In this document: piece by piece, positions 1-64,000 of the stretch
How the letters are laid out: each line of letters starts with the position of its first letter
Position numbering within the stretch: the first letter of the stretch is position 1
From: Lacibacter sp. H375
GTDB taxonomy: Bacteria; Bacteroidota; Bacteroidia; Chitinophagales; Chitinophagaceae
NCBI RefSeq assembly: GCF_037892425.1
Contig: NZ_JBBKTT010000001.1
Location: 2,480,001 to 2,544,000 of the forward strand
Reading direction: 5' to 3'
DNA: 64,000 bases
Program-made: the position numbers and the translations under genes
The notes under the pieces: generated by a model
The model's input: only the letters and a program-made list of their open reading frames with translations
The model's database searches: none
What the model was told of the DNA's origin: nothing

Positions 1-612
1 TTTTTTGCCCCAACTGATTTATTTATTGGGACTAAGAATGACTCAGCAGTTAGCGGTTTTGAAAATCTTGGTACACAAATAACAACCGATGAGAACGGTG
101 GGGCATCTTACAAAGTTTTCCGAAAAAGATTTAATAGAGGAGACTCTGTTTCGGTTTTAATTGATTCAAGCAAAATTGTTTGCAGGAAACCTGCTAATAA
201 AATGCAACCAGCTTATGATCTAAAACCTATCACTCCATACCGCACCAATGTTGCGGTCACTGGTGAAGGCGTGGTAAAAGATTCGGTCAACGGAAGATGG
301 TGTACGGTCATCAAATCAAACACTACAACAACTATTCAATGGCCGGTGCAAACAGGTGTGGGTGATATTTATTCCATCACTGTAAAATATTATTACCCCA
401 AAGAACAAATAGTAAAAGCGAAATTGCAATTGTTTGATGCAGGTGGCAACAGGATGATGGATGAAGCTGTTCAGTTTACATTTACACGGATAGGCAAATG
501 GAACCAGTTTACCGTCAATACCGGTTCGCAGATCAATGCTGGAAATTATGTGGTGAAACTGGTAACAGAAAACGGAACTGAACTGGCTATATCAGGTATC
601 GAAATACAATAG
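1..612 (+). CDS. C-terminal part of a secreted carbohydrate-active enzyme (5' end outside window)
   Basis: The frame is open from base 1 to the TAG at 610-612, so the gene starts upstream; the first internal ATG at 202 is not a convincing start because coding continues through it. The visible 203 residues have no catalytic motif I recognise. The last ~135 residues are rich in Thr, Val, Ile and aromatic residues and alternate like a beta-sandwich, as in the malectin- or CBM-like modules that end many Bacteroidota GH2 enzymes. The gene lies 4 nt before a GH78 rhamnosidase and is probably in the same operon. That the missing part is a glycoside hydrolase is inferred from position and from this C-terminal module; the family cannot be told from what is here. 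Confidence 0.7.
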   Translation, partial: FFAPTDLFIGTKNDSAVSGFENLGTQITTDENGGASYKVFRKRFNRGDSVSVLIDSSKIVCRKPANKMQPAYDLKPITPYRTNVAVTGEGVVKDSVNGRWCTVIKSNTTTTIQWPVQTGVGDIYSITVKYYYPKEQIVKAKLQLFDAGGNRMMDEAVQFTFTRIGKWNQFTVNTGSQINAGNYVVKLVTENGTELAISGIEIQ

Positions 613-616
613 ATGA

Positions 617-3361
617 ATGATGAAGAAAACGATTCTCATTAATGCTTGCTTTTTGCTTTGTACAATTTTTGTGCACGCTCAGCAATTAACTGTTACCAAT
701 CTTCATTGCGAAAATCGCAACAATCCATTAGGCGTTGATGTAAAACAGCCCAAACTCAGCTGGCAATTACAATCATCTCAACAAAATATATTACAAACTG
801 CATTTCGCATTCTTGTTGCAGATGATGAAGCGATATTGAAAAAGAACATCGGGAATGTATGGGATTCGAAACAGATCAAATCTTCAGCTTCAATTCAAGT
901 TGCTTATTCTGGGAAAGCATTGCTGTCCGCTAAAAAATATTTCTGGAAAATACAAGTATGGGATAATAAAGGAAATTTTTCTGCATGGAGCAGTGCAGCT
1001 TATTGGCAAATGGGTTTATTGCAAACAAAAGATTGGAGTAACGCTAAATGGATCGGTTATGAAGAGATCAACGATACGGCCATTATTGCTCCACATGTGC
1101 ATCAGAGCGGCAAAAAAGCATGGGGTCCACGCAAAGATATTCTGCCTGTTCTACGGAAAGAATTTGCTGTTGCAAAAAAAATAAAACAGGCAACTGTGTT
1201 CATCTGCGGTCTTGGTCATTTTGAAGTAAGCATCAACGGAAAAAAGATCGGCGATCATTTTCTTGCACCCGGCTGGACGAATTACAGCAAACATGCTCAA
1301 TATGTAACCTTTGATGTAACGAAGAGTATACAAGAGGGAAAGAATGCTATTGGTGTAATGCTCGGCAATGGGTTTTATTATATCCCTTCTGAACGTTATC
1401 GTAAAATGACCGGTGCTTATGGTTATCCCAAACTGATTACAAAAACGGTGATCGAGTTTACTGATGGAACGAAACAGCAGATCATCAGCGATGAAAGCTG
1501 GAAGACCGACAAATCGCCCATCATCTACTCAAGCATATTTGGAGGCGAAGATTATGATGCTAATCTTTTTCAACAAGGTTGGAATGAACCGGGCTTTAAT
1601 GATGCGAAGTGGAAAAAAGTGATCATCACCAAAGGCCCTGCATTACTTGAATCGCAAATGAATGAACCTGTGAAAGTGATGCAACATCTGCCCACTAAAA
1701 CAAAACGTGAGTTAAAAACAGGCGTCACGTTGTATGATCTTGGACAAAATTTCTCCGGTGTTCCTTCCATTACAGTAAAAGGAAGCAAAGGTGATACGGT
1801 TAAATTAATTTGTGGTGAATTGATCAATGCAGACGGAACGGCTAATCAAACAGCAACAGGCAGTCCGTCTTTCTTTAGTTATATCTTAAAAGGCGATGGC
1901 GAAGAAAGCTGGCATCCGTTGTTTACATACACCGGCTTCCGTTATGTGGAAGTGCATTGCAAGCCGAAAGAAAATAATCAATTACTTCCGCAAATAATAA
2001 AACTGGAAGGATTACATATACGTAATGCAGCGAACACAGTTGGTTCATTCAGTTGTTCAAACGATCTGTTTAACCGCACACATACATTGATCGACTGGGC
2101 CATTAAAAGTAATATGGTGAGCGTGTTTACTGATTGTCCGCATAGGGAGAAACTTGGCTGGCTGGAAGAAACACATTTGGTGGGCGCTTCTGTTCATTAC
2201 AATTATGATGTGGCAGCGTTGAATAAGAAAGTGATCAACGACATGAAGAACGCACAGTATCCAAATGGAAAAATTCCGGAGATCGCTCCTGAGTTTACTG
2301 TTTTTACGCCACCGTTTGATGAATCGCCGGAGTGGGGAAGCGCAGCGATCATTTATTCCTGGTATAATTATCAATGGTATGGCGACAAAGAAACGTTGTT
2401 GCAATCGTATGATATGATGAAGGCATATGTGCTGTATCTGAAAAGCAAAGCGAATAACAATATTCTTTCGCATGGATTGGGCGATTGGTTTGATATTGGT
2501 CCGAAGAAATCAGGTTTTGCACAAATGACAAAGATGGGCATAACAGCGACTGCTACGTTTTATTATGATCTCAACATCATGATCAAAATAGCCACCATGT
2601 TGAAGAAGAATGATGATGTGAAATTCTATCAACAATTGGCAGCAGATATAAAAGCAGCTTTCAATAAAACTTTTTTTGATCCAATCAAATTGCAATACGA
2701 TTCTTCAAGTCAAACCGCCAATGCAATGGCATTGTATATGGGTTTGGTAGAAGAAAAAAACAGTCAGGCTGTTGTTGATGCGTTGATCCGTGAAATTAAA
2801 GGCAGGAACAATGCATTAACAGCAGGCGATATCGGTTACCGTTATGTGTTGAAAGCTTTGGAACAAGCCGGAAGAAGTGATGTGATCTTTGATATGAATT
2901 ATCGTGATGATGTGCCGGGTTATGGCTATCAACTCAAACATGGTGCTACTGCTCTTACCGAAAGCTGGCAGGCGTATGAATCAGTTTCAAATAATCATTT
3001 TATGTTGGGACATTTAATGGAATGGTTCTATGCCGGTCTTTCCGGTATCAAACAAACAGAACAGTCTGTAGCTTATAAAGAAATTATGATCAAACCTGAA
3101 GTAGTGGGTGATGTAACAAATGCAAAAGCATCATTTGAATCGCCTTATGGTTTAATCAAAAGTGAATGGGTAAAAACAACTTCATCATTTAACTTGCAGC
3201 TGCAAATACCTGCCAACAGCACAGCCGTTGTGTATGTTCCTGCAAAGCCAGGACAAACAGTTTTGCAGAATGGAAAGAAAGCAACGGCTGTTTATGCAAA
3301 TGGAAGAGCAGTCGTGAAGATTGGTTCAGGTAATTATCAATTTAGTGTAGCAAATAACTAA
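617..3361 (+). CDS. Alpha-L-rhamnosidase, GH78, secreted
   Basis: Expected to release terminal alpha-L-rhamnose from pectin side chains in the periplasm or at the cell surface. The 914-residue protein starts with a signal peptide ending in HAQ. It follows the GH78 order: N-terminal Ig-like domain (about 24-125, NPLGVDVKQPKLSWQLQ), Bac_rhamnosid_N region, concanavalin-like domain (DLGQNFSG), (alpha/alpha)6 barrel and C-terminal beta-sandwich. The barrel carries the signature DCPHREKLGW at 506-515, with D506 and general-acid candidate E511. The second catalytic carboxylate is E782 in GATALTESW. Length is normal for the family. The start at 617 (ATGATG) lies 4 nt after the previous stop, and a dehydrogenase gene follows after 11 nt, so this looks like an operon. 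A second GH78 at 33316 has the same architecture plus an extra domain. Confidence 0.95.
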   Translation: MMKKTILINACFLLCTIFVHAQQLTVTNLHCENRNNPLGVDVKQPKLSWQLQSSQQNILQTAFRILVADDEAILKKNIGNVWDSKQIKSSASIQVAYSGKALLSAKKYFWKIQVWDNKGNFSAWSSAAYWQMGLLQTKDWSNAKWIGYEEINDTAIIAPHVHQSGKKAWGPRKDILPVLRKEFAVAKKIKQATVFICGLGHFEVSINGKKIGDHFLAPGWTNYSKHAQYVTFDVTKSIQEGKNAIGVMLGNGFYYIPSERYRKMTGAYGYPKLITKTVIEFTDGTKQQIISDESWKTDKSPIIYSSIFGGEDYDANLFQQGWNEPGFNDAKWKKVIITKGPALLESQMNEPVKVMQHLPTKTKRELKTGVTLYDLGQNFSGVPSITVKGSKGDTVKLICGELINADGTANQTATGSPSFFSYILKGDGEESWHPLFTYTGFRYVEVHCKPKENNQLLPQIIKLEGLHIRNAANTVGSFSCSNDLFNRTHTLIDWAIKSNMVSVFTDCPHREKLGWLEETHLVGASVHYNYDVAALNKKVINDMKNAQYPNGKIPEIAPEFTVFTPPFDESPEWGSAAIIYSWYNYQWYGDKETLLQSYDMMKAYVLYLKSKANNNILSHGLGDWFDIGPKKSGFAQMTKMGITATATFYYDLNIMIKIATMLKKNDDVKFYQQLAADIKAAFNKTFFDPIKLQYDSSSQTANAMALYMGLVEEKNSQAVVDALIREIKGRNNALTAGDIGYRYVLKALEQAGRSDVIFDMNYRDDVPGYGYQLKHGATALTESWQAYESVSNNHFMLGHLMEWFYAGLSGIKQTEQSVAYKEIMIKPEVVGDVTNAKASFESPYGLIKSEWVKTTSSFNLQLQIPANSTAVVYVPAKPGQTVLQNGKKATAVYANGRAVVKIGSGNYQFSVANN

Positions 3362-3372
3362 TAAAGGATTTT

Positions 3373-4386
3373 ATGAAAGCATTAGTGTGTCAGCAGCCGG
3401 GTTCGTTTGAATATGTAGAAAAGGAAAGGCCAGAGATTCAACCCGGTCGTGCTATTTTAAAAGTAAAACGCATTGGTATCTGCGGAACCGATCTGCATGC
3501 CTTCGAAGGAACACAACCTTACTTTGCTTATCCACGCATACTCGGTCATGAGTTGGGCTGTGAAATTGTACAGGTTGATGCAGATGCAGGTTTTGAAGTA
3601 GGCGAGCATGTAACACTCATCCCATATTTTCATTGCGGCGAATGTATTGCCTGCAGGAATGGTTTGCCTAACTGTTGTGCGGCCATCAATGTATTTGGTG
3701 TGCATGTAGATGGCGGTATGATGGAATATATTTCTGTTCCCACATCGGCATTGCTGCATGGCGGCGATATGAGTTTTGATGAACTCGCATTGGTTGAGCC
3801 TTTGGCGATCGGTGCACATGGCATTCGCAGGGCAAATGTTCGTGCAGGTGAATTTGTATTGGTGATTGGTGCAGGCCCTATCGGTTTGGGCATTATGGAA
3901 TTTGGCCGCATAGCAGGTGGACAAGTAATTGCGATGGATGTAAACGATACCCGTTTAAATTTCTGTAAGGATAAATTAAAAGTACAACATACCATCAACC
4001 CATTAAATGAAGATATACTGCAACGATTAAAAGAAATTACCAATGGAGATATGCCAACAGTGGTGATTGATGCAACAGGAAATCAAAAAGCGATCAACAG
4101 TGCATTTCTATATATGGCGCATGGCGCAAGATATGTGTTGGTGGGTTTGCAGAAGGGAGAATTGATTGTTAGTCATCCTGAATTTCACAAACGGGAGGCA
4201 ACACTCATGAGCAGCCGCAATGCAACGCAGGAAGATTTTGATCATGTAATGATGTGTATGCGCAATAAACTGGTTGATCCGGCGACTTATATTACACATC
4301 GTGTAAAGTTTGATGAAGTGAAAGATAATTTCAAAAGCTGGTTGGATCCAAAGAATGGTGTGATCAAAGCAATGGTGGAACTGTAA
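3373..4386 (+). CDS. Zinc-dependent MDR alcohol/polyol dehydrogenase
   Basis: Medium-chain NAD(P)-dependent dehydrogenase, cytoplasmic, 337 residues. Catalytic zinc residues are C37 (GICGTD) and H59-E60 (GHE); the structural zinc site is the set C88, C91, C94, C102 with normal spacing. The Rossmann motif GAGPIGLG follows near residue 165. The family oxidises sugar alcohols, sugars or sugar acids (sorbitol, threonine, galactonate and RspB-like members). A clean AAAGGA precedes the ATG, 11 nt after the GH78 stop. Paired with the aldo/keto reductase that follows, it probably handles the deoxy-sugar freed by the rhamnosidase or another pectin monomer. The exact substrate cannot be read from sequence. 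Confidence 0.92.
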   Translation: MKALVCQQPGSFEYVEKERPEIQPGRAILKVKRIGICGTDLHAFEGTQPYFAYPRILGHELGCEIVQVDADAGFEVGEHVTLIPYFHCGECIACRNGLPNCCAAINVFGVHVDGGMMEYISVPTSALLHGGDMSFDELALVEPLAIGAHGIRRANVRAGEFVLVIGAGPIGLGIMEFGRIAGGQVIAMDVNDTRLNFCKDKLKVQHTINPLNEDILQRLKEITNGDMPTVVIDATGNQKAINSAFLYMAHGARYVLVGLQKGELIVSHPEFHKREATLMSSRNATQEDFDHVMMCMRNKLVDPATYITHRVKFDEVKDNFKSWLDPKNGVIKAMVEL

Positions 4387-4423
4387 CTTCGCATAAATTT
4401 TCAACAATTAAAAGAAAGGATAT

Positions 4424-5410
4424 ATGCAATACAGAACACTCGGTAAAACAGGAATGGATGTATCAGCCATCAGTCTCGGTACATGGCAGGTAGGTGGTAA
4501 ATGGGGCAGCGCATTTGATGAAAAAAATGCAGATGCCATATTAAATGTAGCAGTCGATAACGGCGTCAATTTTATTGACACGGCCGATGTATACAGCGAT
4601 GGAGAAAGCGAAAAAGCCATTGGCCATTTTCTCAAAACAAGAAAAGAAAAACTATTTGTTGCAACGAAATGTGGCCGGCAAATTCAGCCGCACGTGAACG
4701 AAGGTTATACGCCTGCTGTGTTACGCAAGTATGTGGAAGATAGTTTGAAACGTTTGCAGATTGAAACAATTGATCTGATTCAGTTGCATTGTCCGCCGAC
4801 AGCAGTCTATTATCGTCCGGAAATTTTTGGCATGTTTGATGAACTTAAGAAAGAAGGAAAGATCCAACATCTTGGTGTGAGTGTGGAGAAAATAGAAGAA
4901 GCATTAAAGGCCATTGAGTTCGATAATGTAACAACGGTGCAGATCATCTTCAATATGTTTCGTCAGCGGCCTGCAGAATTATTTTTTGAACAGGCGAAGA
5001 AGAAAAACATTGGTGTGATTGTACGGGTGCCATTAGCAAGCGGCCTATTAACGGGAAATTATACTGCACAAACCATATTTGAGAGCGGCGATCATCGACA
5101 GTTCAACCGCAACGGTGAAGCGTTTGATAAAGGCGAAACATTTTCAGGTATCGATTATGCAACAGGTTTGCAGGCTGTGGAAGAGTTAAAACAAATTGTT
5201 CCTGCAGGTAAATCATTAGCTGCATTGGCGTTGAAATGGATACTGGATTTTGATGCAGTAAGCACAGTTATCCCCGGCGCTTCAAAACCAGAGCAGGTAA
5301 CACGTAATCTTGAAGCATTGAATGAACCATCGCTCAGCAGCGAGCAGTTGCAACAGGTGCAGGCTGTGTATGAAAAATATATCAAAGCATCTGTGCATCA
5401 TTTGTGGTAG
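4424..5410 (+). CDS. Aldo/keto reductase
   Basis: NAD(P)H-linked aldo/keto reductase, cytoplasmic, 328 residues, single TIM barrel. The catalytic tetrad is visible: D52 and Y57 (DTADVY), K82 (VATKCG) and H122 (QLHC). The C-terminal cofactor loop reads VIPGASKPEQV. It most resembles the subgroup that includes L-fucose/pyridoxal dehydrogenase-type enzymes, so it may oxidise a 6-deoxyhexose to its lactone; this is a family-level inference. The start has AAAGGA 7 nt upstream. It lies 37 nt after the zinc dehydrogenase, and the two likely work in sequence on one sugar. Confidence 0.93.
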   Translation: MQYRTLGKTGMDVSAISLGTWQVGGKWGSAFDEKNADAILNVAVDNGVNFIDTADVYSDGESEKAIGHFLKTRKEKLFVATKCGRQIQPHVNEGYTPAVLRKYVEDSLKRLQIETIDLIQLHCPPTAVYYRPEIFGMFDELKKEGKIQHLGVSVEKIEEALKAIEFDNVTTVQIIFNMFRQRPAELFFEQAKKKNIGVIVRVPLASGLLTGNYTAQTIFESGDHRQFNRNGEAFDKGETFSGIDYATGLQAVEELKQIVPAGKSLAALALKWILDFDAVSTVIPGASKPEQVTRNLEALNEPSLSSEQLQQVQAVYEKYIKASVHHLW

Positions 5411-5471
5411 GATGATGATATCGTCTGACGGATAAAATAAATTGGCACGGATGCACAGAAATCATGGAATA

Positions 5472-7889
5472 ATGAAGTTGAATAAAAATATAGTAATCGT
5501 TGTTGCTTTTCTGTTGTTGAGTTTAATTTCATCAGCACAGGTTCGTTCAGTTGTTGATTTCAATATTGGCTGGAAATTCTTTTTAGGTAATGATAGTCTT
5601 GCAAGCGAAACAAACTACAACGATGCAAAATGGCGGAGTTTAAACCTGCCGCACGACTGGAGTATTGAAAGCAACTTCTCTTCTTCCTTTCCTGCAACCA
5701 ACCAGGGCGGTGCATTACCGGGTGGTGTTGGTTGGTATCGTAGAACATTTACCGTTCCTCTTACATCAAAAAACAAAGTAACACGTATTGAATTTGATGG
5801 CGTATATAAGAATAGTGAAGTATGGATCAACGGACATTATCTCGGTAAGCGTCCTTACGGTTATATCAACTTCTCTTATAATCTAACTCCTTATTTGATT
5901 TACGGTAAGTCAAATGTAATTGTAGTTAAAGTAGATAATAGTTTACAACCCGATTCAAGATGGTATAGCGGCAGTGGTATTTACAGAGATGTGAAATTGG
6001 TTACAACAAACAATATATCTATAGCAGAAGCCGGCGTATTTATCACAACACCCGTCATCAATAAAAACAAAGCAACTGTTGCTGTTCAATACAAGGTTTC
6101 AAACTCAGGTAATCAAAAAGAAATTGTAAACCTGTACACCGATGTGTATGATGCAGCAGGGAAGAAGATAGCTACATCAAAACATATTGTGCTACGTGCA
6201 ATACCTGCCGGTGGTTATTCATATGCTGACCAATTGCAAATCAACACGCCCATTCTTTGGTCAACTGCGAAACCTTATTTGTACAAAGCAATTACACGAA
6301 TTGAAAGCAATGGTCAATTGATCGATGAAGTAAAAACAAACTTTGGTATCCGTTCTTTCCGTTTCGATGCAGCCAACGGTTTCTTCCTCAACGATGAACC
6401 ACTAAAAATTCAAGGCGTTTGTATGCATCACGATCTTGGTGCATTGGGTGCAGCTTACAATCATGCTGCAGCAAAACGACAGTTGAAGATATTAAAAGAG
6501 ATGGGTGTGAATGCCATCCGTTTCTCACACAATCCACCGGCAGCAGCTATTCTTGATCTCTGCGATGAAATGGGTTTTTTTGTGCAGGTGGAAGCATTCG
6601 ATATGTGGAAGAAAAGAAAAAACAGATTCGATTACAATCTCTACTTCGATGAATGGCATGCACGTGATATACAGGCAATGGTGTTGCGTGATCGGAATCA
6701 TCCTTCTGTTTTTATGTGGAGCATCGGTAACGAAATAAGAGAACAGTTCGACAGCACTGGTACAACCATTGCCAAGCGATTAGTTGATCTTGTAAAAGCG
6801 ATCGATACAACACGACCCGTTACCTGCGCATTAACCGAAAACTTTCCTGAGAAAAACTTCATCTGGAAATCGGGAGCACTTGATGTGCTCGGATTCAATT
6901 ATAAGTTGTACGATTATGCAGAATTGCCCAAACGTTTCCCCGGTCAATCATTTGTTGCAACAGAAACAGCATCAGCTTTATCTTCAAGAGGTTCGTACGA
7001 CATGCCCAGCGATAGTAATCGTCTTTGGCCACCTGATGGTAAAACGCCAACAGTAAAAGGCAATGCAGATATGAGCGTATCGGCATACGATCATGTATAT
7101 GCCTATTGGGGTTCTTCGCATGAAGCTGCATTATTGGCGGTGAACAAATACAAATTCATGTCGGGCATGTTTGTATGGAGTGGTTTTGATTTTCTTGGCG
7201 AACCTGTTCCGTATGCATGGCCTGCACGTAGTTCATATTATGGTATAGTTGATCTGGCTGGTTTTCCAAAAGATGTGTACTATCTCTATCAAAGTGAATG
7301 GACTAAAAAACCTGTTCTTCATTTATTCCCGCATTGGAACTGGAACAAAGCTGATACCGTTGATGTATGGGCTTATTATAACAATGCCGATGAAGTGGAA
7401 TTATTTCTCAACGGTAAATCATTAGGCAGCAAAAGCAAGACAACCGATGTCTTACATATTAAGTGGCGTGTGCCTTATCAACCGGGCGTGTTAAAAGCTA
7501 TATCAAAGAAGAACGGAAAAGCAATACTTACTAAAGAGATCAGAACTGCTGGCGCACCTGCTAAAATTCAACTTATTGCAGATCGAACTAACTTAAAGGC
7601 CAATGGAAAAGATCTCTCTTTTATTACTGCAAGGCTGTTAGATAAAGATGGAAATATTGTTCCCGGTGCTGATCAACTTATTGAATTTTCTGTTAGCGGT
7701 CCGGCTTTTGTAGCTGGCACAGATAACGGCTACCCGGCCGATAGCAGCTCTCTCAAAAACCACAAACGTACAACCTGGAAAGGTATGGCATTGGCGATCA
7801 TACAATCGCAAGGAAAAAAGGGAAATATTACAGTTACTGCAAAATCAGCTGGATTAAAGTTGTCTGTTATTTCAATAAAAAGCGAGTAA
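5472..7889 (+). CDS. GH2 glycoside hydrolase (beta-galactosidase type) with DUF4982 and C-terminal Ig-like domain
   Basis: Secreted GH2 enzyme, 805 residues from the ATG at 5472. An in-frame TTG at 5442 would add 10 unlikely residues before the signal peptide, so 5472 is chosen; the signal ends SSAQ. Order: sugar-binding jelly roll (to about 180), Ig-like domain, TIM barrel, DUF4982-like domain (near WAYYNNADEVELFLNGKSLG) and a C-terminal Big/GH2_C5-like domain. General acid/base is E421 in SIGNE after NHPSVFMW; the nucleophile candidate is E498 in ATETASA. This architecture is typical of Bacteroidota exo-beta-galactosidases, but GH2 members with the same layout also act on glucuronides or arabinosides, so the sugar is uncertain. 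A pectic galactose or uronic acid branch fits the locus. Confidence 0.93.
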   Translation: MKLNKNIVIVVAFLLLSLISSAQVRSVVDFNIGWKFFLGNDSLASETNYNDAKWRSLNLPHDWSIESNFSSSFPATNQGGALPGGVGWYRRTFTVPLTSKNKVTRIEFDGVYKNSEVWINGHYLGKRPYGYINFSYNLTPYLIYGKSNVIVVKVDNSLQPDSRWYSGSGIYRDVKLVTTNNISIAEAGVFITTPVINKNKATVAVQYKVSNSGNQKEIVNLYTDVYDAAGKKIATSKHIVLRAIPAGGYSYADQLQINTPILWSTAKPYLYKAITRIESNGQLIDEVKTNFGIRSFRFDAANGFFLNDEPLKIQGVCMHHDLGALGAAYNHAAAKRQLKILKEMGVNAIRFSHNPPAAAILDLCDEMGFFVQVEAFDMWKKRKNRFDYNLYFDEWHARDIQAMVLRDRNHPSVFMWSIGNEIREQFDSTGTTIAKRLVDLVKAIDTTRPVTCALTENFPEKNFIWKSGALDVLGFNYKLYDYAELPKRFPGQSFVATETASALSSRGSYDMPSDSNRLWPPDGKTPTVKGNADMSVSAYDHVYAYWGSSHEAALLAVNKYKFMSGMFVWSGFDFLGEPVPYAWPARSSYYGIVDLAGFPKDVYYLYQSEWTKKPVLHLFPHWNWNKADTVDVWAYYNNADEVELFLNGKSLGSKSKTTDVLHIKWRVPYQPGVLKAISKKNGKAILTKEIRTAGAPAKIQLIADRTNLKANGKDLSFITARLLDKDGNIVPGADQLIEFSVSGPAFVAGTDNGYPADSSSLKNHKRTTWKGMALAIIQSQGKKGNITVTAKSAGLKLSVISIKSE

Positions 7890-7942
7890 TAACAACAGCA
7901 TATGGGTTACGGGAACGATTGCGTAATTTTTGGGTGAATAGT

Positions 7943-8004
7943 AAAATGTTCCATCTTAATAGCAAAACCTTACATTTTTAAGGCTGGTAGCAAATGTACC
8001 TTTA
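7943..8004 (+). promoter_or_regulatory. Promoter/operator copy 1 of a motif shared by three operons
   Basis: Three conserved blocks stand in fixed order: AAAATGTTCCATC then ATAGCAAA (7943-7966), ACATTTTTAAGG (7972-7983), and GTACCTTTA (7996-8004). The last block resembles the Bacteroidota -7 box TAnnTTTG. The same blocks recur at 38747-38809 and 48110-48172, each time upstream of the first gene of an operon. If transcription starts near 8011, the DUF3826 ATG at 8070 lies about 60 nt into the message, which supports 8070 over the TTG at 8022. Confidence 0.65.
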
Positions 8005-8069
8005 GTTCGTGAATGACATGATTGGATCTGGTCCAAAAACATTCATCTAAAACGATTAAATGCTGTAGA

Positions 8070-8810
8070 ATGAAAAGAAACTTGCTTGCATATAATAATT
8101 ATTATAAACTGATCGGTAGCATTTCTCCATCGCTCCGTTTATTTTCTGCAAACAAAATCCTCATTCTTTTTATTTCTTTTTTAATAGCAGCAGTTGTAAA
8201 TGCACAGGAAAATAAAACACCTGACCCTGCTTATATTAAAGTGATCACAGAACGTTCTGCCAAGATCGTTAACACACTTTCCATTAAAGATTCTGTACAG
8301 TATAAAAATGCATTAGCTGTACTTGTAAATCAGTATAACAGTATTAATAATATACACGAAGAAACTAAACTCGCTTTAGCAGCAATTAAACAGCAATCGA
8401 TCACCGCTCAGGAATCTGCTCTTCAGGTACAAAAGCAGGAAGAGAAAAAAGTAGCGCAGCTTCAGCAACTGCACAACTCTTTTCTTGCCGGGTTACAAAA
8501 GGTTATTTCTGAAGAGCAGATTGAGCTGGTGAAAAATGCTATGACTTACAATGTGCTGCATGTTACTTACACTGCATACCTCGACATGATCCCCACCCTG
8601 AAAGAAGACCAAAAAAAGAAAATCTATGATTGGCTGATAGAGGCAAGAGAACTGGCCATGGACGGAGAATCATCAGATAAAAAACACGCCATCTTTGGTA
8701 AGTACAAAGGCCGCATCAATAATTATCTTTCTGCTGCAGGTTACGATCTTACTAAAGAAAGAGAAGAATGGCAGAAAAGAATAAAAGCAAAAAACGAGTC
8801 TTCTAAATAA
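8070..8810 (+). CDS. DUF3826-like secreted protein
   Basis: 246 residues from the ATG at 8070. A TTG at 8022 is in frame, but it adds a cysteine-rich stretch and sits too close to the promoter. A hydrophobic segment ending VVNAQ (around residues 33-48) is a signal peptide with a long n-region. The mature part is almost all helical, with a coiled-coil-like middle (LQVQKQEEKKVAQLQQLHN) and a conserved-looking C-terminal half (YLDMIPTLKEDQKKKIYDWL, then SAAGYDL). It resembles the DUF3826 family, which I know from Bacteroidota polysaccharide loci; no biochemical function is established to my knowledge. It is the first gene of the SusC/SusD operon, so a periplasmic helper role in glycan use is likely. 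Confidence 0.75.
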   Translation: MKRNLLAYNNYYKLIGSISPSLRLFSANKILILFISFLIAAVVNAQENKTPDPAYIKVITERSAKIVNTLSIKDSVQYKNALAVLVNQYNSINNIHEETKLALAAIKQQSITAQESALQVQKQEEKKVAQLQQLHNSFLAGLQKVISEEQIELVKNAMTYNVLHVTYTAYLDMIPTLKEDQKKKIYDWLIEARELAMDGESSDKKHAIFGKYKGRINNYLSAAGYDLTKEREEWQKRIKAKNESSK

Positions 8811-8848
8811 ACAACTACTGATCATTATCATTCAACCCCAAAAGCAAA

Positions 8849-11800
8849 ATGCCATATAACATGAAGTATTTGCGACAACCAAAACTGATGTTGCTGACTG
8901 TCTTTTCATTTCTGACAGTTGCCCTGTTTGCGCAGGAAGTTACCGTAAGCGGAACAGTAACAAATAAAGAAAACAATCAACCCTTAGAAGGTGTATCTGT
9001 GAGAGTGAAGAATTCTACTGCAGGTACAACTACAAACAGTCTTGGCCAGTTTACAATTAAAGCCCCGTCTTCAGAATCCATCCTTACGTTTTCATATGTA
9101 GGTTTTGGCATTTTTGAACGCAAAGCCGGAACGTCTGGTTCAATTACAATTGAACTCGAAAGAAAGGAAGACCGCATGGAAGAAGTGGTTGTTATTGGTT
9201 ACGGAACCAAAAAAAGAGTAAATGTTCAAGGAGCTGTTTCTACAATTAAAGCAGCGGAAATAGAAGATATACCTGTTGCAAATTTGCCATCGGCTTTGGT
9301 TAACAGGGTACCTGGTGTTGGAGTGAATTTTAGTTCGGGCAAGCCTGGCTCTACAACAACGCTTAATCTCCGTAACTCAACAACTGCTCCTGCCAGTTTC
9401 CCTGGGGGAGCAGGTGGTGTAACCAGTCAACCTTTAATTGTTATTGATGGAATCATTTCCAACCCTGCGCAATGGTCTCAATCAAGTAATGCCGATTTCT
9501 TCGAGAACCTGGATGCAAGCCAGATCGAGGATATCACATTTCTGAAAGATGCGTCAGCAGCAATTTATGGTGCAGCGGGTGCTAAAGGTGTGGTGTTGAT
9601 TACGACAAAAAGAGGTAAAGCAGGAAAACCTAAAATTTCTTATTCAGGCTATTTCGGCGTATCAACCCCAGCTACAAATCCCCAAACGCTTACGGCTTAT
9701 GAGCATGCTAAATTTTTAAATGATGGATTTATCTTAACAGGTGCTCCGTTAAATCAGCGCTTTTCTCAGGCAGATCTGGATTCATTAAAAGGTCTTGAGG
9801 ATAAATCGTGGTTCGATTATTTCTGGAAAAATGGTAAAGTGCAGAGACATACTATGACGGTTTCCGGCGGTACTGATAAGATTACATTTTTTGCAGGTGG
9901 AAGTTATTATAACGAGAAAGGTAACTATGGCACTGTTGCAACTAACAAATACAGTCTTCGTGCAGGAATGAATGCAAAGATCATTGACGGGCTTACTGCC
10001 GACGTTACATTTGCTACCGATTTTAACCGTGAACAAAGTAATAATCACTCAAGTGGAAGTTCCGAAACGGATGATCAAACTATACGCCCTTTATACTTAA
10101 CTCCGAAATGGGTGCCGGTAATTTTAGGCGACAAATTAGTTGGATTTCAGGGTGCCAATAATACATCTCCTCAAAATCAGAATTGGAGTTTCTTAGGAGT
10201 GCATAGGTCTGGGTCTTACAGGGACAACAGATCTCAGGGGCTTGCGGTAAATGCCTCCTTAGAATACAAGCCAAAATTTTTAAAGGGTTTAACTGCAAGG
10301 GTACAATTTGGCCAAAATAACAGGAATGCACTCGCTAAAGGATATTTCGCATCTTATCAGGTAGCGAATCTTCAGCGAAGAGGTCAAAATAGTTTATTTT
10401 ACTCCGATCAGTTGGTTGTTGGCGCAAATCCTACGGTGCGTATTGCCAACAACGACCAAATCCAGGAAGGAACTACCATCTCAAACAGCAATCAATTTTT
10501 TACAACACTTTCGTACGGTAAAAAAATCAAGGATCATGATTTTGATGTGATGGTTGGTTTTGACCAAAGTCAATCGGAAGGGCGTAACGTTCTTTTAAAC
10601 AAAGTGACACAAATTGTTGCCGGAGTAGATGAGTTTTGGGCATTCAGCAATGATCCTACTGCGCTTGGCAGTATAAATGAAGTAGTAAGGCCTACTCAGG
10701 CTTTTATCACGGCAAAACGTTCTTATATCAGCCGTGCAAATTATTCTTTTCAAAACAAATATTTCTTTGAATTTGTAGGCCGTGCTGATGCATCGGTAAA
10801 CTTTTTGCCCGACACCCGTTGGGGCTTCTTTCCTTCAATAGGATTGGGGTGGAAAATAAGTGATGAGAGTTTTTTCAGAAATATTGAGTTTATAAATAAC
10901 CTCAAAATTAGAGCAACTTATGGATTAGTAGGTGAAGACAGGATTGGTGCCCGTTTATATGAATCACGTTTTTCACAAACTACAGGTATACTGTTTGGTA
11001 ATACTGCGACAAGCGGACTTGATCCAAGTATTTATCCTAATCCGTTACTTACATGGGAGAAAGCAAGAACACTCAATGTGGGTTTTGATGCTGCTATTCT
11101 TAATAACAAAGTCACTATTACCGCAGAATTTTATCAGCGTTATACTTATGATGGTTATGATACTTATTCAGCCAGCGTATTTCCTCCAACTGCCGGCATA
11201 CCTCCACCAGTTGTTAACTATTATAAACAATTAAGCTGGGGTTCTGAATTTGCAGTTGGTTACCGTACAAAATTTGGAAAAGATTGGGGCTTTAACCTGG
11301 ATGCGAACTTTGGCTTTAGTAATAGCCAGTTAATGCAATCATTTTATAACGAAAGCCTTCTTGGACAGTTTGGTAACGATCAGTTAGGTATCTTGGTTGG
11401 CCGTGACCCACGCAGATACAACGGCAGTAACATTGGCTACATCGCAAAGGGTATTTTAAGAACACAGGCCGATGTTGATGCTATTCTTTCAAAGAATCCG
11501 AATTACCTTATTGGCGGAGTTAAGCCACAAGTTGGTTTTATGGATTTTGAAGACATTAACGGCGACGGTCAAATTACAGAAGCAGGGGATGCTACCTTGA
11601 TGTTCGACAGAACTACACCAATTATCGGCTTCGGTATTACATTCGGATTTACATACAAAACTTTCAGGTTATCGACCAATATGAATCTTTCTATCGGTGG
11701 TAAACGTTTCTATGATTCCGACGCAAGACTTGCACCAACTACCGTGCGTAATGCACCTAAATTCTGGGCAGATCATTGGACACCGGAAAACCCAAATGGG

Positions 11801-12076
11801 AAATTCCCGAGAGCAGATGCGCCACTTGCAACTGCAAACTCAACTTTCTGGGCAGTAAGTGGTACACAAAGCCGGATAAATAACATGGTTTTGTCTTACC
11901 AGTTACCTAAAAACATTTCTGGCAAAATAGGTATACCTGACGTGAGAGTTATGCTTACAGGTACTAATCTTTGGAACATAATAAACCCATTAAAATATAA
12001 AGATCCGTATACATCCAACTTTGGTACTTATCCAACATTGAGAACAATTTCTCTTGGTATCAATGCAAGTTTATAA
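8849..12076 (+). CDS. SusC/RagA-family TonB-dependent outer-membrane transporter
   Basis: 1075-residue outer-membrane glycan importer. The signal peptide ends ALFAQ; a carboxypeptidase-regulatory-like domain follows (about 30-105, VTVSGTVTNKENNQPLEGVSV). Then come the TonB-box region EEVVVIGYG and the plug domain with the SusC signature ITFLKDASAAIYGAAGAKGV. The rest is a 22-strand-type barrel rich in aromatic girdle residues. A second ATG 12 nt downstream (8861) is an equally good start. It pairs with the SusD gene 24 nt later and should carry oligosaccharides into the periplasm by TonB energy. It is the only SusC/D pair here, so it probably serves the whole locus. Confidence 0.97.
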   Translation: MPYNMKYLRQPKLMLLTVFSFLTVALFAQEVTVSGTVTNKENNQPLEGVSVRVKNSTAGTTTNSLGQFTIKAPSSESILTFSYVGFGIFERKAGTSGSITIELERKEDRMEEVVVIGYGTKKRVNVQGAVSTIKAAEIEDIPVANLPSALVNRVPGVGVNFSSGKPGSTTTLNLRNSTTAPASFPGGAGGVTSQPLIVIDGIISNPAQWSQSSNADFFENLDASQIEDITFLKDASAAIYGAAGAKGVVLITTKRGKAGKPKISYSGYFGVSTPATNPQTLTAYEHAKFLNDGFILTGAPLNQRFSQADLDSLKGLEDKSWFDYFWKNGKVQRHTMTVSGGTDKITFFAGGSYYNEKGNYGTVATNKYSLRAGMNAKIIDGLTADVTFATDFNREQSNNHSSGSSETDDQTIRPLYLTPKWVPVILGDKLVGFQGANNTSPQNQNWSFLGVHRSGSYRDNRSQGLAVNASLEYKPKFLKGLTARVQFGQNNRNALAKGYFASYQVANLQRRGQNSLFYSDQLVVGANPTVRIANNDQIQEGTTISNSNQFFTTLSYGKKIKDHDFDVMVGFDQSQSEGRNVLLNKVTQIVAGVDEFWAFSNDPTALGSINEVVRPTQAFITAKRSYISRANYSFQNKYFFEFVGRADASVNFLPDTRWGFFPSIGLGWKISDESFFRNIEFINNLKIRATYGLVGEDRIGARLYESRFSQTTGILFGNTATSGLDPSIYPNPLLTWEKARTLNVGFDAAILNNKVTITAEFYQRYTYDGYDTYSASVFPPTAGIPPPVVNYYKQLSWGSEFAVGYRTKFGKDWGFNLDANFGFSNSQLMQSFYNESLLGQFGNDQLGILVGRDPRRYNGSNIGYIAKGILRTQADVDAILSKNPNYLIGGVKPQVGFMDFEDINGDGQITEAGDATLMFDRTTPIIGFGITFGFTYKTFRLSTNMNLSIGGKRFYDSDARLAPTTVRNAPKFWADHWTPENPNGKFPRADAPLATANSTFWAVSGTQSRINNMVLSYQLPKNISGKIGIPDVRVMLTGTNLWNIINPLKYKDPYTSNFGTYPTLRTISLGINASL

Positions 12077-12100
12077 GTCGAAATTTCTAAAAAAAATATT

Positions 12101-13927
12101 ATGCGATATATACATAATACAGGGAAAAAAATTGTTATCTCAGCTTTGGCTTTATTGACTTTCTTTTCTGCCTGTAAAAAAAATTCAGAATTTTTTGATA
12201 TAAAAGACCCGCAAGGAATTGACTCCAGAATTTGGAGCGACGAAGGTGCTGTGGGGTTGTTTCTAAACAGAACATATGGTTTAGTGATGCCGCAATGGCC
12301 TACGGGCGGCATTCACGTTACTTCCGATGAATCGAACAACGCTACGACAACGTTTTTATATGGTACCCTGGTAGAAAACTCCGTTCAGGATATAGGAACA
12401 GGGAACACTATTACTACCAACCGCTATTTTGATATCCGGCGTTGTAATATTGCTATCGAAGGTCTTAACTCTACCAGTACTTTACCTGAAGCCACAAGGA
12501 AAACGTTAAAAGGCCAGTTTTTCTTTTTACGTGCGTTCGTTTACTTCAGGTTAGTTAGCTTGTATGGCGGTGTACCATTGGTGTTGAAATCACAAACACT
12601 TGAAGATGAACTAAACGTTCCCCGTGCTAAAACCAGTGAATGTATTGCTGCCATTGTAAAAGATCTTGATTCTGCGACAGCATATCTTCCAGCTGCTTGG
12701 GGCACAGCCGAAAAAGGAAGGATAACCAGGGCTGCTTCGTCAGCTATGAAAGGAAAGGTGTTGATGTATTGGGCAAGCCCGCAGTTTAACCCTACAAATA
12801 TTGTATCACGTTGGGAAGATGCATACCAGGCAAATCTTGCGGCATATAACCAATGCATTGCAGACGGTATTTCGTTGTTTCCAACCTATGCAAATATTTT
12901 TACTGTAGAAGACAATGTTGAGGTGCTATTGGTAAGAAAGTACAGTGCGGCGAGAGACGTAGGCACCAACACGGAAGCAATAACAAGACCCGATTCTGAA
13001 ACAGATGGCCCAAGCGGATCAAATCAACCCACATGGAACTTGGTACAAGCTTATGGAATGAGAGATGGTTTGCCAACTGGTCATGCTTCTTCAGGCTACA
13101 ATAATATTATGTTCTGGCAAAACCGGGATCCCCGCTTTGAAGCTTCAATTGCATATAACGGTGGCGCCTGGGCTTTAAGTGGGAAAGCTACACGCAAACA
13201 ATGGTCTCACACAGGTGTTCCTGATGAAGCTGCCGGAACAATTGTTACAGGCTTTTATCTGAAACGATTTACGAACCCAACATTAACTCCTGCTCAATCG
13301 GTTTACAATTCTAATAGCGGTGGTGGTAGCGGTATGGATTGGATAGAAATGCGTTTTGCTGAAGTTGTTTTAAATCTTGCAGAATGTGCTAACGAAACAA
13401 ACAGGTTAGCAGAAGCAAAAGATAATGTACGCCGCATTCGCCAAAGGGCAGGAATCGTTGCCGGTTCGTTTGATTATGGATTAGACGTTGCTACTGACAT
13501 AGTATCAATGAGAAACTTGATATTAAATGAACGCATGGTTGAATTTGCTTTGGAAGGGAAACGTCATATGGATCTGAGAAGAACCAGGAACTATGGACTT
13601 ATTTCTGCTCGTCAATCATACAAGTTGTCAGCAAAACCTCCGTATTACCCAGGTACCACACGCTCGGGTGCGTTGCCAACCGATATTTTTCTGGATAAAC
13701 CCGATGCGTTTGGAGTAAGACCAAGAGATACTGCGAATCTCAATAATCAATCAGTTTATACAACTATTTATGTAACGCCAGGCAATATCGCATCGCTGGA
13801 AGGTTCAAATTCAATTAGCATACCGGCGAAATATTATTTCTATGCATTGCCTAATTTCTTCAGTCAAAACTTTTTCCTTGAACAAACTTCAGGGTGGATA
13901 AACGGAACCTTTGACCCATTACAATAA
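12101..13927 (+). CDS. SusD/RagB-family surface glycan-binding lipoprotein
   Basis: 608 residues, lipoprotein signal with lipobox FFSAC and acylated Cys25. The SusD fold is supported by the N-terminal helices, the RAFVYFRLVSLYGGVPLV segment typical of the TPR-like core, and the C-terminal motif RNLILNERMVEFALEGKRHMDLRR. It forms the lid of the SusC transporter encoded just upstream (24-nt gap) and binds the incoming oligosaccharide at the cell surface. The long central part, with many Trp and Tyr residues, would hold the binding site; the ligand cannot be read from sequence. Confidence 0.97.
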   Translation: MRYIHNTGKKIVISALALLTFFSACKKNSEFFDIKDPQGIDSRIWSDEGAVGLFLNRTYGLVMPQWPTGGIHVTSDESNNATTTFLYGTLVENSVQDIGTGNTITTNRYFDIRRCNIAIEGLNSTSTLPEATRKTLKGQFFFLRAFVYFRLVSLYGGVPLVLKSQTLEDELNVPRAKTSECIAAIVKDLDSATAYLPAAWGTAEKGRITRAASSAMKGKVLMYWASPQFNPTNIVSRWEDAYQANLAAYNQCIADGISLFPTYANIFTVEDNVEVLLVRKYSAARDVGTNTEAITRPDSETDGPSGSNQPTWNLVQAYGMRDGLPTGHASSGYNNIMFWQNRDPRFEASIAYNGGAWALSGKATRKQWSHTGVPDEAAGTIVTGFYLKRFTNPTLTPAQSVYNSNSGGGSGMDWIEMRFAEVVLNLAECANETNRLAEAKDNVRRIRQRAGIVAGSFDYGLDVATDIVSMRNLILNERMVEFALEGKRHMDLRRTRNYGLISARQSYKLSAKPPYYPGTTRSGALPTDIFLDKPDAFGVRPRDTANLNNQSVYTTIYVTPGNIASLEGSNSISIPAKYYFYALPNFFSQNFFLEQTSGWINGTFDPLQ

Positions 13928-13954
13928 TTAACTACAATTAAATTGACCTTGTAT

Positions 13955-14884
13955 ATGAAAAAAATAATTTTTGGATCACTGGTGTTCGGGTTATTCCTTT
14001 CTGCCTGCGTAAAGAAAGTTGAACCCGTAGACTCTTTTGATGTTAAAGTTGAGTTTCGCAATACCGGAAGCAAGTTTGTTACTGGGGATGTTACACTTAA
14101 TCCAAAAGACAGCATTTATTTCGATTTTACAATTACTTCTCCTAAGGATATGTCGTATATCGAAATTCAAAAAAATGGAACAAGGATAGATACATTCAGA
14201 TTAAACAGTACCAATAACCGGTCTTTTTCTTTTGTAAAAGGATACCGGCTTGATAGTATTCCCGGCGATTATTCTTACCGAGTATTAGCAAGGGATGCAC
14301 GGGCGGTTTTTATGGGCGATGGAGGGAAAATGTTTACAGTTACGATTGCACCCGATTTTCATTTCTGGAGTTACCGGATTTTACAGGTCCCTGATAGTAC
14401 TGCTAAAACCAATAAAACTTACTATTCATCAAAAGACGGAAAAACTTACAGTTATACAGATGGTGCTGCTAATTCTGCTTCTATTGATTTTGGTTACTAT
14501 TGGGATACAACAGGAAGAGGAACTACAAGCACTTCTGATGATTTAAAACATACGATCTATTCACTGAGTGCGGCACAACCACAATTGGCTTATTATGATA
14601 TCTCCTCATGGACAAAAAATGTGACCTTGTTGAAGAAGATGCCTACGTCAGTAAATTTTGTAACGGGTTTAACTTCGGGAGGTGCAATTCAAACGTTGAT
14701 TGGTGGTAATATGAATTCGGGTGCTTCATCCAAAGTAACTACGGTAAGTACAACCGCCGGCAGCAATGTCATTGGATTTAAAACAGCAGCAGGCAAGTTT
14801 GGTGCAATTTTAATTCGCTTTGTAAATGGTGATTCACCAAATAAGGAAACGCAAATGGAGATAGATGTTAAAGTACAGAAATAG
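13955..14884 (+). CDS. Surface lipoprotein in SusE/F position, putative glycan-binding protein
   Basis: 309 residues from the ATG at 13955; a TTG at 13943 is in frame but would only add four residues before the MKK signal start. The signal peptide ends FLSAC, with Cys18 as lipid anchor. The N-terminal ~115 residues look like an Ig/PKD-like beta-sandwich (FTITSPKDMSYIEIQKNG). The rest is Ser/Thr/Gly-rich with a beta-rich C-terminus. No enzyme motif is seen. It sits 27 nt after SusD and just before a terminator, where surface glycan-binding proteins are usually encoded. I therefore propose that role; similarity to a named family was not recognised. Confidence 0.75.
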   Translation: MKKIIFGSLVFGLFLSACVKKVEPVDSFDVKVEFRNTGSKFVTGDVTLNPKDSIYFDFTITSPKDMSYIEIQKNGTRIDTFRLNSTNNRSFSFVKGYRLDSIPGDYSYRVLARDARAVFMGDGGKMFTVTIAPDFHFWSYRILQVPDSTAKTNKTYYSSKDGKTYSYTDGAANSASIDFGYYWDTTGRGTTSTSDDLKHTIYSLSAAQPQLAYYDISSWTKNVTLLKKMPTSVNFVTGLTSGGAIQTLIGGNMNSGASSKVTTVSTTAGSNVIGFKTAAGKFGAILIRFVNGDSPNKETQMEIDVKVQK

Positions 14885-14903
14885 TAATTTGTATAACACA
14901 AAT

Positions 14904-14939
14904 ATGAAAAGAGAAAGTGTTATCACTTTCTCTTTTCAT
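14904..14939 (+). terminator. Perfect 16-bp hairpin after the SusC/D operon
   Basis: The arms 14904-14919 (ATGAAAAGAGAAAGTG) and 14924-14939 pair without mismatch around the loop TTAT. The right arm is T-rich (CTCTTTTCAT), as in A-tract/T-tract terminators that work in both directions. It begins 19 nt after the stop of the surface lipoprotein gene, so it probably ends the 8070-14884 operon. Confidence 0.85.
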
Positions 14940-14991
14940 TAGAACAAGATTAGGTGTAAGAAACCGTCTTAATAGTACATAAATCAGAATC

Positions 14992-16641
14992 ATGAATTTC
15001 ATTCGTAAAAGAATTTACACAGTAGCAGTTTGTTTAGCAGTAACAGGAAGTGTAGTTGCACAATATCCTGACATTCCAAAAGATGTTCAACAGGCATCTG
15101 ATTCGTTGATGCGTGCTGCCAACAAACATTCCGATTCAGCATGGCAAGTGGCTTGGCCTATTATTCAGAAAGAAGCAAGAGAAGGAAGGCCATATATTCC
15201 ATGGGCTTCACGTGTGGATGAATTGCCGCAATCAGATATCCTCGCATTTCCAGGCGCAGAAGGTGGTGGACGGTTCAGTTTTGGCGGACGTGGTGGTAAA
15301 GTGTATGTTGTTACGAATTTAAATGATGATGGTCCCGGTAGTTTACGTTGGGCTTGCGAACAAGGTGGTGCAAGAACAGTTGTGTTTAATGTAGCAGGTA
15401 TCATACGATTAAAATCTCCGTTGATGATTCGTGCACCGTATATCACTATTGCAGGACAAACTGCTCCCGGTGATGGTGTATGTATTGCTGGTGAAAGTGT
15501 TTGGATCAATACGCATGATGTGATCATCCGCTACATGCGTTTCCGTCGTGGTGAAACATGGGTAGGAAGAAGAGATGATGCTATTGGTGGTAATCCCATT
15601 GGTAATATTATTATCGATCATGTAAGTGCAACATGGGGGCTTGACGAGAACATGAGTATGTATCGCCACATGTATAACGACAGCACTGGAAAAATTGAAG
15701 ATAAATTCGGTACTGTAAATATCACCATTCAGAATTCAATTTTTGGTGAAGCACTTGATACATGGAATCATGCATTCGGTAGTACGCTTGGTGGTGAGAA
15801 TTGTACGTTCATGCGCAATCTTTGGGCCAACAATGCAGGTCGTAATCCATCTGTAGGTTGGAACGGCATCTTCAATTTTGCGAACAATGTTATATTCAAC
15901 TGGGTGCACAGAAGTATCGATGGTGGTGATTACCGTGCGCAGTATAATATCATCAATAATTATTTCAAACCAGGTCCTGCTACACCAAAAACAGCAATTG
16001 CTTATCGCATTCTGAAACCGGAAAGCGGACGAAGCAAACTGAAAGAAAAATATTATGGCCGTGCTTATGTAAATGGGAATATCGTTGAAGGCTATCCGGC
16101 AGTTACGAAAGATAACTGGAATGGAGGTGTACAAACAGAAGGCGAAAATGATAAAGTTGAATTTGATGCGAGTATGAAATGGCCTAAGCCTTTACCAATG
16201 GCGCCAATCACTATCCTATCTGCTGAAGAAGCAAAAAAATATGTATTGGCAAATGCAGGTGCAACATTGCCTAAGCGTGATGCTGTTGATGCAAGAATTG
16301 TGAAGCAAGTTGCAACAGGAAAAATTGAAGTTGCTCAGAATGTTAAGTTGCCTGAATCGCAATTCAAGCATCGTCGTATGCCAATTGATTCATACAAGAT
16401 CGGAATCATTACTGATCCTTCACAGGTTGGTGGTTATCCTGAATATAAAGGAACTCCTTATGTAGATAGTGATAATGACGGTATTCCTGATGCCTATGAA
16501 TTGAAGAATGGTTTAAATCCAAAAGATGCTGCTGATGCAGGTAAAATTGCAAAGAACGGTTACAGCAATATTGAGAATTACCTGAACAGTGTAGTGGATG
16601 TTAAGAACGTAAAACCAATCCCTTCCGTTGTAAAGAAATAA
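14992..16641 (+). CDS. Pectate lyase, PL1 family, secreted
   Basis: 549 residues with a signal peptide ending VVAQ. After an N-terminal helical linker, the region from about residue 83 (FPGAEGGGRFSFGGRGG, then VTNLNDDGPGSLRWA) to about 330 is a right-handed parallel beta-helix of the PL1 pectate lyase type found in Bacteroidota. It includes the stacked segments ITIAGQTAPGDGVCI, VIIRYMRFRRGE and IIIDHVSATWGLDENM. The end carries a calcium-binding repeat (DSDNDGIPDAYELKNGLNP, from about 492). It should cut de-esterified homogalacturonan by beta-elimination, giving unsaturated products for the GH88/GH105-type enzyme at the window end. It lies just after the terminator of the SusC/D operon. Confidence 0.92.
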   Translation: MNFIRKRIYTVAVCLAVTGSVVAQYPDIPKDVQQASDSLMRAANKHSDSAWQVAWPIIQKEAREGRPYIPWASRVDELPQSDILAFPGAEGGGRFSFGGRGGKVYVVTNLNDDGPGSLRWACEQGGARTVVFNVAGIIRLKSPLMIRAPYITIAGQTAPGDGVCIAGESVWINTHDVIIRYMRFRRGETWVGRRDDAIGGNPIGNIIIDHVSATWGLDENMSMYRHMYNDSTGKIEDKFGTVNITIQNSIFGEALDTWNHAFGSTLGGENCTFMRNLWANNAGRNPSVGWNGIFNFANNVIFNWVHRSIDGGDYRAQYNIINNYFKPGPATPKTAIAYRILKPESGRSKLKEKYYGRAYVNGNIVEGYPAVTKDNWNGGVQTEGENDKVEFDASMKWPKPLPMAPITILSAEEAKKYVLANAGATLPKRDAVDARIVKQVATGKIEVAQNVKLPESQFKHRRMPIDSYKIGIITDPSQVGGYPEYKGTPYVDSDNDGIPDAYELKNGLNPKDAADAGKIAKNGYSNIENYLNSVVDVKNVKPIPSVVKK

Positions 16642-16692
16642 AGATTCGACAGTACATACTGTTTTTGTATCTTATAATCAGTTTTGAAAGGA

Positions 16693-19668
16693 ATGAATAA
16701 AAGAACAGTATATCGTTATTTATTTTTAATAAGTCTTATTACAGGTCAACAGGCTTTACTTGCGCAAAAGCAGGTAAAGCCTGTTCCTCCTTTATATAGT
16801 GAGAAAGGAAAATTGGTGTACACCGCAGATGCGCAGGGAAATCGCATTCCTGATTTTTCTTACTGTGGTTACAAAGCATCTGAACAACCGATACCGAATG
16901 TTGATGTGAAAGTTGTGGTTCCTGTAAAACCAGGTGATGCAACCTTGCGTATTCAATCGGCATTGGATTATGTGGCTTCATTACCTGTTGATGCAAATGG
17001 TTTTCGTGGAGCAGTGTTACTACAAAAAGGAACGTATGAAGTGTTGGGTCAGTTACGTATTACTGCATCAGGTGTGGTATTGCGTGGTAGCGGCATCAAT
17101 GCAACAAACATTGTTGGTGCAGGAACTGGAAGGTTAGCATTGATCAAGATCGTTGGAAAGAATACGATTTCAAAAGAACTAACCGGGTTGAAAATTACCG
17201 ATCCGTATGTGCCGGTAAACGCTATGAGTTTTCTTGTTGATCAGATAGATATTAAAGATCATTCAAATAAAATTATTATCTGTCGTCCATCAACAGCCAA
17301 CTGGATCAACTTATTGGGTGCCGATCATTTTGGTGGTGGTATTACAGCAATAGGATGGAAACCAGGAGAACGGGATCTGTTCTTTGATCGTACTATTACA
17401 AAGATCGAAGGCAATACTGTTTACATTGATGCGCCGATTACCACTTCACTCGATACAACGTATGGTGGAGCAACAATGTATTTTTATAACAATGATGGCC
17501 GTATTAATAATTGTGCTGTTGAAAACCTCAAACTGATTTCTACTTACGACAAAGCAAATCCGAAAGATGAAGATCATCGCTGGAATGCCATTAATATCGA
17601 AAACGCAGAAGATTGTTGGGTGAGGCAAATTGCCTTTCATCATTTTGCAGGAAGTGCAGTAAGCGTTTTGGAAACTTCAAAGCGTGTTACTGTTGAAGAT
17701 TGTATTTCATTGGCACCGGTTTCTGAAATTGGTGGCCAACGTCGTTATACTTTTTTAACAACCGGCCAGCAAACTTTGTTTCAACGTTGTTATGCTGAGT
17801 ATGGTTATCATGATTTTGCCGTTGGCTTTTGCGCACCCGGTCCAAATGCATTTGTACAATGCGAATCAGTTTTGCCTTATAGTTTCAGCGGAACAATTGA
17901 CAGCTGGGCAAGCGGTGTTTTGTTTGATGTTGTGAATGTAGATGGTAATGCATTGCGTTTTGGTAACCGTTGGCAGGATGCTAATGGTGCAGGGTGGAGT
18001 GCGGCGAACAGTGTATTCTGGAATTGCAGTGCGGCACGCATCGATTGTTACAAACCACCAACTGCACAAAACTGGGCCTTAGGAAGCTGGAGCCAATTTG
18101 CTGGCGATGGTTATTGGAATGAGTCGAATAATACGATCACCCCAAGAAGTTTGTACTACGCACAGTTGGGTGAACGGCTGAATAAAAATATTGATCAACA
18201 GGCGCAGATCATGGAAGTGCCAACAGAAGCAAGCAGCAGTCCATCTGTTGAAGTTGCGCAGGCGCTTACAAAAGAAGCATCAAAGCCGAGATTACAATTA
18301 AAAGAATTTATTGCACAGGCATCAGTTCGCAATAAAATTCCTGTTGATGCAGGAAGCAATAAAACAATCGATCAGATCGGTATAAAGAAAATAGTTTCTC
18401 CAATACTTGCGCCTGCGTTACAAATCAAAAACGGCGTATTGGTAAGAGGCGATGAACTGATAACCGGGAAGCGTTCAAATGTGCAATGGTGGAGTGGTGG
18501 AGTACAGGGTAGAGATATTCAACAGTCCAAATGGCATATCACCCGTTTTGTTCCCGGTCGTACAGGTAAAGGTTTAACAGATGATTTGAACGAAGTGGTG
18601 AGTGAAATGAAAACTTCAAACACAATTGCTATTGAACATAACTATGGTTTATGGTACGACAGAAGAAGAGATGATCATCAACGTGTCCGCAGAATGGATG
18701 GCGAGGTATGGCCGCCGTTTTATGAATTGCCTTATGCACGAAGTGGAAAGGAAACAGCATGGGATGGGTTGAGTAAATATGATCTTACAAAATTCAATTT
18801 ATTTTATTGGAGTAGGTTGAAACAGTTTGCTGATCTCGCTGATCAGAATGGATTGTTATTGGTACATCAGAATTATTTTCAGCACAACATTATTGAAGCA
18901 GGTGCACATTATGCCGATTTTCCATGGCGCACTGCAAACAATATCAACAACACAGGGTTTGTAGAACCTGTGAATTATGCTGGTGATAAACGCATTTTTT
19001 ATGCAGAGCAGTTTTATGATATCTCCGATCCTGTTCGCAGAGAATTGCATAAAAAATATATCCGCCAATGCCTGAATAATTTCAAAGACAACAATGGAGT
19101 AATACAATTGATTGGCGAAGAGTTTACGGGTCCAACTCATTTTGTAAAATTCTGGTTGGATGTAATTCGTGAGTGGGAAAAAGAAACAGGCAAGCATCCC
19201 ATCATTGGATTAAGTGTAACCAAAGATGTTCAGGATTCGATTTTAGCAATATCTGCTTATGCAGCAGTTGTTGATCTCATTGATATCCGTTACTGGCATT
19301 ACCAGGCCGATGGCACAACATATGCGCCAAACGGTGGAGAGAATTTAGCACCACGTCAACATGCACGATTGTTGAAGCCGAAGAAAACAAGTTTTGAACA
19401 GGTATATCGTGCAGTGAAAGAATACCGGACAAAATACCCAACGAAAGCAGTTATGTATAGCGGCGATAATTATTCTGAGTTCGGTATAGCGGCATTCATG
19501 GCAGGTGGCAGTTTGCCGGTGTTGCCTGAAAATATTGATGCAGCAATTTTAAAAGCTGCTGTTGGAATGAAACCTGTTACATCGGCCAATGCGAATGAGT
19601 ATGTATTGAGCGATGGTAAGAACACTATTATTTATAACACAGTTACAAGAAAACTCGAAAGACGATAA
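16693..19668 (+). CDS. Large secreted beta-helix plus TIM-barrel-like protein (resembles DUF4955/DUF6298 proteins)
   Basis: 991 residues from the ATG at 16693, preceded by GAAAGGA; the TTG at 16684 is less likely. Signal peptide ends LLAQ. Residues about 60-500 form a parallel beta-helix (GAVLLQKGTYEV, VVLRGSGINAT, NAINIENAEDCWVRQI, VTVEDCISLAP), as in pectin-active lyases and hydrolases. After a linker (about 510-570), the C-terminal ~400 residues look like a separate (beta/alpha)8-type domain (WWSGGVQGRD, ITRFVPGRTGKGLTDDL, VIQLIGEEFTGP, KAVMYSG). E809 in LIGEE is a possible acid/base. I recall this pairing in Bacteroidota pectin loci but no proven activity. It follows the PL1 gene by 51 nt. 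Confidence 0.7.
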   Translation: MNKRTVYRYLFLISLITGQQALLAQKQVKPVPPLYSEKGKLVYTADAQGNRIPDFSYCGYKASEQPIPNVDVKVVVPVKPGDATLRIQSALDYVASLPVDANGFRGAVLLQKGTYEVLGQLRITASGVVLRGSGINATNIVGAGTGRLALIKIVGKNTISKELTGLKITDPYVPVNAMSFLVDQIDIKDHSNKIIICRPSTANWINLLGADHFGGGITAIGWKPGERDLFFDRTITKIEGNTVYIDAPITTSLDTTYGGATMYFYNNDGRINNCAVENLKLISTYDKANPKDEDHRWNAINIENAEDCWVRQIAFHHFAGSAVSVLETSKRVTVEDCISLAPVSEIGGQRRYTFLTTGQQTLFQRCYAEYGYHDFAVGFCAPGPNAFVQCESVLPYSFSGTIDSWASGVLFDVVNVDGNALRFGNRWQDANGAGWSAANSVFWNCSAARIDCYKPPTAQNWALGSWSQFAGDGYWNESNNTITPRSLYYAQLGERLNKNIDQQAQIMEVPTEASSSPSVEVAQALTKEASKPRLQLKEFIAQASVRNKIPVDAGSNKTIDQIGIKKIVSPILAPALQIKNGVLVRGDELITGKRSNVQWWSGGVQGRDIQQSKWHITRFVPGRTGKGLTDDLNEVVSEMKTSNTIAIEHNYGLWYDRRRDDHQRVRRMDGEVWPPFYELPYARSGKETAWDGLSKYDLTKFNLFYWSRLKQFADLADQNGLLLVHQNYFQHNIIEAGAHYADFPWRTANNINNTGFVEPVNYAGDKRIFYAEQFYDISDPVRRELHKKYIRQCLNNFKDNNGVIQLIGEEFTGPTHFVKFWLDVIREWEKETGKHPIIGLSVTKDVQDSILAISAYAAVVDLIDIRYWHYQADGTTYAPNGGENLAPRQHARLLKPKKTSFEQVYRAVKEYRTKYPTKAVMYSGDNYSEFGIAAFMAGGSLPVLPENIDAAILKAAVGMKPVTSANANEYVLSDGKNTIIYNTVTRKLERR

Positions 19669-19923
19669 ATGCTTCCTTAGTGGAGAGGCGATATGATTCC
19701 ATGGTGTGATTAGCGGCAGTGATGGAATAAATTACTGACTTGATGGAAATATTTCTTCTAAACTGGCTTTTTCGCTATGTAAAGCTACCTTTAAGAGTTG
19801 CCGGTTACAGTGCTGTAATGGTTGTTTCAAGAGCTGTATGAAAATGTAGAGGCCCGTTCCGGTTTTAAAGGATTCCTGATTTTTTTATGCTGATTTTTCA
19901 AGTCAGACAGATTTTATTTAAAG
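19669..19923 (+). promoter_or_regulatory. 255-nt intergenic region with probable promoter for the GH140 operon
   Basis: Longest gene-free gap in the window. It contains a direct repeat GATGGAA at 19721-19727 and 19742-19748, 21 bp apart (two helix turns), and a -7-like box TACCTTTA at 19786-19793 identical to that of the 7943-8004 promoter. The short inverted repeat TACAG-TG-CTGTA (19806-19817) lies near the expected start of transcription. The upstream blocks of the three-copy motif are not conserved here. About 130 nt of leader would separate the start site from the ATG at 19924. Confidence 0.45.
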
Positions 19924-21330
19924 ATGAAGACTCTCTTACAACGATATGCTTGGGCTCCACGAATGGTAATTCTTACCATTATCAATTTCTTATTTTGTAT
20001 TCAGGCTCAGGCACAAGTACAGCAATTAAAAGTTTCCGCCAATAAACGTTTCTTTCAAACAATAGATGGTAAACCTTTTTTCTGGATCGGAGATACAGGC
20101 TGGCTACTGTTTGTAAAGTGCAGTCGTGAAGATGCCATCCATTATCTCGAAACAAGAAAACAGCAAGGCTTTAATGTCGTACAGGTAATGGTGCTGCATG
20201 ACATGAACAATACAAAGAATGTATACGGTGATTATGCGTTGATCAATGAAGATGCATCGAAGCCTAATGTTACACGAGGAAATAATTTTGCGGATACAAC
20301 AGCTTACGATTATTGGGATCATGTTGATTTTATAGTGAGTGAAGCTGCGAAGCGAGGCATTTATATGGCAATGGTTCCTGTGTGGGGCAGTAATGTAAAA
20401 GGCGGAAAAGTAAATGCACAACAAGGAGACGCTTATGCAAAATTCTTATCCAATCGTTATAAAAACAAAACAAACATCATCTGGCTCAATGGTGGTGATG
20501 TAAAGGGAACAGAAGGAATGGATGTTTGGAAAGTGATTGGTCCAACCTTAAAAAAATTAGATCCAAAACATTTACTCACTTATCATCCACGTGGCAGAAC
20601 ATCTTCAAGTGATTGGTTTCATAACGAAGCATGGTTAGATTTCAATATGTTTCAAAGTGGACATAAAGATTACGCACAGGATACCAGTAGTAACGAGACC
20701 AATCATTATGGGGAAGACAACTGGAAGTTCGTTGATATAGATTATAAATTGAAACCGGTGAAGCCAACATTGGATGGTGAGCCTTCTTATGAAAATATTC
20801 CACATGGTTTGCACGATAGTTTGCAACCACGCTGGACAGATGCAGACTTGCGTCGTTATGCATACTGGAGTGTGTTTGCCGGTGGTGCAGGTTTTACCTA
20901 TGGCGAAAATGCAACCATGCAATTCAATAAAATGGGCGACTGGACAGCTAATTATGGTGTAACCATGAACTGGAAGCAGGCATTGTTATCACCTGGTGCA
21001 ACACAAATGGTTCATTTGAAAAAACTCATGTTGAGTAAATCGTATTTCGATCGGGTGCCTGCACAGGAATTAGTTGTTGATAGTGGCGAACGTTACAACC
21101 GTGTTGCTGCAACGAAAGGAACAAACTATGCGATGTTCTATGTTTATAATGGAAGAGATTTTAAAATAGATGCATCGAATCTGAAGTTTGTGGCGACAAA
21201 AGCAATCTGGTTTAATCCGTCTACAGGTAAGCAGCAGCCGGTTCAAGGGTATAAAAAAGGCACAACAAATTTTGATCCTCCCGGTGAACAGAAAGATGGT
21301 AACGATTGGATATTGATTTTGGAAAAATAG
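19924..21330 (+). CDS. GH140-family apiosidase-like glycoside hydrolase (DUF4038)
   Basis: 468 residues, signal peptide ending AQAQ. The family pattern is clear: RFFQTIDGKPFFWIGDTGWLLF at the start, a TIM barrel with LNGGD (D192) and LDGEPSYE (E286), then a small C-terminal beta-domain of the collagen-binding-2 type. D192 and E286 match the catalytic Asp and Glu positions expected for GH140. The known GH140 activity is an endo-apiosidase that cuts between apiose and the galacturonan backbone of rhamnogalacturonan II. That, with the downstream sugar-catabolism genes, is the main evidence that apiose-bearing pectin is the target. Other DUF4038 proteins exist, so GH140 is likely rather than certain. 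Confidence 0.85.
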   Translation: MKTLLQRYAWAPRMVILTIINFLFCIQAQAQVQQLKVSANKRFFQTIDGKPFFWIGDTGWLLFVKCSREDAIHYLETRKQQGFNVVQVMVLHDMNNTKNVYGDYALINEDASKPNVTRGNNFADTTAYDYWDHVDFIVSEAAKRGIYMAMVPVWGSNVKGGKVNAQQGDAYAKFLSNRYKNKTNIIWLNGGDVKGTEGMDVWKVIGPTLKKLDPKHLLTYHPRGRTSSSDWFHNEAWLDFNMFQSGHKDYAQDTSSNETNHYGEDNWKFVDIDYKLKPVKPTLDGEPSYENIPHGLHDSLQPRWTDADLRRYAYWSVFAGGAGFTYGENATMQFNKMGDWTANYGVTMNWKQALLSPGATQMVHLKKLMLSKSYFDRVPAQELVVDSGERYNRVAATKGTNYAMFYVYNGRDFKIDASNLKFVATKAIWFNPSTGKQQPVQGYKKGTTNFDPPGEQKDGNDWILILEK

Positions 21331-21334
21331 AAGT

Positions 21335-22252
21335 ATGCGTTTAAAAGTATTCATCATTTATTGTTCAATACTCATTCTGCTTGTTTCCTGTTCAAGCAAG
21401 GCCTATCTGTTCACATCCTTTCATGAACCTGCCGACGCAGGTTTACGGATGTTGTACAGTTATGATGGAAAAAACTGGACGGATCTTGATACAGTTCTTT
21501 TACAACCGAAAGTGGGTAATCAGAAAGTGATGCGTGACCCAAGCATGCTGCAGGGGCCGGATGGTGTATTTCATTTGGTGTGGACGAGCAGCTGGCGTGG
21601 CGATCCTGGTTTTGGTTATGCTTCATCGAAAGATCTGTTGCATTGGAGCGATCAGCAATTCATCAACGTGATGAAGAACGAGCCAACAACGGTGAATGTA
21701 TGGGCGCCTGAATTATTTTATGATGATGAAGCAAGGCAATACATTATCATCTGGGCCAGCTGTATTCCAGGAAGATTTGAACAAGGCATTGAAGAAGATA
21801 GTAACAATCACCGCATGTATGTAACTACAACGCCTGATTTTAAAACGTTTAGTGATACAAAACTATTTATCGATCCAAAGTTCAGCGTTATTGATGCTGT
21901 GATCGTGAAACGAAAGAAAGATGATTATGTGCTGGTGCTGAAAGATAATACAAGACCTGAGCGGAATCTTAAAGTGGCATTCGGCACTTCAGCGCTTGGT
22001 CCATGGAAAAATATTTCAAAACCATTTTCCGACAATTTCACCGAAGGTCCATCGGTGGTAAAGTTGAAAGATGAGTGGCTGATCTATTTCGATTCGTACC
22101 GAAAGAAAATTTATGAAGCGGTTGCAACGAAAGACTTTGTAAAGTTTGAAAATGTAACGACGAAAGTAAAAGTACCGGAAGGGCATAAGCATGGAACGAT
22201 TGTACCGGTGAAGAAGAGAGTGATAAAAAAGTTACTAAAGAATAAGCAGTGA
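21335..22252 (+). CDS. GH43-like five-bladed beta-propeller lipoprotein
   Basis: 305 residues; lipoprotein signal LLVSC places it at a membrane surface. Propeller motifs of clan GH-F are present: RDPSML (D68), WAPELF, VIDAVIV (D187) and TEGPSVV (E237). These give a plausible catalytic triad D68/D187/E237 in the usual order and spacing. GH43 members remove alpha-L-arabinofuranose, beta-xylose or beta-galactose; the substrate here is unknown. The first half after the lipobox reads FTSFHEPADAGLRMLYSYDGKNW, which is the first blade. It starts 4 nt after the GH140 stop and is clearly co-transcribed. The basic tail KKRVIKKLLKNK is unusual but short. Confidence 0.85.
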   Translation: MRLKVFIIYCSILILLVSCSSKAYLFTSFHEPADAGLRMLYSYDGKNWTDLDTVLLQPKVGNQKVMRDPSMLQGPDGVFHLVWTSSWRGDPGFGYASSKDLLHWSDQQFINVMKNEPTTVNVWAPELFYDDEARQYIIIWASCIPGRFEQGIEEDSNNHRMYVTTTPDFKTFSDTKLFIDPKFSVIDAVIVKRKKDDYVLVLKDNTRPERNLKVAFGTSALGPWKNISKPFSDNFTEGPSVVKLKDEWLIYFDSYRKKIYEAVATKDFVKFENVTTKVKVPEGHKHGTIVPVKKRVIKKLLKNKQ

Positions 22253-22254
22253 AC

Positions 22255-24099
22255 ATGAAATTGATTGTAAAGAACATTTTGGTTAGTAGTGTTATTTTCT
22301 TCACTCCTTTAGGGGATGGGGACTTGCTTGCGCAAGATACCGTTCGCTATACTGGTACAACTTTGTCTAACGTCGATTATCATCACGGGCAATTATCGCC
22401 TGTAGTAGGTGTGCATAATATTCAAACGATGAGAGCCAACCGTGCAGATACAGCAGCCACTTCATGGACATATAATCATGCACCTATGCTGGCTTACTGG
22501 AATAACACTTTCTATTTGGAATATCTAAGCGATCCTGTTGGCGAACATATCCCTCCGGGTCAAACATTATTGCAAACATCAAAAGATGGTTACAACTGGA
22601 CTTATCCTGTAGTAATTTTTCCTCCATATAAAATACCGGATGGTTTTGTAAAAGAAGGCAAGACGGATACTGCAAAGAATAGCTATGCTGTGATGCATCA
22701 ACGCTTTGGTTTTTACACATCTAAGTCAAAACGATTATTTGCATTGGCGTTTTATGGAATTGCATTGGGACAAAAAGATGATCCCAATGATGGCAATGGA
22801 ATTGGTCGTGTGATCAGGGAAATAAAGGCAGATGGTTCATTCGGGCCGATCTATTTTTTACGATATAATCATTCCTTCAACGAAAAGAATACAAATTATC
22901 CGTTTTATAAATCATCAAAAGACATGGGCTTTGTTGCAGCATGTGATGAAATTCTGAACACGCCTTTGCTGATGATGCAGACGGTAGAGGAAGGCGACCG
23001 TAACGATCCTTTGATTCCTTTGCAGAAAGATTTCAAGGCGTTCAATTATTATCATTTGCCAAATGGAAATGTAGTAGGACTCTGGAAGTCGGCATTAACA
23101 AGCATTTCGAAAGACGAAGGAAAAACCTGGCAATACAATCCAACAAGAGCACCGGGTTTTGTAAACTCCAATGCGAAAATATGGGGACAGCGTACCAGCG
23201 ATGGGAAATATGCAACAGTTTACAACCCTTCTGAATTTCGCTGGCCTTTGGCCGTTAGTGTGAGTGATGACGGCTTGAAGTATGAGAATCTTCTGTTGGT
23301 AAATGGCGAGATCACTTACATGCGTTACGGAGGTGCATACAAGAGTTACGGTCCGCAGTATGTACGTGGTATTCAGGAAATGGATGGAAAACCTGCCGAT
23401 AACAATATGTGGGTGACTTATAGCATGAACAAAGAAGATATGTGGGTGAGTCGTGTTCCTGTTCCTGTAAAAAACAAAGTAGCAGCACATGTAAATGATG
23501 TATTCAACAACATGACTGAAGGCAAAGAACTGAATGAATGGAATATTTATAGCCCACTTTGGTGCAGGGTGAATGTAGAAACTATCAACAATCAGAAAGT
23601 AATTGCCTTGCACGACAGCGATCCGTTCGATTATGCAAAACTTGAACGCATTTTTCCTGAATCGAAGAACCTGGTAGTTGAATTTTCGGTAACAGCACAA
23701 CAATCCAACACTGGGAATTTAGAAATTGAATTGCTTGATAAAAAAGGAACTGCTACTCTTCGCTTAATGCTTGATTCAACAGGCAGTATTTTAACCAAGC
23801 AGGGTTATCGTAATAAGAGTCTGGGTAAATACACTGCAGGCGAGCAACTCAACATCAAAATTGACTTAAATACAACAACACGTTTCTATACTGTCACGAT
23901 CAATAATGGTAAACCTAATCTGAATCTCTTTTTCCAACCGGTTGAATCAGTAGAACGTTTGTTGTTCAGAACAGGTGCGGTACGTCGTTTCCCAAATGCT
24001 GATACACCAACAGACCAGGATTATGATCTGCCGGGTGCAAACGGAAAAGATAAAGAAGCGCTTTATCAAATTCATTACTTAAAAACAAAATCACTCTAA
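22255..24099 (+). CDS. Secreted sialidase-like (BNR) beta-propeller with C-terminal beta-sandwich, substrate unknown
   Basis: 614 residues from the ATG at 22255 (a GTG at 22249 is less likely), 2 nt after the previous stop. The signal peptide is odd: a hydrophobic run is followed by TPLGDGDLLAQ, coded by a repeat-like stretch (22301-22321). The mature part contains Asp-box-type motifs such as SISKDEGKTW (about 282-291) and LQTSKDGYNW, and a long conserved-looking core (SYAVMHQRFGFYTSKSKRLF, YMRYGGAYKSYGPQYVRGI). The C-terminal ~190 residues form a LamG/CBM-like sandwich. The fold suggests a GH33-like or propeller lyase enzyme acting on an acidic sugar, but no characterised family is recognised. 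It directly precedes the sugar isomerase gene. Confidence 0.75.
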   Translation: MKLIVKNILVSSVIFFTPLGDGDLLAQDTVRYTGTTLSNVDYHHGQLSPVVGVHNIQTMRANRADTAATSWTYNHAPMLAYWNNTFYLEYLSDPVGEHIPPGQTLLQTSKDGYNWTYPVVIFPPYKIPDGFVKEGKTDTAKNSYAVMHQRFGFYTSKSKRLFALAFYGIALGQKDDPNDGNGIGRVIREIKADGSFGPIYFLRYNHSFNEKNTNYPFYKSSKDMGFVAACDEILNTPLLMMQTVEEGDRNDPLIPLQKDFKAFNYYHLPNGNVVGLWKSALTSISKDEGKTWQYNPTRAPGFVNSNAKIWGQRTSDGKYATVYNPSEFRWPLAVSVSDDGLKYENLLLVNGEITYMRYGGAYKSYGPQYVRGIQEMDGKPADNNMWVTYSMNKEDMWVSRVPVPVKNKVAAHVNDVFNNMTEGKELNEWNIYSPLWCRVNVETINNQKVIALHDSDPFDYAKLERIFPESKNLVVEFSVTAQQSNTGNLEIELLDKKGTATLRLMLDSTGSILTKQGYRNKSLGKYTAGEQLNIKIDLNTTTRFYTVTINNGKPNLNLFFQPVESVERLLFRTGAVRRFPNADTPTDQDYDLPGANGKDKEALYQIHYLKTKSL

Positions 24100-24104
24100 A
24101 TATT

Positions 24105-25517
24105 ATGTCACTAAAAACAAACACTACACTCGGCATTATCATTGGGAACCGTGATTTCTTCCCGGATAAATTGGTAGCCGAAGCAAGAACAGAAATACTT
24201 GACCTGTTTAAGCTACTAAACATCACGCCCGTTTTGTTAAGCGATGCTGATTCAAAACTTGGTGGCGTAGAAACATTTGCGGAAGCACAAAAATGTGCAG
24301 CCTTATTTAAAAAGCATGCTGATGATATTGATGGCATTCTGGTAGTGTTGCCAAACTTCGGCGACGAAAAAGGTGTGGCGGAAACGATCAAGCTGTCAGG
24401 ATTGAATGTGCCGGTATTAATACAAGGCTATCCTGATGATCTTGGAAAAATGGATGTAGTAAATCGTCGTGATGCATGGTGCGGAAAGATTTCTGTGTGC
24501 AATAACTTATACCAGTATGGGATAAAATATTCGCTTACAACAAAACATGTGGTAAGTCCCAAAGACGATTCGTTTATCACTGATCTGAAAAACTTCACTG
24601 CTACATGCCGTGTGGTAAATGGTTTGCGCAAAGTTCGCATTGGTGCAGTAGGTGCAAGACCTACCGCATTTAATACGGTTCGTTACAGCGAAAAATTATT
24701 GCAGCGCAATGGTATTTCAGTTACAACTGTTGATCTCTCTGAAATTTTAGGCAATGCCAATAAATTAACGGCTGATGATAAATCAGTAAAAGAAAAGCTG
24801 GAGAAAATTCATGCTTACACCAACACAGGGTTAACGCCACCTGATAAATTAGTACAGATCGCAAAGCTTGATGTGGTACTTGCAGATTTTATGGAAGAGA
24901 ACAGCCTGGATGCTACTGCTATTCAGTGCTGGACATCTATTCAGAAAAACTACGGTTGTAATGTGTGTACCAGTATGAGTATGATGAGTGAAAACATGTT
25001 GCCTTCTGCCTGCGAGGTGGATGTAACAGGAACACTCAGCATGTACGCCATGCAATTAGCAAGCGGTTCGCCATCTGCATTGGTTGACTGGAATAACAAC
25101 TATGCTGATGATGATACCAAATGTGTGTTGTTCCATTGCGGTAACTGGGCTAAGTCATTTTTGCCCGACATCAGCATCAGCACGGCACCCATCTTAGGTA
25201 CAAGTGTTGGTACTGAAAATACGTATGGCGCATTGGATGGCCGCACACCGGCAATGCCATTAACCTATGGTCGCATAAGTACAGATGATTGCAAAGGCGT
25301 CATCAAGGCTTATGTTGGGGAAGGGGAATTAACAAACGATGCACTTAATACATTCGGTAATCGTGCCGTTGCCCAGATCAACAACCTGCAAGAGTTAATG
25401 AACTATGTATGCCGCAATGGTTTCGAACATCATGTGGTGATGAATGCCAGCAAAACTGCAGGCATCTTAAAAGAATCGTTTGAAAATTATTTGGGTTGGG
25501 AAACTTATGTGCATTAA
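24105..25517 (+). CDS. L-fucose/arabinose isomerase-family sugar isomerase
   Basis: 470 residues, no signal peptide, cytoplasmic. The family features are the N-terminal alpha/beta domain (LGIIIGNRDFFP, GILVVLPNFGDE), the substrate region IGAVGARPTAFNTVRYSE, and the metal-binding motif SACEVDVTGTLSMYAM with E304 and D306. Enzymes of this family interconvert an aldose and a ketose using Mn2+; known substrates include L-fucose, D-arabinose and L-arabinose. Here it is followed without gaps by a split transketolase and an FGGY kinase. I infer a route of the type aldose to ketose to ketose phosphate to C2 transfer. Apiose (released by GH140) and D-arabinose (from Kdo cleavage) are both candidate substrates. 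Confidence 0.9.
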   Translation: MSLKTNTTLGIIIGNRDFFPDKLVAEARTEILDLFKLLNITPVLLSDADSKLGGVETFAEAQKCAALFKKHADDIDGILVVLPNFGDEKGVAETIKLSGLNVPVLIQGYPDDLGKMDVVNRRDAWCGKISVCNNLYQYGIKYSLTTKHVVSPKDDSFITDLKNFTATCRVVNGLRKVRIGAVGARPTAFNTVRYSEKLLQRNGISVTTVDLSEILGNANKLTADDKSVKEKLEKIHAYTNTGLTPPDKLVQIAKLDVVLADFMEENSLDATAIQCWTSIQKNYGCNVCTSMSMMSENMLPSACEVDVTGTLSMYAMQLASGSPSALVDWNNNYADDDTKCVLFHCGNWAKSFLPDISISTAPILGTSVGTENTYGALDGRTPAMPLTYGRISTDDCKGVIKAYVGEGELTNDALNTFGNRAVAQINNLQELMNYVCRNGFEHHVVMNASKTAGILKESFENYLGWETYVH

Positions 25518-25521
25518 TTGA

Positions 25522-26364
25522 ATGAATAACAGAATGACAACAGAAGAATTAAAAATTAAATCCATCAACTACAGGAAAAAAATTCTGAAGTATATCGTTG
25601 GTGCCAATGCCGGCCATACCGGCGGCAGTTTATCCTGCACGGATATTTTGAATGTGTTGTACAATCATGTGTTGAATGTGTCGCCACAAAACTTTTCTTC
25701 GCCCGATCGTGACCGTTATGTACAAAGTAAAGGTCATTGTGTGGAAGCATTGTTTGTTGTGTTGGCTGACCAGGGTTTCTTTCCTGAGGAAGATCTGAAC
25801 ACCCTGTGTAAATATAAATCACATTATATCGGTCATCCAACCAAAAAAGTAAAAGGTGTTGAACAGAACACCGGTGCGTTGGGTCATGGTTTGCCGATTT
25901 GTGTGGGAACAGCCATTGCAGCAAAATTGGATAATAAAGATTTTCGTGTATTCACGTTGATGGGCGATGGTGAATTACCCGAGGGTAGCAACTGGGAAGC
26001 TGCATTAAGTGCATCGCATTACAAGCTTGATAATTTATGTGCCATTGTAGATAAAAACAGTTTGCAGATCACTGCAGCAACAGCTGATGTGATGAATACT
26101 GATCCGCTGGATAAAAAATGGGAAGCATTTGGATGGTCAGTAAAAATCGTGAACGGCAATGATATTGACGAACTGAAAGCTGTGTTTGATTCATTGCCTT
26201 TTGAAAAAGGAAAGCCATCCGTAATTATTGCGAACACCACCAAAGGGAAAGGGGTAAGCTTTATGGAGAATGAATTGAAGTGGCACCATGGCGTACCTAA
26301 CAAAGAACAATACGAACAGGCAATGAACGAATTAGATAAAAGTCTTGCAGAAGTCACAGCTTAA
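25522..26364 (+). CDS. Transketolase, N-terminal (pyrophosphate-binding) subunit
   Basis: 280 residues, equal to the N-terminal third of a full transketolase. The opening HTGGSLSCTDILNVLY, the GHP motif (YIGHPTKK), GALGHGL and the thiamine-diphosphate/Mg motif GDGELPEGSNWEA (G148-A160) are intact. It works with the next gene product as a two-subunit transketolase. Split transketolases are common in dedicated sugar pathways, for example apulose-4-phosphate transketolase AptA/AptB of the apiose route and the sulfo-transketolase route. Start: ATG at 25522, with another in-frame ATG at 25534. It is 4 nt after the isomerase stop. No sulfonate genes are seen, so the apiose assignment is favoured (inference). 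Confidence 0.95.
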   Translation: MNNRMTTEELKIKSINYRKKILKYIVGANAGHTGGSLSCTDILNVLYNHVLNVSPQNFSSPDRDRYVQSKGHCVEALFVVLADQGFFPEEDLNTLCKYKSHYIGHPTKKVKGVEQNTGALGHGLPICVGTAIAAKLDNKDFRVFTLMGDGELPEGSNWEAALSASHYKLDNLCAIVDKNSLQITAATADVMNTDPLDKKWEAFGWSVKIVNGNDIDELKAVFDSLPFEKGKPSVIIANTTKGKGVSFMENELKWHHGVPNKEQYEQAMNELDKSLAEVTA

Positions 26365-26388
26365 TAAAAAGCGAAAGAAAAATAGAAT

Positions 26389-27354
26389 ATGGCTGAACAA
26401 ATCATTATACCGGCAGGAGGAGATAAACCAAACCAGGATGTTTTTTCTGAAACCTTGCAACGACTGGCTGCAACAGATAAGAACATCATTGCAGTAACAA
26501 GTGATTCAAGAGGTTCAGGTAAACTCGTGCCGTTTGGAAAAAGTTTTCCAAAGCAAATTGTAGAAGTAGGTATTGCTGAACAAAACCTGGTAGGTGTAGC
26601 AGCCGGGCTTGCATCATGCGATAAAAAAGTATTTGCCGTATCACCTGCTTGTTTCTTAACAGCACGTGCATTGGAGCAGATCAAGAATGATATCTGCTAC
26701 AGTGATAACCCTGCAACAGTAGTTGGGATCAGCGCAGGAGTAAGTTATGGCGCATTGGGAAGCACACATCATAGCCTTCACGATTTTGCAGTATTACGTG
26801 CCATCAACAATATCATCATTGTTGCACCTGCCGATAATTTCGAAACACAGAAAGCTACTGAGTTGGCGGCAGAAAGCAAACATCCTGTTTACCTGCGTTT
26901 CGGCAAACGTGTAATGCCATCATTGAAAGAAGATAACAGCGATGGTTTTGTTTTTGGTAAAGGTCGTGTAATAACAGAAGGAACCGATGTAGCCATCATT
27001 GCCAATGGTGAAACCGTTTACCCTGCTGTAAAAGCAGCGGGCAAATTAAAAGCAAATGGAATTGCAGCAACTGTAGTAAGCATGCATACCATCAAACCAT
27101 TAGATACAGAGTTGTTATCGAAACTGGCTGACACATGCAATGCAATTGTTACAGTAGAAGAACATAGTGTATATGGTGGATTAGGTGAAGCCTGTGCTTC
27201 GTACATGTTGCAGAAAGGATATGCAAAACCATTTAAGATCATGGGCATACCGGATGAGTACACAGTTACAGGTCCGCAGTTGGATATATTTAAACATTAC
27301 GGAATAAGTGAAGATGGAATTGCTGATGAAGTAACGAACTTGTTGAAAGTTTAA
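26389..27354 (+). CDS. Transketolase, C-terminal (pyrimidine-binding) subunit
   Basis: 321 residues carrying the PYR domain and the C-terminal transketolase domain. The catalytic glutamate that activates thiamine diphosphate is E64 in VEVGIAEQN. The substrate-loop histidines occur in GSTHHSLHDFAV, and the last third has the usual VTVEEHSVYGGLGEA. It completes the transketolase begun by the upstream gene; the 24-nt gap between them holds an A-rich leader. The enzyme would move a two-carbon ketol unit from a phosphorylated ketose to an aldose phosphate, feeding the pentose phosphate pathway. Confidence 0.95.
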   Translation: MAEQIIIPAGGDKPNQDVFSETLQRLAATDKNIIAVTSDSRGSGKLVPFGKSFPKQIVEVGIAEQNLVGVAAGLASCDKKVFAVSPACFLTARALEQIKNDICYSDNPATVVGISAGVSYGALGSTHHSLHDFAVLRAINNIIIVAPADNFETQKATELAAESKHPVYLRFGKRVMPSLKEDNSDGFVFGKGRVITEGTDVAIIANGETVYPAVKAAGKLKANGIAATVVSMHTIKPLDTELLSKLADTCNAIVTVEEHSVYGGLGEACASYMLQKGYAKPFKIMGIPDEYTVTGPQLDIFKHYGISEDGIADEVTNLLKV

Positions 27355-27426
27355 CCACAGAGAACACAAAGGCACAGAGTTTCTTTTTGATATCAGTGAA
27401 AAAAACTGTGGGATCTCCGTGTTAAA
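27355..27426. repeat. CACAGAG-type palindromic repeat, copy 1, intergenic
   Basis: Left arm ACCACAGAGAACACAAAGG with CACAGAGTTT (from 27354) and a degenerate right arm AACTGTGGGATCTCCGTG (27404-27422) flank a short loop. The element fills the whole gap between the transketolase and kinase genes and runs to within four bases of the kinase ATG. Related copies are at 28956, 30487, 37108, 45809 and 63743. Confidence 0.75.
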
Positions 27427-28929
27427 ATGTCGAACAAAGAGATGAGTAGTCAGAAATTTATATTGGCAGTTGATCAGGGCACAAGCTCTACCAAATCATT
27501 GGTATTTGATGGGAAAGGGCAGGCTATTGCCAAAGGCTCAGAGAATTTGTATACACATTATTCAGACAATGGCTTTGTAGAACAGGAACCCGAAGTGATC
27601 TATCAGAATGTATTGGCATCTGTAAAAAAATGTTTGGATCAGTTTGCAGAAAAAGGATTTGATCAAAATGAGATAGCTGCTGTTGGAATCTCTAATCAAC
27701 GGGAAACATTTGTTATATGGGATAAGAACGGAAAGCCGTTGCACCATGCTGTGGTCTGGCAATGCAAACGCTCTGTTCAGATCTGCGAAGAGTTAAAACA
27801 AAGCGGGCTATCAAAATCTGTCAATGAGAAAACAGGATTGGTGATCGATCCTTATTTCTCTGCTACAAAACTGATATGGCTGTTTCAAAATAATACTGCT
27901 GTTAGAGAAGCCATTCAAAAAGGTGAAGCTTATTTTGGTACGATTGATACATGGTTGCTGTATAAATTAACCAATGGACAATCTTATGCCACAGATTATA
28001 CCAACGCTTCCCGTACATTATTATTTAATCTGCACAGTTTGCAATGGGATGCAGAGTTGATAAATAAATTTGGTCTGACAGGTATTCATCTGCCCGAAAT
28101 AAAATCATCGTCTGCATTATTTGCTGAAACGGATCTTGCCGGGCTATTGGAGAAAAATATTCCAGTTACTGCAATGATCGGCGATTCACATGCAGCAGCA
28201 TTTGGTGAAGGCTGTTTTGAAAAAGGAACCGCTAAAGCAACACTGGGAACAGGTTGCAGTATTTTAATGAATATCGGCGACAAACCTGTGCAATCGAATA
28301 ATGGAATGGTTACGACTGTTTGCTGGAGCGCAAATGGCAGAATTGATTATGCCTTCGAAGGTGTAATTGTCAGCTGTGGTGCTACCATAGAATGGCTGAA
28401 AAATGAAATGAATTTATTTACTGATAGCAAAGAGACGGAGGCAATGGCAACTTCGGTTGCTGATAATGGCGGCGTTTATTTGATACCCGCTTTCAGTGGA
28501 TTAGGTTCGCCTCATTGGGATATGGAACGCAGGGCATCTCTTACAGGCATTAGCTTTGGCACAACAAAGAATCATATCGTGAGAGCTGCGCTCGAATCAA
28601 TTCCTTACCAGATCAAGGATGTAATTGTTGCAATGGAAAAAGATGCAGGCGTTTCATTACAGGAACTGAATGCTGATGGCGGTATTACTTCCAATACTTT
28701 TGTTATTCAGTTTTTAACTGATCTGTTAAACAAAAATGTTGCAACTATTGGAATGCCGGATGTGTCTGCATTGGGAGCAGCATACCTCGCAGGCTTGCAA
28801 ACAGGTGTTTATAAAAGTATTGAAGCGCTGAAAAAATTAAATGCAAACAAAAAGAATAATCTGCCACAAGCTGATCTTTCAAATGTAAATAAAGGCTATG
28901 CAGGTTGGCAAAATGAAATAAACAACTAA
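27427..28929 (+). CDS. FGGY-family carbohydrate kinase (glycerol kinase-like)
   Basis: 500 residues, cytoplasmic. Two actin-like ATPase halves are visible: N-terminal phosphate-1 motif LAVDQGTSSTKSLVFD, then GTIDTWLLYKLT, IGDSHAAAFGEG and LGTGCSILMN, and the C-terminal adenosine region NADGGITSNTFVIQFLTDLL. This best resembles the glycerol kinase branch of FGGY. Given the isomerase and transketolase before it, the natural substrate is more likely the ketose they share (apulose, ribulose or similar) than glycerol; this is inference. The ATG at 27427 lies at the edge of a palindromic repeat, and the in-frame ATG at 27442 (MSSQKF) fits family starts at least as well. Confidence 0.92.
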   Translation: MSNKEMSSQKFILAVDQGTSSTKSLVFDGKGQAIAKGSENLYTHYSDNGFVEQEPEVIYQNVLASVKKCLDQFAEKGFDQNEIAAVGISNQRETFVIWDKNGKPLHHAVVWQCKRSVQICEELKQSGLSKSVNEKTGLVIDPYFSATKLIWLFQNNTAVREAIQKGEAYFGTIDTWLLYKLTNGQSYATDYTNASRTLLFNLHSLQWDAELINKFGLTGIHLPEIKSSSALFAETDLAGLLEKNIPVTAMIGDSHAAAFGEGCFEKGTAKATLGTGCSILMNIGDKPVQSNNGMVTTVCWSANGRIDYAFEGVIVSCGATIEWLKNEMNLFTDSKETEAMATSVADNGGVYLIPAFSGLGSPHWDMERRASLTGISFGTTKNHIVRAALESIPYQIKDVIVAMEKDAGVSLQELNADGGITSNTFVIQFLTDLLNKNVATIGMPDVSALGAAYLAGLQTGVYKSIEALKKLNANKKNNLPQADLSNVNKGYAGWQNEINN

Positions 28930-30476
28930 TGAAGAAGGCCATAAAATATATTGTAGTTCTCTGTGTTCTTTGTGCCTCTTTGGTTCAGCCTTCATTTGCA
29001 CAACTGAAACCACTTGTATTAAAACAGGATCAGTTCAAACATTATGTTGATTATTTCAACAAAATGGAAGAACCGAATATTGAACAAGCCATTCCCAACG
29101 CAAAAAGCTGGGAGTGGATGAAAAAAAATATCCCATTGTTTGAATGTCCGCAGCAGAATTTTGAAGAGATCTTTTACTATCGATGGTGGACATTACGCAA
29201 ACACATTAAGAAAACAGAAAAGGGATTTGTGTTTACGGAGTTTTTGATCCAACGTAGTTATGCCGATAAATACAATCTCATCTCCAGCGGACTTGGTCAT
29301 CATATTTACGAATCAAGATGGCTGCACGATAAAACCTACATGGATAACAACCTGCATGTATGGTATCGGGCAAATGATGGAAAGCCGTTGAAGCGTTTGC
29401 GTTTTTACAGCAGTTGGAATATTGATGCGATCTATAATCGCTATCTCGTAAATGCTGATAAACAGTTTTTGCTGAATATGCTTCCCGATCTGAAAGAAGA
29501 TTATGCAGCATGGGAGCAGGAAAAGAAAGCGGCGAATGGTTTGTTCTGGCAGTTTGATGTACGTGATGCCATGGAAGAAACGATCAGTGGTGGAAGAACA
29601 GAAAAGAATCCACGACCATCTATTAATGGATATATGTTTGGTAATGCAAAAGCATTATCTGCAATTGCACAATTAAGCGGCGATCAAACAAACGCACAGG
29701 TTTATAATCGTAAAGCTGATTCTATCAAACAGCTTACCCAACAATTGCTCTGGCATCCGCAGCATCAGTTTTTTGAAGTGAAGAAAGAGAAAGGAGATAC
29801 TCTGTCGAATGTGAAAGAAGAGATCGGTTTTATTCCATGGTATTTCAATATGCCTGATAATACGTACAACGTTGCATGGAGAAGTTTGATGGATACAAAA
29901 ACTTTCTGTGCACCTTTCGGTATTACAACTGCCGATCGCAGTCATCCGGAGTTCCGTACACACGGTTGTTGCAAGTGCGAATGGGATGGTGCAGTGTGGC
30001 CTTTTGCAACAGCACAAACATTAACAGGCATGGCCAACCTGTTGAATAATTACAAACAGGACTATGTGGCCGATAGTAACTACTTCAGCTTGTTGAATAC
30101 TTATGTTGAATCGCAATACTATCGTGGCCGTCCATACATTGGTGAATATCTTGATGAGAAAACCGGTTATTGGTTAAAGGGTGACGAAGAGCGTAGCCGT
30201 TATTACAATCATTCCACATTCAATGATCTCATCATCAGCGGGCTGGTTGGTCTTCGCCCAAGAGCTGATAATACGATTGAAGTAAATCCATTGCTGCCCG
30301 ATAACAAATGGAATTGGTTTTGCCTTGACAATGTGTTGTATCACGGCAAGATCGTTACCATTATTTGGGATAAGGATGGAACAAAATATAAAAAAGGAAC
30401 AGGATTGAGTGTGTGGGTGAATGGAAAGAAAGTGGCTTCATCATTGAAGCTGGAAAAAATTACAGGAAAATTATGA
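28929..30476 (+). CDS. Secreted (alpha/alpha)6-barrel glycoside hydrolase (MGH1/GH63-like)
   Basis: 515 residues; the ATG overlaps the kinase stop by one base (TAATG). The signal peptide MKKAIKYIVVLCVLCASLVQ is partly encoded by a half palindromic repeat (28956-28985) and ends SFAQ. The mature protein is an (alpha/alpha)6 toroid of the mannosylglycerate-hydrolase/GH63 clan type. Signature stretches are FYYRWWTLRKHI, FWQFDVRDAMEETISGG, GFIPWYF and CKCEWDGAVWPFATAQT, with acidic residues D and E in RDAMEE and EWDGA as catalytic candidates. Members act on diverse glycosides. The release of a cap sugar from a pectin side chain is suggested only by position beside GH2 and GH78 genes. Confidence 0.85.
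   Translation: MKKAIKYIVVLCVLCASLVQPSFAQLKPLVLKQDQFKHYVDYFNKMEEPNIEQAIPNAKSWEWMKKNIPLFECPQQNFEEIFYYRWWTLRKHIKKTEKGFVFTEFLIQRSYADKYNLISSGLGHHIYESRWLHDKTYMDNNLHVWYRANDGKPLKRLRFYSSWNIDAIYNRYLVNADKQFLLNMLPDLKEDYAAWEQEKKAANGLFWQFDVRDAMEETISGGRTEKNPRPSINGYMFGNAKALSAIAQLSGDQTNAQVYNRKADSIKQLTQQLLWHPQHQFFEVKKEKGDTLSNVKEEIGFIPWYFNMPDNTYNVAWRSLMDTKTFCAPFGITTADRSHPEFRTHGCCKCEWDGAVWPFATAQTLTGMANLLNNYKQDYVADSNYFSLLNTYVESQYYRGRPYIGEYLDEKTGYWLKGDEERSRYYNHSTFNDLIISGLVGLRPRADNTIEVNPLLPDNKWNWFCLDNVLYHGKIVTIIWDKDGTKYKKGTGLSVWVNGKKVASSLKLEKITGKL
28956..28985. repeat. CACAGAG-type repeat, right half only, inside a signal-peptide code
   Basis: The stretch GTTCTCTGTGTTCTTTGTGC and following CTCTTTGGTT matches the right arm of the palindromic repeat family. 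It lies in frame in the (alpha/alpha)6 hydrolase gene and encodes VLCVLCASLV of the signal-peptide core. Confidence 0.75.
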
Positions 30477-33313
30477 TTGGTTTATTTGCCACAAAGACAC
30501 AAAGACAGAAAGCAGCACAAAGAAAGTCCTTTGTGCATCTCTGTGTTCTTTGTGTCTTAGTGGTTCTCTTCGTTCCATTGTTTTCTTTTTCACAGGCAAC
30601 AGAAAAAGTCTATCTCTCCGGAACAGGTAGTGATCAAACTGTACAATGGGATTTCTTCTGCACCGGTGGTATGAATGCCAATAAGTGGACAAAGATTGCC
30701 GTGCCAAGCTGCTGGGAATTGCAGGGTTTTGGTAAATACGATTATGGTTTTGCAAAAGACAGTGTACGTGGAAAAGAAAAGGGTTTGTACAAACATCGTT
30801 TCAATGCGCCTGCTAACTGGAAAGGTAAAGTCATCAACATCGTATTTGAAGGTGTGATGACCGATGCAGAAGTAAAAGTAAACGGTAAATCTGCAGGTGA
30901 GGTACATCAAGGTGCTTTCTATGCATTCAAGTATGATATTTCAAAACTGCTCAATTATGGAAAAGAAAATCTGTTGGAAGTAACTGTCGCCAAACATTCT
31001 TCCAATCAATCAGTGAATGAAGCAGAACGTAAAGCAGACTTCTGGATTTTCGGTGGCATCTTTCGTCCGGTGTGGTTGGAGGTGTTACCTGCTGTGCATA
31101 TTGAGAAGGTTGCTATTGACGCAAAAGCAAATGGAATGTTTCATGCAAGCCTGAATGTAAATAGTGATGATGTTTTATTTAAGCTTGCAGTATCTATTTT
31201 TAATGGACAGGGACAATTAGTCAGTAAATCAATTATTAATAATCCAACAATTGACAATTGGAAATTATGGAAGATCAATTTAAAAATTGCTAATCCACAA
31301 TTATGGAGTCCTGAAAAACCGAATTTGTATAAAGCTGTTTTTACAACCTATCATAGGGATTTGTCAATTCATACTGTTTCACAAAAATTTGGTTTCCGCA
31401 CCGTAGAAGTAAAACAGCGTGATGGTATTTATGTAAACGGTGTGAAGGTGAAAATGAAAGGCGTGAACCGTCATGCATTTCGTCCAGAAACAGGAAGAAC
31501 TATCAGCAAACAGATCAGTATTGAAGATGTGTTGCTGATAAAAGAAATGAACATGAATGCCGTGCGGATGAGTCATTATCCACCTGATGATCATTTCTTG
31601 GATGTGTGTGATTCACTTGGTTTGTTTGTGATGGATGAACTGGCTGGCTGGCATGGTAATTACGATTTAAAAACAGGGACGAAGCTGTTGAAAGAAATGA
31701 TTGACCATGATGTCAATCATCCTTCGGTGATAATGTGGAGTAATGGAAATGAAGGCGGGCATAATTTGGAACTGGATAAATATTTCAAAATACTGGATTT
31801 ACAAAAAAGACCCGTTGTACATCCCTGGCAATTATTTAATGGTGTGGAAACACAACATTACCGTGAATATAATTATGGTATTGGCAATTACGAATACGGA
31901 AGGGAAATTGTAATGCCCACTGAATTTTTGCACGGCTGGTTTGATGGCGGCCATGGTGCAGGGCTGGAAGATTACTGGGAAAAAATGTGGCGTAATCCAT
32001 TAAGTGCAGGTGGCTTTTTATGGGACTTAGCAGATAATGCAGTTGTGCGTAAAGATTTAAACGATTCACTCGATACAGATAAGCATAGGGCAGCGGATGG
32101 CATCGTTGGCCCACATCACGAAAAAGAAGGAAGTTATTTTACTATTAAAGAAATTTGGAGCCCGGTACATTTTGAACGAAAAGAAATTACCGATGCATTT
32201 GATGGAAAATTCAATATTGAAAACAGGTATAGTTATACCAATATCAACACCTGCAGTTTTAGCTGGAAGCTAAAACGGTTTGGGGTTACCAGTGTGCAGG
32301 ACAAAAGCGGCACTGCTGTTGCGCCAAACATTGCACCATCAGCCAAAGGTGTATTGCAAATTGACCTGCCTTTAAACTGGGAAAATTATGATGTGCTTTA
32401 CATTACTGTAAAAGATAAATTCCAGAGAGAATTGTTTACATGGAGCTTTGCACTTAGCACGCCGATGGACGTTTGCGAAAGAATAATTGCAAAAAATGGT
32501 GATGCAGTAATCAATGTACCGGTTACTGATACTAGTATGATTTTGGTGAATGTGAAAGATGTGTCTTTAATGTTTAACGAATCAAATGGAATACTCACCT
32601 CTGTTAGAAATAAAAATGGAATTATTCCATTTAACAACGGCCCGATAGTTCAGGAAGGAGAAAACAATTTTAAAGGATTAAAGAAATATAATGACGGCGA
32701 TAAATTTATCATCGAATCTACTTACGATAAAAAAGAAAGTTACAACACGCTCAAGTGGACGATCTATCCTTCGGGTTGGGTGCAGTTGCAGGTGAATTAT
32801 TTTCCTGCTGCTTACTTCACCAATTTTGCAGGTATTAATTTTTCTTTTCCTGAAAAAGAAATTCAATCGGTAACGTATATGGGCGATGGTCCTTACCGTG
32901 TCTGGAAAAACCGTTTGAAAGGAAATCAATTCGGAGTGTGGAGCAAAACTTACAACAATACCGAAACAGGTGAAGCACCATGGATCTATCCGGAGTTCAA
33001 AGGTTATCATTCTAATTTTTACGAAGGTTACTTCTTCACAAAGTCAAATCGTTTTACTGTTGTAACAGAAAATGAAGGGTTATTCCTTCGACTCTTTACA
33101 CCTGCATGGAAAACTGACCAGTGGCATAATTATGAACCGCTGTTCCCATCAGGTGATATTTCATTCATGCAGGGCATCAGCAGCATCGGCAGTAAAACAC
33201 AAAGTAACGAAACGACAGGGCCCATGGGTAGTAAGAATATTTTTTACGATTACGAAAAAGATCCGTCGAGGGCTTTGCACATCAACTTATACTTTAACTT
33301 CTCAGCACAATAA
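30473..33313 (+). CDS. GH2 glycoside hydrolase, secreted
   Basis: 946 residues from the ATG at 30473, which overlaps the previous stop by 4 nt; an in-frame GTG at 30413 would lie inside the preceding gene. The N-terminus (LFATKTQRQKAAQRKS then LCVLCVLVVLF) is encoded by a complete palindromic repeat and forms the signal peptide, ending SFSQ. GH2 order: sugar-binding domain (WTKIAVPSCWELQGFG), Ig domain, TIM barrel, C-terminal beta domains. General acid/base is E427 (SNGNEGG) and the nucleophile candidate E484 (MPTEFLHG). Activity may be beta-galactosidase, beta-glucuronidase or arabinosidase. The small insert WFDGGHGAGLEDYW after the nucleophile distinguishes it from the first GH2. Confidence 0.92.
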   Translation: MIGLFATKTQRQKAAQRKSFVHLCVLCVLVVLFVPLFSFSQATEKVYLSGTGSDQTVQWDFFCTGGMNANKWTKIAVPSCWELQGFGKYDYGFAKDSVRGKEKGLYKHRFNAPANWKGKVINIVFEGVMTDAEVKVNGKSAGEVHQGAFYAFKYDISKLLNYGKENLLEVTVAKHSSNQSVNEAERKADFWIFGGIFRPVWLEVLPAVHIEKVAIDAKANGMFHASLNVNSDDVLFKLAVSIFNGQGQLVSKSIINNPTIDNWKLWKINLKIANPQLWSPEKPNLYKAVFTTYHRDLSIHTVSQKFGFRTVEVKQRDGIYVNGVKVKMKGVNRHAFRPETGRTISKQISIEDVLLIKEMNMNAVRMSHYPPDDHFLDVCDSLGLFVMDELAGWHGNYDLKTGTKLLKEMIDHDVNHPSVIMWSNGNEGGHNLELDKYFKILDLQKRPVVHPWQLFNGVETQHYREYNYGIGNYEYGREIVMPTEFLHGWFDGGHGAGLEDYWEKMWRNPLSAGGFLWDLADNAVVRKDLNDSLDTDKHRAADGIVGPHHEKEGSYFTIKEIWSPVHFERKEITDAFDGKFNIENRYSYTNINTCSFSWKLKRFGVTSVQDKSGTAVAPNIAPSAKGVLQIDLPLNWENYDVLYITVKDKFQRELFTWSFALSTPMDVCERIIAKNGDAVINVPVTDTSMILVNVKDVSLMFNESNGILTSVRNKNGIIPFNNGPIVQEGENNFKGLKKYNDGDKFIIESTYDKKESYNTLKWTIYPSGWVQLQVNYFPAAYFTNFAGINFSFPEKEIQSVTYMGDGPYRVWKNRLKGNQFGVWSKTYNNTETGEAPWIYPEFKGYHSNFYEGYFFTKSNRFTVVTENEGLFLRLFTPAWKTDQWHNYEPLFPSGDISFMQGISSIGSKTQSNETTGPMGSKNIFYDYEKDPSRALHINLYFNFSAQ
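30487..30566. repeat. CACAAAG-type palindromic repeat, complete, inside a signal-peptide code
   Basis: Left arm GCCACAAAGACACAAAGACAG (30488 on) and right arm TCTGTGTTCTTTGTGTCTTA with GTGGTTC (30539-30566) are roughly inverted copies. The whole element is in frame with the GH2 gene and encodes residues about 6-31, including the hydrophobic core LCVLCVLVVL. Confidence 0.8.
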
Positions 33314-33315
33314 CA

Positions 33316-36300
33316 ATGAAAAGAATTATAACCTTACTTGTTCTGTTTATTTCTGTTCAGCAATTAACTGCACAGGTAACAGTGAGTAATCTTCGCTGCG
33401 AAATGCTGCTGAACCCATTGGGTATTGATGTAAAAAAACCAAGATTAAGCTGGCAATTGCAAAGCAACCAACGTAATGTTGTGCAAACAAGCTATCAGAT
33501 ACTGGTGAGCAGCTCTGCTCAAAACCTGCAACTGAATAAAGGCGATGTATGGAACTCCGGCAACATCAACAGCAATCAATCATTGCATGTGCAATACAAT
33601 GGTGCAGAATTGAAGCCGGGTAAAACTTATTACTGGAAAGTGTTTGTGCAAACGAATAAAGGGAAAGCTGTTGCTACACAAACAGCGTTCTTTTCAACCG
33701 GACTTACAACAGAATTATGGAAAGCAAAATGGATCGGTTATGATAAAGGTTCTGCATGGGATAGTATTACACAATGGAGCAGGTTAAGTGCAAGATACCT
33801 GCGCAAAGAATTTAGCAGTAAGCCTGCAGTAAAAAGGGCAACTGTTTATCTCTCCGGTTTGGGTATGTACGAACTCTACATCAATGGAAAAAAGATCGGT
33901 GACCAGGTATTAGCGCCTAATCCAACTGATTATCGCAAGACTTATTTCTACAATACACATGATGTAACGGCACTGATCAAAGCAGGAAGTAATGCAATTG
34001 CAACAGTATTAGGCAACGGTCGTTTCTTCACGATGCGTCAGAATTACAAAACGCAAAAGCATAATACATTCGGTTTTCCCAAACTCCTATTGCAGTTAGA
34101 AATTGAATATGCAGATGGAACAAAGAAAACGGTGGTAAGTGATGAAAGCTGGAAATTAAATGTGGATGGCCCTATCCGCACCAACAATGAATATGATGGC
34201 GAAGAATATGATGCAACAAAAGAATTCAATGGCTGGACGAATGCTGGCTTTAATGATAGCAAATGGATGCAACCGGAATTAGTGGAAGCAACCACAGGAA
34301 AAATGGTAGCGCAAATGAGCGAACCCATGAAAGTGATGAAAACCATCAAGCCCGTTTCAATTAAAAAAACTGCCAGTGGAAAATACATCCTTGATATGGG
34401 ACAGAATTTTGCAGGATGGATCAAGTTGCAAAATATCAATGGTAAGAAAGGAGAAAAGGTTACACTACGTTTTGCAGAAAGCTTACAATCAAATGGTGAA
34501 GTGTTTGTAGCAAACCTGAGAGATGCAAAGGTGACAAATATTTATACGTTGAAAGGAACAGGCAATGAGATTTGGCAGCCTTCTTTTGTGTACAATGGTT
34601 TCCGTTATGTGGAGGTATCAACATTTCCAGGCACACCAACTATTAATCAGTTTGAAGGAAACTTAGTGTATGATGCCATTGAAACAACAGGATCATTTCA
34701 AACATCTAATGCAACGATCAATACAATTTATAAAAATGCATGGTGGGGCATCGCATCAAATTACAAAGGCATGCCCGTTGATTGTCCGCAGCGTAACGAA
34801 CGTCAACCTTGGTTAGGCGATCGTACTGTTGGATCACAAGGTGAAAGTTATGTATTCAACAATGCAAATCTTTATGCCAAGTGGATGCAGGATATTGAAG
34901 ACAGTCAAACAGAAGAAGGAAGTATTCCCGATGTGGCACCTGCTTTCTGGAATTATTATAGTGATGATGTGACTTGGCCAGCAGCCTATATTTTCATCAG
35001 CAATAATTTATACAATCAGTTTGGTGATATTACTCCGATTCAAAAACATTATCCATCCATGAAGAAATGGATGATGTACATGAAGAGTAAGTACATGAAG
35101 GATTATATTATTACCCGTGATAAATATGGTGACTGGTGTGTGCCACCTGAAAGCCTGAATCTCATTCATGCAAAAGATACCAATCGTTTAACGGATGGCA
35201 AGTTGATTGCAACGGCTTACTATTACAAGTTGCTGTCATACATGCAGCGCTTTGCCAATATTACCAACAACAAAGAAGATGCAACCTATTATGGTTCGCT
35301 AAGCGATAGTATCCGTACCGCATTTCAAGAAACATTTTACAATCCAAAACTGAAACAATACAGCAACAATACGGTTACTGCAAACTTGTTACCGTTGTAT
35401 TTTGGTATTTGTCCTGATTCGTTACGAACAGCAGTATTTGAAAAAATCAGGATCAAAACGCATGTGGAAAATCATGGACATATCAGTACGGGGCTAATTG
35501 GTTCACAATGGATCATGCGTGGATTAACGGAGTATGGTTATCCTGATCTGGCTTATATCATGGCATCAAACAAAACTTATCCCAGTTGGGGTTATATGGC
35601 GGAGAATGGTGCAACTACTATTTGGGAATTGTGGAATGGTAACACCGCCGATCCCAATATGAACAGCCAGAATCATGTAATGCTTCTCGGTGATCTGCTC
35701 ACCTGGTTCTATGAAAATCTTGCGGGTATCAGAACAAACAAAACAGATGTGGCGTTCAAGAAGATCATCATGAAACCAACTATGCCTGCAGGTTTGGATT
35801 TTGTAAAAGCATCGTACAATAGTTTCCATGGTTTGATCAAAAGCGAATGGAATAATTCAGTAGATAAATTTGAATGGAAGATCAGCATACCGGCCAACAC
35901 GTCAGCTACTGTTTATATTCCTGCAAACAGTGTAGATCAAATTACAGAAAGCGGAGCAGCTATTGTAAACAGCAAAGACATTAAATTCATTAAAGAAGAT
36001 GATGGGGCAGTGGTGCTTGAAATTGCATCGGGCAATTACACGTTCATCCGCAGCAAAAAATACAGAAAAGGAATTGTAAAAGATGAATTCATTTTTGATC
36101 GGGCATCTTTTCCTGAAAGTCATGCTGCTACTATTGCAGAAACACCGGAAGGTTTAATTGCTTCATGGTTTGGCGGTACAAAAGAAGGCTACAAAGATGT
36201 GTGCATCTGGACAAGTCATTTCAAGAACGGCCAATGGACAGCACCTGCAAAAGTTGCTGACGGTGTAATGAATGATACATTGCGCTATCCTACTTACAAT

Positions 36301-37107
36301 CCTGTTTTGTTTTATGCACCAAATGGTGAACTGTTGTTATTTTATAAAATAGGACCTAATGTAGCAGGCTGGACGGGCTGGATGAAACGCAGCAAAGACA
36401 ACGGTCACACATGGAGCGAACGGGAGGCTTTGCCCGAAGGATTTCTTGGCCCTATCAAAAACAAACCTGAATTAATCAATGGAGTTTTGCTTTGCCCAAG
36501 CAGTACAGAAAAAACAGGCTGGAAAGCACATGTTGAATTCACAAAAGATTTCGGCAAAACATGGACGAAGACAGAAGCCATCAACGATCCGAAAATATTA
36601 CAAGCCATTCAACCAAGTATTTTAAAATATTCTGATGGTCGTTTGCAGATCCTTTGTCGCAGCCGCAACACCACGCTCAACGAAAGCTGGAGTAGTGACG
36701 GTGGCAAAACATGGAGCGAAATGAAAGCATCTGCATTGCCGAATAACAATTCAGGAACAGATGCTGTAACATTGAAAGATGGAAGACAATTGTTGGTGTA
36801 CAACCATAATCTTCCAAATGCATCATGGGTAAATGGCAAAGGTCCACGGACACCATTGAATGTTGCTATCACAAAAGATGGTAAAGTGTGGAGTGCTGCG
36901 TTGATACTGGAAGATTCTCCTATCAGTCAGTATTCGTATCCATCGGTGATACAAACAAAAGATGGAATGGTGCATATTGTTTATACATGGAGAAGAGAAA
37001 AGATCAAACATGTGGTGCTTGATCCGAGCAAACTGGAATTGAAAGAAATTGTGAACAAGAAATGGCCGGGAGCGAAAGAGACTGTTGGAAAAACAACGGA
37101 TGATTAA
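33316..37107 (+). CDS. Bimodular GH78 alpha-L-rhamnosidase fused to a C-terminal sialidase-like propeller
   Basis: 1263 residues, far longer than a normal GH78 (about 900). Signal peptide ends LTAQ. Residues 21 to about 905 repeat the full GH78 layout (NPLGIDVKKPRLSWQLQ, ILDMGQNFAG, DCPQRNERQPWLGD with D489 and E495, and GATTIWELW with E771). From about 918 a second domain begins (FIFDRASFPESHAATIAE). It has three Asp boxes, SKDNGHTW, TKDFGKTW and SSDGGKTW (near 1026, 1076 and 1128), and so a six-bladed sialidase fold. In rhamnogalacturonan II, side chain C is alpha-L-rhamnose on Kdo, a sialic-acid-like sugar. A rhamnosidase joined to a Kdo-releasing sialidase domain would remove that whole chain (inference). 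Confidence 0.92.
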   Translation: MKRIITLLVLFISVQQLTAQVTVSNLRCEMLLNPLGIDVKKPRLSWQLQSNQRNVVQTSYQILVSSSAQNLQLNKGDVWNSGNINSNQSLHVQYNGAELKPGKTYYWKVFVQTNKGKAVATQTAFFSTGLTTELWKAKWIGYDKGSAWDSITQWSRLSARYLRKEFSSKPAVKRATVYLSGLGMYELYINGKKIGDQVLAPNPTDYRKTYFYNTHDVTALIKAGSNAIATVLGNGRFFTMRQNYKTQKHNTFGFPKLLLQLEIEYADGTKKTVVSDESWKLNVDGPIRTNNEYDGEEYDATKEFNGWTNAGFNDSKWMQPELVEATTGKMVAQMSEPMKVMKTIKPVSIKKTASGKYILDMGQNFAGWIKLQNINGKKGEKVTLRFAESLQSNGEVFVANLRDAKVTNIYTLKGTGNEIWQPSFVYNGFRYVEVSTFPGTPTINQFEGNLVYDAIETTGSFQTSNATINTIYKNAWWGIASNYKGMPVDCPQRNERQPWLGDRTVGSQGESYVFNNANLYAKWMQDIEDSQTEEGSIPDVAPAFWNYYSDDVTWPAAYIFISNNLYNQFGDITPIQKHYPSMKKWMMYMKSKYMKDYIITRDKYGDWCVPPESLNLIHAKDTNRLTDGKLIATAYYYKLLSYMQRFANITNNKEDATYYGSLSDSIRTAFQETFYNPKLKQYSNNTVTANLLPLYFGICPDSLRTAVFEKIRIKTHVENHGHISTGLIGSQWIMRGLTEYGYPDLAYIMASNKTYPSWGYMAENGATTIWELWNGNTADPNMNSQNHVMLLGDLLTWFYENLAGIRTNKTDVAFKKIIMKPTMPAGLDFVKASYNSFHGLIKSEWNNSVDKFEWKISIPANTSATVYIPANSVDQITESGAAIVNSKDIKFIKEDDGAVVLEIASGNYTFIRSKKYRKGIVKDEFIFDRASFPESHAATIAETPEGLIASWFGGTKEGYKDVCIWTSHFKNGQWTAPAKVADGVMNDTLRYPTYNPVLFYAPNGELLLFYKIGPNVAGWTGWMKRSKDNGHTWSEREALPEGFLGPIKNKPELINGVLLCPSSTEKTGWKAHVEFTKDFGKTWTKTEAINDPKILQAIQPSILKYSDGRLQILCRSRNTTLNESWSSDGGKTWSEMKASALPNNNSGTDAVTLKDGRQLLVYNHNLPNASWVNGKGPRTPLNVAITKDGKVWSAALILEDSPISQYSYPSVIQTKDGMVHIVYTWRREKIKHVVLDPSKLELKEIVNKKWPGAKETVGKTTDD

Positions 37108-37187
37108 TTGAACCACAGAGACACGGAGACACAAAGAGATCACTAAGATTTTTTCTCTGTGCCTTTGTGTCTCTGCGGTAAAAAAAT
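37108..37187. repeat. CACAGAG-type palindromic repeat, complete, intergenic
   Basis: Left arm AACCACAGAGACACGGAGAC (37110 on) with ACAAAGAG, and right arm CTCTGTGCCTTTGTGTCTCT with GCGGT (37155-37179), form a long imperfect hairpin. It fills the gap between the GH78-sialidase and symporter genes. It may also end or attenuate transcription, but no T-run follows. Confidence 0.8.
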
Positions 37188-37191
37188 AGCG

Positions 37192-38748
37192 ATGCACAAT
37201 TTGCCATTTATTGATCTTGCAGTGATTGCCGTATACATGCTTGCCATGATCGGCATTGGCATGTATTTTTCACGCAAGAATAAAAACAGCGATCAGTTTA
37301 CCAAAGCATCGGGAAAAATTCCGGGCTGGGCCATTGGTCTTTCTATCTACGCCACGTTTTTAAGCAGCAATACTTTTTTAGGAGTACCAGGCAAAGCATT
37401 CGGTAGTAACTGGAATGCGTTTGTGTTCAGTATTTCCATGCCATTGGCTGCATGGCTTGCATCAAAATATTTTGTGCCGTTCTATCGCAACACCGGAGAG
37501 ATATCAGCTTATACGCATTTAGAAAAGCGATTCGGTCCATGGGCAAGAACCTATACTGTGATTTGTTTTTTGCTCACACAGTTTGCAAGAATGGGTTCTA
37601 TCTTTTTCGGTATTGCATTAAGTCTGCAGGCACTCACCGGTTTCAGTATGCAATCGATCATGATCGTGATGGGCATCTGTATTATTATTTACACCGTGCT
37701 TGGCGGTATTGAAGCAGTGATCTGGACAGAAGTAGCGCAAGGCATCATTAAAACATTAGGCGCTTTATTGATTTTGTTTTTAGTGGTGAAAGAAATTCCC
37801 GGTGGGTTCTCCACGATTATTGATGTGGCAACAACTGATCACAAAACAAGCTTGGGAAGTTTCTCGCCTAATTTTACTGAATCAACTTTTTGGGTGGTAT
37901 TGTTTTATGGCTTCTTCATCAACCTGAATAATTTCGGGATGGATCAAAATTATATTCAACGTTATCATACTGCACAAACATCCAAACAGGCAAGTAAATC
38001 AGTTTGGCTTTGTGTATGGATCTATGTACCTGCTTCGTTTTTATTTTTTGTGATCGGCACAGCCTTGTATGCATTTTATCAAACACAACCGGGATTAATT
38101 GATCCTGTGAAATTGCAGGTAGCGGCTGAACGTTTAGGTGTGGCTGCTACATCAGCGGAGGTAAAACAACTCGCCGCATCTTTAACGGCTGCTGATTATG
38201 GCGATAAAGTATTACCGTTTTTTATGGTGAATAATATTCCAACAGGTTTGGTTGGGTTGATCGTATCGGCATTGTTATCTGCTGCCATGAGTACTATCAG
38301 CAGCAATATGAATGCATCGGCCACGGTATTCACTGTTGATATTTATCAGAAATATATTAAACCGGATATTACGGATAAACGAAAGTTGTACTTGCTGCAT
38401 GTTTCAACAATCGCTTTTGGTGTAGTTGGCTTGTGTACAGGTTTAGCAATGATCGGCGCAAAAAGCTTACTCGACATTTGGTGGGAATTGAGTGGCATTT
38501 TCGCTGGTGGTATGCTGGGTTTGTTTTTGCTGGGGCTTATCAGTCGCCAAGCAAAAAACGTCGCAGCAATAACGGCCGTTATTATTGGTATAATTGTGAT
38601 CTTATGGATGACATTCTCCGGCAGATTGGAAGGAGATTATGCATTTCTCCGCAATCCGTTACATAAGAACATGATCATTGTGGTAGGAACGCTGAGCATT
38701 TTCCTAACGGGTTTGCTCGTAACCAAACTCCGGCCCTCAAAACAGTAA
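37192..38748 (+). CDS. Sodium:solute symporter (SSS family)
   Basis: 518 residues from the ATG at 37192; a GTG at 37159 is in frame but lies within the palindromic repeat. About 13-14 membrane helices are visible, beginning LPFIDLAVIAVYMLAMIGIG. SSS-family marks include the KIPGWAIGLSIYATFLSSNTFLG segment near helix 2, the ISAYTHLEKRFG loop, and the sodium-site helix LLSAAMSTISSNMNASATVF. It should import a released sugar or sugar acid across the inner membrane with Na+. It closes the operon that starts at 19924; its stop codon overlaps the next promoter motif. Confidence 0.94.
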   Translation: MHNLPFIDLAVIAVYMLAMIGIGMYFSRKNKNSDQFTKASGKIPGWAIGLSIYATFLSSNTFLGVPGKAFGSNWNAFVFSISMPLAAWLASKYFVPFYRNTGEISAYTHLEKRFGPWARTYTVICFLLTQFARMGSIFFGIALSLQALTGFSMQSIMIVMGICIIIYTVLGGIEAVIWTEVAQGIIKTLGALLILFLVVKEIPGGFSTIIDVATTDHKTSLGSFSPNFTESTFWVVLFYGFFINLNNFGMDQNYIQRYHTAQTSKQASKSVWLCVWIYVPASFLFFVIGTALYAFYQTQPGLIDPVKLQVAAERLGVAATSAEVKQLAASLTAADYGDKVLPFFMVNNIPTGLVGLIVSALLSAAMSTISSNMNASATVFTVDIYQKYIKPDITDKRKLYLLHVSTIAFGVVGLCTGLAMIGAKSLLDIWWELSGIFAGGMLGLFLLGLISRQAKNVAAITAVIIGIIVILWMTFSGRLEGDYAFLRNPLHKNMIIVVGTLSIFLTGLLVTKLRPSKQ

Positions 38749-38809
38749 AATTGTACAGCAGAATAGTTAAATGCAGCATTTTATAAAGGTTTGAATGATT
38801 GCACATTTA
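38747..38809 (+). promoter_or_regulatory. Promoter/operator copy 2 of the three-operon motif
   Basis: Blocks AAAATTGTACAGC plus ATAGTTAAA (38747-38771), GCATTTTATAAAGG (38776-38789) and GCACATTTA (38801-38809) match the other two copies in order and spacing. The first block begins in the stop codon of the symporter gene. The final block, as -7, lies only 12 nt before the ATG at 38822. That would give a nearly leaderless message or favour the in-frame ATG at 38831. Confidence 0.6.
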
Positions 38810-38821
38810 TGCACTTAAAAA

Positions 38822-39808
38822 ATGGTTGTTATGCCTGATAAAAAGTTTGTCCCGGTTATGATCACTCCATACGATCTCAAAGCAGAGGTTGACCTGGATG
38901 TGGTAACTACATTGATCGAATTTTATTTAGCTGCCGGTGTTAAAGGTTTCTTCGCCAACTGTCTCAGCAGCGAAATGTTCAGCATCACTGAAAATGAGCG
39001 TTTGAATTTAACTGCACATATTGTAAAACAGGTGAGAGGGCGTGTGCCTGTTGTTGCAACAGGTTCATTTGGACTCACCATTGCAGACAAAGCGCTTTTC
39101 ATTCGTAAAATTTATGATACCGGTATTGATGCTGCCATCATGATCACGGGCCATTTTGCAAAAGAAGAGGATAGTGATGATGTGTTGTTGCGAAATTTTG
39201 AGCAACTGTTCCAGGCAACAGGTAATATTCCATTGGGCATGTATGAATGCCCGGCACCATACAAGCGCATTATCAGTCCAGATGTGTTCAGGCAATTACT
39301 TTCAGCAAATCGCTTGACTTATCATAAGGATACATCTATTACACATGAAAATGTGCAAGCAAAGCTTTCGATATTGAAAGAGACAAATAACAGTATGGAG
39401 TTTTATGATGCACATACACCGAATGCATCATTCAGTCTGCAACAGGGAGCGAAAGGGATGTCATCCATCTCAGGTAATTTTTATCCGGAAGTAATGGTGT
39501 GGATGGTGAACAATGCAACAAATCCTGAAAAACAGGAAGAAGTGAAATGGTTGCAGGAAGAGTTGACAAAAGTTGATCCGCTCATTCATATTGCTTATCC
39601 CATGAGTGCAAAATATTTTTTACAAAAGCGGGGCTTGCCCGTAAGAACCATCAGTCGTGCCGTTGCAGCCAAGTTAACACCCGAACAACGCAATGCACTC
39701 GATGATATTCATAACCGCTTTGAACATTGGTGCGAACGTTTACAGATTCAGAAAGTGGATGTGCAATCCTTTGCCGGTTCAGGTTTTAATGAAGAAAGTG
39801 TGTTTTAA
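38822..39808 (+). CDS. DHDPS/NAL-family aldolase, copy 1
   Basis: 328 residues, cytoplasmic TIM barrel of the dihydrodipicolinate synthase/N-acetylneuraminate lyase superfamily. These class I enzymes form a Schiff base with pyruvate. The lysine is K169 (TYHKDTS), and the partner tyrosine lies in GMYECPAP. The usual GTTGE loop is changed to ANCLSSEMFS, so it is a divergent member. Such enzymes cleave 2-keto-3-deoxy sugar acids, including sialic acid, Kdo and KDG. As first gene of an operon with a second paralogue, an Fe-dehydrogenase, PdxA and a DUF1537 kinase, it is likely to cut a deoxy-ulosonic acid to pyruvate and an aldehyde. Start may be 38822 or 38831. Confidence 0.88.
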   Translation: MVVMPDKKFVPVMITPYDLKAEVDLDVVTTLIEFYLAAGVKGFFANCLSSEMFSITENERLNLTAHIVKQVRGRVPVVATGSFGLTIADKALFIRKIYDTGIDAAIMITGHFAKEEDSDDVLLRNFEQLFQATGNIPLGMYECPAPYKRIISPDVFRQLLSANRLTYHKDTSITHENVQAKLSILKETNNSMEFYDAHTPNASFSLQQGAKGMSSISGNFYPEVMVWMVNNATNPEKQEEVKWLQEELTKVDPLIHIAYPMSAKYFLQKRGLPVRTISRAVAAKLTPEQRNALDDIHNRFEHWCERLQIQKVDVQSFAGSGFNEESVF

Positions 39809-39820
39809 TAAAAATCGTTT

Positions 39821-40972
39821 ATGTCTGTTCCTGCATTTAAAATTATTTTTCCAGGAAAGCTTGTAGTTGGTAATGGAACGTTGCGTCAGCTTGCTGCTGA
39901 TGTGCTCGAGATGAAACCAACGAAAGTTTTTATTGCTACGATTACTCCGTTGTTAAATACGATCGATCCGTTTGTATTATCATTTAAACAGGAGTCAATT
40001 GAAGTAATGGTTGATACATCCATTGTTGCCGAACCTTCATTCGGTGATTTTGAAACGTTGATGAAGAAAGTGTCACCATTCAATCCGGATGTGGTGATTG
40101 GTATTGGCGGAGGCAGTGTGTTGGATATAGCCAAGCTTGTTGCTGCGCAATTAGAGAATAAACAACAGTTAAGAGATTATGTGGGCATTGGTTTGTTGAA
40201 GGGAAGAAAAAAGAAACTCATCTGTGTGCCTGCGACTTCGGGAACTGGTAGCGAAGTTTCGCCTAATGCAATATTGGTTGATGATGCAGATAACCAGAAG
40301 AAAGGAATTATCAGTCCGTTTCTTGTTCCTGATATTGTGTATGTAGATCCGTTATTGACTGTTTCTGTTCCGCCTGCAATTACTGCAGCAACAGGCATGG
40401 ATGCATTAACTCATTGTCTCGAAGCATATACCAACAAGTTTGCACAACCGTTTATTGATCTCTTTGCATACGAAGGCATGCGATTGATCGCAGCTAATAT
40501 TGTTACTGCTGTGAAAGATGGAAGCAATGTTGAAGCAAGAGAGAAAGTAGCAATGGGCAGTTTGTATGGCGGCTTTTGTTTAGGCCCGGTGAATACAGCA
40601 GGGGTGCATGCATTATCGTATCCATTGGGAAGTATGTATCATTTGGCTCATGGTTTATCCAATGCGGTATTGTTGCCTTATGTGATGGAGTACAATATTG
40701 TTTCTTCGGCAGATCGTTATGCTGATGTGGCTGTTGCATTAGGATGTACTCGTGAAGATGATGTTTGGACGACCGCCAAAGCAGGAGTAGAGAAGATAAA
40801 AGAACTCAACAAGGCCTGCGGCATACCAACAACGTTAAGAGAAGTGGGAGTGAAAGAAGAAACGATTCCGCAAATGGCGATGGAAGCGATGAAAATCCAG
40901 CGCCTGCTGAAAAATAATCCAAGAGAAATTACAGAACAGGATGCGGTGAGCATTTTTAAATCTGCATTTTGA
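39821..40972 (+). CDS. Iron-containing alcohol dehydrogenase
   Basis: 383 residues, group III metal-dependent dehydrogenase. The NAD-binding motif is GIGGGSVLDIAK, and SGTGSEVSP follows. The four metal ligands expected from lactaldehyde reductase FucO are all in place: D194 and H198 (GMDALTH), H263 (GVHALSYP) and H277 (HLAHG). The family reduces small aldehydes or oxidises small alcohols, e.g. lactaldehyde/propanediol. Placed between two aldolases, it probably reduces the aldehyde they release; lactaldehyde from deoxyhexose breakdown or a tetruronate from Dha are candidates (inference). It starts 12 nt after the first aldolase and overlaps the second by one base. Confidence 0.94.
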   Translation: MSVPAFKIIFPGKLVVGNGTLRQLAADVLEMKPTKVFIATITPLLNTIDPFVLSFKQESIEVMVDTSIVAEPSFGDFETLMKKVSPFNPDVVIGIGGGSVLDIAKLVAAQLENKQQLRDYVGIGLLKGRKKKLICVPATSGTGSEVSPNAILVDDADNQKKGIISPFLVPDIVYVDPLLTVSVPPAITAATGMDALTHCLEAYTNKFAQPFIDLFAYEGMRLIAANIVTAVKDGSNVEAREKVAMGSLYGGFCLGPVNTAGVHALSYPLGSMYHLAHGLSNAVLLPYVMEYNIVSSADRYADVAVALGCTREDDVWTTAKAGVEKIKELNKACGIPTTLREVGVKEETIPQMAMEAMKIQRLLKNNPREITEQDAVSIFKSAF

Positions 40973-41874
40973 TGAAGAAGAATAAAAAATTTAGTGGTGT
41001 GATTGTTCCGGTGATAACACCGTTAACTAAATCGTTGCAGATCGATGATGCAGCAGTAGAAAAAATATTCGGACAATTTTATACGCATAACATTTCTCCA
41101 TTTATACTTGGTACAACAGGAGAGTCAGCCTCCTTATCTGCTGATATAAAGGAGCAGTATTTAAAATCAGCAGCAAAGCATAAGAAAGCCGGAACTGTTT
41201 TATACGCAGGTATTTCATCGAACGTAGTTAGTGAGTCAATTGAGTTTGCAAAGTTCTGTGCCGACAATGGAGTAGATGCTGTTGCTACAACTTTACCTTC
41301 TTATTATGCGTTAACCGAAACGCAGATGAAGAATTATTTTGAAGCATTGGCAGATGCGGTTCCATTACCATTGATCATTTATAATATTCCTGCAACTACG
41401 CATATGAGTATTCCGTTGCAGTTGATCGATGAACTTAGTCATCATCCAAACATCATTGCTACCAAAGATTCAGAACGCAGTGATGAACGTTTGGCGCAAT
41501 CATTAGCCTTGTGGAAAGACAGAGAAGACTTTGGTCATTTCCTTGGTTGGGCAGCAAAATCTGCAGAAGCATTGATTGGTGGTAGTGATGGATTGATACC
41601 GAGCACAGGGAATTTAATGCCGGAGATCTATGATGAAATGGAAAAGGCTGTTGATGCAGGTGATCATACAAGAGCATTTGAAATGCAAAAGCTCAGTGAT
41701 GTGTACGGCAACTTATACCAAAGCGGAAAGACATTAGGTGAAAGTTTGTGGGCATTGAAAGTATTGATGCAGCATAAAGGTTTGTGTGAAGATGTGGTGA
41801 TGCCGCCCTTGCAATCATTAGGAGAAGAAGAGAAACAAAAATTAATTCAATCGTACGTAGAAATAAGAGGATAA
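40972..41874 (+). CDS. DHDPS/NAL-family aldolase, copy 2
   Basis: 300 residues from the ATG at 40972, which shares a base with the preceding stop (TGATG). Unlike copy 1 it keeps the canonical superfamily motifs: GTTGES (residues 47-52), IYNIP with the catalytic tyrosine, and Schiff-base K165 in IATKDS. It should catalyse retro-aldol cleavage or condensation with pyruvate. Two quite different aldolases in one operon suggest two ulosonic-acid substrates, or two stereoisomers, rather than a recent duplication. Dihydrodipicolinate synthesis itself is unlikely in this catabolic setting. Confidence 0.92.
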   Translation: MKKNKKFSGVIVPVITPLTKSLQIDDAAVEKIFGQFYTHNISPFILGTTGESASLSADIKEQYLKSAAKHKKAGTVLYAGISSNVVSESIEFAKFCADNGVDAVATTLPSYYALTETQMKNYFEALADAVPLPLIIYNIPATTHMSIPLQLIDELSHHPNIIATKDSERSDERLAQSLALWKDREDFGHFLGWAAKSAEALIGGSDGLIPSTGNLMPEIYDEMEKAVDAGDHTRAFEMQKLSDVYGNLYQSGKTLGESLWALKVLMQHKGLCEDVVMPPLQSLGEEEKQKLIQSYVEIRG

Positions 41875-41880
41875 GTAGTT

Positions 41881-42909
41881 ATGAGTTCATTACCAATTTT
41901 AGCCGTTACCATGGGCGATCCTGCAAGCATCGGTCCCGAGATTGCAGTAAAAGCATTATTGCAAAAAGAGATTCACGCCATCTGCAAGCCAATTCTTGTT
42001 GGTGATGCAGTAGTATTTCAACAGATCATTGATTTGTTGAAATTGGATGCAAAAGTGAATGCTGTTTCAAAATGTGCCGATGCAAAATTTGAATTGGGAA
42101 CAATTGATGTATACGATCTTGGCATCGCCGATATAACAAAGCTTGAATTTGGAAAGATCAACGCCATGTGTGGCGAAGCATCATTCCAGGCTGTTAAGAA
42201 AGCAATTGAATTAGCATTGGCAAAAGAAGTTGATGGAACAGTAACAGGTCCCATCAACAAAAAATCCATCAACGAAGCCGGTCATCATTATGCAGGTCAT
42301 ACAGAAATCTATGCGCATTATACTGGCACAAAGAAATATGCAATGTTGCTCGTGGAAGATAACATCAATGTGATTCATGTAAGTACGCATGTATCACTCA
42401 GACAAGCTTGTGATCTTGTAAAGAAAGAACGCATTGTGCAGGTGATCGAATTGATCGTCGATGGATTGAAACGTTTAGGCAAAACAAATTTGAAAATAGG
42501 AGTAGCGGGATTAAATCCGCATGCAGGTGATAGTGGTTTGTTTGGAACTGAAGATGATGAAGAAATTTTACCGGCAGTACTCGAAGCAAGAAACTTAGGT
42601 TATGATGTCGAAGGACCTGTTCCGCCCGATACCATGTTTGCAAAAGCAGCAATGGGTGCGTATGGTGGAGTTGTAGCGATGTATCATGACCAGGGACATA
42701 TTCCTTTCAAACTCGCAGGTTTCAAATGGAATGCAGAAAAACAACAGATGGATAGTGTGAAAGGTGTGAACATTACTTTGGGCTTGCCAATCATCCGTAC
42801 ATCAGTTGATCATGGTACTGCATTTGAAATTGCAGGGAAAGGCATTGCCAGCGCCGATGCAATGATATTGGCAATTGAAAGTGCGGTGCAACTAAGTAAA
42901 CACAAATAA
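41881..42909 (+). CDS. PdxA-family 4-phosphate dehydrogenase (PdxA2-like)
   Basis: 342 residues. PdxA hallmarks are intact: MGDPASIGPE at the start, GPINKKSINEAG, the metal-binding histidine in GHTE, and AMYHDQGHIPFKL. True PdxA makes vitamin B6, but PdxA2-type members beside DUF1537 kinases oxidise and decarboxylate tetronate 4-phosphates to dihydroxyacetone phosphate. The next gene is such a kinase, so the catabolic role is favoured. NAD is the expected cofactor and a divalent metal is required. The gene begins 6 nt after the aldolase and ends just before a palindromic repeat. Confidence 0.93.
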   Translation: MSSLPILAVTMGDPASIGPEIAVKALLQKEIHAICKPILVGDAVVFQQIIDLLKLDAKVNAVSKCADAKFELGTIDVYDLGIADITKLEFGKINAMCGEASFQAVKKAIELALAKEVDGTVTGPINKKSINEAGHHYAGHTEIYAHYTGTKKYAMLLVEDNINVIHVSTHVSLRQACDLVKKERIVQVIELIVDGLKRLGKTNLKIGVAGLNPHAGDSGLFGTEDDEEILPAVLEARNLGYDVEGPVPPDTMFAKAAMGAYGGVVAMYHDQGHIPFKLAGFKWNAEKQQMDSVKGVNITLGLPIIRTSVDHGTAFEIAGKGIASADAMILAIESAVQLSKHK

Positions 42910-42963
42910 TGAGTGATGAGTAATGAGTGGCTCACTCATCACTCATCACTGTTCACTCATCAT
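42903..42963. repeat. GAGTGATGAG palindromic repeat between pdxA-like and kinase genes
   Basis: ATGAGTGATGAGTAATGAGT (42909-42928) is followed, after a few bases, by its inverted counterpart CACTCATCACTCATCACTG and TTCACTCATCAT. The arms pair over about 18 bases with one mismatch. It fills the intergenic gap and ends at the ATG of the kinase gene. Confidence 0.75.
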
Positions 42964-44085
42964 ATGATTGCAGTTATAGCCGATGATTTTACAGGGGCAG
43001 CTGAATTAGCCGGCATCAGTCTGCGTTACGGACTGAAAGTAGAATTATGTACCGGTGATGTTGCTTTAACAGATGCCGATGTGTTGATTGTATCAACAGA
43101 TAGTCGCTCTTTGAATAAAACTGCTGCATTAGCAAAGACAGCAGCAGCCATTGAGCGAGTGTTGCAGCTAAATCCAACACTTGTTTATAAAAAGATCGAT
43201 TCGGTTTTACGTGGCTATGTATTGGATGAACTGAAACTGCAGATGCAGTTGATGCTGAAAACAAAAGCGTTTATACTTCCTGCAAATCCAACATTGGGAA
43301 GAACCATCAGTAACGGAAAATATTATGTACAGGGAAAACTCATCAGCGAAACAGGTTTTGCAGCTGATCCAGAGTTTCCCATCAGTCATTCGTCGGTGAA
43401 ATCGATCTTGAAAAATGAAACGATAAATGTGTTGAGGCATACTGATGTATTGCCAGCAAACGGAATCGTTGTTAGTGAAGCAGAAAACGAAACAGATGTG
43501 CAGGCATGGGCTGGCAAACTGGATGAAAGTTTTGTTTTAGCAGGTGCAGGAGATTTTTATACAGCATTGCTCAATATACAATTCAAAGAAGTAAAACAGC
43601 AACAACCGGATTTGCAGCTTCCTTTTTTATATGTGTGCGGTACAGCTTACGATCAATCGGTGAATTACATCAAAAAGGTTGATGAAAAGAACAAGACTGT
43701 TTTATATATCACGAAGCAGATGATTGAAAGTGGAGTTGATGATCCTGCGTGGTTGCAGCGATGCAAAGATGTACTTGAACAAAAACAAAAAGCCATCATT
43801 GCATTGAACAGTGATACAATTCCGTCAGATACATCGGCTGCCGATCTGCGAAGCATCATGGCAAAAGCAGTGAAAGCAGTTGTTGAACAATGCAAGATCA
43901 GCGAATTGTTTATCGAAGGTGGATCAACAGCAACAGCCATTTTACAGGAGCTGGGTATCAAGAAACTTTCACCGGTAAATGAATTAGCAAGAGGAGTTGT
44001 GCGGATGAAAGCAGGAGAATTATACATAACGGTTAAACCCGGTAGTTACGAATTAAGCAACGAGATAAAACAACTATTCAAATAA
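42964..44085 (+). CDS. DUF1537 four-carbon acid sugar kinase (first copy)
   Basis: 373 residues from the ATG at 42964; an in-frame GTG at 42913 lies inside the repeat and would add a stretch unlike the family. The family start MIAVIADDFTGAAELAG is exact, and KIDSVLRGYV, FILPANPTLGRTI and the C-terminal Gly-rich IEGGSTATAIL follow. DUF1537 kinases phosphorylate the terminal hydroxyl of C4 sugar acids such as threonate, erythronate and their 2- or 3-oxo forms. With the adjacent PdxA homologue, this gives tetronate to tetronate-4-phosphate to DHAP plus CO2. It differs strongly from the second DUF1537 kinase at 60407, which is paired with a RuBisCO-like protein instead. Confidence 0.93.
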   Translation: MIAVIADDFTGAAELAGISLRYGLKVELCTGDVALTDADVLIVSTDSRSLNKTAALAKTAAAIERVLQLNPTLVYKKIDSVLRGYVLDELKLQMQLMLKTKAFILPANPTLGRTISNGKYYVQGKLISETGFAADPEFPISHSSVKSILKNETINVLRHTDVLPANGIVVSEAENETDVQAWAGKLDESFVLAGAGDFYTALLNIQFKEVKQQQPDLQLPFLYVCGTAYDQSVNYIKKVDEKNKTVLYITKQMIESGVDDPAWLQRCKDVLEQKQKAIIALNSDTIPSDTSAADLRSIMAKAVKAVVEQCKISELFIEGGSTATAILQELGIKKLSPVNELARGVVRMKAGELYITVKPGSYELSNEIKQLFK

Positions 44086-44097
44086 AACTCACGAAGA

Positions 44098-44130
44098 ATG
44101 ATCTGTGTAAATCAGAGCAATCTGTGAGCA
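44098..44130. repeat. ATCTGTGTAAATC-type dispersed repeat fragment
   Basis: GATCTGTGTAAATCAGAGCA with ATCTGTGAGCAA resembles the ATCTGTGTAAATCTGCG-type repeats I know from Bacteroidota intergenic DNA. It lies between the DUF1537 kinase and the next symporter. Only one copy is seen in this window, so the call rests on memory of similar sequences. Confidence 0.4.
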
Positions 44131-44147
44131 ACCCAACGAACTTGCCA

Positions 44148-45689
44148 ATGGACCATTTACATTTTATTGATTATTTCATCATCCTTGTTGTACTGGGAGT
44201 CACACTTTATCTCGGCTTCCGGTTTGCAAACAGGCAAAACACAACCGAGAAATTTTTTCTTTCAAAAGGAAACTTTCCTTCATGGGCATTGGGTCTTTCA
44301 TTACTTTCTACACTCATCAGCAGTGTAACCTTTCTTGGGTACCCTGCACAAGGTTATGCAAGCAACTGGATCTTATTGGTACAAGGGTTAATGGTGCCCA
44401 TCGTTTTGCTGGGAACCATCTGGTTTATTGTGCCACTCTTTCGCAAAGTAATTGGTCTTAGTACTTACGAATATTTTGAAAAACGTTTTGGCGGCTTTGC
44501 ACGTTATTATAGTTCCTCTTCTTTTATTATTCGCCAGTTTGCTGGCATGGGCACAGTATTGTTTTTAATTGCAGTGGCCATTCATGAAATGACAAACATC
44601 AGTCCGTTCATTATTCTTGCAGTAGTTGGGTTCGTATTGGTGATGGTGAATTTAAAAGGGGGGATGCAGGCCGTTATCTGGCTCGATGTGTTCCAGGGGT
44701 TCATGTTATTCGCCAGTGGTATCATTTGCTTGGTGGTAATTTTATTATCTATCAAAGGCGGCATACCAGAAGCAATAAAGGTTGCAACAGAAAATAACCG
44801 CACAGGTTTTGGTCCATACGATTTTAAGTTTACAGAACTTACATTGGTTGTGATGATCATCAACGGATCGTTTTATGCTATTCAGAAATACGGAACCGAT
44901 CAAACAGTTGTGCAACGTTATCTCACTGCAAAAACAGATAAGGCTGCAGAGAAAGCATCGTTGCTTGGCATCTCACTCACAGTTCCTATCTGGACCATCT
45001 TTATGTTTATCGGTACAGCGTTGTTTGTTTTTTATAAACAGAATCCATTACCTGATGGTATGAAAGCAGAAGCAGTGTTCCCGCATTTTATTATGACACA
45101 GTTGCCAACAGGTGTCATTGGTTTTATTGTGGCTGCATTGATATCGGCGGCTATCTGTAGTCTTAGTGCCGATCTTAATTCGCTTGCTGCTGTTGGCATG
45201 GAAGATTATTATAAGAAGCTTCGTCCGGGTAAAACAGATCAGCAATATCTCTACACCAGTAAGGCCTTTGTTGTGTTTTCGGGTTTGTTATCCATTGCCA
45301 TCGGTGCATTTTATTTGCTGGCAGGTAACGAAGGTGTGCTTGGTGTTATCTTCACCATCTATGCAATTTTTTCCGGTGGCATCGTTGGTATTTTTCTTTT
45401 GGGTTTGTTTAGTGCAAGAGCCAATCGCCAAGGTGTCAACATTGGTATCATCACCTGTATTTTGTTTACGGCATGGGCCTTTCTCACAAGCACTCCCGTT
45501 GGTGTAAAGAATCCCAAATTCTTACTCGATTTAGGTAATTTTAATTTCACACATCACAAACTCATGTTGGGTGTTTACAGTCATCTCGTCGTGATTGTGG
45601 TGGGATATATCGCCAGTTTATTTTTCCCGAAACCTGTACTCGAACCAAATTTGTTGTACAGTAGTTGGAAAGCAAACAGGCATCTTTAA
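44148..45689 (+). CDS. Sodium:solute symporter (SSS family), second
   Basis: 513 residues from the ATG at 44148 (MDHLHFIDYF); a GTG at 44124 falls inside repeat-like DNA. It has about 13-14 transmembrane helices with the same SSS landmarks as the symporter at 37192: NFPSWALGLSLLSTLISSVTFLG, GLSTYEYFEKRFGGFARYY and the sodium-site helix LISAAICSLSADLNSLAAV. It is nevertheless clearly diverged from it. It probably imports the acid sugar used by the aldolase/PdxA/kinase operon, since it is the only transporter in that block. It could also be a sialic-acid-like (Kdo) permease, as some SSS members are. Confidence 0.93.
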   Translation: MDHLHFIDYFIILVVLGVTLYLGFRFANRQNTTEKFFLSKGNFPSWALGLSLLSTLISSVTFLGYPAQGYASNWILLVQGLMVPIVLLGTIWFIVPLFRKVIGLSTYEYFEKRFGGFARYYSSSSFIIRQFAGMGTVLFLIAVAIHEMTNISPFIILAVVGFVLVMVNLKGGMQAVIWLDVFQGFMLFASGIICLVVILLSIKGGIPEAIKVATENNRTGFGPYDFKFTELTLVVMIINGSFYAIQKYGTDQTVVQRYLTAKTDKAAEKASLLGISLTVPIWTIFMFIGTALFVFYKQNPLPDGMKAEAVFPHFIMTQLPTGVIGFIVAALISAAICSLSADLNSLAAVGMEDYYKKLRPGKTDQQYLYTSKAFVVFSGLLSIAIGAFYLLAGNEGVLGVIFTIYAIFSGGIVGIFLLGLFSARANRQGVNIGIITCILFTAWAFLTSTPVGVKNPKFLLDLGNFNFTHHKLMLGVYSHLVVIVVGYIASLFFPKPVLEPNLLYSSWKANRHL

Positions 45690-45741
45690 ATGGATAATTA
45701 TGAAAATGATAGTTGATAATGTTACCAACAAGAGTACTTCT

Positions 45742-48033
45742 ATGATACTTTTGTTGCGTCGCACTCTTGTACATTCTGTTCAGCATTCAGCAGTGAAAGC
45801 ACAACCTGCCTTTGCACCTTTGCGCCTTTGCGTGAAACCCTTCGTGCTTCTCTGTGCCTTCGTGTCTCTGTGGGTCAACTCAACTGCACAACTTAATACA
45901 GACAATCAATACAGCAAACCGTTAAAGGAAGTATTAAACGATGTGCAAAAGAAATACGGTGTTACCATCAAGTTTGTTGACAGCATGGTGAAAGGTAAAA
46001 CCGTTACCTATGCAGAATGGAAGTATCGTCCCGATGTAGAAGTAACGCTTGATAACATTCTGAAGCCACTCGAATTAAAAGTAAAGAAAGAAAAAGACAA
46101 GCAATACAAACTGAGTGCATACGAATATTACCGCTGGCCTGTAGAAGAAGGTTGGGCAGAAATGGATCGTATCGCTGCGCAATACAAAACAGTGGAAGAG
46201 TGGGAGAAACGAAAAGCAGAGTTAAAACCCTGTTTAAAAGAAGCATTGCAGTTAGATCATTTACCTGCTGCACCAAATAGTAAGCCGATCATCAATGCTA
46301 AACGCATCTTCGATGGTTACACTGTAGAAAATATCGCTATCGAAATTTTACCCGGTGTGTGGATCAACGGATCGTTGTACAAACCATTAAAGTACAAAGG
46401 TAAAATTCCTGTCATCTTAAATCCCGATGGACATTGGGAAAAACAACGTTACCGTGCCGATTGTCAATACCGTTGTGCAGCAATGGCAAAGATGGGCGCC
46501 ATGGCATTCAGTTACGATCTGTTTGCATGGGGCGAATCGTTACTGCAATTCAAAATCGAAGATCACCGCAGGAGTTTGGCTATGACCATACAGGCATTGG
46601 GTGCTATCCGCATTCTTGATTATTTACTGGCGCAGAAAGATGCCGACACAAATCGTGTAGCCATCACCGGTGGCTCAGGTGGCGGCAGTCATACTGTGCT
46701 GATGACGGCATTGGATGATCGTATTAAAGTATCTGCACCTGTTGTTTCCTTGTCATCTTATTTCTATGGTGGTTGTCCTTGTGAAAGCGGAATGAATATT
46801 CATGCTTGCGGGGGACGCACAAACAATGTAGAGATCGCTGCAATGGCAGCGCCTCGTCCGCAGTTGGTTGTAAGTGATGGCGGCGACTGGACAGATAAAA
46901 TGCCTGAACATGATTTTCCTTATCTGCAAACAATGTATAGCTGGTACAACAAAAAGGAAAATGTAACCAATGTACATCTTCCACAAGACAAACATGATTT
47001 CGGAATTACCAAACGTACACCGGTATATGAGTTCATGGCAAAACATCTTGGTTTAAATATTAAAGCCATCCAGGATGCAAATGGAAAAATAGATGAATCA
47101 AAAATTACCATCGAGCCGGAGAAGAGTTTGTATGTGTTTGGTGATAATGGAGAGAAACTACCTGCACATGCAGTAAAAGGGTTTGAAAATTTAGAAAGAG
47201 TATTTGCAGAAGAAATTGAAAAGGCGAGAACCAATCAACGCTATAAAATCGGTTTGATCGATTTGATGTTGCTCAAACGCCAGAAGCTTGGTGCTATCAC
47301 GCTTACAGCTGAATTAAAAGCTGATGGAGTCGAAGTGGATATGGGTGGATTGGGCAATCGTCCCACATTCGATAATCAATTGCTCATCGACAGTGTGCGT
47401 AATCAGTTCATCCAAACAGCCAAAGAAAACAACGTTGAGATATTCTGTTTGGCAATGACGGGTTACTATGCACAATCTTTTTGCGGACGAGCAGAATACA
47501 TCCGCAGCATTGAAGACTGTATCAAAACCATGAGTTTGATGAAGGTAAAACATGCATTCCTGCCATTGGGAGTACAATGCGATATCAAGAAGAATCCTGC
47601 CATTCGTGATTCGGTGATTGCACGTTTAAGAGTTGCAGGTAAGTTGGCTGAAGAAGCTGGTGTCATCATCGGTATTGAAACCTCACTCACTGCAAAGGAA
47701 GAAGTGGAGTTGCTGAAACAGATCGGCTCACCTGCCATCAAAATCTATTTCAACTTCTCCAATCCGCTCAAAGAAGGAAGAGACCTCATCAGCGAAATAA
47801 AAATTCTCGGCAAAGACCGCATCAGCATAATCCATGCTACCAACAAAGACAGTGTGTGGTTAGAGAACGATCCGCAAATAGACATGTACAAAGTGAAAAG
47901 TACATTAGATGAAATTGGCTGGAGCGGTTGGTTGGTGATTGAACGTAGTCGTGATGCAAAGAAACCTTCCGATACTAAGTTTAATTACGGAGCAAATACG
48001 GCTTATTTGAAGAAGGTTTTCCAAGGCGAGTAA
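45742..48033 (+). CDS. Three-domain exported protein: STN-like, alpha/beta-hydrolase esterase, xylose-isomerase-like TIM barrel
   Basis: 763 residues if started at the ATG at 45742; ATGs at 45700 and 45706 are also possible. The N-terminus is encoded by two repeat families and contains the hydrophobic core PFVLLCAFVSLWVNSTAQ, a likely signal peptide. Domain 1 (about 51-130, KPLKEVLNDVQKKYGVTIKF) resembles the STN/secretin short domain. Domain 2 (about 170-450) is an acetylxylan-esterase-type alpha/beta hydrolase with nucleophile S312 in ITGGSGGGSH, an acidic VSDGGDW segment and histidine in DKHDFG. Domain 3 (about 500-763) is an AP-endonuclease-2/xylose-isomerase-like barrel (IGIETSLTAKEEVELL, IHATNKDSVWLEN). 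The combination is unusual. A role in removing acyl groups and then converting a freed sugar is only a guess. Confidence 0.8.
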   Translation: MILLLRRTLVHSVQHSAVKAQPAFAPLRLCVKPFVLLCAFVSLWVNSTAQLNTDNQYSKPLKEVLNDVQKKYGVTIKFVDSMVKGKTVTYAEWKYRPDVEVTLDNILKPLELKVKKEKDKQYKLSAYEYYRWPVEEGWAEMDRIAAQYKTVEEWEKRKAELKPCLKEALQLDHLPAAPNSKPIINAKRIFDGYTVENIAIEILPGVWINGSLYKPLKYKGKIPVILNPDGHWEKQRYRADCQYRCAAMAKMGAMAFSYDLFAWGESLLQFKIEDHRRSLAMTIQALGAIRILDYLLAQKDADTNRVAITGGSGGGSHTVLMTALDDRIKVSAPVVSLSSYFYGGCPCESGMNIHACGGRTNNVEIAAMAAPRPQLVVSDGGDWTDKMPEHDFPYLQTMYSWYNKKENVTNVHLPQDKHDFGITKRTPVYEFMAKHLGLNIKAIQDANGKIDESKITIEPEKSLYVFGDNGEKLPAHAVKGFENLERVFAEEIEKARTNQRYKIGLIDLMLLKRQKLGAITLTAELKADGVEVDMGGLGNRPTFDNQLLIDSVRNQFIQTAKENNVEIFCLAMTGYYAQSFCGRAEYIRSIEDCIKTMSLMKVKHAFLPLGVQCDIKKNPAIRDSVIARLRVAGKLAEEAGVIIGIETSLTAKEEVELLKQIGSPAIKIYFNFSNPLKEGRDLISEIKILGKDRISIIHATNKDSVWLENDPQIDMYKVKSTLDEIGWSGWLVIERSRDAKKPSDTKFNYGANTAYLKKVFQGE
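45748..45788 (-). repeat. GAGTGCGACGCAAC repeat, copy 1 (reverse orientation)
   Basis: Read on the minus strand it contains ACAAGAGTGCGACGCAAC followed by AAAAG, matching 61716-61757 over about 40 bases with few differences. It lies inside the 5' coding end of the three-domain protein and encodes LLRRTLVHSVQHS. Confidence 0.75.
45809..45878. repeat. CACAGAG-type repeat, divergent, inside a signal-peptide code
   Basis: CTTTGCACCTTTGCGCCTTT with GCGTGAAA, then CTTCTCTGTGCCTTCGTGTC with TCTGTGGGT, are two right-arm-like units in tandem. They encode FAPLRLCVKPFVLLCAFVSL, which includes the hydrophobic signal core. Confidence 0.65.
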
Positions 48034-48044
48034 TACATTTAGCA

Positions 48045-48100
48045 GGGCGCTACCGGGCTGAATTGTTTTCTTCCAGCCTTGCCAACTTCCCGGCGAGCCC
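48045..48100 (+). terminator. Imperfect GC-rich hairpin after the three-domain protein gene
   Basis: GGGC (48045-48048) and CCGGG (48053-48057) can pair with CCCGG (48089-48093) and GCCC (48097-48100), leaving a loop of about 31 bases. No clear T-run follows. It may end the 38822-48033 operon before the next promoter, but the structure is weak. Confidence 0.3.
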
Positions 48101-48109
48101 CAAAACAGG

Positions 48110-48172
48110 AAAATCGTCCATCATTATAGCAAATACACACATTTTTAAGGGGCGCAAACAAGGGTACATTTA
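48110..48172 (+). promoter_or_regulatory. Promoter/operator copy 3 of the three-operon motif
   Basis: Blocks AAAATCGTCCATC plus ATAGCAAA (48110-48133), ACATTTTTAAGG (48139-48150) and GTACATTTA (48164-48172) match the copy at 7943-8004 nearly base for base, with one extra base in the last spacer. Transcription from here would give a leader of about 50 nt before the ATG at 48227. That leader holds a small hairpin (CCTGC 48185-48189 with GCAGG 48197-48201). Confidence 0.65.
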
Positions 48173-48226
48173 TCAGCGTAAAAGCCTGCTTTTGAGGCAG
48201 GTTAGAAAGCGCCAACTGTATTTGGA

Positions 48227-50731
48227 ATGAAACGATTGCACTCCTGCCTGTTTATCTGTTTTTTACTGGTTGCCCAATTTGTGGCAGCTGCAGAAATTTA
48301 TGTTTCCCCCAATGGTTCAGATCGCAACGATGGTTCAAAAGAAAAACCTTTTGCAACGCTCAACATGGCTTTGCGTAAAGCAAGAGAATTACGCCGTTTA
48401 AATGATGCAACGATCAGAGATGGTATTCATATTATTTTGCGTGGCGGCAATTACCAGGTATTGGAAACCATTGTCATCAGGCCGGAAGATAGCGGCACCC
48501 GTGAAAGCACCACGTTTATTGAAGCAGCTCCAAATGAAAACCCTGTTTTAAATGCTGGCGTACAAATCAGTAATTGGAAGAAAGTAACTGCTTCTGTCAA
48601 TGGCTTGCAGGCGAAGTATCAAAATAAAATTTGGATGGCGGATGTACCACAGTTAAACGGAAGCGATTTTAATTTTCGTCAGCTGTGGGTGAACGATGCT
48701 AAAGCGGTACGAGCTAAATCTTCCAATGGAGAAGTGATGCTGCGTATTTTAAACTGGAACAAAGCAGAAGCAGCTTGTGTAATACCAGCACTTCCATTTA
48801 TCAACTTAGAAAAAGCAAACGGTCTTGAATTATTTATTCATCAGTGGTGGGAGATCGCTAACCTGCGGGTGAAGAAAGTGCAGGTGATGGGCGACAGTAC
48901 AAAGTTGTTTTTTCATCAACCGGAAAGCAACATACAAAACGAACATCCCTGGCCTGCACCCTGGCTGAGTAAAGAAACCGGTAACTCTGCTTTTTATTTA
49001 ACCAATGCAATTCAGTTTTTAGATGAACCCGGCGAATGGTATTTAGACGTAGCGAATAAGAAAATTTATTACTGGCCACGCAGCAATGAAAATTTAGCAA
49101 CAGCAAAAGTGGTAGCGCCGTTTACAGAAACATTGATCAGCGTAGAAGGAACAATTGATAACCCGGTTAAGAATTTAGTGATTGATGGAATTTCATTTCA
49201 GCATACGGGTTGGCTGCGACCATCATTACAAGGACATGTGCCGCACCAGGTTGGTTTGTTTATGACAGAAGCATACCGATTAAAACCTGCAGGCACGAAA
49301 GAGAAACCGGGATTAGATAACCAGGCATGGGTTGGTCGACAAGCGGCAGCATTTGAATTGAGTTATGCCATTCGTACACGAATTAAAAATTGTTCTTTTC
49401 TTCATTTGGCAGCAACAGGTATTGATTTGAAAAAGGGGGTGCAGGATAACATGACGAAAGATAATTTGTTCAGCGATATTGGCGGTACGGCTATCCTCGC
49501 CGGTAATTATGGTGATGAAGGAAGAGAAATTCATTTGCCCTTTGATCCCAAAGATAACAGAGAGAAATGCGATGTGATTTTTATTGAAAATAATTTTATT
49601 ACAAATGCTACCAACGAAGATTGGGGCACTGTGGGTATTGGTTGTGGTTTTGTGAGCAGAACAAGTATCCGTCATAATGAAATTGAAAACGTATCGTACA
49701 GTGGTATCAGTTTAGGTTGGGGATGGTCATCTGAACAAAATATGATGAAGGACAACAGGATCGTTGCTAACAAGATTCATCATTACGGTAGATGGAATTA
49801 CGATTGTGCAGGCATTTATACTTTAAGTGCACAACCTGGTTCTGTTATCGAAGACAATTACATCGATAGTATTTATAAGTCACCTCTTGCTCACTTGCCA
49901 TCGCACTGGTTTTATATTTATACAGATGAAGGTTCATCGCATTTCACAGTAAAAAATAACTGGACACCCTCACAGAAATATTTACAGAATGCCAACGGTC
50001 CGGGCAATGTGTGGAGCAATAATGGTCCACAAGTGCATGACAGTGTAAAACAAAATGCCGGACTGGAAAAACGCTTTCAATATTTAACCGCTCACAAAAC
50101 TGCAAAGACAGGGGTTATCAACGAAGAGCATAACGAGGTGATTGAACTGGTTGTGAAAGAGGGCATGCAGTTGAATTTACTGAAGCTGAAAGAGCTGCTG
50201 GCAAAGAATAATATGGACAGCAATGCTATTTATCATTGGCAGAATCATTATGTCATCTTCGATAAAGTGCAGGACATCGGCGTGATGCAGGGAAGGATCG
50301 CCAATAATTTTCCGGAAGTAGAAGTAAGAGTGTACCATGACATGTTTTACGAATACAGCAAGAAAAAACATTGCATTGATAAAACAGTTGCGAAAGAATG
50401 GGAACATATCATCCTCACAGCAAATCTTGTGGCAGATGAAAAGTTACAGAAGGAATACCTGAACTATCACGCCACACAATTTGAAAAATGGCCGGAGATA
50501 TCCAAAGGATTTTGCAATGCCGACTTTCAGCAGTTGTTGTTGTTCAGGAATGGACGACAGTTGATGTTGGTGATCAGTATTCCAAAAGGAGAGAGTTTAG
50601 ATAAGCTCAATCCAAGAACAACAGCCAATAATCCACGGGTGGATGACTGGAATAAGATCATGAAGAAATACCAGGAAGGAATTAAAGGAACGAAGCAGGG
50701 CGAGACGTGGGTGTTCCTGGGAAAGTTATAA
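48227..50731 (+). CDS. Secreted beta-helix enzyme fused to an L-rhamnose mutarotase-like domain
   Basis: 834 residues; signal peptide ends VAAAE. The first ~610 residues start with IYVSPNGSDRNDGSKEKPFA, the usual opening of right-handed beta-helix glycosidases such as GH120 and related proteins. Many helix coils follow (KNLVIDGISFQHTGW, FIENNFITNA, SVIEDNYIDSI). The last ~100 residues (from about 733) look like the RhaM/DUF718 ferredoxin fold: LQKEYLNYHATQFEKWPEISKG, QQLLLFRNGRQLMLVISIPKG and DDWNKIMKKYQEGI. The segment before it (LLKLKELLAKNNMDSNAIYHW) links the two. RhaM flips the anomer of L-rhamnose. A fused hydrolase-mutarotase could supply beta-rhamnose or a similar sugar directly for uptake (inference). 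Confidence 0.82.
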   Translation: MKRLHSCLFICFLLVAQFVAAAEIYVSPNGSDRNDGSKEKPFATLNMALRKARELRRLNDATIRDGIHIILRGGNYQVLETIVIRPEDSGTRESTTFIEAAPNENPVLNAGVQISNWKKVTASVNGLQAKYQNKIWMADVPQLNGSDFNFRQLWVNDAKAVRAKSSNGEVMLRILNWNKAEAACVIPALPFINLEKANGLELFIHQWWEIANLRVKKVQVMGDSTKLFFHQPESNIQNEHPWPAPWLSKETGNSAFYLTNAIQFLDEPGEWYLDVANKKIYYWPRSNENLATAKVVAPFTETLISVEGTIDNPVKNLVIDGISFQHTGWLRPSLQGHVPHQVGLFMTEAYRLKPAGTKEKPGLDNQAWVGRQAAAFELSYAIRTRIKNCSFLHLAATGIDLKKGVQDNMTKDNLFSDIGGTAILAGNYGDEGREIHLPFDPKDNREKCDVIFIENNFITNATNEDWGTVGIGCGFVSRTSIRHNEIENVSYSGISLGWGWSSEQNMMKDNRIVANKIHHYGRWNYDCAGIYTLSAQPGSVIEDNYIDSIYKSPLAHLPSHWFYIYTDEGSSHFTVKNNWTPSQKYLQNANGPGNVWSNNGPQVHDSVKQNAGLEKRFQYLTAHKTAKTGVINEEHNEVIELVVKEGMQLNLLKLKELLAKNNMDSNAIYHWQNHYVIFDKVQDIGVMQGRIANNFPEVEVRVYHDMFYEYSKKKHCIDKTVAKEWEHIILTANLVADEKLQKEYLNYHATQFEKWPEISKGFCNADFQQLLLFRNGRQLMLVISIPKGESLDKLNPRTTANNPRVDDWNKIMKKYQEGIKGTKQGETWVFLGKL

Positions 50732-50762
50732 GTATTAAGTCATAAGTAAAATAGAAGTAAGA

Positions 50763-51842
50763 ATGTTGACTATCGGAATTTTAGGCGTTGGTGAAGGCCG
50801 CAGTACCATGAGTGCAGCTTTGCAAAGCAAAAAACTGCATCTCAAAATCATTTGCGATCGTAACGAAGAGTTATGCAAACAACGTTGCAAGGAATTTGAT
50901 TTTAATAGTTATACAATCAACTACGAAGATCTGCTTAACGATGCAGAGATCGACATCATTGCCATTTATACACCTGATCATTTGCATGCCGATCATATTA
51001 AACAGGCATTACTGCATGGTAAACATGTAGTATGCACCAAACCGTTTATTGATGATCTGAGTCGTGCAAAAGAATTACTGGAACTGCAACAGCAAACAGG
51101 TAAAAAAGTATTTGTGGGACAAAGCTCACGCTTCTTCGAACCATATAAACGTCAACGCAAAGATTTTGAAGCAGGAGAGATTGGTGAACTCATCACTATC
51201 GAAAGTCATTACAATGCAGATCATCGCTGGTTCCTCGAAAAGAAATGGGCGTTAGAAGATTCATTCAAATGGTTGTATGGTGGTTTAAGTCATCCTGTAG
51301 ATTTTATTCGTTGGTATTTACCAAACATTGAAGAAGTGATGGGTTATGGTATGATCAGCAGCAATGGAAAAACTGCAGGATTGAAAAATGAAGATACCAT
51401 GCACTTCATCTTCAAATCAACTGATGGACGAATTGCAAGAGTGAGCGGAAGTTACACAGGCCCAACGCAACCGACAAAACGTGACAGTGGGATGAGTTGT
51501 GTGCTGCGTGGTACATTAGGTGCTTCACAGGCCGATTATCATGAGCTGCGTTATTCCATCACCGACAAAACAGGCGAAGAAAAAATTATTCATTGGGGCG
51601 ACAGCACATTAAAATATTATTTCCGTTTCGAAGGGCAAAGTCATCATGCAGGTGAGTATCAAAACTATTTGGAATACTTCGCTGATTCTATTGAACAAAA
51701 CTTTACAGCTTATCCCAACATGCAGGAAGGAATTGGGACAGTGGCATTGTTGCAGGCAATGGATAAGAGTTTGAAAACAGGTATGCCGGTGAAGATCAAA
51801 GACATTTATCAGAACCATGATTTATTGGATTTGTGGGATTAA
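50763..51842 (+). CDS. Gfo/Idh/MocA-family oxidoreductase
   Basis: 359 residues, cytoplasmic, NAD(P)-dependent. The Rossmann start is TIGILGVGEGRST, followed by DIIAIYTPDHLHADHIKQAL and the catalytic-lysine motif HVVCTKPFID in place of the common EKP. The histidine of the second domain lies in GGLSHPVDFIRWYLP. Members oxidise sugars, inositols and sugar acids; D-apiose dehydrogenase of the oxidative apiose pathway belongs to this family. With the RuBisCO-like protein and DUF1537 kinase 8 kb downstream, that assignment is possible but unproven. The last codons (DLLDLWD) are encoded by one arm of a repeat hairpin. Confidence 0.92.
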   Translation: MLTIGILGVGEGRSTMSAALQSKKLHLKIICDRNEELCKQRCKEFDFNSYTINYEDLLNDAEIDIIAIYTPDHLHADHIKQALLHGKHVVCTKPFIDDLSRAKELLELQQQTGKKVFVGQSSRFFEPYKRQRKDFEAGEIGELITIESHYNADHRWFLEKKWALEDSFKWLYGGLSHPVDFIRWYLPNIEEVMGYGMISSNGKTAGLKNEDTMHFIFKSTDGRIARVSGSYTGPTQPTKRDSGMSCVLRGTLGASQADYHELRYSITDKTGEEKIIHWGDSTLKYYFRFEGQSHHAGEYQNYLEYFADSIEQNFTAYPNMQEGIGTVALLQAMDKSLKTGMPVKIKDIYQNHDLLDLWD

Positions 51843-51892
51843 AAGGAATTAAATCCTATAAATCAAAATCATCCCATGAATCCCGGTTCAGA
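51819..51892. repeat. AATCCTATAAATC / CATCCCATGAATCCCGG dispersed repeat
   Basis: GATTTATTGGATTT (51819-51832) pairs with AAATCCTATAAATC (51851-51864) with one mismatch. The attached tail ATCATCCCATGAATCCCGG is a Bacteroidota-type repeat I have seen elsewhere. The left arm forms the end of the Gfo/Idh coding sequence. The rest of the 133-nt gap to the next gene is A-rich with no clear feature. Confidence 0.6.
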
Positions 51893-51975
51893 TAATTGAT
51901 GAATAGATAACAAGACGATGAAGTGAGTGAGACAACAAAGATGCTATAAGCACTAAAGCAGGTAACAAAAAATAA

Positions 51976-53565
51976 ATGAACGAAATTTATAATAAACTCA
52001 CAACGCTTGATTTTGCCATTGTAGCAATTTATCTCATTGCCTTGCTGGCTATTGGTTATATCGCCAGTTTCCGCAACAAGAAAAAAGATGAAACGCTGTT
52101 CATGGCTGGCAATTCGCTCAACTGGTACAACATTGGTTTCAACATGTGGGGAACAAATGTTGGTCCTTCATCATTACTTGCATTTGCAAGCATTGGTTTT
52201 TCGGCAGGTATTGTGGGTGGAAATTTTGAATGGTATGCATTTGTGTTTTTAACGCTGCTGGCAATGGTGTTTGCACCACGTTACATTGCAAGTAAAGTAA
52301 GTACTATGCCCGAGTTCATGGGCAAACGTTACGGCAAAAGCACGCAGGATATTTTAGCAGGTTATGCGTTGATAAAAATTCTCATCAGTTGGTTGAGTCT
52401 TGGTTTATTCAGCGGAGGAATCTTGGTTCGACAAATTTTAGGCATCCCCATGTGGCAATCAACAATAGTGCTCGTTGCATTCTCCGGTTTGTTTACCTAC
52501 ATGGGCGGTTTAAAAGCCATTGCAAAAGTGAATGTGTTTCAAATGATCTTATTGATCATTGTGTCACTGGCATTAACGTTTATCGGTTTGCAAAAGCTTG
52601 GTGGCATTACTGCTTTGATTGATAAAACGCCGAGTCATTTCTGGAATTTAATTCATCCTGCATCCGATCCCGGTTATCCATGGCATGCATTGTTACTGGG
52701 GTATCCTGTATCGGCAGTTGCATTTTTCTGTACCGATCAAAGTATGGTGCAAAGTGTATTGGGCGCAAAGAATTTAAAACAGGGACAGTTGGGTGTAAAC
52801 TTTATCGGCTGGTTAAAAGTATTGGCATTGCCGATGTTTATTTTGCCCGGCATTTTGTGTTTTGCTTTATACCCCGATCTAACCGATGATAAATTAGCCT
52901 ACATGACAATGGTCACCAATTTATTTCCTTCTGGCTTAAATGGTTTGGTGATTTGCGTGTTGATCGCTGTGTTGGTTGCAACCATTGGTTCATCATTAAA
53001 TGCATTGAGCACTGTGTTTACAAAAGATATTTATGTAAACAACATGAATAAAAATGCCACAGTAAAGCAACAGATTAACGTTGGACGTATTGTGGTCATC
53101 GTCGGATGTGTGTTAGCTGTGTTAATGGCTATTGCGTTGGATAATGTAAAAGGTAAAACGCTGTTCGATATTTTTCAATCGATACTGGGTTACCTTGCTC
53201 CGCCACTGGCAGTTACTTTTTTATTGAGCGTATTCTGGAAACGCACAACCAGGCTCGCTGTGAATTTAATTTTATCAGTCGGATCTGCATTCAGCTTGTT
53301 TGTTGGTATGCTCAACTTGTGGATCTTACCTCCCGATGAAGCAACAGGAACAAATACATGGTGGCCGCATTATTTTCTCATCTCGTTTTATATATTCCTT
53401 GTTTTGTTTGTCGCAGCCATCATCATTTCATTGGTAGATAGAAACAAAGTAACTGCAGCGATAGAAACAGCGCCTTTACCAAAAACAGATAAGCAGGTAA
53501 AAATTTTGTTTGTTTTATTAGGGCTTGTCATACTAACCCTCTACATCATTTTTAACGGACATTAA
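51976..53565 (+). CDS. Sodium:solute symporter (SSS family), third
   Basis: 529 residues with about 14 transmembrane helices. Landmarks are LDFAIVAIYLIALLAIGY, the NSLNWYNIGFNMWGTNVGPSSLL segment, TMPEFMGKRYG, and the sodium-site helix IAVLVATIGSSLNALSTVFTKD. It resembles the SSS branch seen in Bacteroidota polysaccharide loci beside sugar dehydrogenases. It lies 133 nt after the Gfo/Idh gene and directly before an MFS transporter, so two inner-membrane carriers are made together. Substrate unknown; a pectin-derived monosaccharide is likely. Confidence 0.93.
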   Translation: MNEIYNKLTTLDFAIVAIYLIALLAIGYIASFRNKKKDETLFMAGNSLNWYNIGFNMWGTNVGPSSLLAFASIGFSAGIVGGNFEWYAFVFLTLLAMVFAPRYIASKVSTMPEFMGKRYGKSTQDILAGYALIKILISWLSLGLFSGGILVRQILGIPMWQSTIVLVAFSGLFTYMGGLKAIAKVNVFQMILLIIVSLALTFIGLQKLGGITALIDKTPSHFWNLIHPASDPGYPWHALLLGYPVSAVAFFCTDQSMVQSVLGAKNLKQGQLGVNFIGWLKVLALPMFILPGILCFALYPDLTDDKLAYMTMVTNLFPSGLNGLVICVLIAVLVATIGSSLNALSTVFTKDIYVNNMNKNATVKQQINVGRIVVIVGCVLAVLMAIALDNVKGKTLFDIFQSILGYLAPPLAVTFLLSVFWKRTTRLAVNLILSVGSAFSLFVGMLNLWILPPDEATGTNTWWPHYFLISFYIFLVLFVAAIIISLVDRNKVTAAIETAPLPKTDKQVKILFVLLGLVILTLYIIFNGH

Positions 53566-53566
53566 T

Positions 53567-54934
53567 ATGGAACATAAAAAAGGAAGTTTAAAAAGTACGA
53601 TCGCAGTATCGCTCACAAACTATCTTGATGCTGGCGCCATTGTGGCTGGCGCAAGCGGGTTGACTCTTTGGCAAAATTATCTCGGGCTTAACGAAGGGCA
53701 TCTTGGTTGGCTGAATGCAATCAGCGCAAACGCCTTTGGTGCGGCTATTGGTGCTATTTTCGGAGGTTTCTTAGCCGACAAGTACGGACGAAAAACCATT
53801 TATACATACAATATGCTTGTGTATATGCTGGGGATTGTCATTATTATGTTCACCGTTAATTTTCCCATGCTGTTGACAGGTTTCCTGGTTACAGGTATTT
53901 CAGTGGGAGTGGGTGTTCCTGCCTCATGGACATATATTTCCGAAAATTCAGAAGTGGGTAATCGTGGAAAGAATATGGGTATTTCACAGTTTGCCTGGGG
54001 GGTGGGGCCAATGATCATTTTAATGTTGGGAATGCTGCTTGCTCCTGGCAAAGCCGATGCATCAGCCGGTATCTTATTTGATTACGTACAAAAAATCGCT
54101 GCGTTCTTTATTGGTAACGATGCAAGCGTTGAAGCAATCAATGTATTTAGCAGCCGTATTATTTTTGGTTCTTTGTTGGTTGTGGCTTTCATCGCATGGA
54201 CTTTGCAACGGAAACTAAATGAATCGAAAGACTGGGAAGAAGCAAAAAAATTGCAAACCAAAGAAAAGCAACCCGGCGTTTTCGCATCGTTTGGTACCCT
54301 TTTTACAAATAAAGTGAATATCCGAACCATGCTTTTCCTGGCTGGCATTTACATTAGCTGGAATATGGTGGCATCGGTAATGGGTTTCTTTCAACAACAT
54401 ATTTATGAAACCGCAGGCGGCCTTTCCAACGGGGAGGCCAATATGATCACGGCAGTACAATGGATCGTGATTATTGCAGTAACGTATTTTGGCTTTGCAT
54501 TGCTCGTTGACAAAGTCAATCAACGCTGGCTCTATGTTTTCGGTACAACGATTGGTATAGTGGCCTGGTGCATTCTTATTTTTATAGGAATAAAAAATCA
54601 TCTTGCGCTTTGGACGTTCACTATTCTTTGGGGCATACATGCCGGAATAAGTGTACAGGCATTTTATGCGCTTTGGGCTTCGGAACTTTTTCCTGCCAAA
54701 TACCGGGCAGCCGCTCAGGGCATTATGTTCTTTGCGGTTAGAAGCATTGCAGCGGTTTGGGGATTTGGTTTTGTAAATATTTATGGCGAAAACGGAGAAG
54801 GATTTTACACTGCAGCCTACATTATGATCGGGTTGCTGCTTGTGGCACTGATCATAGGAACGATTTGGACACCAAAAACCCAAGGCAAATCATTACAACA
54901 AATAACGAAAGAAAGATACGGTGAGGATATTTAA
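53567..54934 (+). CDS. MFS sugar transporter
   Basis: 455 residues, 12 predicted membrane helices. The MFS/sugar-porter signature GGFLADKYGRKTIYTYN lies after helix 2, and PASWTYISENSEVGNRGK matches the sugar-porter PESPR/ER region. The LFPAKYRAAAQGIMFFAVR motif follows helix 10. It starts two bases after the symporter stop, so translation is coupled. It should be a proton-linked monosaccharide importer. Together with four other transporters in the window, it indicates that several different breakdown products are imported. Confidence 0.94.
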   Translation: MEHKKGSLKSTIAVSLTNYLDAGAIVAGASGLTLWQNYLGLNEGHLGWLNAISANAFGAAIGAIFGGFLADKYGRKTIYTYNMLVYMLGIVIIMFTVNFPMLLTGFLVTGISVGVGVPASWTYISENSEVGNRGKNMGISQFAWGVGPMIILMLGMLLAPGKADASAGILFDYVQKIAAFFIGNDASVEAINVFSSRIIFGSLLVVAFIAWTLQRKLNESKDWEEAKKLQTKEKQPGVFASFGTLFTNKVNIRTMLFLAGIYISWNMVASVMGFFQQHIYETAGGLSNGEANMITAVQWIVIIAVTYFGFALLVDKVNQRWLYVFGTTIGIVAWCILIFIGIKNHLALWTFTILWGIHAGISVQAFYALWASELFPAKYRAAAQGIMFFAVRSIAAVWGFGFVNIYGENGEGFYTAAYIMIGLLLVALIIGTIWTPKTQGKSLQQITKERYGEDI

Positions 54935-55006
54935 TGAATAAGGCTTTGCCTGAATAACGCAAACAAATAAACGAAGTAATAACAGCGAAGCAATTAACGT
55001 GAAGCA

Positions 55007-57139
55007 ATGAACAACTCTTTTTTATTGAATACTTCTTCTGCTCCAACATGGATATGGTATCCCGGTGATTTTGAAATTGTACTGGCCAATAAAGTACAAA
55101 ACCGTCGTACCGAACGTGGCACATTTTTTCCAGTTTTTTGGAAAATTGACAACCACTATGTGCTTATGGATTTTCATAAAGTGTTTGATGTGCCTTCGCC
55201 TGAAACGGTTGACATTTATGTAGAAGGCGAATACAATGTAAAGCTCGATGGCAAAGCATTTGAAGGAAGTCCGAAACAAATTGTTGTACCTGCAGGTAAA
55301 CACAAGATCAATATAAAAGTATTAAACCAGGCCAATGTGCCGGCTATTTATGTAAAAGGAAAAACAATAGTATCGGATGCAAGCTGGCTTGTAACTTTTG
55401 AAGATAAAGAGTGGATTGATGAAACAGGCAAAGCCTCCGACATCTCCGCTACCAAATGGGTAAATGCAGGAAGTTCGAATTTTAATTCCCCAACGCAATT
55501 GCCTTCGCAATTTATGTTGCCCACAAAAAAGCAAGAGGCAGTATCTGTTACCAAAGGCAAGCAATCGATGCTGGTAGATTTTGGTAAGGAAACATTTGGT
55601 TTTATTCAATTGCATGGCCTTGCCGGGAAAGGTAAAGTATCGGTGTATTATGGCGAATCAGAAGAAGAAGCATTATCTACAGAGCATTGCGAAACGCTGG
55701 ATAGAGTGGAAGTAAACGATCAGTTGAAGAAAGATCAGGTAATTAAGTTGTCAAAAGCCTATCGTTTTGTGAATGTGCAATACGATGAAGGCGTAACGCT
55801 TGATTCGGTTTCGATGCTTTATGAATATGCTGATGTAAAAGAACGTGGAAGCTTCACCTGTAACGATGAAGAGATCAATCGAATTTATGATGTAGCGAAA
55901 TATACATTTGAATTAAATACAAGAGAATTTTTCATTGATGGCATCAAACGTGACCGTTGGATTTGGAGTGGTGATGCGTATCAAAGTTATTTGATGAACT
56001 ACTATCTGTACTTCGATAACGAAACAGTAAAACGTACAAGCTATGCCTTGCGTGGTAAAGATCCGGTAACTGGTCATATCAACACCATCATGGATTATAC
56101 CTTTTACTGGTTCCTCGGCATTTATGACTATTATCTCTACACAGGTGATGAAAAATTTATTGCACAGAACTATGATCGTATGAAAACGATGATGGATTAT
56201 GTTTTGGCAAGAAGAAATAAAGATGGCTTGATGGAATGGATGAATGGCGACTGGATCTTTATTGATTGGGCTGAAGGTCTCAGCAAAAAAGGTGAAGTAA
56301 GTTTTGAGCAATTGTTATTGACCCGCAGTCTTGAAACAATGGCTCTTTGTGCCAACATTGCCAACGATAAAGATGCAGTAACAGAATACAATGCGTTGGC
56401 TGCTGATATGCGTAAAAAACTTTTTGATATTTATTGGAACGAACAGAAACAGGCCTTGGTGCACAGTCGCATTGACGGAAAGCAAACAGAAAATGTAACA
56501 CGTTATGCAAACATGTTTTCCATCTTCTTCGATTATTTTAATCAGCAACAAAAACAAGCGGTAAAAAATTCGGTGCTGCTGAATAATAATATTCAGAAGA
56601 TCACCACACCGTACATGCGTTTCTATGAACTGGAAGCATTGTGTGCATTGGGTGAACAGAATTATGTACTGAAAGAAATGAAAGACTATTGGGGAGGAAT
56701 GTTGAAGCTTGGTGCAACAAGTTTCTGGGAAGAATACAATCCAGCCAAACAAGGAGCAGAACATTATGCGATGTATGGCAGGGAGTTTGGAAAAAGTTTA
56801 TGTCATGCGTGGGGTGCAAGTCCGTTGTATTTGCTCGGAAAATATTATCTCGGCGTAAAGCCAACTGCGCCCGGTTATGCGGCGTACCTTGTTGAACCAA
56901 ATCTCGGCGGACTTGAATGGATGCAAGGCAAAGTGCCAACACCAAACGGAGACATTGAATTGTATGTAAGCAAAGAGCAGGTGAAGATCAAAGCTGCAAC
57001 AGGTGAAGGAACCATCCGTTTGAAAAGTAAAACACAACCTTCCGGCAACAATGTGACAGCAGTAGTAAAAGGAAATGATATGTACGAGATCACAGTGAAA
57101 CCCGAAACAGAATATACAATCAACTATAAAGCGCAGTAA
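55007..57139 (+). CDS. GH78-related alpha-L-rhamnosidase without signal peptide
   Basis: 710 residues, shorter than the other two GH78 enzymes and lacking any signal peptide, so probably cytoplasmic. It keeps the GH78 core: concanavalin-like part (LVDFGKETFGFIQL), (alpha/alpha)6 barrel and C-terminal sandwich (GGLEWMQGKVPTPNGDIELYV). The catalytic loop reads FIDGIKRDRWIWSGDAYQS, with D311 conserved and D316 where most members have Glu. E575 lies in GATSFWEEYNP. The N-terminal Ig domain is missing. It may act on small rhamnosides brought in by the adjacent transporters. The change from Glu to Asp could shift activity to another sugar. Confidence 0.88.
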   Translation: MNNSFLLNTSSAPTWIWYPGDFEIVLANKVQNRRTERGTFFPVFWKIDNHYVLMDFHKVFDVPSPETVDIYVEGEYNVKLDGKAFEGSPKQIVVPAGKHKINIKVLNQANVPAIYVKGKTIVSDASWLVTFEDKEWIDETGKASDISATKWVNAGSSNFNSPTQLPSQFMLPTKKQEAVSVTKGKQSMLVDFGKETFGFIQLHGLAGKGKVSVYYGESEEEALSTEHCETLDRVEVNDQLKKDQVIKLSKAYRFVNVQYDEGVTLDSVSMLYEYADVKERGSFTCNDEEINRIYDVAKYTFELNTREFFIDGIKRDRWIWSGDAYQSYLMNYYLYFDNETVKRTSYALRGKDPVTGHINTIMDYTFYWFLGIYDYYLYTGDEKFIAQNYDRMKTMMDYVLARRNKDGLMEWMNGDWIFIDWAEGLSKKGEVSFEQLLLTRSLETMALCANIANDKDAVTEYNALAADMRKKLFDIYWNEQKQALVHSRIDGKQTENVTRYANMFSIFFDYFNQQQKQAVKNSVLLNNNIQKITTPYMRFYELEALCALGEQNYVLKEMKDYWGGMLKLGATSFWEEYNPAKQGAEHYAMYGREFGKSLCHAWGASPLYLLGKYYLGVKPTAPGYAAYLVEPNLGGLEWMQGKVPTPNGDIELYVSKEQVKIKAATGEGTIRLKSKTQPSGNNVTAVVKGNDMYEITVKPETEYTINYKAQ

Positions 57140-57140
57140 G

Positions 57141-59156
57141 ATGAAAAGACTAAGTGCAATTTTGTTACTGACAGTTTTAGTGCTGAATCAAACTTCAGCA
57201 CAAACAAGTTTGGTCAATACGCAAGGCAGCAGTTACGCTAAACTTACTGGCGTCGGCATGAGCGATGTGCAGTGGACAAAAGGTTTTTGGGCCGAACGTT
57301 TTGCTGTTTGTCGTGATGCGATGTTGCCGCAGCTTTGGCAAACCTATACCAGCAAAGACATCTGTTATTCATTTCAGAATTTCAGAGTTGCTGCCGGTTT
57401 AGATACCGGTCGTTTCCGTGGTCCATCTTTTCATGATGGCGATTTTTATAAAACACTGGAAGCAGTGGCAGCGATGTATGCAACAACCAAAGATCCGCAA
57501 TTGGAGAAATGGATGGATGAAGCGATTGATGTAATTGGCAAAGCACAAAAGACCGATGGTTATATCTATACCAAGAATATTATTGAGCAAAAGAAATCAG
57601 GTAAAGAAAAAATGTTTGATGACCAGTTAAGTTTTGAAGCTTACAACTTTGGTCATTTAATGACAGCGGCTTGCGTGCATTACCGTGCAACAGGGAAAGC
57701 AACATTGCTCAACATCGCAAAGAAAGCAGCTGACTTCTTAATTGGTTTTTATAGTTCAGCCTCTCCTGAATTGGCAAGGAATGCGATTTGTCCTTCGCAT
57801 TACATGGGTTTAACAGAATTGTATCGCACAACAAACGATAAAAAGTATTTAGATCTTGTTATTCATCTCATCAACATTCGTGGTACGGTTGAAGGAACAG
57901 ATGATAACAGCGACCGTGCACCTTTCCGTGAAATGAACAAAGTGGTGGGTCATGCAGTACGTGCAAACTACTTGTTTGCAGGTGTTGCCGATGTATATGC
58001 CGAAACAGGCGACGTAACATTGATGAACACGTTGAATAAAATGTGGAATAACGTCATCAATACAAAAATGTATGTAACCGGAGGTTGTGGTGCGTTGTAT
58101 GATGGTGTTAGTGTGGATGGTACTGCTTACAAGCCGGATACTGTTCAGAAAGTACATCAGAGTTATGGACGGGATTATCAATTGCCAAACTTCAGTGCAC
58201 ACAATGAAACCTGCGCCAACATCGGTAATGTGTTATGGAACTGGCGAATGTTTTTATTAACCGGTGAAAGCAAGTATGCAGATATTGTTGAACTCACTTT
58301 ATACAACAGTGTATTGAGCGGTGTAAGCATGGACGGTTCAAAATATTTTTATACTAATCCATTGGCAGCAACAACGAACTATCCATATCATTTGCGTTGG
58401 GAAGGTGGAAGAGTGCCTTATATCAGCAAATCGAATTGTTGTCCGCCGAATGTTGTCCGCACAATTGCAGAAGTAAACAGCTACATGTACAGCATTGGCG
58501 AAAAAGGTTTGTACATTAATATGTATGGCGGCAACACACTTGCTACGGAATTGCATGATGGTACAAAGATCAAACTTGAACAGACAACGAACTACCCTTG
58601 GGATGGAAAGATTGTGATTACAATCAAAGAAGCTACAGATAAACCTGTGAATATCTTCTTACGCATACCAGGTTGGAGTAAAGCGTATACGTTGAAGATT
58701 AATAACACATTTCCGAAAGTGAGAGACAGAGATGGCGGCTTTGTTATTGCAGGAAGAAAATGGAGTGCCGGTGATAAAATTGAATTGGTTTTTGATATGC
58801 CTGCGACATTGATCGAAAGCAATCCATTGGTGGAAGAAACAAGAAACCAGGTAACGGTGAAACGTGGACCTGTTGTGTATTGCCTTGAATCAAGTGATTT
58901 GCCTCAACAAAAAGTATTTGATGTAGTGATTCCATCAAATATTAAACTGCAACCAGTGGCAATGAAAATTGATAATGGGAACGTAATGGCATTAACTGGT
59001 GAAGCAAGACTGCTTGATCAGAATCAATGGAACAATACATTGTACAAAGAAGTAAATACAAAACTCAAACCTGTCGACATAAAACTCATTCCTTACTATG
59101 CCTGGGCAAACAGGGGAAAAACGGATATGACGGTTTGGTTGCCTTTAATGAGATAA
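57141..59156 (+). CDS. Beta-L-arabinofuranosidase, GH127, secreted
   Basis: 671 residues, signal peptide ending TSAQ; one base separates it from the previous stop. The zinc-thiolate site of GH127 is intact: E356 and C358 in HNETCAN, and the pair C433-C434 in SNCCPPN, with one cysteine acting as nucleophile. The (alpha/alpha)6 barrel opening (VQWTKGFWAERF, GPSFHDGDFYKTLEAVAAMY) and HALEL-like segments also fit. GH127 removes terminal beta-L-arabinofuranose. In rhamnogalacturonan II this sugar caps Dha in side chain D and ends side chain B, which fits the proposed target. Some GH127 members act on other sugars, e.g. 3-C-carboxy-5-deoxy-L-xylose (aceric acid). Confidence 0.94.
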   Translation: MKRLSAILLLTVLVLNQTSAQTSLVNTQGSSYAKLTGVGMSDVQWTKGFWAERFAVCRDAMLPQLWQTYTSKDICYSFQNFRVAAGLDTGRFRGPSFHDGDFYKTLEAVAAMYATTKDPQLEKWMDEAIDVIGKAQKTDGYIYTKNIIEQKKSGKEKMFDDQLSFEAYNFGHLMTAACVHYRATGKATLLNIAKKAADFLIGFYSSASPELARNAICPSHYMGLTELYRTTNDKKYLDLVIHLINIRGTVEGTDDNSDRAPFREMNKVVGHAVRANYLFAGVADVYAETGDVTLMNTLNKMWNNVINTKMYVTGGCGALYDGVSVDGTAYKPDTVQKVHQSYGRDYQLPNFSAHNETCANIGNVLWNWRMFLLTGESKYADIVELTLYNSVLSGVSMDGSKYFYTNPLAATTNYPYHLRWEGGRVPYISKSNCCPPNVVRTIAEVNSYMYSIGEKGLYINMYGGNTLATELHDGTKIKLEQTTNYPWDGKIVITIKEATDKPVNIFLRIPGWSKAYTLKINNTFPKVRDRDGGFVIAGRKWSAGDKIELVFDMPATLIESNPLVEETRNQVTVKRGPVVYCLESSDLPQQKVFDVVIPSNIKLQPVAMKIDNGNVMALTGEARLLDQNQWNNTLYKEVNTKLKPVDIKLIPYYAWANRGKTDMTVWLPLMR

Positions 59157-59162
59157 CATAAC

Positions 59163-60407
59163 ATGGAACGGATTACAGCAACATATTTTATTGAAACGCC
59201 GTATGCGCCGGAAAAAGCAGCGGCGGTATTGGCAGGTGAGCAATCATCCGGAACATTTGTAGCAGTGCCCGGCGAAACCGAAGAACTCAAACAACGTTTT
59301 GCTGCAAGAGTTGAATCGGTTGATGTATTGGAAACCGTGAATGAACCAGCCATTCCCGGAGCATCAAGCAAGGATGGGAAGTACCGCCGTGCCATTGTGA
59401 AAGTATCGTGGAGTATTGAAAACTTCGGTTATAACCTTCCTGTGATGGTTTCAACCTTACAAGGAAATTTATACGAGATCACACAGTTCACCGGTTTGAA
59501 GTTGATGGATATAGAATTGCCTGCCTCATTCGGCCAACATTTCAAAGGCCCTGCATTTGGTATTGAAGGTTGCAGAACATTAACCGGAGTAAAGGATCGT
59601 CCGTTGATCGGCACCATCATCAAACCATCGATCGGATTATCAGTCGAGCAAACTGCTTCGATGGTGAAAACTTTAGCTGAAGCAGGAATTGATTTTGTAA
59701 AAGATGATGAACTGCTTTCTTCATCTGCCAATTCAAATTTCAATGATCGTGTTGATGCGGTGATGAATGTCATTAATGCACATGCAGATAAAACAGGTAA
59801 GAAAGTAATGTATGCGTTCAACCTCAGTGGCGAAGTAGATGAAATGCTGCAACGTTATGAGAAGATCGTTAAGAGTGGCGGCACTTGTGCCATGATCAGT
59901 ATTAACAGCGTTGGGTTGGCAGCTGCAAAAAAAATCATGGATCAACGACAGTTGGCTATTCATGCACATCGCAACGGTTGGGGTATGATGACAAGACACC
60001 CTTTGCTGGGAATTGACTATAAAGCCTATCAAAAAATATGGCGATTGGCTGGTGCAGATCAAATGCATGTCAACGGTATACAAAATAAATTCTGGGAGAG
60101 CGATGATAGTGTGGTGGCATCCATTGAAGCATGCTTAACAAAAATGTTCGATCATAAAACGGTTGTGCCGGTGGTATCATCGGGCCAGTGGGGTGGACAG
60201 GCATTTGAAACCTATCGCAGAACAAAAACTGTTGATCTCTTGTACATGGCCGGTGGCGGTATTATGGCGCACCCAATGGGAGCAGCAGCAGGTGTGGTGG
60301 CATTGCAACAGGCATGGAAAGCAGCTGTTGATGGATTGACGTTGGAAGAAGCAGCGAAGCTGTATAAAGAATTTGCGGCAGCGGTTGAAAAATTCGGTAA
60401 GAAGTAG
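59163..60407 (+). CDS. RuBisCO-like protein (form IV)
   Basis: 414 residues, homologous to the RuBisCO large chain. Conserved parts: GTIIKPSIGLS with K154-P155, the metal/carbamylation segment DFVKDDE (K180, D182, E183), the region HAHRNGWG, a loop-6 equivalent NGIQNKFW, and the phosphate-binding SSGQWGGQ and YMAGGGIMAHP. It keeps the lysine and acidic ligands but loop 6 differs from true RuBisCO, so carbon fixation is not expected. The next gene, overlapping by one base, is a DUF1537 kinase. That pairing is known for 3-oxo-isoapionate-4-phosphate decarboxylase or transcarboxylase in apiose catabolism, and this is my best assignment (inference from family and context). Confidence 0.92.
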   Translation: MERITATYFIETPYAPEKAAAVLAGEQSSGTFVAVPGETEELKQRFAARVESVDVLETVNEPAIPGASSKDGKYRRAIVKVSWSIENFGYNLPVMVSTLQGNLYEITQFTGLKLMDIELPASFGQHFKGPAFGIEGCRTLTGVKDRPLIGTIIKPSIGLSVEQTASMVKTLAEAGIDFVKDDELLSSSANSNFNDRVDAVMNVINAHADKTGKKVMYAFNLSGEVDEMLQRYEKIVKSGGTCAMISINSVGLAAAKKIMDQRQLAIHAHRNGWGMMTRHPLLGIDYKAYQKIWRLAGADQMHVNGIQNKFWESDDSVVASIEACLTKMFDHKTVVPVVSSGQWGGQAFETYRRTKTVDLLYMAGGGIMAHPMGAAAGVVALQQAWKAAVDGLTLEEAAKLYKEFAAAVEKFGKK

Positions 60408-61711
60408 TGAACAACAATCAAAATATATTACTTGCTTTTTACGGCGATGATTTCACCGGTAGTACCGATGCACTGGAATTTATTACACGTGCCGGTGCAA
60501 AGGCTGTGTTGTTCATTGAGCCACCAACAACAGAACAGTTGCAACAGTTTCCGCAAATGGATGTAATTGGTGTAGCAGGTAAAACAAGATCATTATCGCC
60601 CATGCAAATGAAAGAGATATTGATTCCTGCATTTGAACAGTTGAAAGCAAGCAGCGCAAAGCATGTGCATTATAAAGTATGCTCTACATTTGATTCATCG
60701 CCTGCGGTTGGGAGTATTGGTCAAGCGATTGATTGTGGTGCTGAAGTGTTCCAGAATAAACTGATACCGATGTTGGGTGGTGCGCCATCGCTTGGAAGAT
60801 ATTGTGTGTTCGGGAATTTGTTTGCAAGGATGGGTATTGGCAGCAATGGAAATATTTATCGGTTGGATCGTCATCCATCGATGAGTAAACATCCGGTAAC
60901 ACCGGCTGATGAAAGTGATTTACGATTGCATATTGGTAAGCAAACGAATAAAACAATAGGATTGATCGATATTACACACATTGAACAACCAATAAAACGA
61001 TGGGCTGAATCAATAAGAGATGAAGAAGTTGTATTGGTTGACGTAATGGATGAATTACAATTGATCAAGATCGGAGAGTGGATGGCGCAACTTGAAGAAA
61101 ATAAAACATTGTTCAGTGTAGGTGGCTCAAGCGTGGAGGCGGCATTAGGCAATTACTGGAATGAAAAGAAAATATTGAATCCTGAAACGCAATGGAAACA
61201 TCCGGGTAAAGCAGAATCATTATTGGTGATATCAGGAAGTTGCTCACCTGTTACTGCTGCACAAATTGAATTGGCCAAGGCAAATGGTTTTGCAGAAGTG
61301 GTGCTGGATGCAGTGAGAATTGTAAATGAGAACACAGTTGATGCTGCAATAGGAGGCCATGTAGCGATGTTGTTGCAGGAGCAGAAGAAAGTTATTGTTC
61401 ATACAGGTGCAAAAGAACTGGAGAATCTATCATCTGAGAAATTGGGTACTGCATTGGGAAGCATTGCAAAGCAAGCAGTGATGCATACAAATGTGAAACG
61501 TGTGGTATTGGCCGGTGGCGATACAAGCAGTTATGCAGCGAGGGCAATGGAGATTGATGCGGTTGAAATGATTGCTCCATTGGTGAGCGGTGCACCGTTG
61601 TGCAAAGCTTATTCGAAAAATGAAAAGATAAATGGACTGGAAGTGAATTTTAAAGGCGGTCAGGTTGGTGCAGAGAATTATTTTGGAGTGTTGTTGAATG
61701 GTGAGCTATAA
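60407..61711 (+). CDS. DUF1537 four-carbon acid sugar kinase (second copy), possible 3-oxo-isoapionate kinase
   Basis: 434 residues; GTG start at 60407 overlapping the stop of the RuBisCO-like gene by one base, with no better start nearby. Family motifs: LAFYGDDFTGSTDALEF, HYKVCSTFDSSPAVGSIGQ, LLVISGSCSPVTAAQIELA and the C-terminal nucleotide site VLAGGDTSSYAARAM then FKGGQVGAENYFG. It is longer than and clearly diverged from the kinase at 42964. In known apiose pathways the kinase acting just before the RuBisCO-like enzyme is of this family. The translational overlap supports such a two-step pair. Confidence 0.92.
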   Translation: MNNNQNILLAFYGDDFTGSTDALEFITRAGAKAVLFIEPPTTEQLQQFPQMDVIGVAGKTRSLSPMQMKEILIPAFEQLKASSAKHVHYKVCSTFDSSPAVGSIGQAIDCGAEVFQNKLIPMLGGAPSLGRYCVFGNLFARMGIGSNGNIYRLDRHPSMSKHPVTPADESDLRLHIGKQTNKTIGLIDITHIEQPIKRWAESIRDEEVVLVDVMDELQLIKIGEWMAQLEENKTLFSVGGSSVEAALGNYWNEKKILNPETQWKHPGKAESLLVISGSCSPVTAAQIELAKANGFAEVVLDAVRIVNENTVDAAIGGHVAMLLQEQKKVIVHTGAKELENLSSEKLGTALGSIAKQAVMHTNVKRVVLAGGDTSSYAARAMEIDAVEMIAPLVSGAPLCKAYSKNEKINGLEVNFKGGQVGAENYFGVLLNGEL

Positions 61712-61715
61712 TGGT

Positions 61716-61757
61716 GAATGAAGAATCTGAAAGCACAAGAGTGCGACGCAACGAAAG
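61716..61757 (+). repeat. GAGTGCGACGCAAC repeat, copy 2
   Basis: GAATGAAGAATCTGAAAGC then ACAAGAGTGCGACGCAACG and AAAG match the reverse complement of 45748-45788. It occupies half of the 98-nt gap between the kinase and the racemase-family gene. Confidence 0.75.
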
Positions 61758-61809
61758 CTAAATAGAACTACAAAAATTGGAATCATAAAATAAAAGGAGC
61801 ATAAGCAAT

Positions 61810-62472
61810 ATGTCACAAAAAACATTAGGATTGGTTCATACATCGGCAACGTTGGTGCCTTTGTTTGCAGACTTGTGTAAAAAATATTTGCCAAACGTAA
61901 AAGTATTCAACATTGTAGACGACAGTTTGATCAAGAATACCATTGCACGTAATGAACTTACTCCCGACACTTCGAAACGGGTAGTGAACTATGCAGCATC
62001 AGCACAGGAAGCAGGCGCAGATTTTATTTTATTCACCTGTTCATCAATCGGGCCTGCAGTTGAAACAGCAACAACATTAACAGGAGTGCCTGTTTTGCGG
62101 GTAGATCAACCAATGGCCGACAAAGCTGTTGCAACAGGAAAGAAGATCGGCGTGGTAGCAACATTATCAACAACATTAAATCCTACAAGCGATTTGGTGA
62201 GAAGAAGAGCGGCTGTTGCAGGAAAAGAAATTGAATTGAAATCAGTTTTATGCGAAGGTGCATTTGAAGCATTGATGAGCGGCGATGCAGCAACACACGA
62301 TAAGAAAGTAGGTGATGCGTTAAAACAATTAGCCAACGAAGTGGATGTGATCGTGTTGGCGCAGGCAAGCATGGCAAGAGTGGTGGATACATTGACGGAA
62401 GCAGAAAAGAAAGTGCCGATATTGGCAAGTCCGCCGATTGCAATGGAATACTTGGCAACAATTATAAAATAA
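61810..62472 (+). CDS. Aspartate/glutamate racemase-superfamily protein with a single active-site cysteine
   Basis: 220 residues, cytoplasmic, two similar alpha/beta halves. The first catalytic cysteine is present (C77 in ILFTCSSIG). At the second site, where racemases have a cysteine, it reads VLAQASM with Q185 at the matching place. A one-cysteine active site points to a decarboxylase, isomerase or tautomerase (as in arylmalonate decarboxylase) rather than a racemase. A strong AAGGAG lies 10 nt before the ATG. Placed after the RuBisCO-like protein and kinase, it may handle an intermediate of that acid-sugar pathway; no specific reaction can be assigned. Confidence 0.85.
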   Translation: MSQKTLGLVHTSATLVPLFADLCKKYLPNVKVFNIVDDSLIKNTIARNELTPDTSKRVVNYAASAQEAGADFILFTCSSIGPAVETATTLTGVPVLRVDQPMADKAVATGKKIGVVATLSTTLNPTSDLVRRRAAVAGKEIELKSVLCEGAFEALMSGDAATHDKKVGDALKQLANEVDVIVLAQASMARVVDTLTEAEKKVPILASPPIAMEYLATIIK

Positions 62473-62486
62473 CGGGATTGCTTGTA

Positions 62487-63782
62487 ATGAAAAATTCGGG
62501 TAAACTTTTTTTACTGTTAAGTGGCATTGCTGCAGTTGTGTTGCTCGTTGGCATTGCAATGCAGAATGCTGCTTTGTACAAACCTTTCGCCATTGCAACA
62601 GCAGTTTGTTTAGCAATCGGGTTGGGTTCAGTGCCATCATTAAAAGGTTATCAATACACGGCATGGATCATTGCGGCAGTTGTTGCAGGAATGGTTTTCC
62701 CGGAAGCATTTAAAAATTGGGGTGGCGTAAATCTGAGAGATAAAACATTGATCCTTGTGATTATTCAACTCGTGATGTTTGGCATGGGCACGCATATGAG
62801 TTTAAAAGATTTCAGCGGTCTTGCATCAACAGGCAAAGGTGTATTGGTTGGATTGTTTTGTCATTTCTCTATTATGCCGTTGATGGGTTTGTTACTGACA
62901 AAAGTTTTTCAGTTTGAACCGGCGATTGCTGCGGGAATTATTTTAATCGGCAGTTGCAGCAGCGGATTAGCAAGTAATGTTATGGTGTACCTGGCAAAAG
63001 CGAATTTGGTATTGAGTGTAATTGTAACAGCTATGGCAACATTGGTTGCTCCGCTGCTAACACCATTGCTGATGAAAACGTTGGCAGGTACATTGATCGA
63101 AATAAAATTTATAGACATGATGATGGAGATCATCAAAATTGTATTGGTGCCTATTGGCGCAGCGTTGTTGCATGATTTTCTGAAACGGGCTACAACAGCA
63201 CAGAAGAAGAAAGTAAACATCATTACTGTTTTTTCTGCGGCATGGATTGCTGTGATTATTTTCTTCCTGCACAAGAGTATCAGTGATGCGGGATTGTTAC
63301 AAAGTATAACTCTCTCAGGTTTTTTCGCAGGTGCTGTTATTGCCGGTGTGTTATATCATTGGCTATGGGTAAAGTTTCCAAAGCTTGATAGCATTATGCC
63401 ATTGATCTCAATGTTTGGTATTATTTATTTTACAACGGTAACAACTGCAGCAGGCAGAGAAAATTTGATGAAGGTTGGGGTGTTGCTATTCATTGCATCG
63501 GTGGTTCATAATGCAGCCGGTTACTTTTTTGGATACTGGCTTAGTCGCTTGTTTGGAATGGATAAAAACTCAAGTCGCACCATTGCCTTTGAAGTAGGTT
63601 TGCAAAACGGTGGCATGGCCAGTGGTATTGCAGGAAGTATGGGGAAATTGGGAACGGTTGGTTTGGCTGCTGCAGTGTTTAGCCCGTGGATGAATATCAG
63701 CGGAAGTTTGCTGGCGAACTATTGGAGAAGAAGACCCGTTGAACTACAAAGACAGGAAGACACAAAGGAGCACAAAGATTAA
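62487..63782 (+). CDS. Bile acid:sodium symporter (BASS) family transporter
   Basis: 431 residues from the ATG at 62487; a TTG at 62478 is less likely. About 10-12 membrane helices. BASS features include MFGMGTHMSLKDFSGL in an early helix, the discontinuous-helix motif LIGSCSSGLASNVMVYLAKAN, and the matching second crossing FEVGLQNGGMASGIAGSM. The family carries organic anions such as bile acids, pantothenate and 2-keto acids with Na+. Here an acidic sugar is likely. The last residues (ELQRQEDTKEHKD) are encoded by half of a palindromic repeat, so the natural C-terminus has probably been extended. Confidence 0.93.
   Translation: MKNSGKLFLLLSGIAAVVLLVGIAMQNAALYKPFAIATAVCLAIGLGSVPSLKGYQYTAWIIAAVVAGMVFPEAFKNWGGVNLRDKTLILVIIQLVMFGMGTHMSLKDFSGLASTGKGVLVGLFCHFSIMPLMGLLLTKVFQFEPAIAAGIILIGSCSSGLASNVMVYLAKANLVLSVIVTAMATLVAPLLTPLLMKTLAGTLIEIKFIDMMMEIIKIVLVPIGAALLHDFLKRATTAQKKKVNIITVFSAAWIAVIIFFLHKSISDAGLLQSITLSGFFAGAVIAGVLYHWLWVKFPKLDSIMPLISMFGIIYFTTVTTAAGRENLMKVGVLLFIASVVHNAAGYFFGYWLSRLFGMDKNSSRTIAFEVGLQNGGMASGIAGSMGKLGTVGLAAAVFSPWMNISGSLLANYWRRRPVELQRQEDTKEHKD
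63743..63780. repeat. CACAAAG-type repeat, left half, at the 3' end of the BASS gene
   Basis: ACTACAAAGACAGGAAGACA with CAAAGGAGCACAAAGATT matches the left arm of the palindromic family. It runs in frame to the last codons of the transporter. Confidence 0.7.
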
Positions 63783-63792
63783 ATCAACATAC

Positions 63793-64000
63793 ATGAAACA
63801 GATACTTGTTTTACTGATGCTTGTTGTTGCATTCAATTCGAATGCGCAGATCGAATATGCCAAACAAATGGCTGCCACTATTATGAAGCAATACAAAGAT
63901 TCAATGGTGGTGAAAAAGTATGCCAGTCATTTGGAACAGGATAAATTACCAACGGGTGATCGGCCTGCAAACTGGAATTATGAAATAGGTGTTGTGCTGA
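63793..64000 (+). CDS. N-terminus of a GH88/GH105-type unsaturated glucuronyl/galacturonyl hydrolase (3' end outside window)
   Basis: The ATG at 63793 opens a frame still open at the window end (69 codons). Signal peptide MKQILVLLMLVVAFNSNAQ is followed by IEYAKQMAATIMKQYKDS and then PANWNYEIGVVL. The W-Y-E-x-G-V-x-L pattern with a preceding AKQMA helix is characteristic of the first helices of GH105/GH88 (alpha/alpha)6 enzymes. These hydrolyse the unsaturated uronic acid left by pectin lyases such as the PL1 at 14992. Only the first helices are visible, so the exact family is tentative. Confidence 0.75.
   Translation, partial: MKQILVLLMLVVAFNSNAQIEYAKQMAATIMKQYKDSMVVKKYASHLEQDKLPTGDRPANWNYEIGVVL

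Follow-up and report, generated by a model that had tools for sequence, protein, structure and literature searches.

We propose that five adjacent genes of Lacibacter sp. H375 form a breakdown route for Dha, a rare seven-carbon sugar acid, a function that we consider probable and that is predicted from gene families and their distribution. These genes encode an Fe-dehydrogenase (Fe-ADH), an aldolase (ALDb), a PdxA2-like dehydrogenase, a DUF1537 kinase and a symporter (SSF2), and they make up one of two modules of the locus, the other being a second symporter and a second aldolase (SSF1 and ALDa). In the proposed pathway, Dha would be imported by SSF2 and cleaved between C3 and C4 by ALDb, a putative Schiff-base pyruvate aldolase, to pyruvate and D-threuronate, the aldehyde of which would be reduced to D-threonate by Fe-ADH with NADH. 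The DUF1537 kinase would then form D-threonate 4-phosphate, and the PdxA2-like enzyme would oxidise it with NAD+ to DHAP with loss of CO2. The net reaction would be Dha + ATP -> pyruvate + DHAP + CO2 + ADP, which is redox-neutral, with the NADH used by Fe-ADH being regained at PdxA2. Stereochemical bookkeeping gives an exact fit, with retro-aldol cleavage of Dha leading to D-threuronate and its reduction to D-threonate, thus the tetronate from Dha must be D-threonate, the substrate of DtnK (DUF1537) and PdxA2.

Organization of the locus

The window is the whole stretch of 64,000 nucleotides analysed, and the genes considered here are as follows.

22249-24099, + strand: GH143-like protein (PF24067), proposed Dha hydrolase supplying the substrate
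33316-37107, + strand: fusion of a GH78 rhamnosidase with a BNR_2 sialidase-like domain (Pfam), possible Rha-Kdo hydrolase, part of the genomic context
37192-38748, + strand: SSF1, second module, sodium/solute symporter (Pfam SSF), tentative candidate for Kdo
38822-39808, + strand: ALDa, second module, divergent DHDPS/NAL-type aldolase (Pfam DHDPS, 90.0 bits), tentatively a Kdo aldolase
39821-40972, + strand: Fe-ADH, cassette gene 1 (Pfam Fe-ADH 128.9, C-terminal domain 190.8), proposed D-threuronate reductase
40969-41874 (ATG at 40972), + strand: ALDb, cassette gene 2, DHDPS/NAL-type pyruvate aldolase (Pfam DHDPS, 142.6 bits), proposed Dha aldolase
41881-42909, + strand: PdxA2-like dehydrogenase, cassette gene 3 (Pfam PdxA, 346.6), proposed D-threonate-4-phosphate dehydrogenase
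42964-44085 (ORF opens with GTG at 42913), + strand: DUF1537 kinase, cassette gene 4 (SBD_N 126, NBD_C 33.7), proposed D-threonate kinase
44124-45689, + strand: SSF2, cassette gene 5, sodium/solute symporter (Pfam SSF, 119.3), proposed Dha importer

The six genes from ALDa to SSF2 are intact ORFs and lie where the initial annotation had placed them, each with Pfam scores above the gathering cut-offs. The pairing of SSF1 with ALDa and the GH143 homologue 15 kb upstream are additional to that annotation. Intergenic gaps from ALDa to SSF2 are -4 to 38 bases with the ORF starts as listed; the ATG at 42964 is a likelier start for the kinase than the GTG at 42913, and the gap upstream of it is then 54 bases. 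The genes look like an operon-like array within an RG-II (rhamnogalacturonan II) locus, and since dozens of genomes carry the same genes in a syntenic arrangement, the array is not a product of chance. A GH78 and a rhaM domain also occur near the cassette.

The initial annotation had assigned both aldolases to a single operon and route, and here it did not hold. A congener carries the SSF1-ALDa module (99% identical) and lacks all five cassette genes, ALDa is retained without the cassette in G013, G020 and G205, and SSF1 adjoins ALDa in seven of eight further ALDa loci read. One operon serving one pathway is thus rejected, because SSF1-ALDa and the cassette occur apart. The catalytic Lys and Tyr of ALDa, K169 and Y141, are invariant in the alignment (17/17 rows). 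Circumstantial evidence gives about an even chance that SSF1-ALDa, a distinct adjacent module, serves Kdo; the BNR_2 domain of the neighbouring GH78 fusion showed only weak matches to solved sialidases (best E 5e-8).

Enzymes dismantling RG-II have largely been described already. The GH143-like protein, a close homologue of the Dha hydrolase, scored 774 bits to residues 24-611 of 5mqr, an entry named beta-L-arabinobiosidase that we take to be BT_1020, in agreement with the Pfam name of PF24067; the N-terminal catalytic part of BT_1020 was matched over its length. GH143 is described as a family cleaving Dha from RG-II (PMC6811678).

Families, active sites and folds of the cassette enzymes

Alignments were made from 80 loci, dropping for each gene the loci in which it was missing or matched over less than 80% of its length, so that 80 rows were kept for Fe-ADH, 76 each for ALDb and PdxA, 73 for DUF1537, 66 for SSF2 and 16 for ALDa. 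Some dropped rows are on short contigs, but for SSF2 a full-length match was also missing in longer loci, among them L101, L102, L113, L130 and L139. The initial annotation had read all four metal ligands in Fe-ADH, and across 81 sequences the positions D194, H198, H263 and H277 (Asp-His-His-His), whose role is assigned from FucO, indeed show conservation of at least 95%; no listed NCBIfam model attained its cut-off with this protein. In ALDb, K166, Y138, S168, E169 and R174 are invariant (77/77 rows), and a confident model has a fold TM of about 0.9 to NAL/DHDPS structures. In favour of the Dha reading, this enzyme is also without the acidic pair of NanA/YagE and carries Arg170 and Arg174 as conserved residues. 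Judging from its Schiff-base Lys and Tyr and the modelled (beta/alpha)8 fold, ALDb is a class I pyruvate aldolase of the DHDPS/NAL family. Input to the structure models was hand-picked for spread and comprised 39 sequences (A2) and 37 sequences (A3), counting those of the window.

Both the SBD_N and NBD_C domains of the kinase are above cut-off, and the model (pLDDT 95.6) has the two-domain DUF1537 fold, with TM values (query) of 0.70-0.81 to 1yzy, 5dmh and 3dqq versus 0.49-0.52 to 4xfr, 4xgj and 4xg0. The top NCBIfam model for the window kinase is D-threonate kinase (DtnK), at 146 bits against an equivalog cut-off of 450, which is not reached. The DtnK and 3-oxotetronate kinase models each matched the full set of 39 family members, and the ranking of models refers to the window protein alone. 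The PdxA2-like protein scored 287, 285 and 274 bits to the PdxA2-type structures 2hi1, 4jqp and 6e85, respectively, versus 170 to 1ps7. Two PdxA copies were found in 7/7 cassette genomes, with the second copy of the window genome lying elsewhere, and one in 3/3 genomes without the cassette. On these scores and copy numbers, the cassette protein falls within the PdxA fold family and apart from the biosynthetic enzyme. It did not reach the NCBIfam cut-off for D-threonate-4-phosphate dehydrogenase (323 of 583); the best named model is the generic PdxA PRK03743 (375 of 470), and the general TIGR00557 (338 of 290) is the one model whose cut-off was exceeded.

Distribution and co-occurrence with GH143

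PF24067/GH143 was found in 75 of the 78 cassette genomes searched (38/40 and 37/38) versus 21 of 395 genomes in an even sample of the phylum; 79 of the 80 loci entered these counts, L093 being omitted (same isolate as L091) and L141 being absent, hence 78 genomes. Fisher tests of co-occurrence ignore phylogeny, and some genomes recur under two handles (G004/G447, G009/G449, G010/G448 and G231/G513). Among 59 relatives, the eight with Fe-ADH all fall within the 14 with GH143. ALDb, PdxA and DUF1537 together lie near Fe-ADH in 73/80 loci, in two gene orders, and SSF2 lies near the cassette in 67/80. Apiosidase and GH141 co-occur with the cassette in 26/31 and 21/31 genomes of a hand-picked set, and the high figure for apiosidase points to a link of the cassette with RG-II first, and with Dha through chemistry. 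G088, which has the cassette and GH143 but no match to these two families, favours Dha.

Against the Dha reading, GH143 also occurs without the cassette: 18 of the 21 GH143 genomes in the sample had no Fe-ADH at E <= 1e-90, nine of them from genus g58, presumably Bacteroides-like. Two g58 RG-II loci, with 80 kb read in each, share families such as GH143, apiosidase, GH78 and GH127 with the Lacibacter locus and gave no match to ALDa, ALDb, Fe-ADH or PdxA. Another DUF1537 protein was above cut-off in 8 of 23 GH143 genomes without the cassette, one more had a weak match and 14 had none; the one identified in G395 lies beside a RuBisCO-like protein and thus seems no substitute for the cassette kinase. 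Conversely, GH143 is absent from 3/78 cassette genomes, and likewise from G129. In a distant lineage the cassette adjoins sulfatases and BNR proteins. Cultured carriers include Lacibacter cauensis, Niabella ginsengisoli, Spirosoma profusum, Sphingobacterium paludis and Flavobacterium sufflavum.

Alternative substrates

It is quite unlikely that the cassette acts on some other 2-keto-3-deoxy acid, such as a C6 diacid formed when hexuronates are oxidised. In that reading, which follows the GarL/GarR/GarK pattern, the aldolase would yield tartronate semialdehyde for reduction to glycerate by Fe-ADH, with DUF1537 as glycerate kinase. NAL-type aldolases form a promiscuous family, hexuronates are plentiful in pectin, and the loss in ALDb of the acidic pair of NanA/YagE together with its conserved Arg170/Arg174 would suit any diacid; however, such a route has no role for PdxA, found near Fe-ADH in 77/80 loci, and leaves the frequency of GH143 in cassette genomes unexplained. 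Aceric acid, to our knowledge the other RG-II sugar without a known route, would fit the RG-II locus and the co-occurring apiosidase and GH141 through some other reaction sequence, but we could derive no tetronate from it by way of a pyruvate aldolase, and G088, in which cassette and GH143 lie 13 kb apart, has no apiosidase or GH141 match; we regard it as very unlikely.

Kdo as the cassette substrate is likewise highly improbable. Many cassettes have BNR_2 sialidase-like proteins in their neighbourhood (43/80 loci with GH78/BNR matches, a label that takes in GH78 parts) and ALDb has the NAL fold, but the aldolase product would be D-arabinose, as the initial annotation had stated and our bookkeeping agrees, and this C5 aldose, on the products of which the remaining genes would have to act, would not be used by a tetronate kinase and PdxA2; SSF1-ALDa is also a better Kdo candidate. 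Salvage of vitamin B6, in which 4-hydroxythreonine phosphorylated by the DUF1537 kinase, an activity reported for a kinase of this family (PMC10971088, PMC7954711), would be passed to PdxA, is extremely unlikely, since each of the ten genomes searched, cassette carrier or not, has another PdxA, and the steady company of aldolase, Fe-ADH, symporter and GH143 would be unexplained. Lactaldehyde reduction in the non-phosphorylating rhamnose route (PMC3870299) was considered because of the nearby GH78 and rhaM domains and rejected, with Fe-ADH reaching 245 of 523 bits with the lactaldehyde reductase model and the kinase and PdxA left without a role.

The course set out in the initial annotation, from Dha to pyruvate and a tetruronate, then a tetronate and finally DHAP, thus fits the genomic data, the exact match to D-threonate, the top kinase model (below its cut-off) and the GH143 association once ALDa is removed from it. 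We lean towards a broader picture in which the Dha cassette is a dedicated, exchangeable and redox-neutral pathway of symporter, aldolase, D-threuronate reductase, D-threonate kinase and PdxA2. As an optional RG-II add-on, it would allow some RG-II degraders to consume Dha, with others leaving it to their neighbours; in the distant lineage it may serve Dha-bearing green-algal coverings, and SSF1-ALDa would be a second add-on, for Kdo. The proposal supplies named genes, an exact intermediate (D-threonate) and cultured carriers for the fate of Dha, and the congener without just the cassette genes is a natural negative control. The suggested division of labour on pectin is directly testable, and the proposal would give a new annotation to a recurring set of genes for which DapA and PdxA are the best model names.

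Comparison with known systems

A search of the open-access literature found no published Dha breakdown route, as the initial annotation had also supposed, and the pathway is probably new, assembled from known families. Known systems resemble it in part. Scavenging of sialic acid by a lyase and a symporter (NanA and the nan genes of E. coli) is alike in having a NAL-fold aldolase adjoining a symporter, as in SSF1-ALDa and, for ALDb, in the cassette; however, ALDb lacks the D191/E192 pair of NanA and carries the conserved Arg170 and Arg174, and the Pfam scan found no amino-sugar genes in the operon here. DUF1537 kinase and PdxA2 routes for four-carbon sugar acids, including the D-threonate kinase DtnK, were reportedly described by Zhang et al. 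2016. DtnK is also named in PMC10971088. The cassette has in common with these routes the kinase family, a PdxA2-like dehydrogenase and, as we infer, DHAP as end product, but it would add an upstream aldolase and reductase making D-threonate from a C7 ulosaric acid, and its kinase is well below the DtnK cut-off. In the GarL/GarR/GarK hexarate route, an aldolase, a semialdehyde reductase and a kinase act on a keto-deoxy diacid; the cassette would follow the same logic, but its substrate would be C7 instead of C6, its enzymes belong to other, unrelated families and PdxA2 would add a further step.

Gene content and surroundings of the array

The array is real and interesting, and probably represents a putative pathway for Dha, the C7 sugar acid of rhamnogalacturonan II (RG-II), in which sequence-assigned known families stand in a new combination. 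Its six genes, from the aldolase ALDa to the symporter SSF2, are present as open reading frames (ORFs) as initially annotated, belong to the families then named (Pfam, NCBIfam), all lie on the + strand and are separated by -4 to 38 bases by ORF starts; the DUF1537 kinase probably starts at ATG 42964, making its gap 54. In this 5.08 Mb genome, of which the window covers C1:2480001-2544000, they are surrounded by an RG-II-type locus with several GH78, SusC/SusD, apiosidase, GH143-like, GH141, GH127 and GH2 (Pfam, 39 window proteins).

Features of the locus
14992-16641, 549-aa protein, no assigned family, conserved in RG-II loci of relatives
16684-19668, DUF6298 protein, conserved in RG-II loci of relatives
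22249-24099, +, GH143-like protein (PF24067)
24105-28929, FucIso-C protein, split transketolase pair, FGGY kinase
33316-37107, fusion of GH78 rhamnosidase and BNR_2 sialidase-like domain, directly upstream of SSF1
37192-38748, +, sodium/solute symporter SSF1
38822-39808, +, DHDPS/NAL-type aldolase ALDa
39821-40972, +, Fe-dehydrogenase (Fe-ADH)
40969-41874, +, DHDPS/NAL-type aldolase ALDb
41881-42909, +, PdxA
42913-44085, +, DUF1537 kinase
44124-45689, +, sodium/solute symporter SSF2
45595-48033, fusion of glucuronoyl-esterase-like domain and xylose-isomerase-like TIM barrel (AP_endonuc_2)
48227-50731, GH141 protein with C-terminal L-rhamnose mutarotase (rhaM) domain (Pfam)
59163-63782, consecutive genes for a RuBisCO-like protein, another DUF1537 kinase, a member of the Asp/Glu racemase family and an SBF symporter

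The row at 59163-63782 looks like the RuBisCO-like apiose route that Carter and colleagues reportedly described in 2018, and was also found in loci L122 and L195. A transketolase-type apiose route exists as well and the genes at 24105-28929 are perhaps of this type, which would give the RG-II locus a second apiose route.

The GH143-like protein matches 5mqr with 774 bits over residues 24-611, and family GH143 was founded on a B. thetaiotaomicron enzyme releasing Dha from RG-II (PMC6811678, excerpt). Two of the RG-II side chains are disaccharides that carry Dha and Kdo; rhamnose is terminal in chain C and arabinofuranose in chain D (PMC12282258, excerpt), and chain C contains Kdo (PMC12168206, excerpt). 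Since Rha-Kdo would need a rhamnosidase and an ulosonic-acid hydrolase, we infer that the GH78/BNR_2 fusion is a candidate enzyme for this side chain. GH78 and BNR_2 are separate genes in some relatives, and the esterase/AP_endonuc_2 fusion corresponds to two genes in several.

Two separable modules

The single operon with both aldolases claimed in the initial annotation did not hold, as SSF1-ALDa and the five-gene cassette (Fe-ADH to SSF2) were found apart in genomes G013, G020, G205 and G017. In the congener G013, GH78-BNR is followed by SSF1 (99.0%), ALDa (98.8%) and the esterase/AP_endonuc_2 gene, the five cassette genes being absent between the last two, and the whole genome gave zero Fe-ADH matches at E <= 1e-60. 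SSF1-ALDa also stands without an adjoining cassette in G020 and G205, and G017 has the cassette with ALDa absent within the 20 kb read. SSF1 adjoins ALDa in 7/8 further ALDa loci, and ALDa (E <= 1e-50) occurs in 25 of 49 GH143-related genomes, cassette-bearing and cassette-free alike. SSF1-ALDa is thus a separate aldolase-symporter pair, whose substrate may be Kdo.

Cassette loci were collected by a Fe-ADH alignment scan with one genome per species, and the best 80 of at least 551 confirmed candidates were read. Within these 80, Fe-ADH neighbours were ALDb (77), PdxA (77), DUF1537 (74) and SSF2 (67), the first three together in 73, and ALDa was close by in 17. The order FeADH-ALDb-PdxA-DUF1537 was found in 64 and ALDb-SSF2-FeADH-PdxA in 8; the identical gene set in reshuffled order argues that the cassette is a functional unit. 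Of the 8 loci with neither order, six lie on contigs of 3.6-12.2 kb ending beside the cassette, L078 has a split PdxA and L150 is without an upstream ALDb. The upstream neighbours of the free-standing cassettes L131, L138 and L147, forming one BLAST family, are LacI-type regulators (3/3 tested).

Co-occurrence with GH143

PF24067 was found in 75 of the 78 cassette genomes searched (38/40 and 37/38, drawn from the best 80 of at least 551) and in 21/395 genomes of an even phylum sample; Fisher's test of the cassette genomes against the cassette-negatives of that sample gave p = 3e-65, phylogeny ignored. The three without PF24067 are the MAGs G457 and G484 and the Melioribacter MAG G513, probably the same genome as G231, which together with G129 has the cassette with GH143 absent. 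Among 59 relatives, 14 have GH143 above the cut-off and a 15th gave a weak GH143 match; Fe-ADH occurs in 8, every one of which belongs to the 14. Fe-ADH at E <= 1e-90 occurs in 5/395 genomes of the phylum sample, 3 of them with GH143. Ignoring phylogeny, Fisher p values for the association were 1.4e-6 (59 relatives), 0.002 (14 of the genus) and 0.001 (395). GH143 lay within the fetched stretch in 22 of the best 80 of at least 551 loci, thus the link is genome-level in most genomes. In 31 hand-picked genomes, where the cassette is mostly outside the usual RG-II layout, GH143 was found in 29, apiosidase in 26 and GH141 in 21.

The cassette Fe-ADH is absent from 18 of the 21 GH143 genomes of the phylum sample, including nine of genus g58 (at a guess Bacteroides-like), and 80 kb read at each of two g58 loci contain the hydrolases but gave zero matches to the aldolases, Fe-ADH or PdxA. 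DUF1537 matches were absent in 14/23 GH143-positive, cassette-negative genomes. Cassette-free GH143 genomes either have another route for Dha or leave it unused.

In the distant relative G088, GH143 and the cassette are 13 kb apart, sulfatases and a BNR protein are close by, and searches for apiosidase and GH141 gave zero matches. At L067, and at L068 and L069 (G129, G088), the neighbours of the cassette include sulfatases, a TonB receptor and BNR_2 proteins, one of the latter carrying a fused sulfatase-modifying-factor domain. A possible role of these cassettes is the use of Dha released from polysaccharides of another, sulfated kind. Green algae, too, contain deoxy-lyxo-heptulosaric acid, in their scales and thecae (PMC10762512, excerpt), and it is speculative that G088 feeds on this source.

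Proposed route and enzymes

Removal of C1-C3 of Dha as pyruvate would leave D-threuronate; reduction of its aldehyde, with the acid turned up, would give D-threonate, and the NADH spent by Fe-ADH would be regained at PdxA2, whose step to DHAP was reportedly described by Zhang and colleagues in 2016. The claimed course from Dha through a tetruronate to a tetronate fits this stereochemical bookkeeping. Identical bookkeeping bears out the claim that Kdo gives D-arabinose, its known product, and, as far as worked out, none of the other RG-II sugars yields a tetronate via a pyruvate aldolase. The claimed novelty is weakly supported: neither Dha catabolism nor a threuronate reductase was described among the open-access matches listed (titles and abstract starts).

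The kinase scores highest with the D-threonate kinase model (146 bits against a cut-off of 450), followed by 3-oxotetronate kinase (79), and all 39 kinase relatives match both. Its confident structure model (pLDDT 95.6) has the DUF1537 fold, with TM 0.70-0.81 to three structures and 0.49-0.52 to three others, including Pectobacterium 4xgj, which we take to be DtnK, a D-threonate kinase; the best sequence match of the cassette kinase among structures is the sister entry 4xfm. Against 2hi1, 4jqp and 6e85 the cassette PdxA scores 287, 285 and 274 bits, compared with 170 against 1ps7; entry 6e85 carries the name D-threonate 4-phosphate dehydrogenase. The top NCBIfam name of the cassette PdxA is generic PdxA. 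PdxA copies number two in 7/7 cassette genomes and one in 3/3 cassette-free genomes.

ALDb has the NAL fold, and its alignment (n=77) retains Lys166, Tyr138, Ser168, Glu169 and Arg174 in 77/77 and Arg170 in 70/77. Compared with NanA, D191/E192 (Asp/Asp in YagE) are replaced by Ala in ALDb in 74/77 and 61/77, and ALDa likewise aligns without the acid pair. While an alignment is no proof that the pocket is formed by these ALDb residues, the replacement of acidic residues and the added Arg would suit a second carboxylate.
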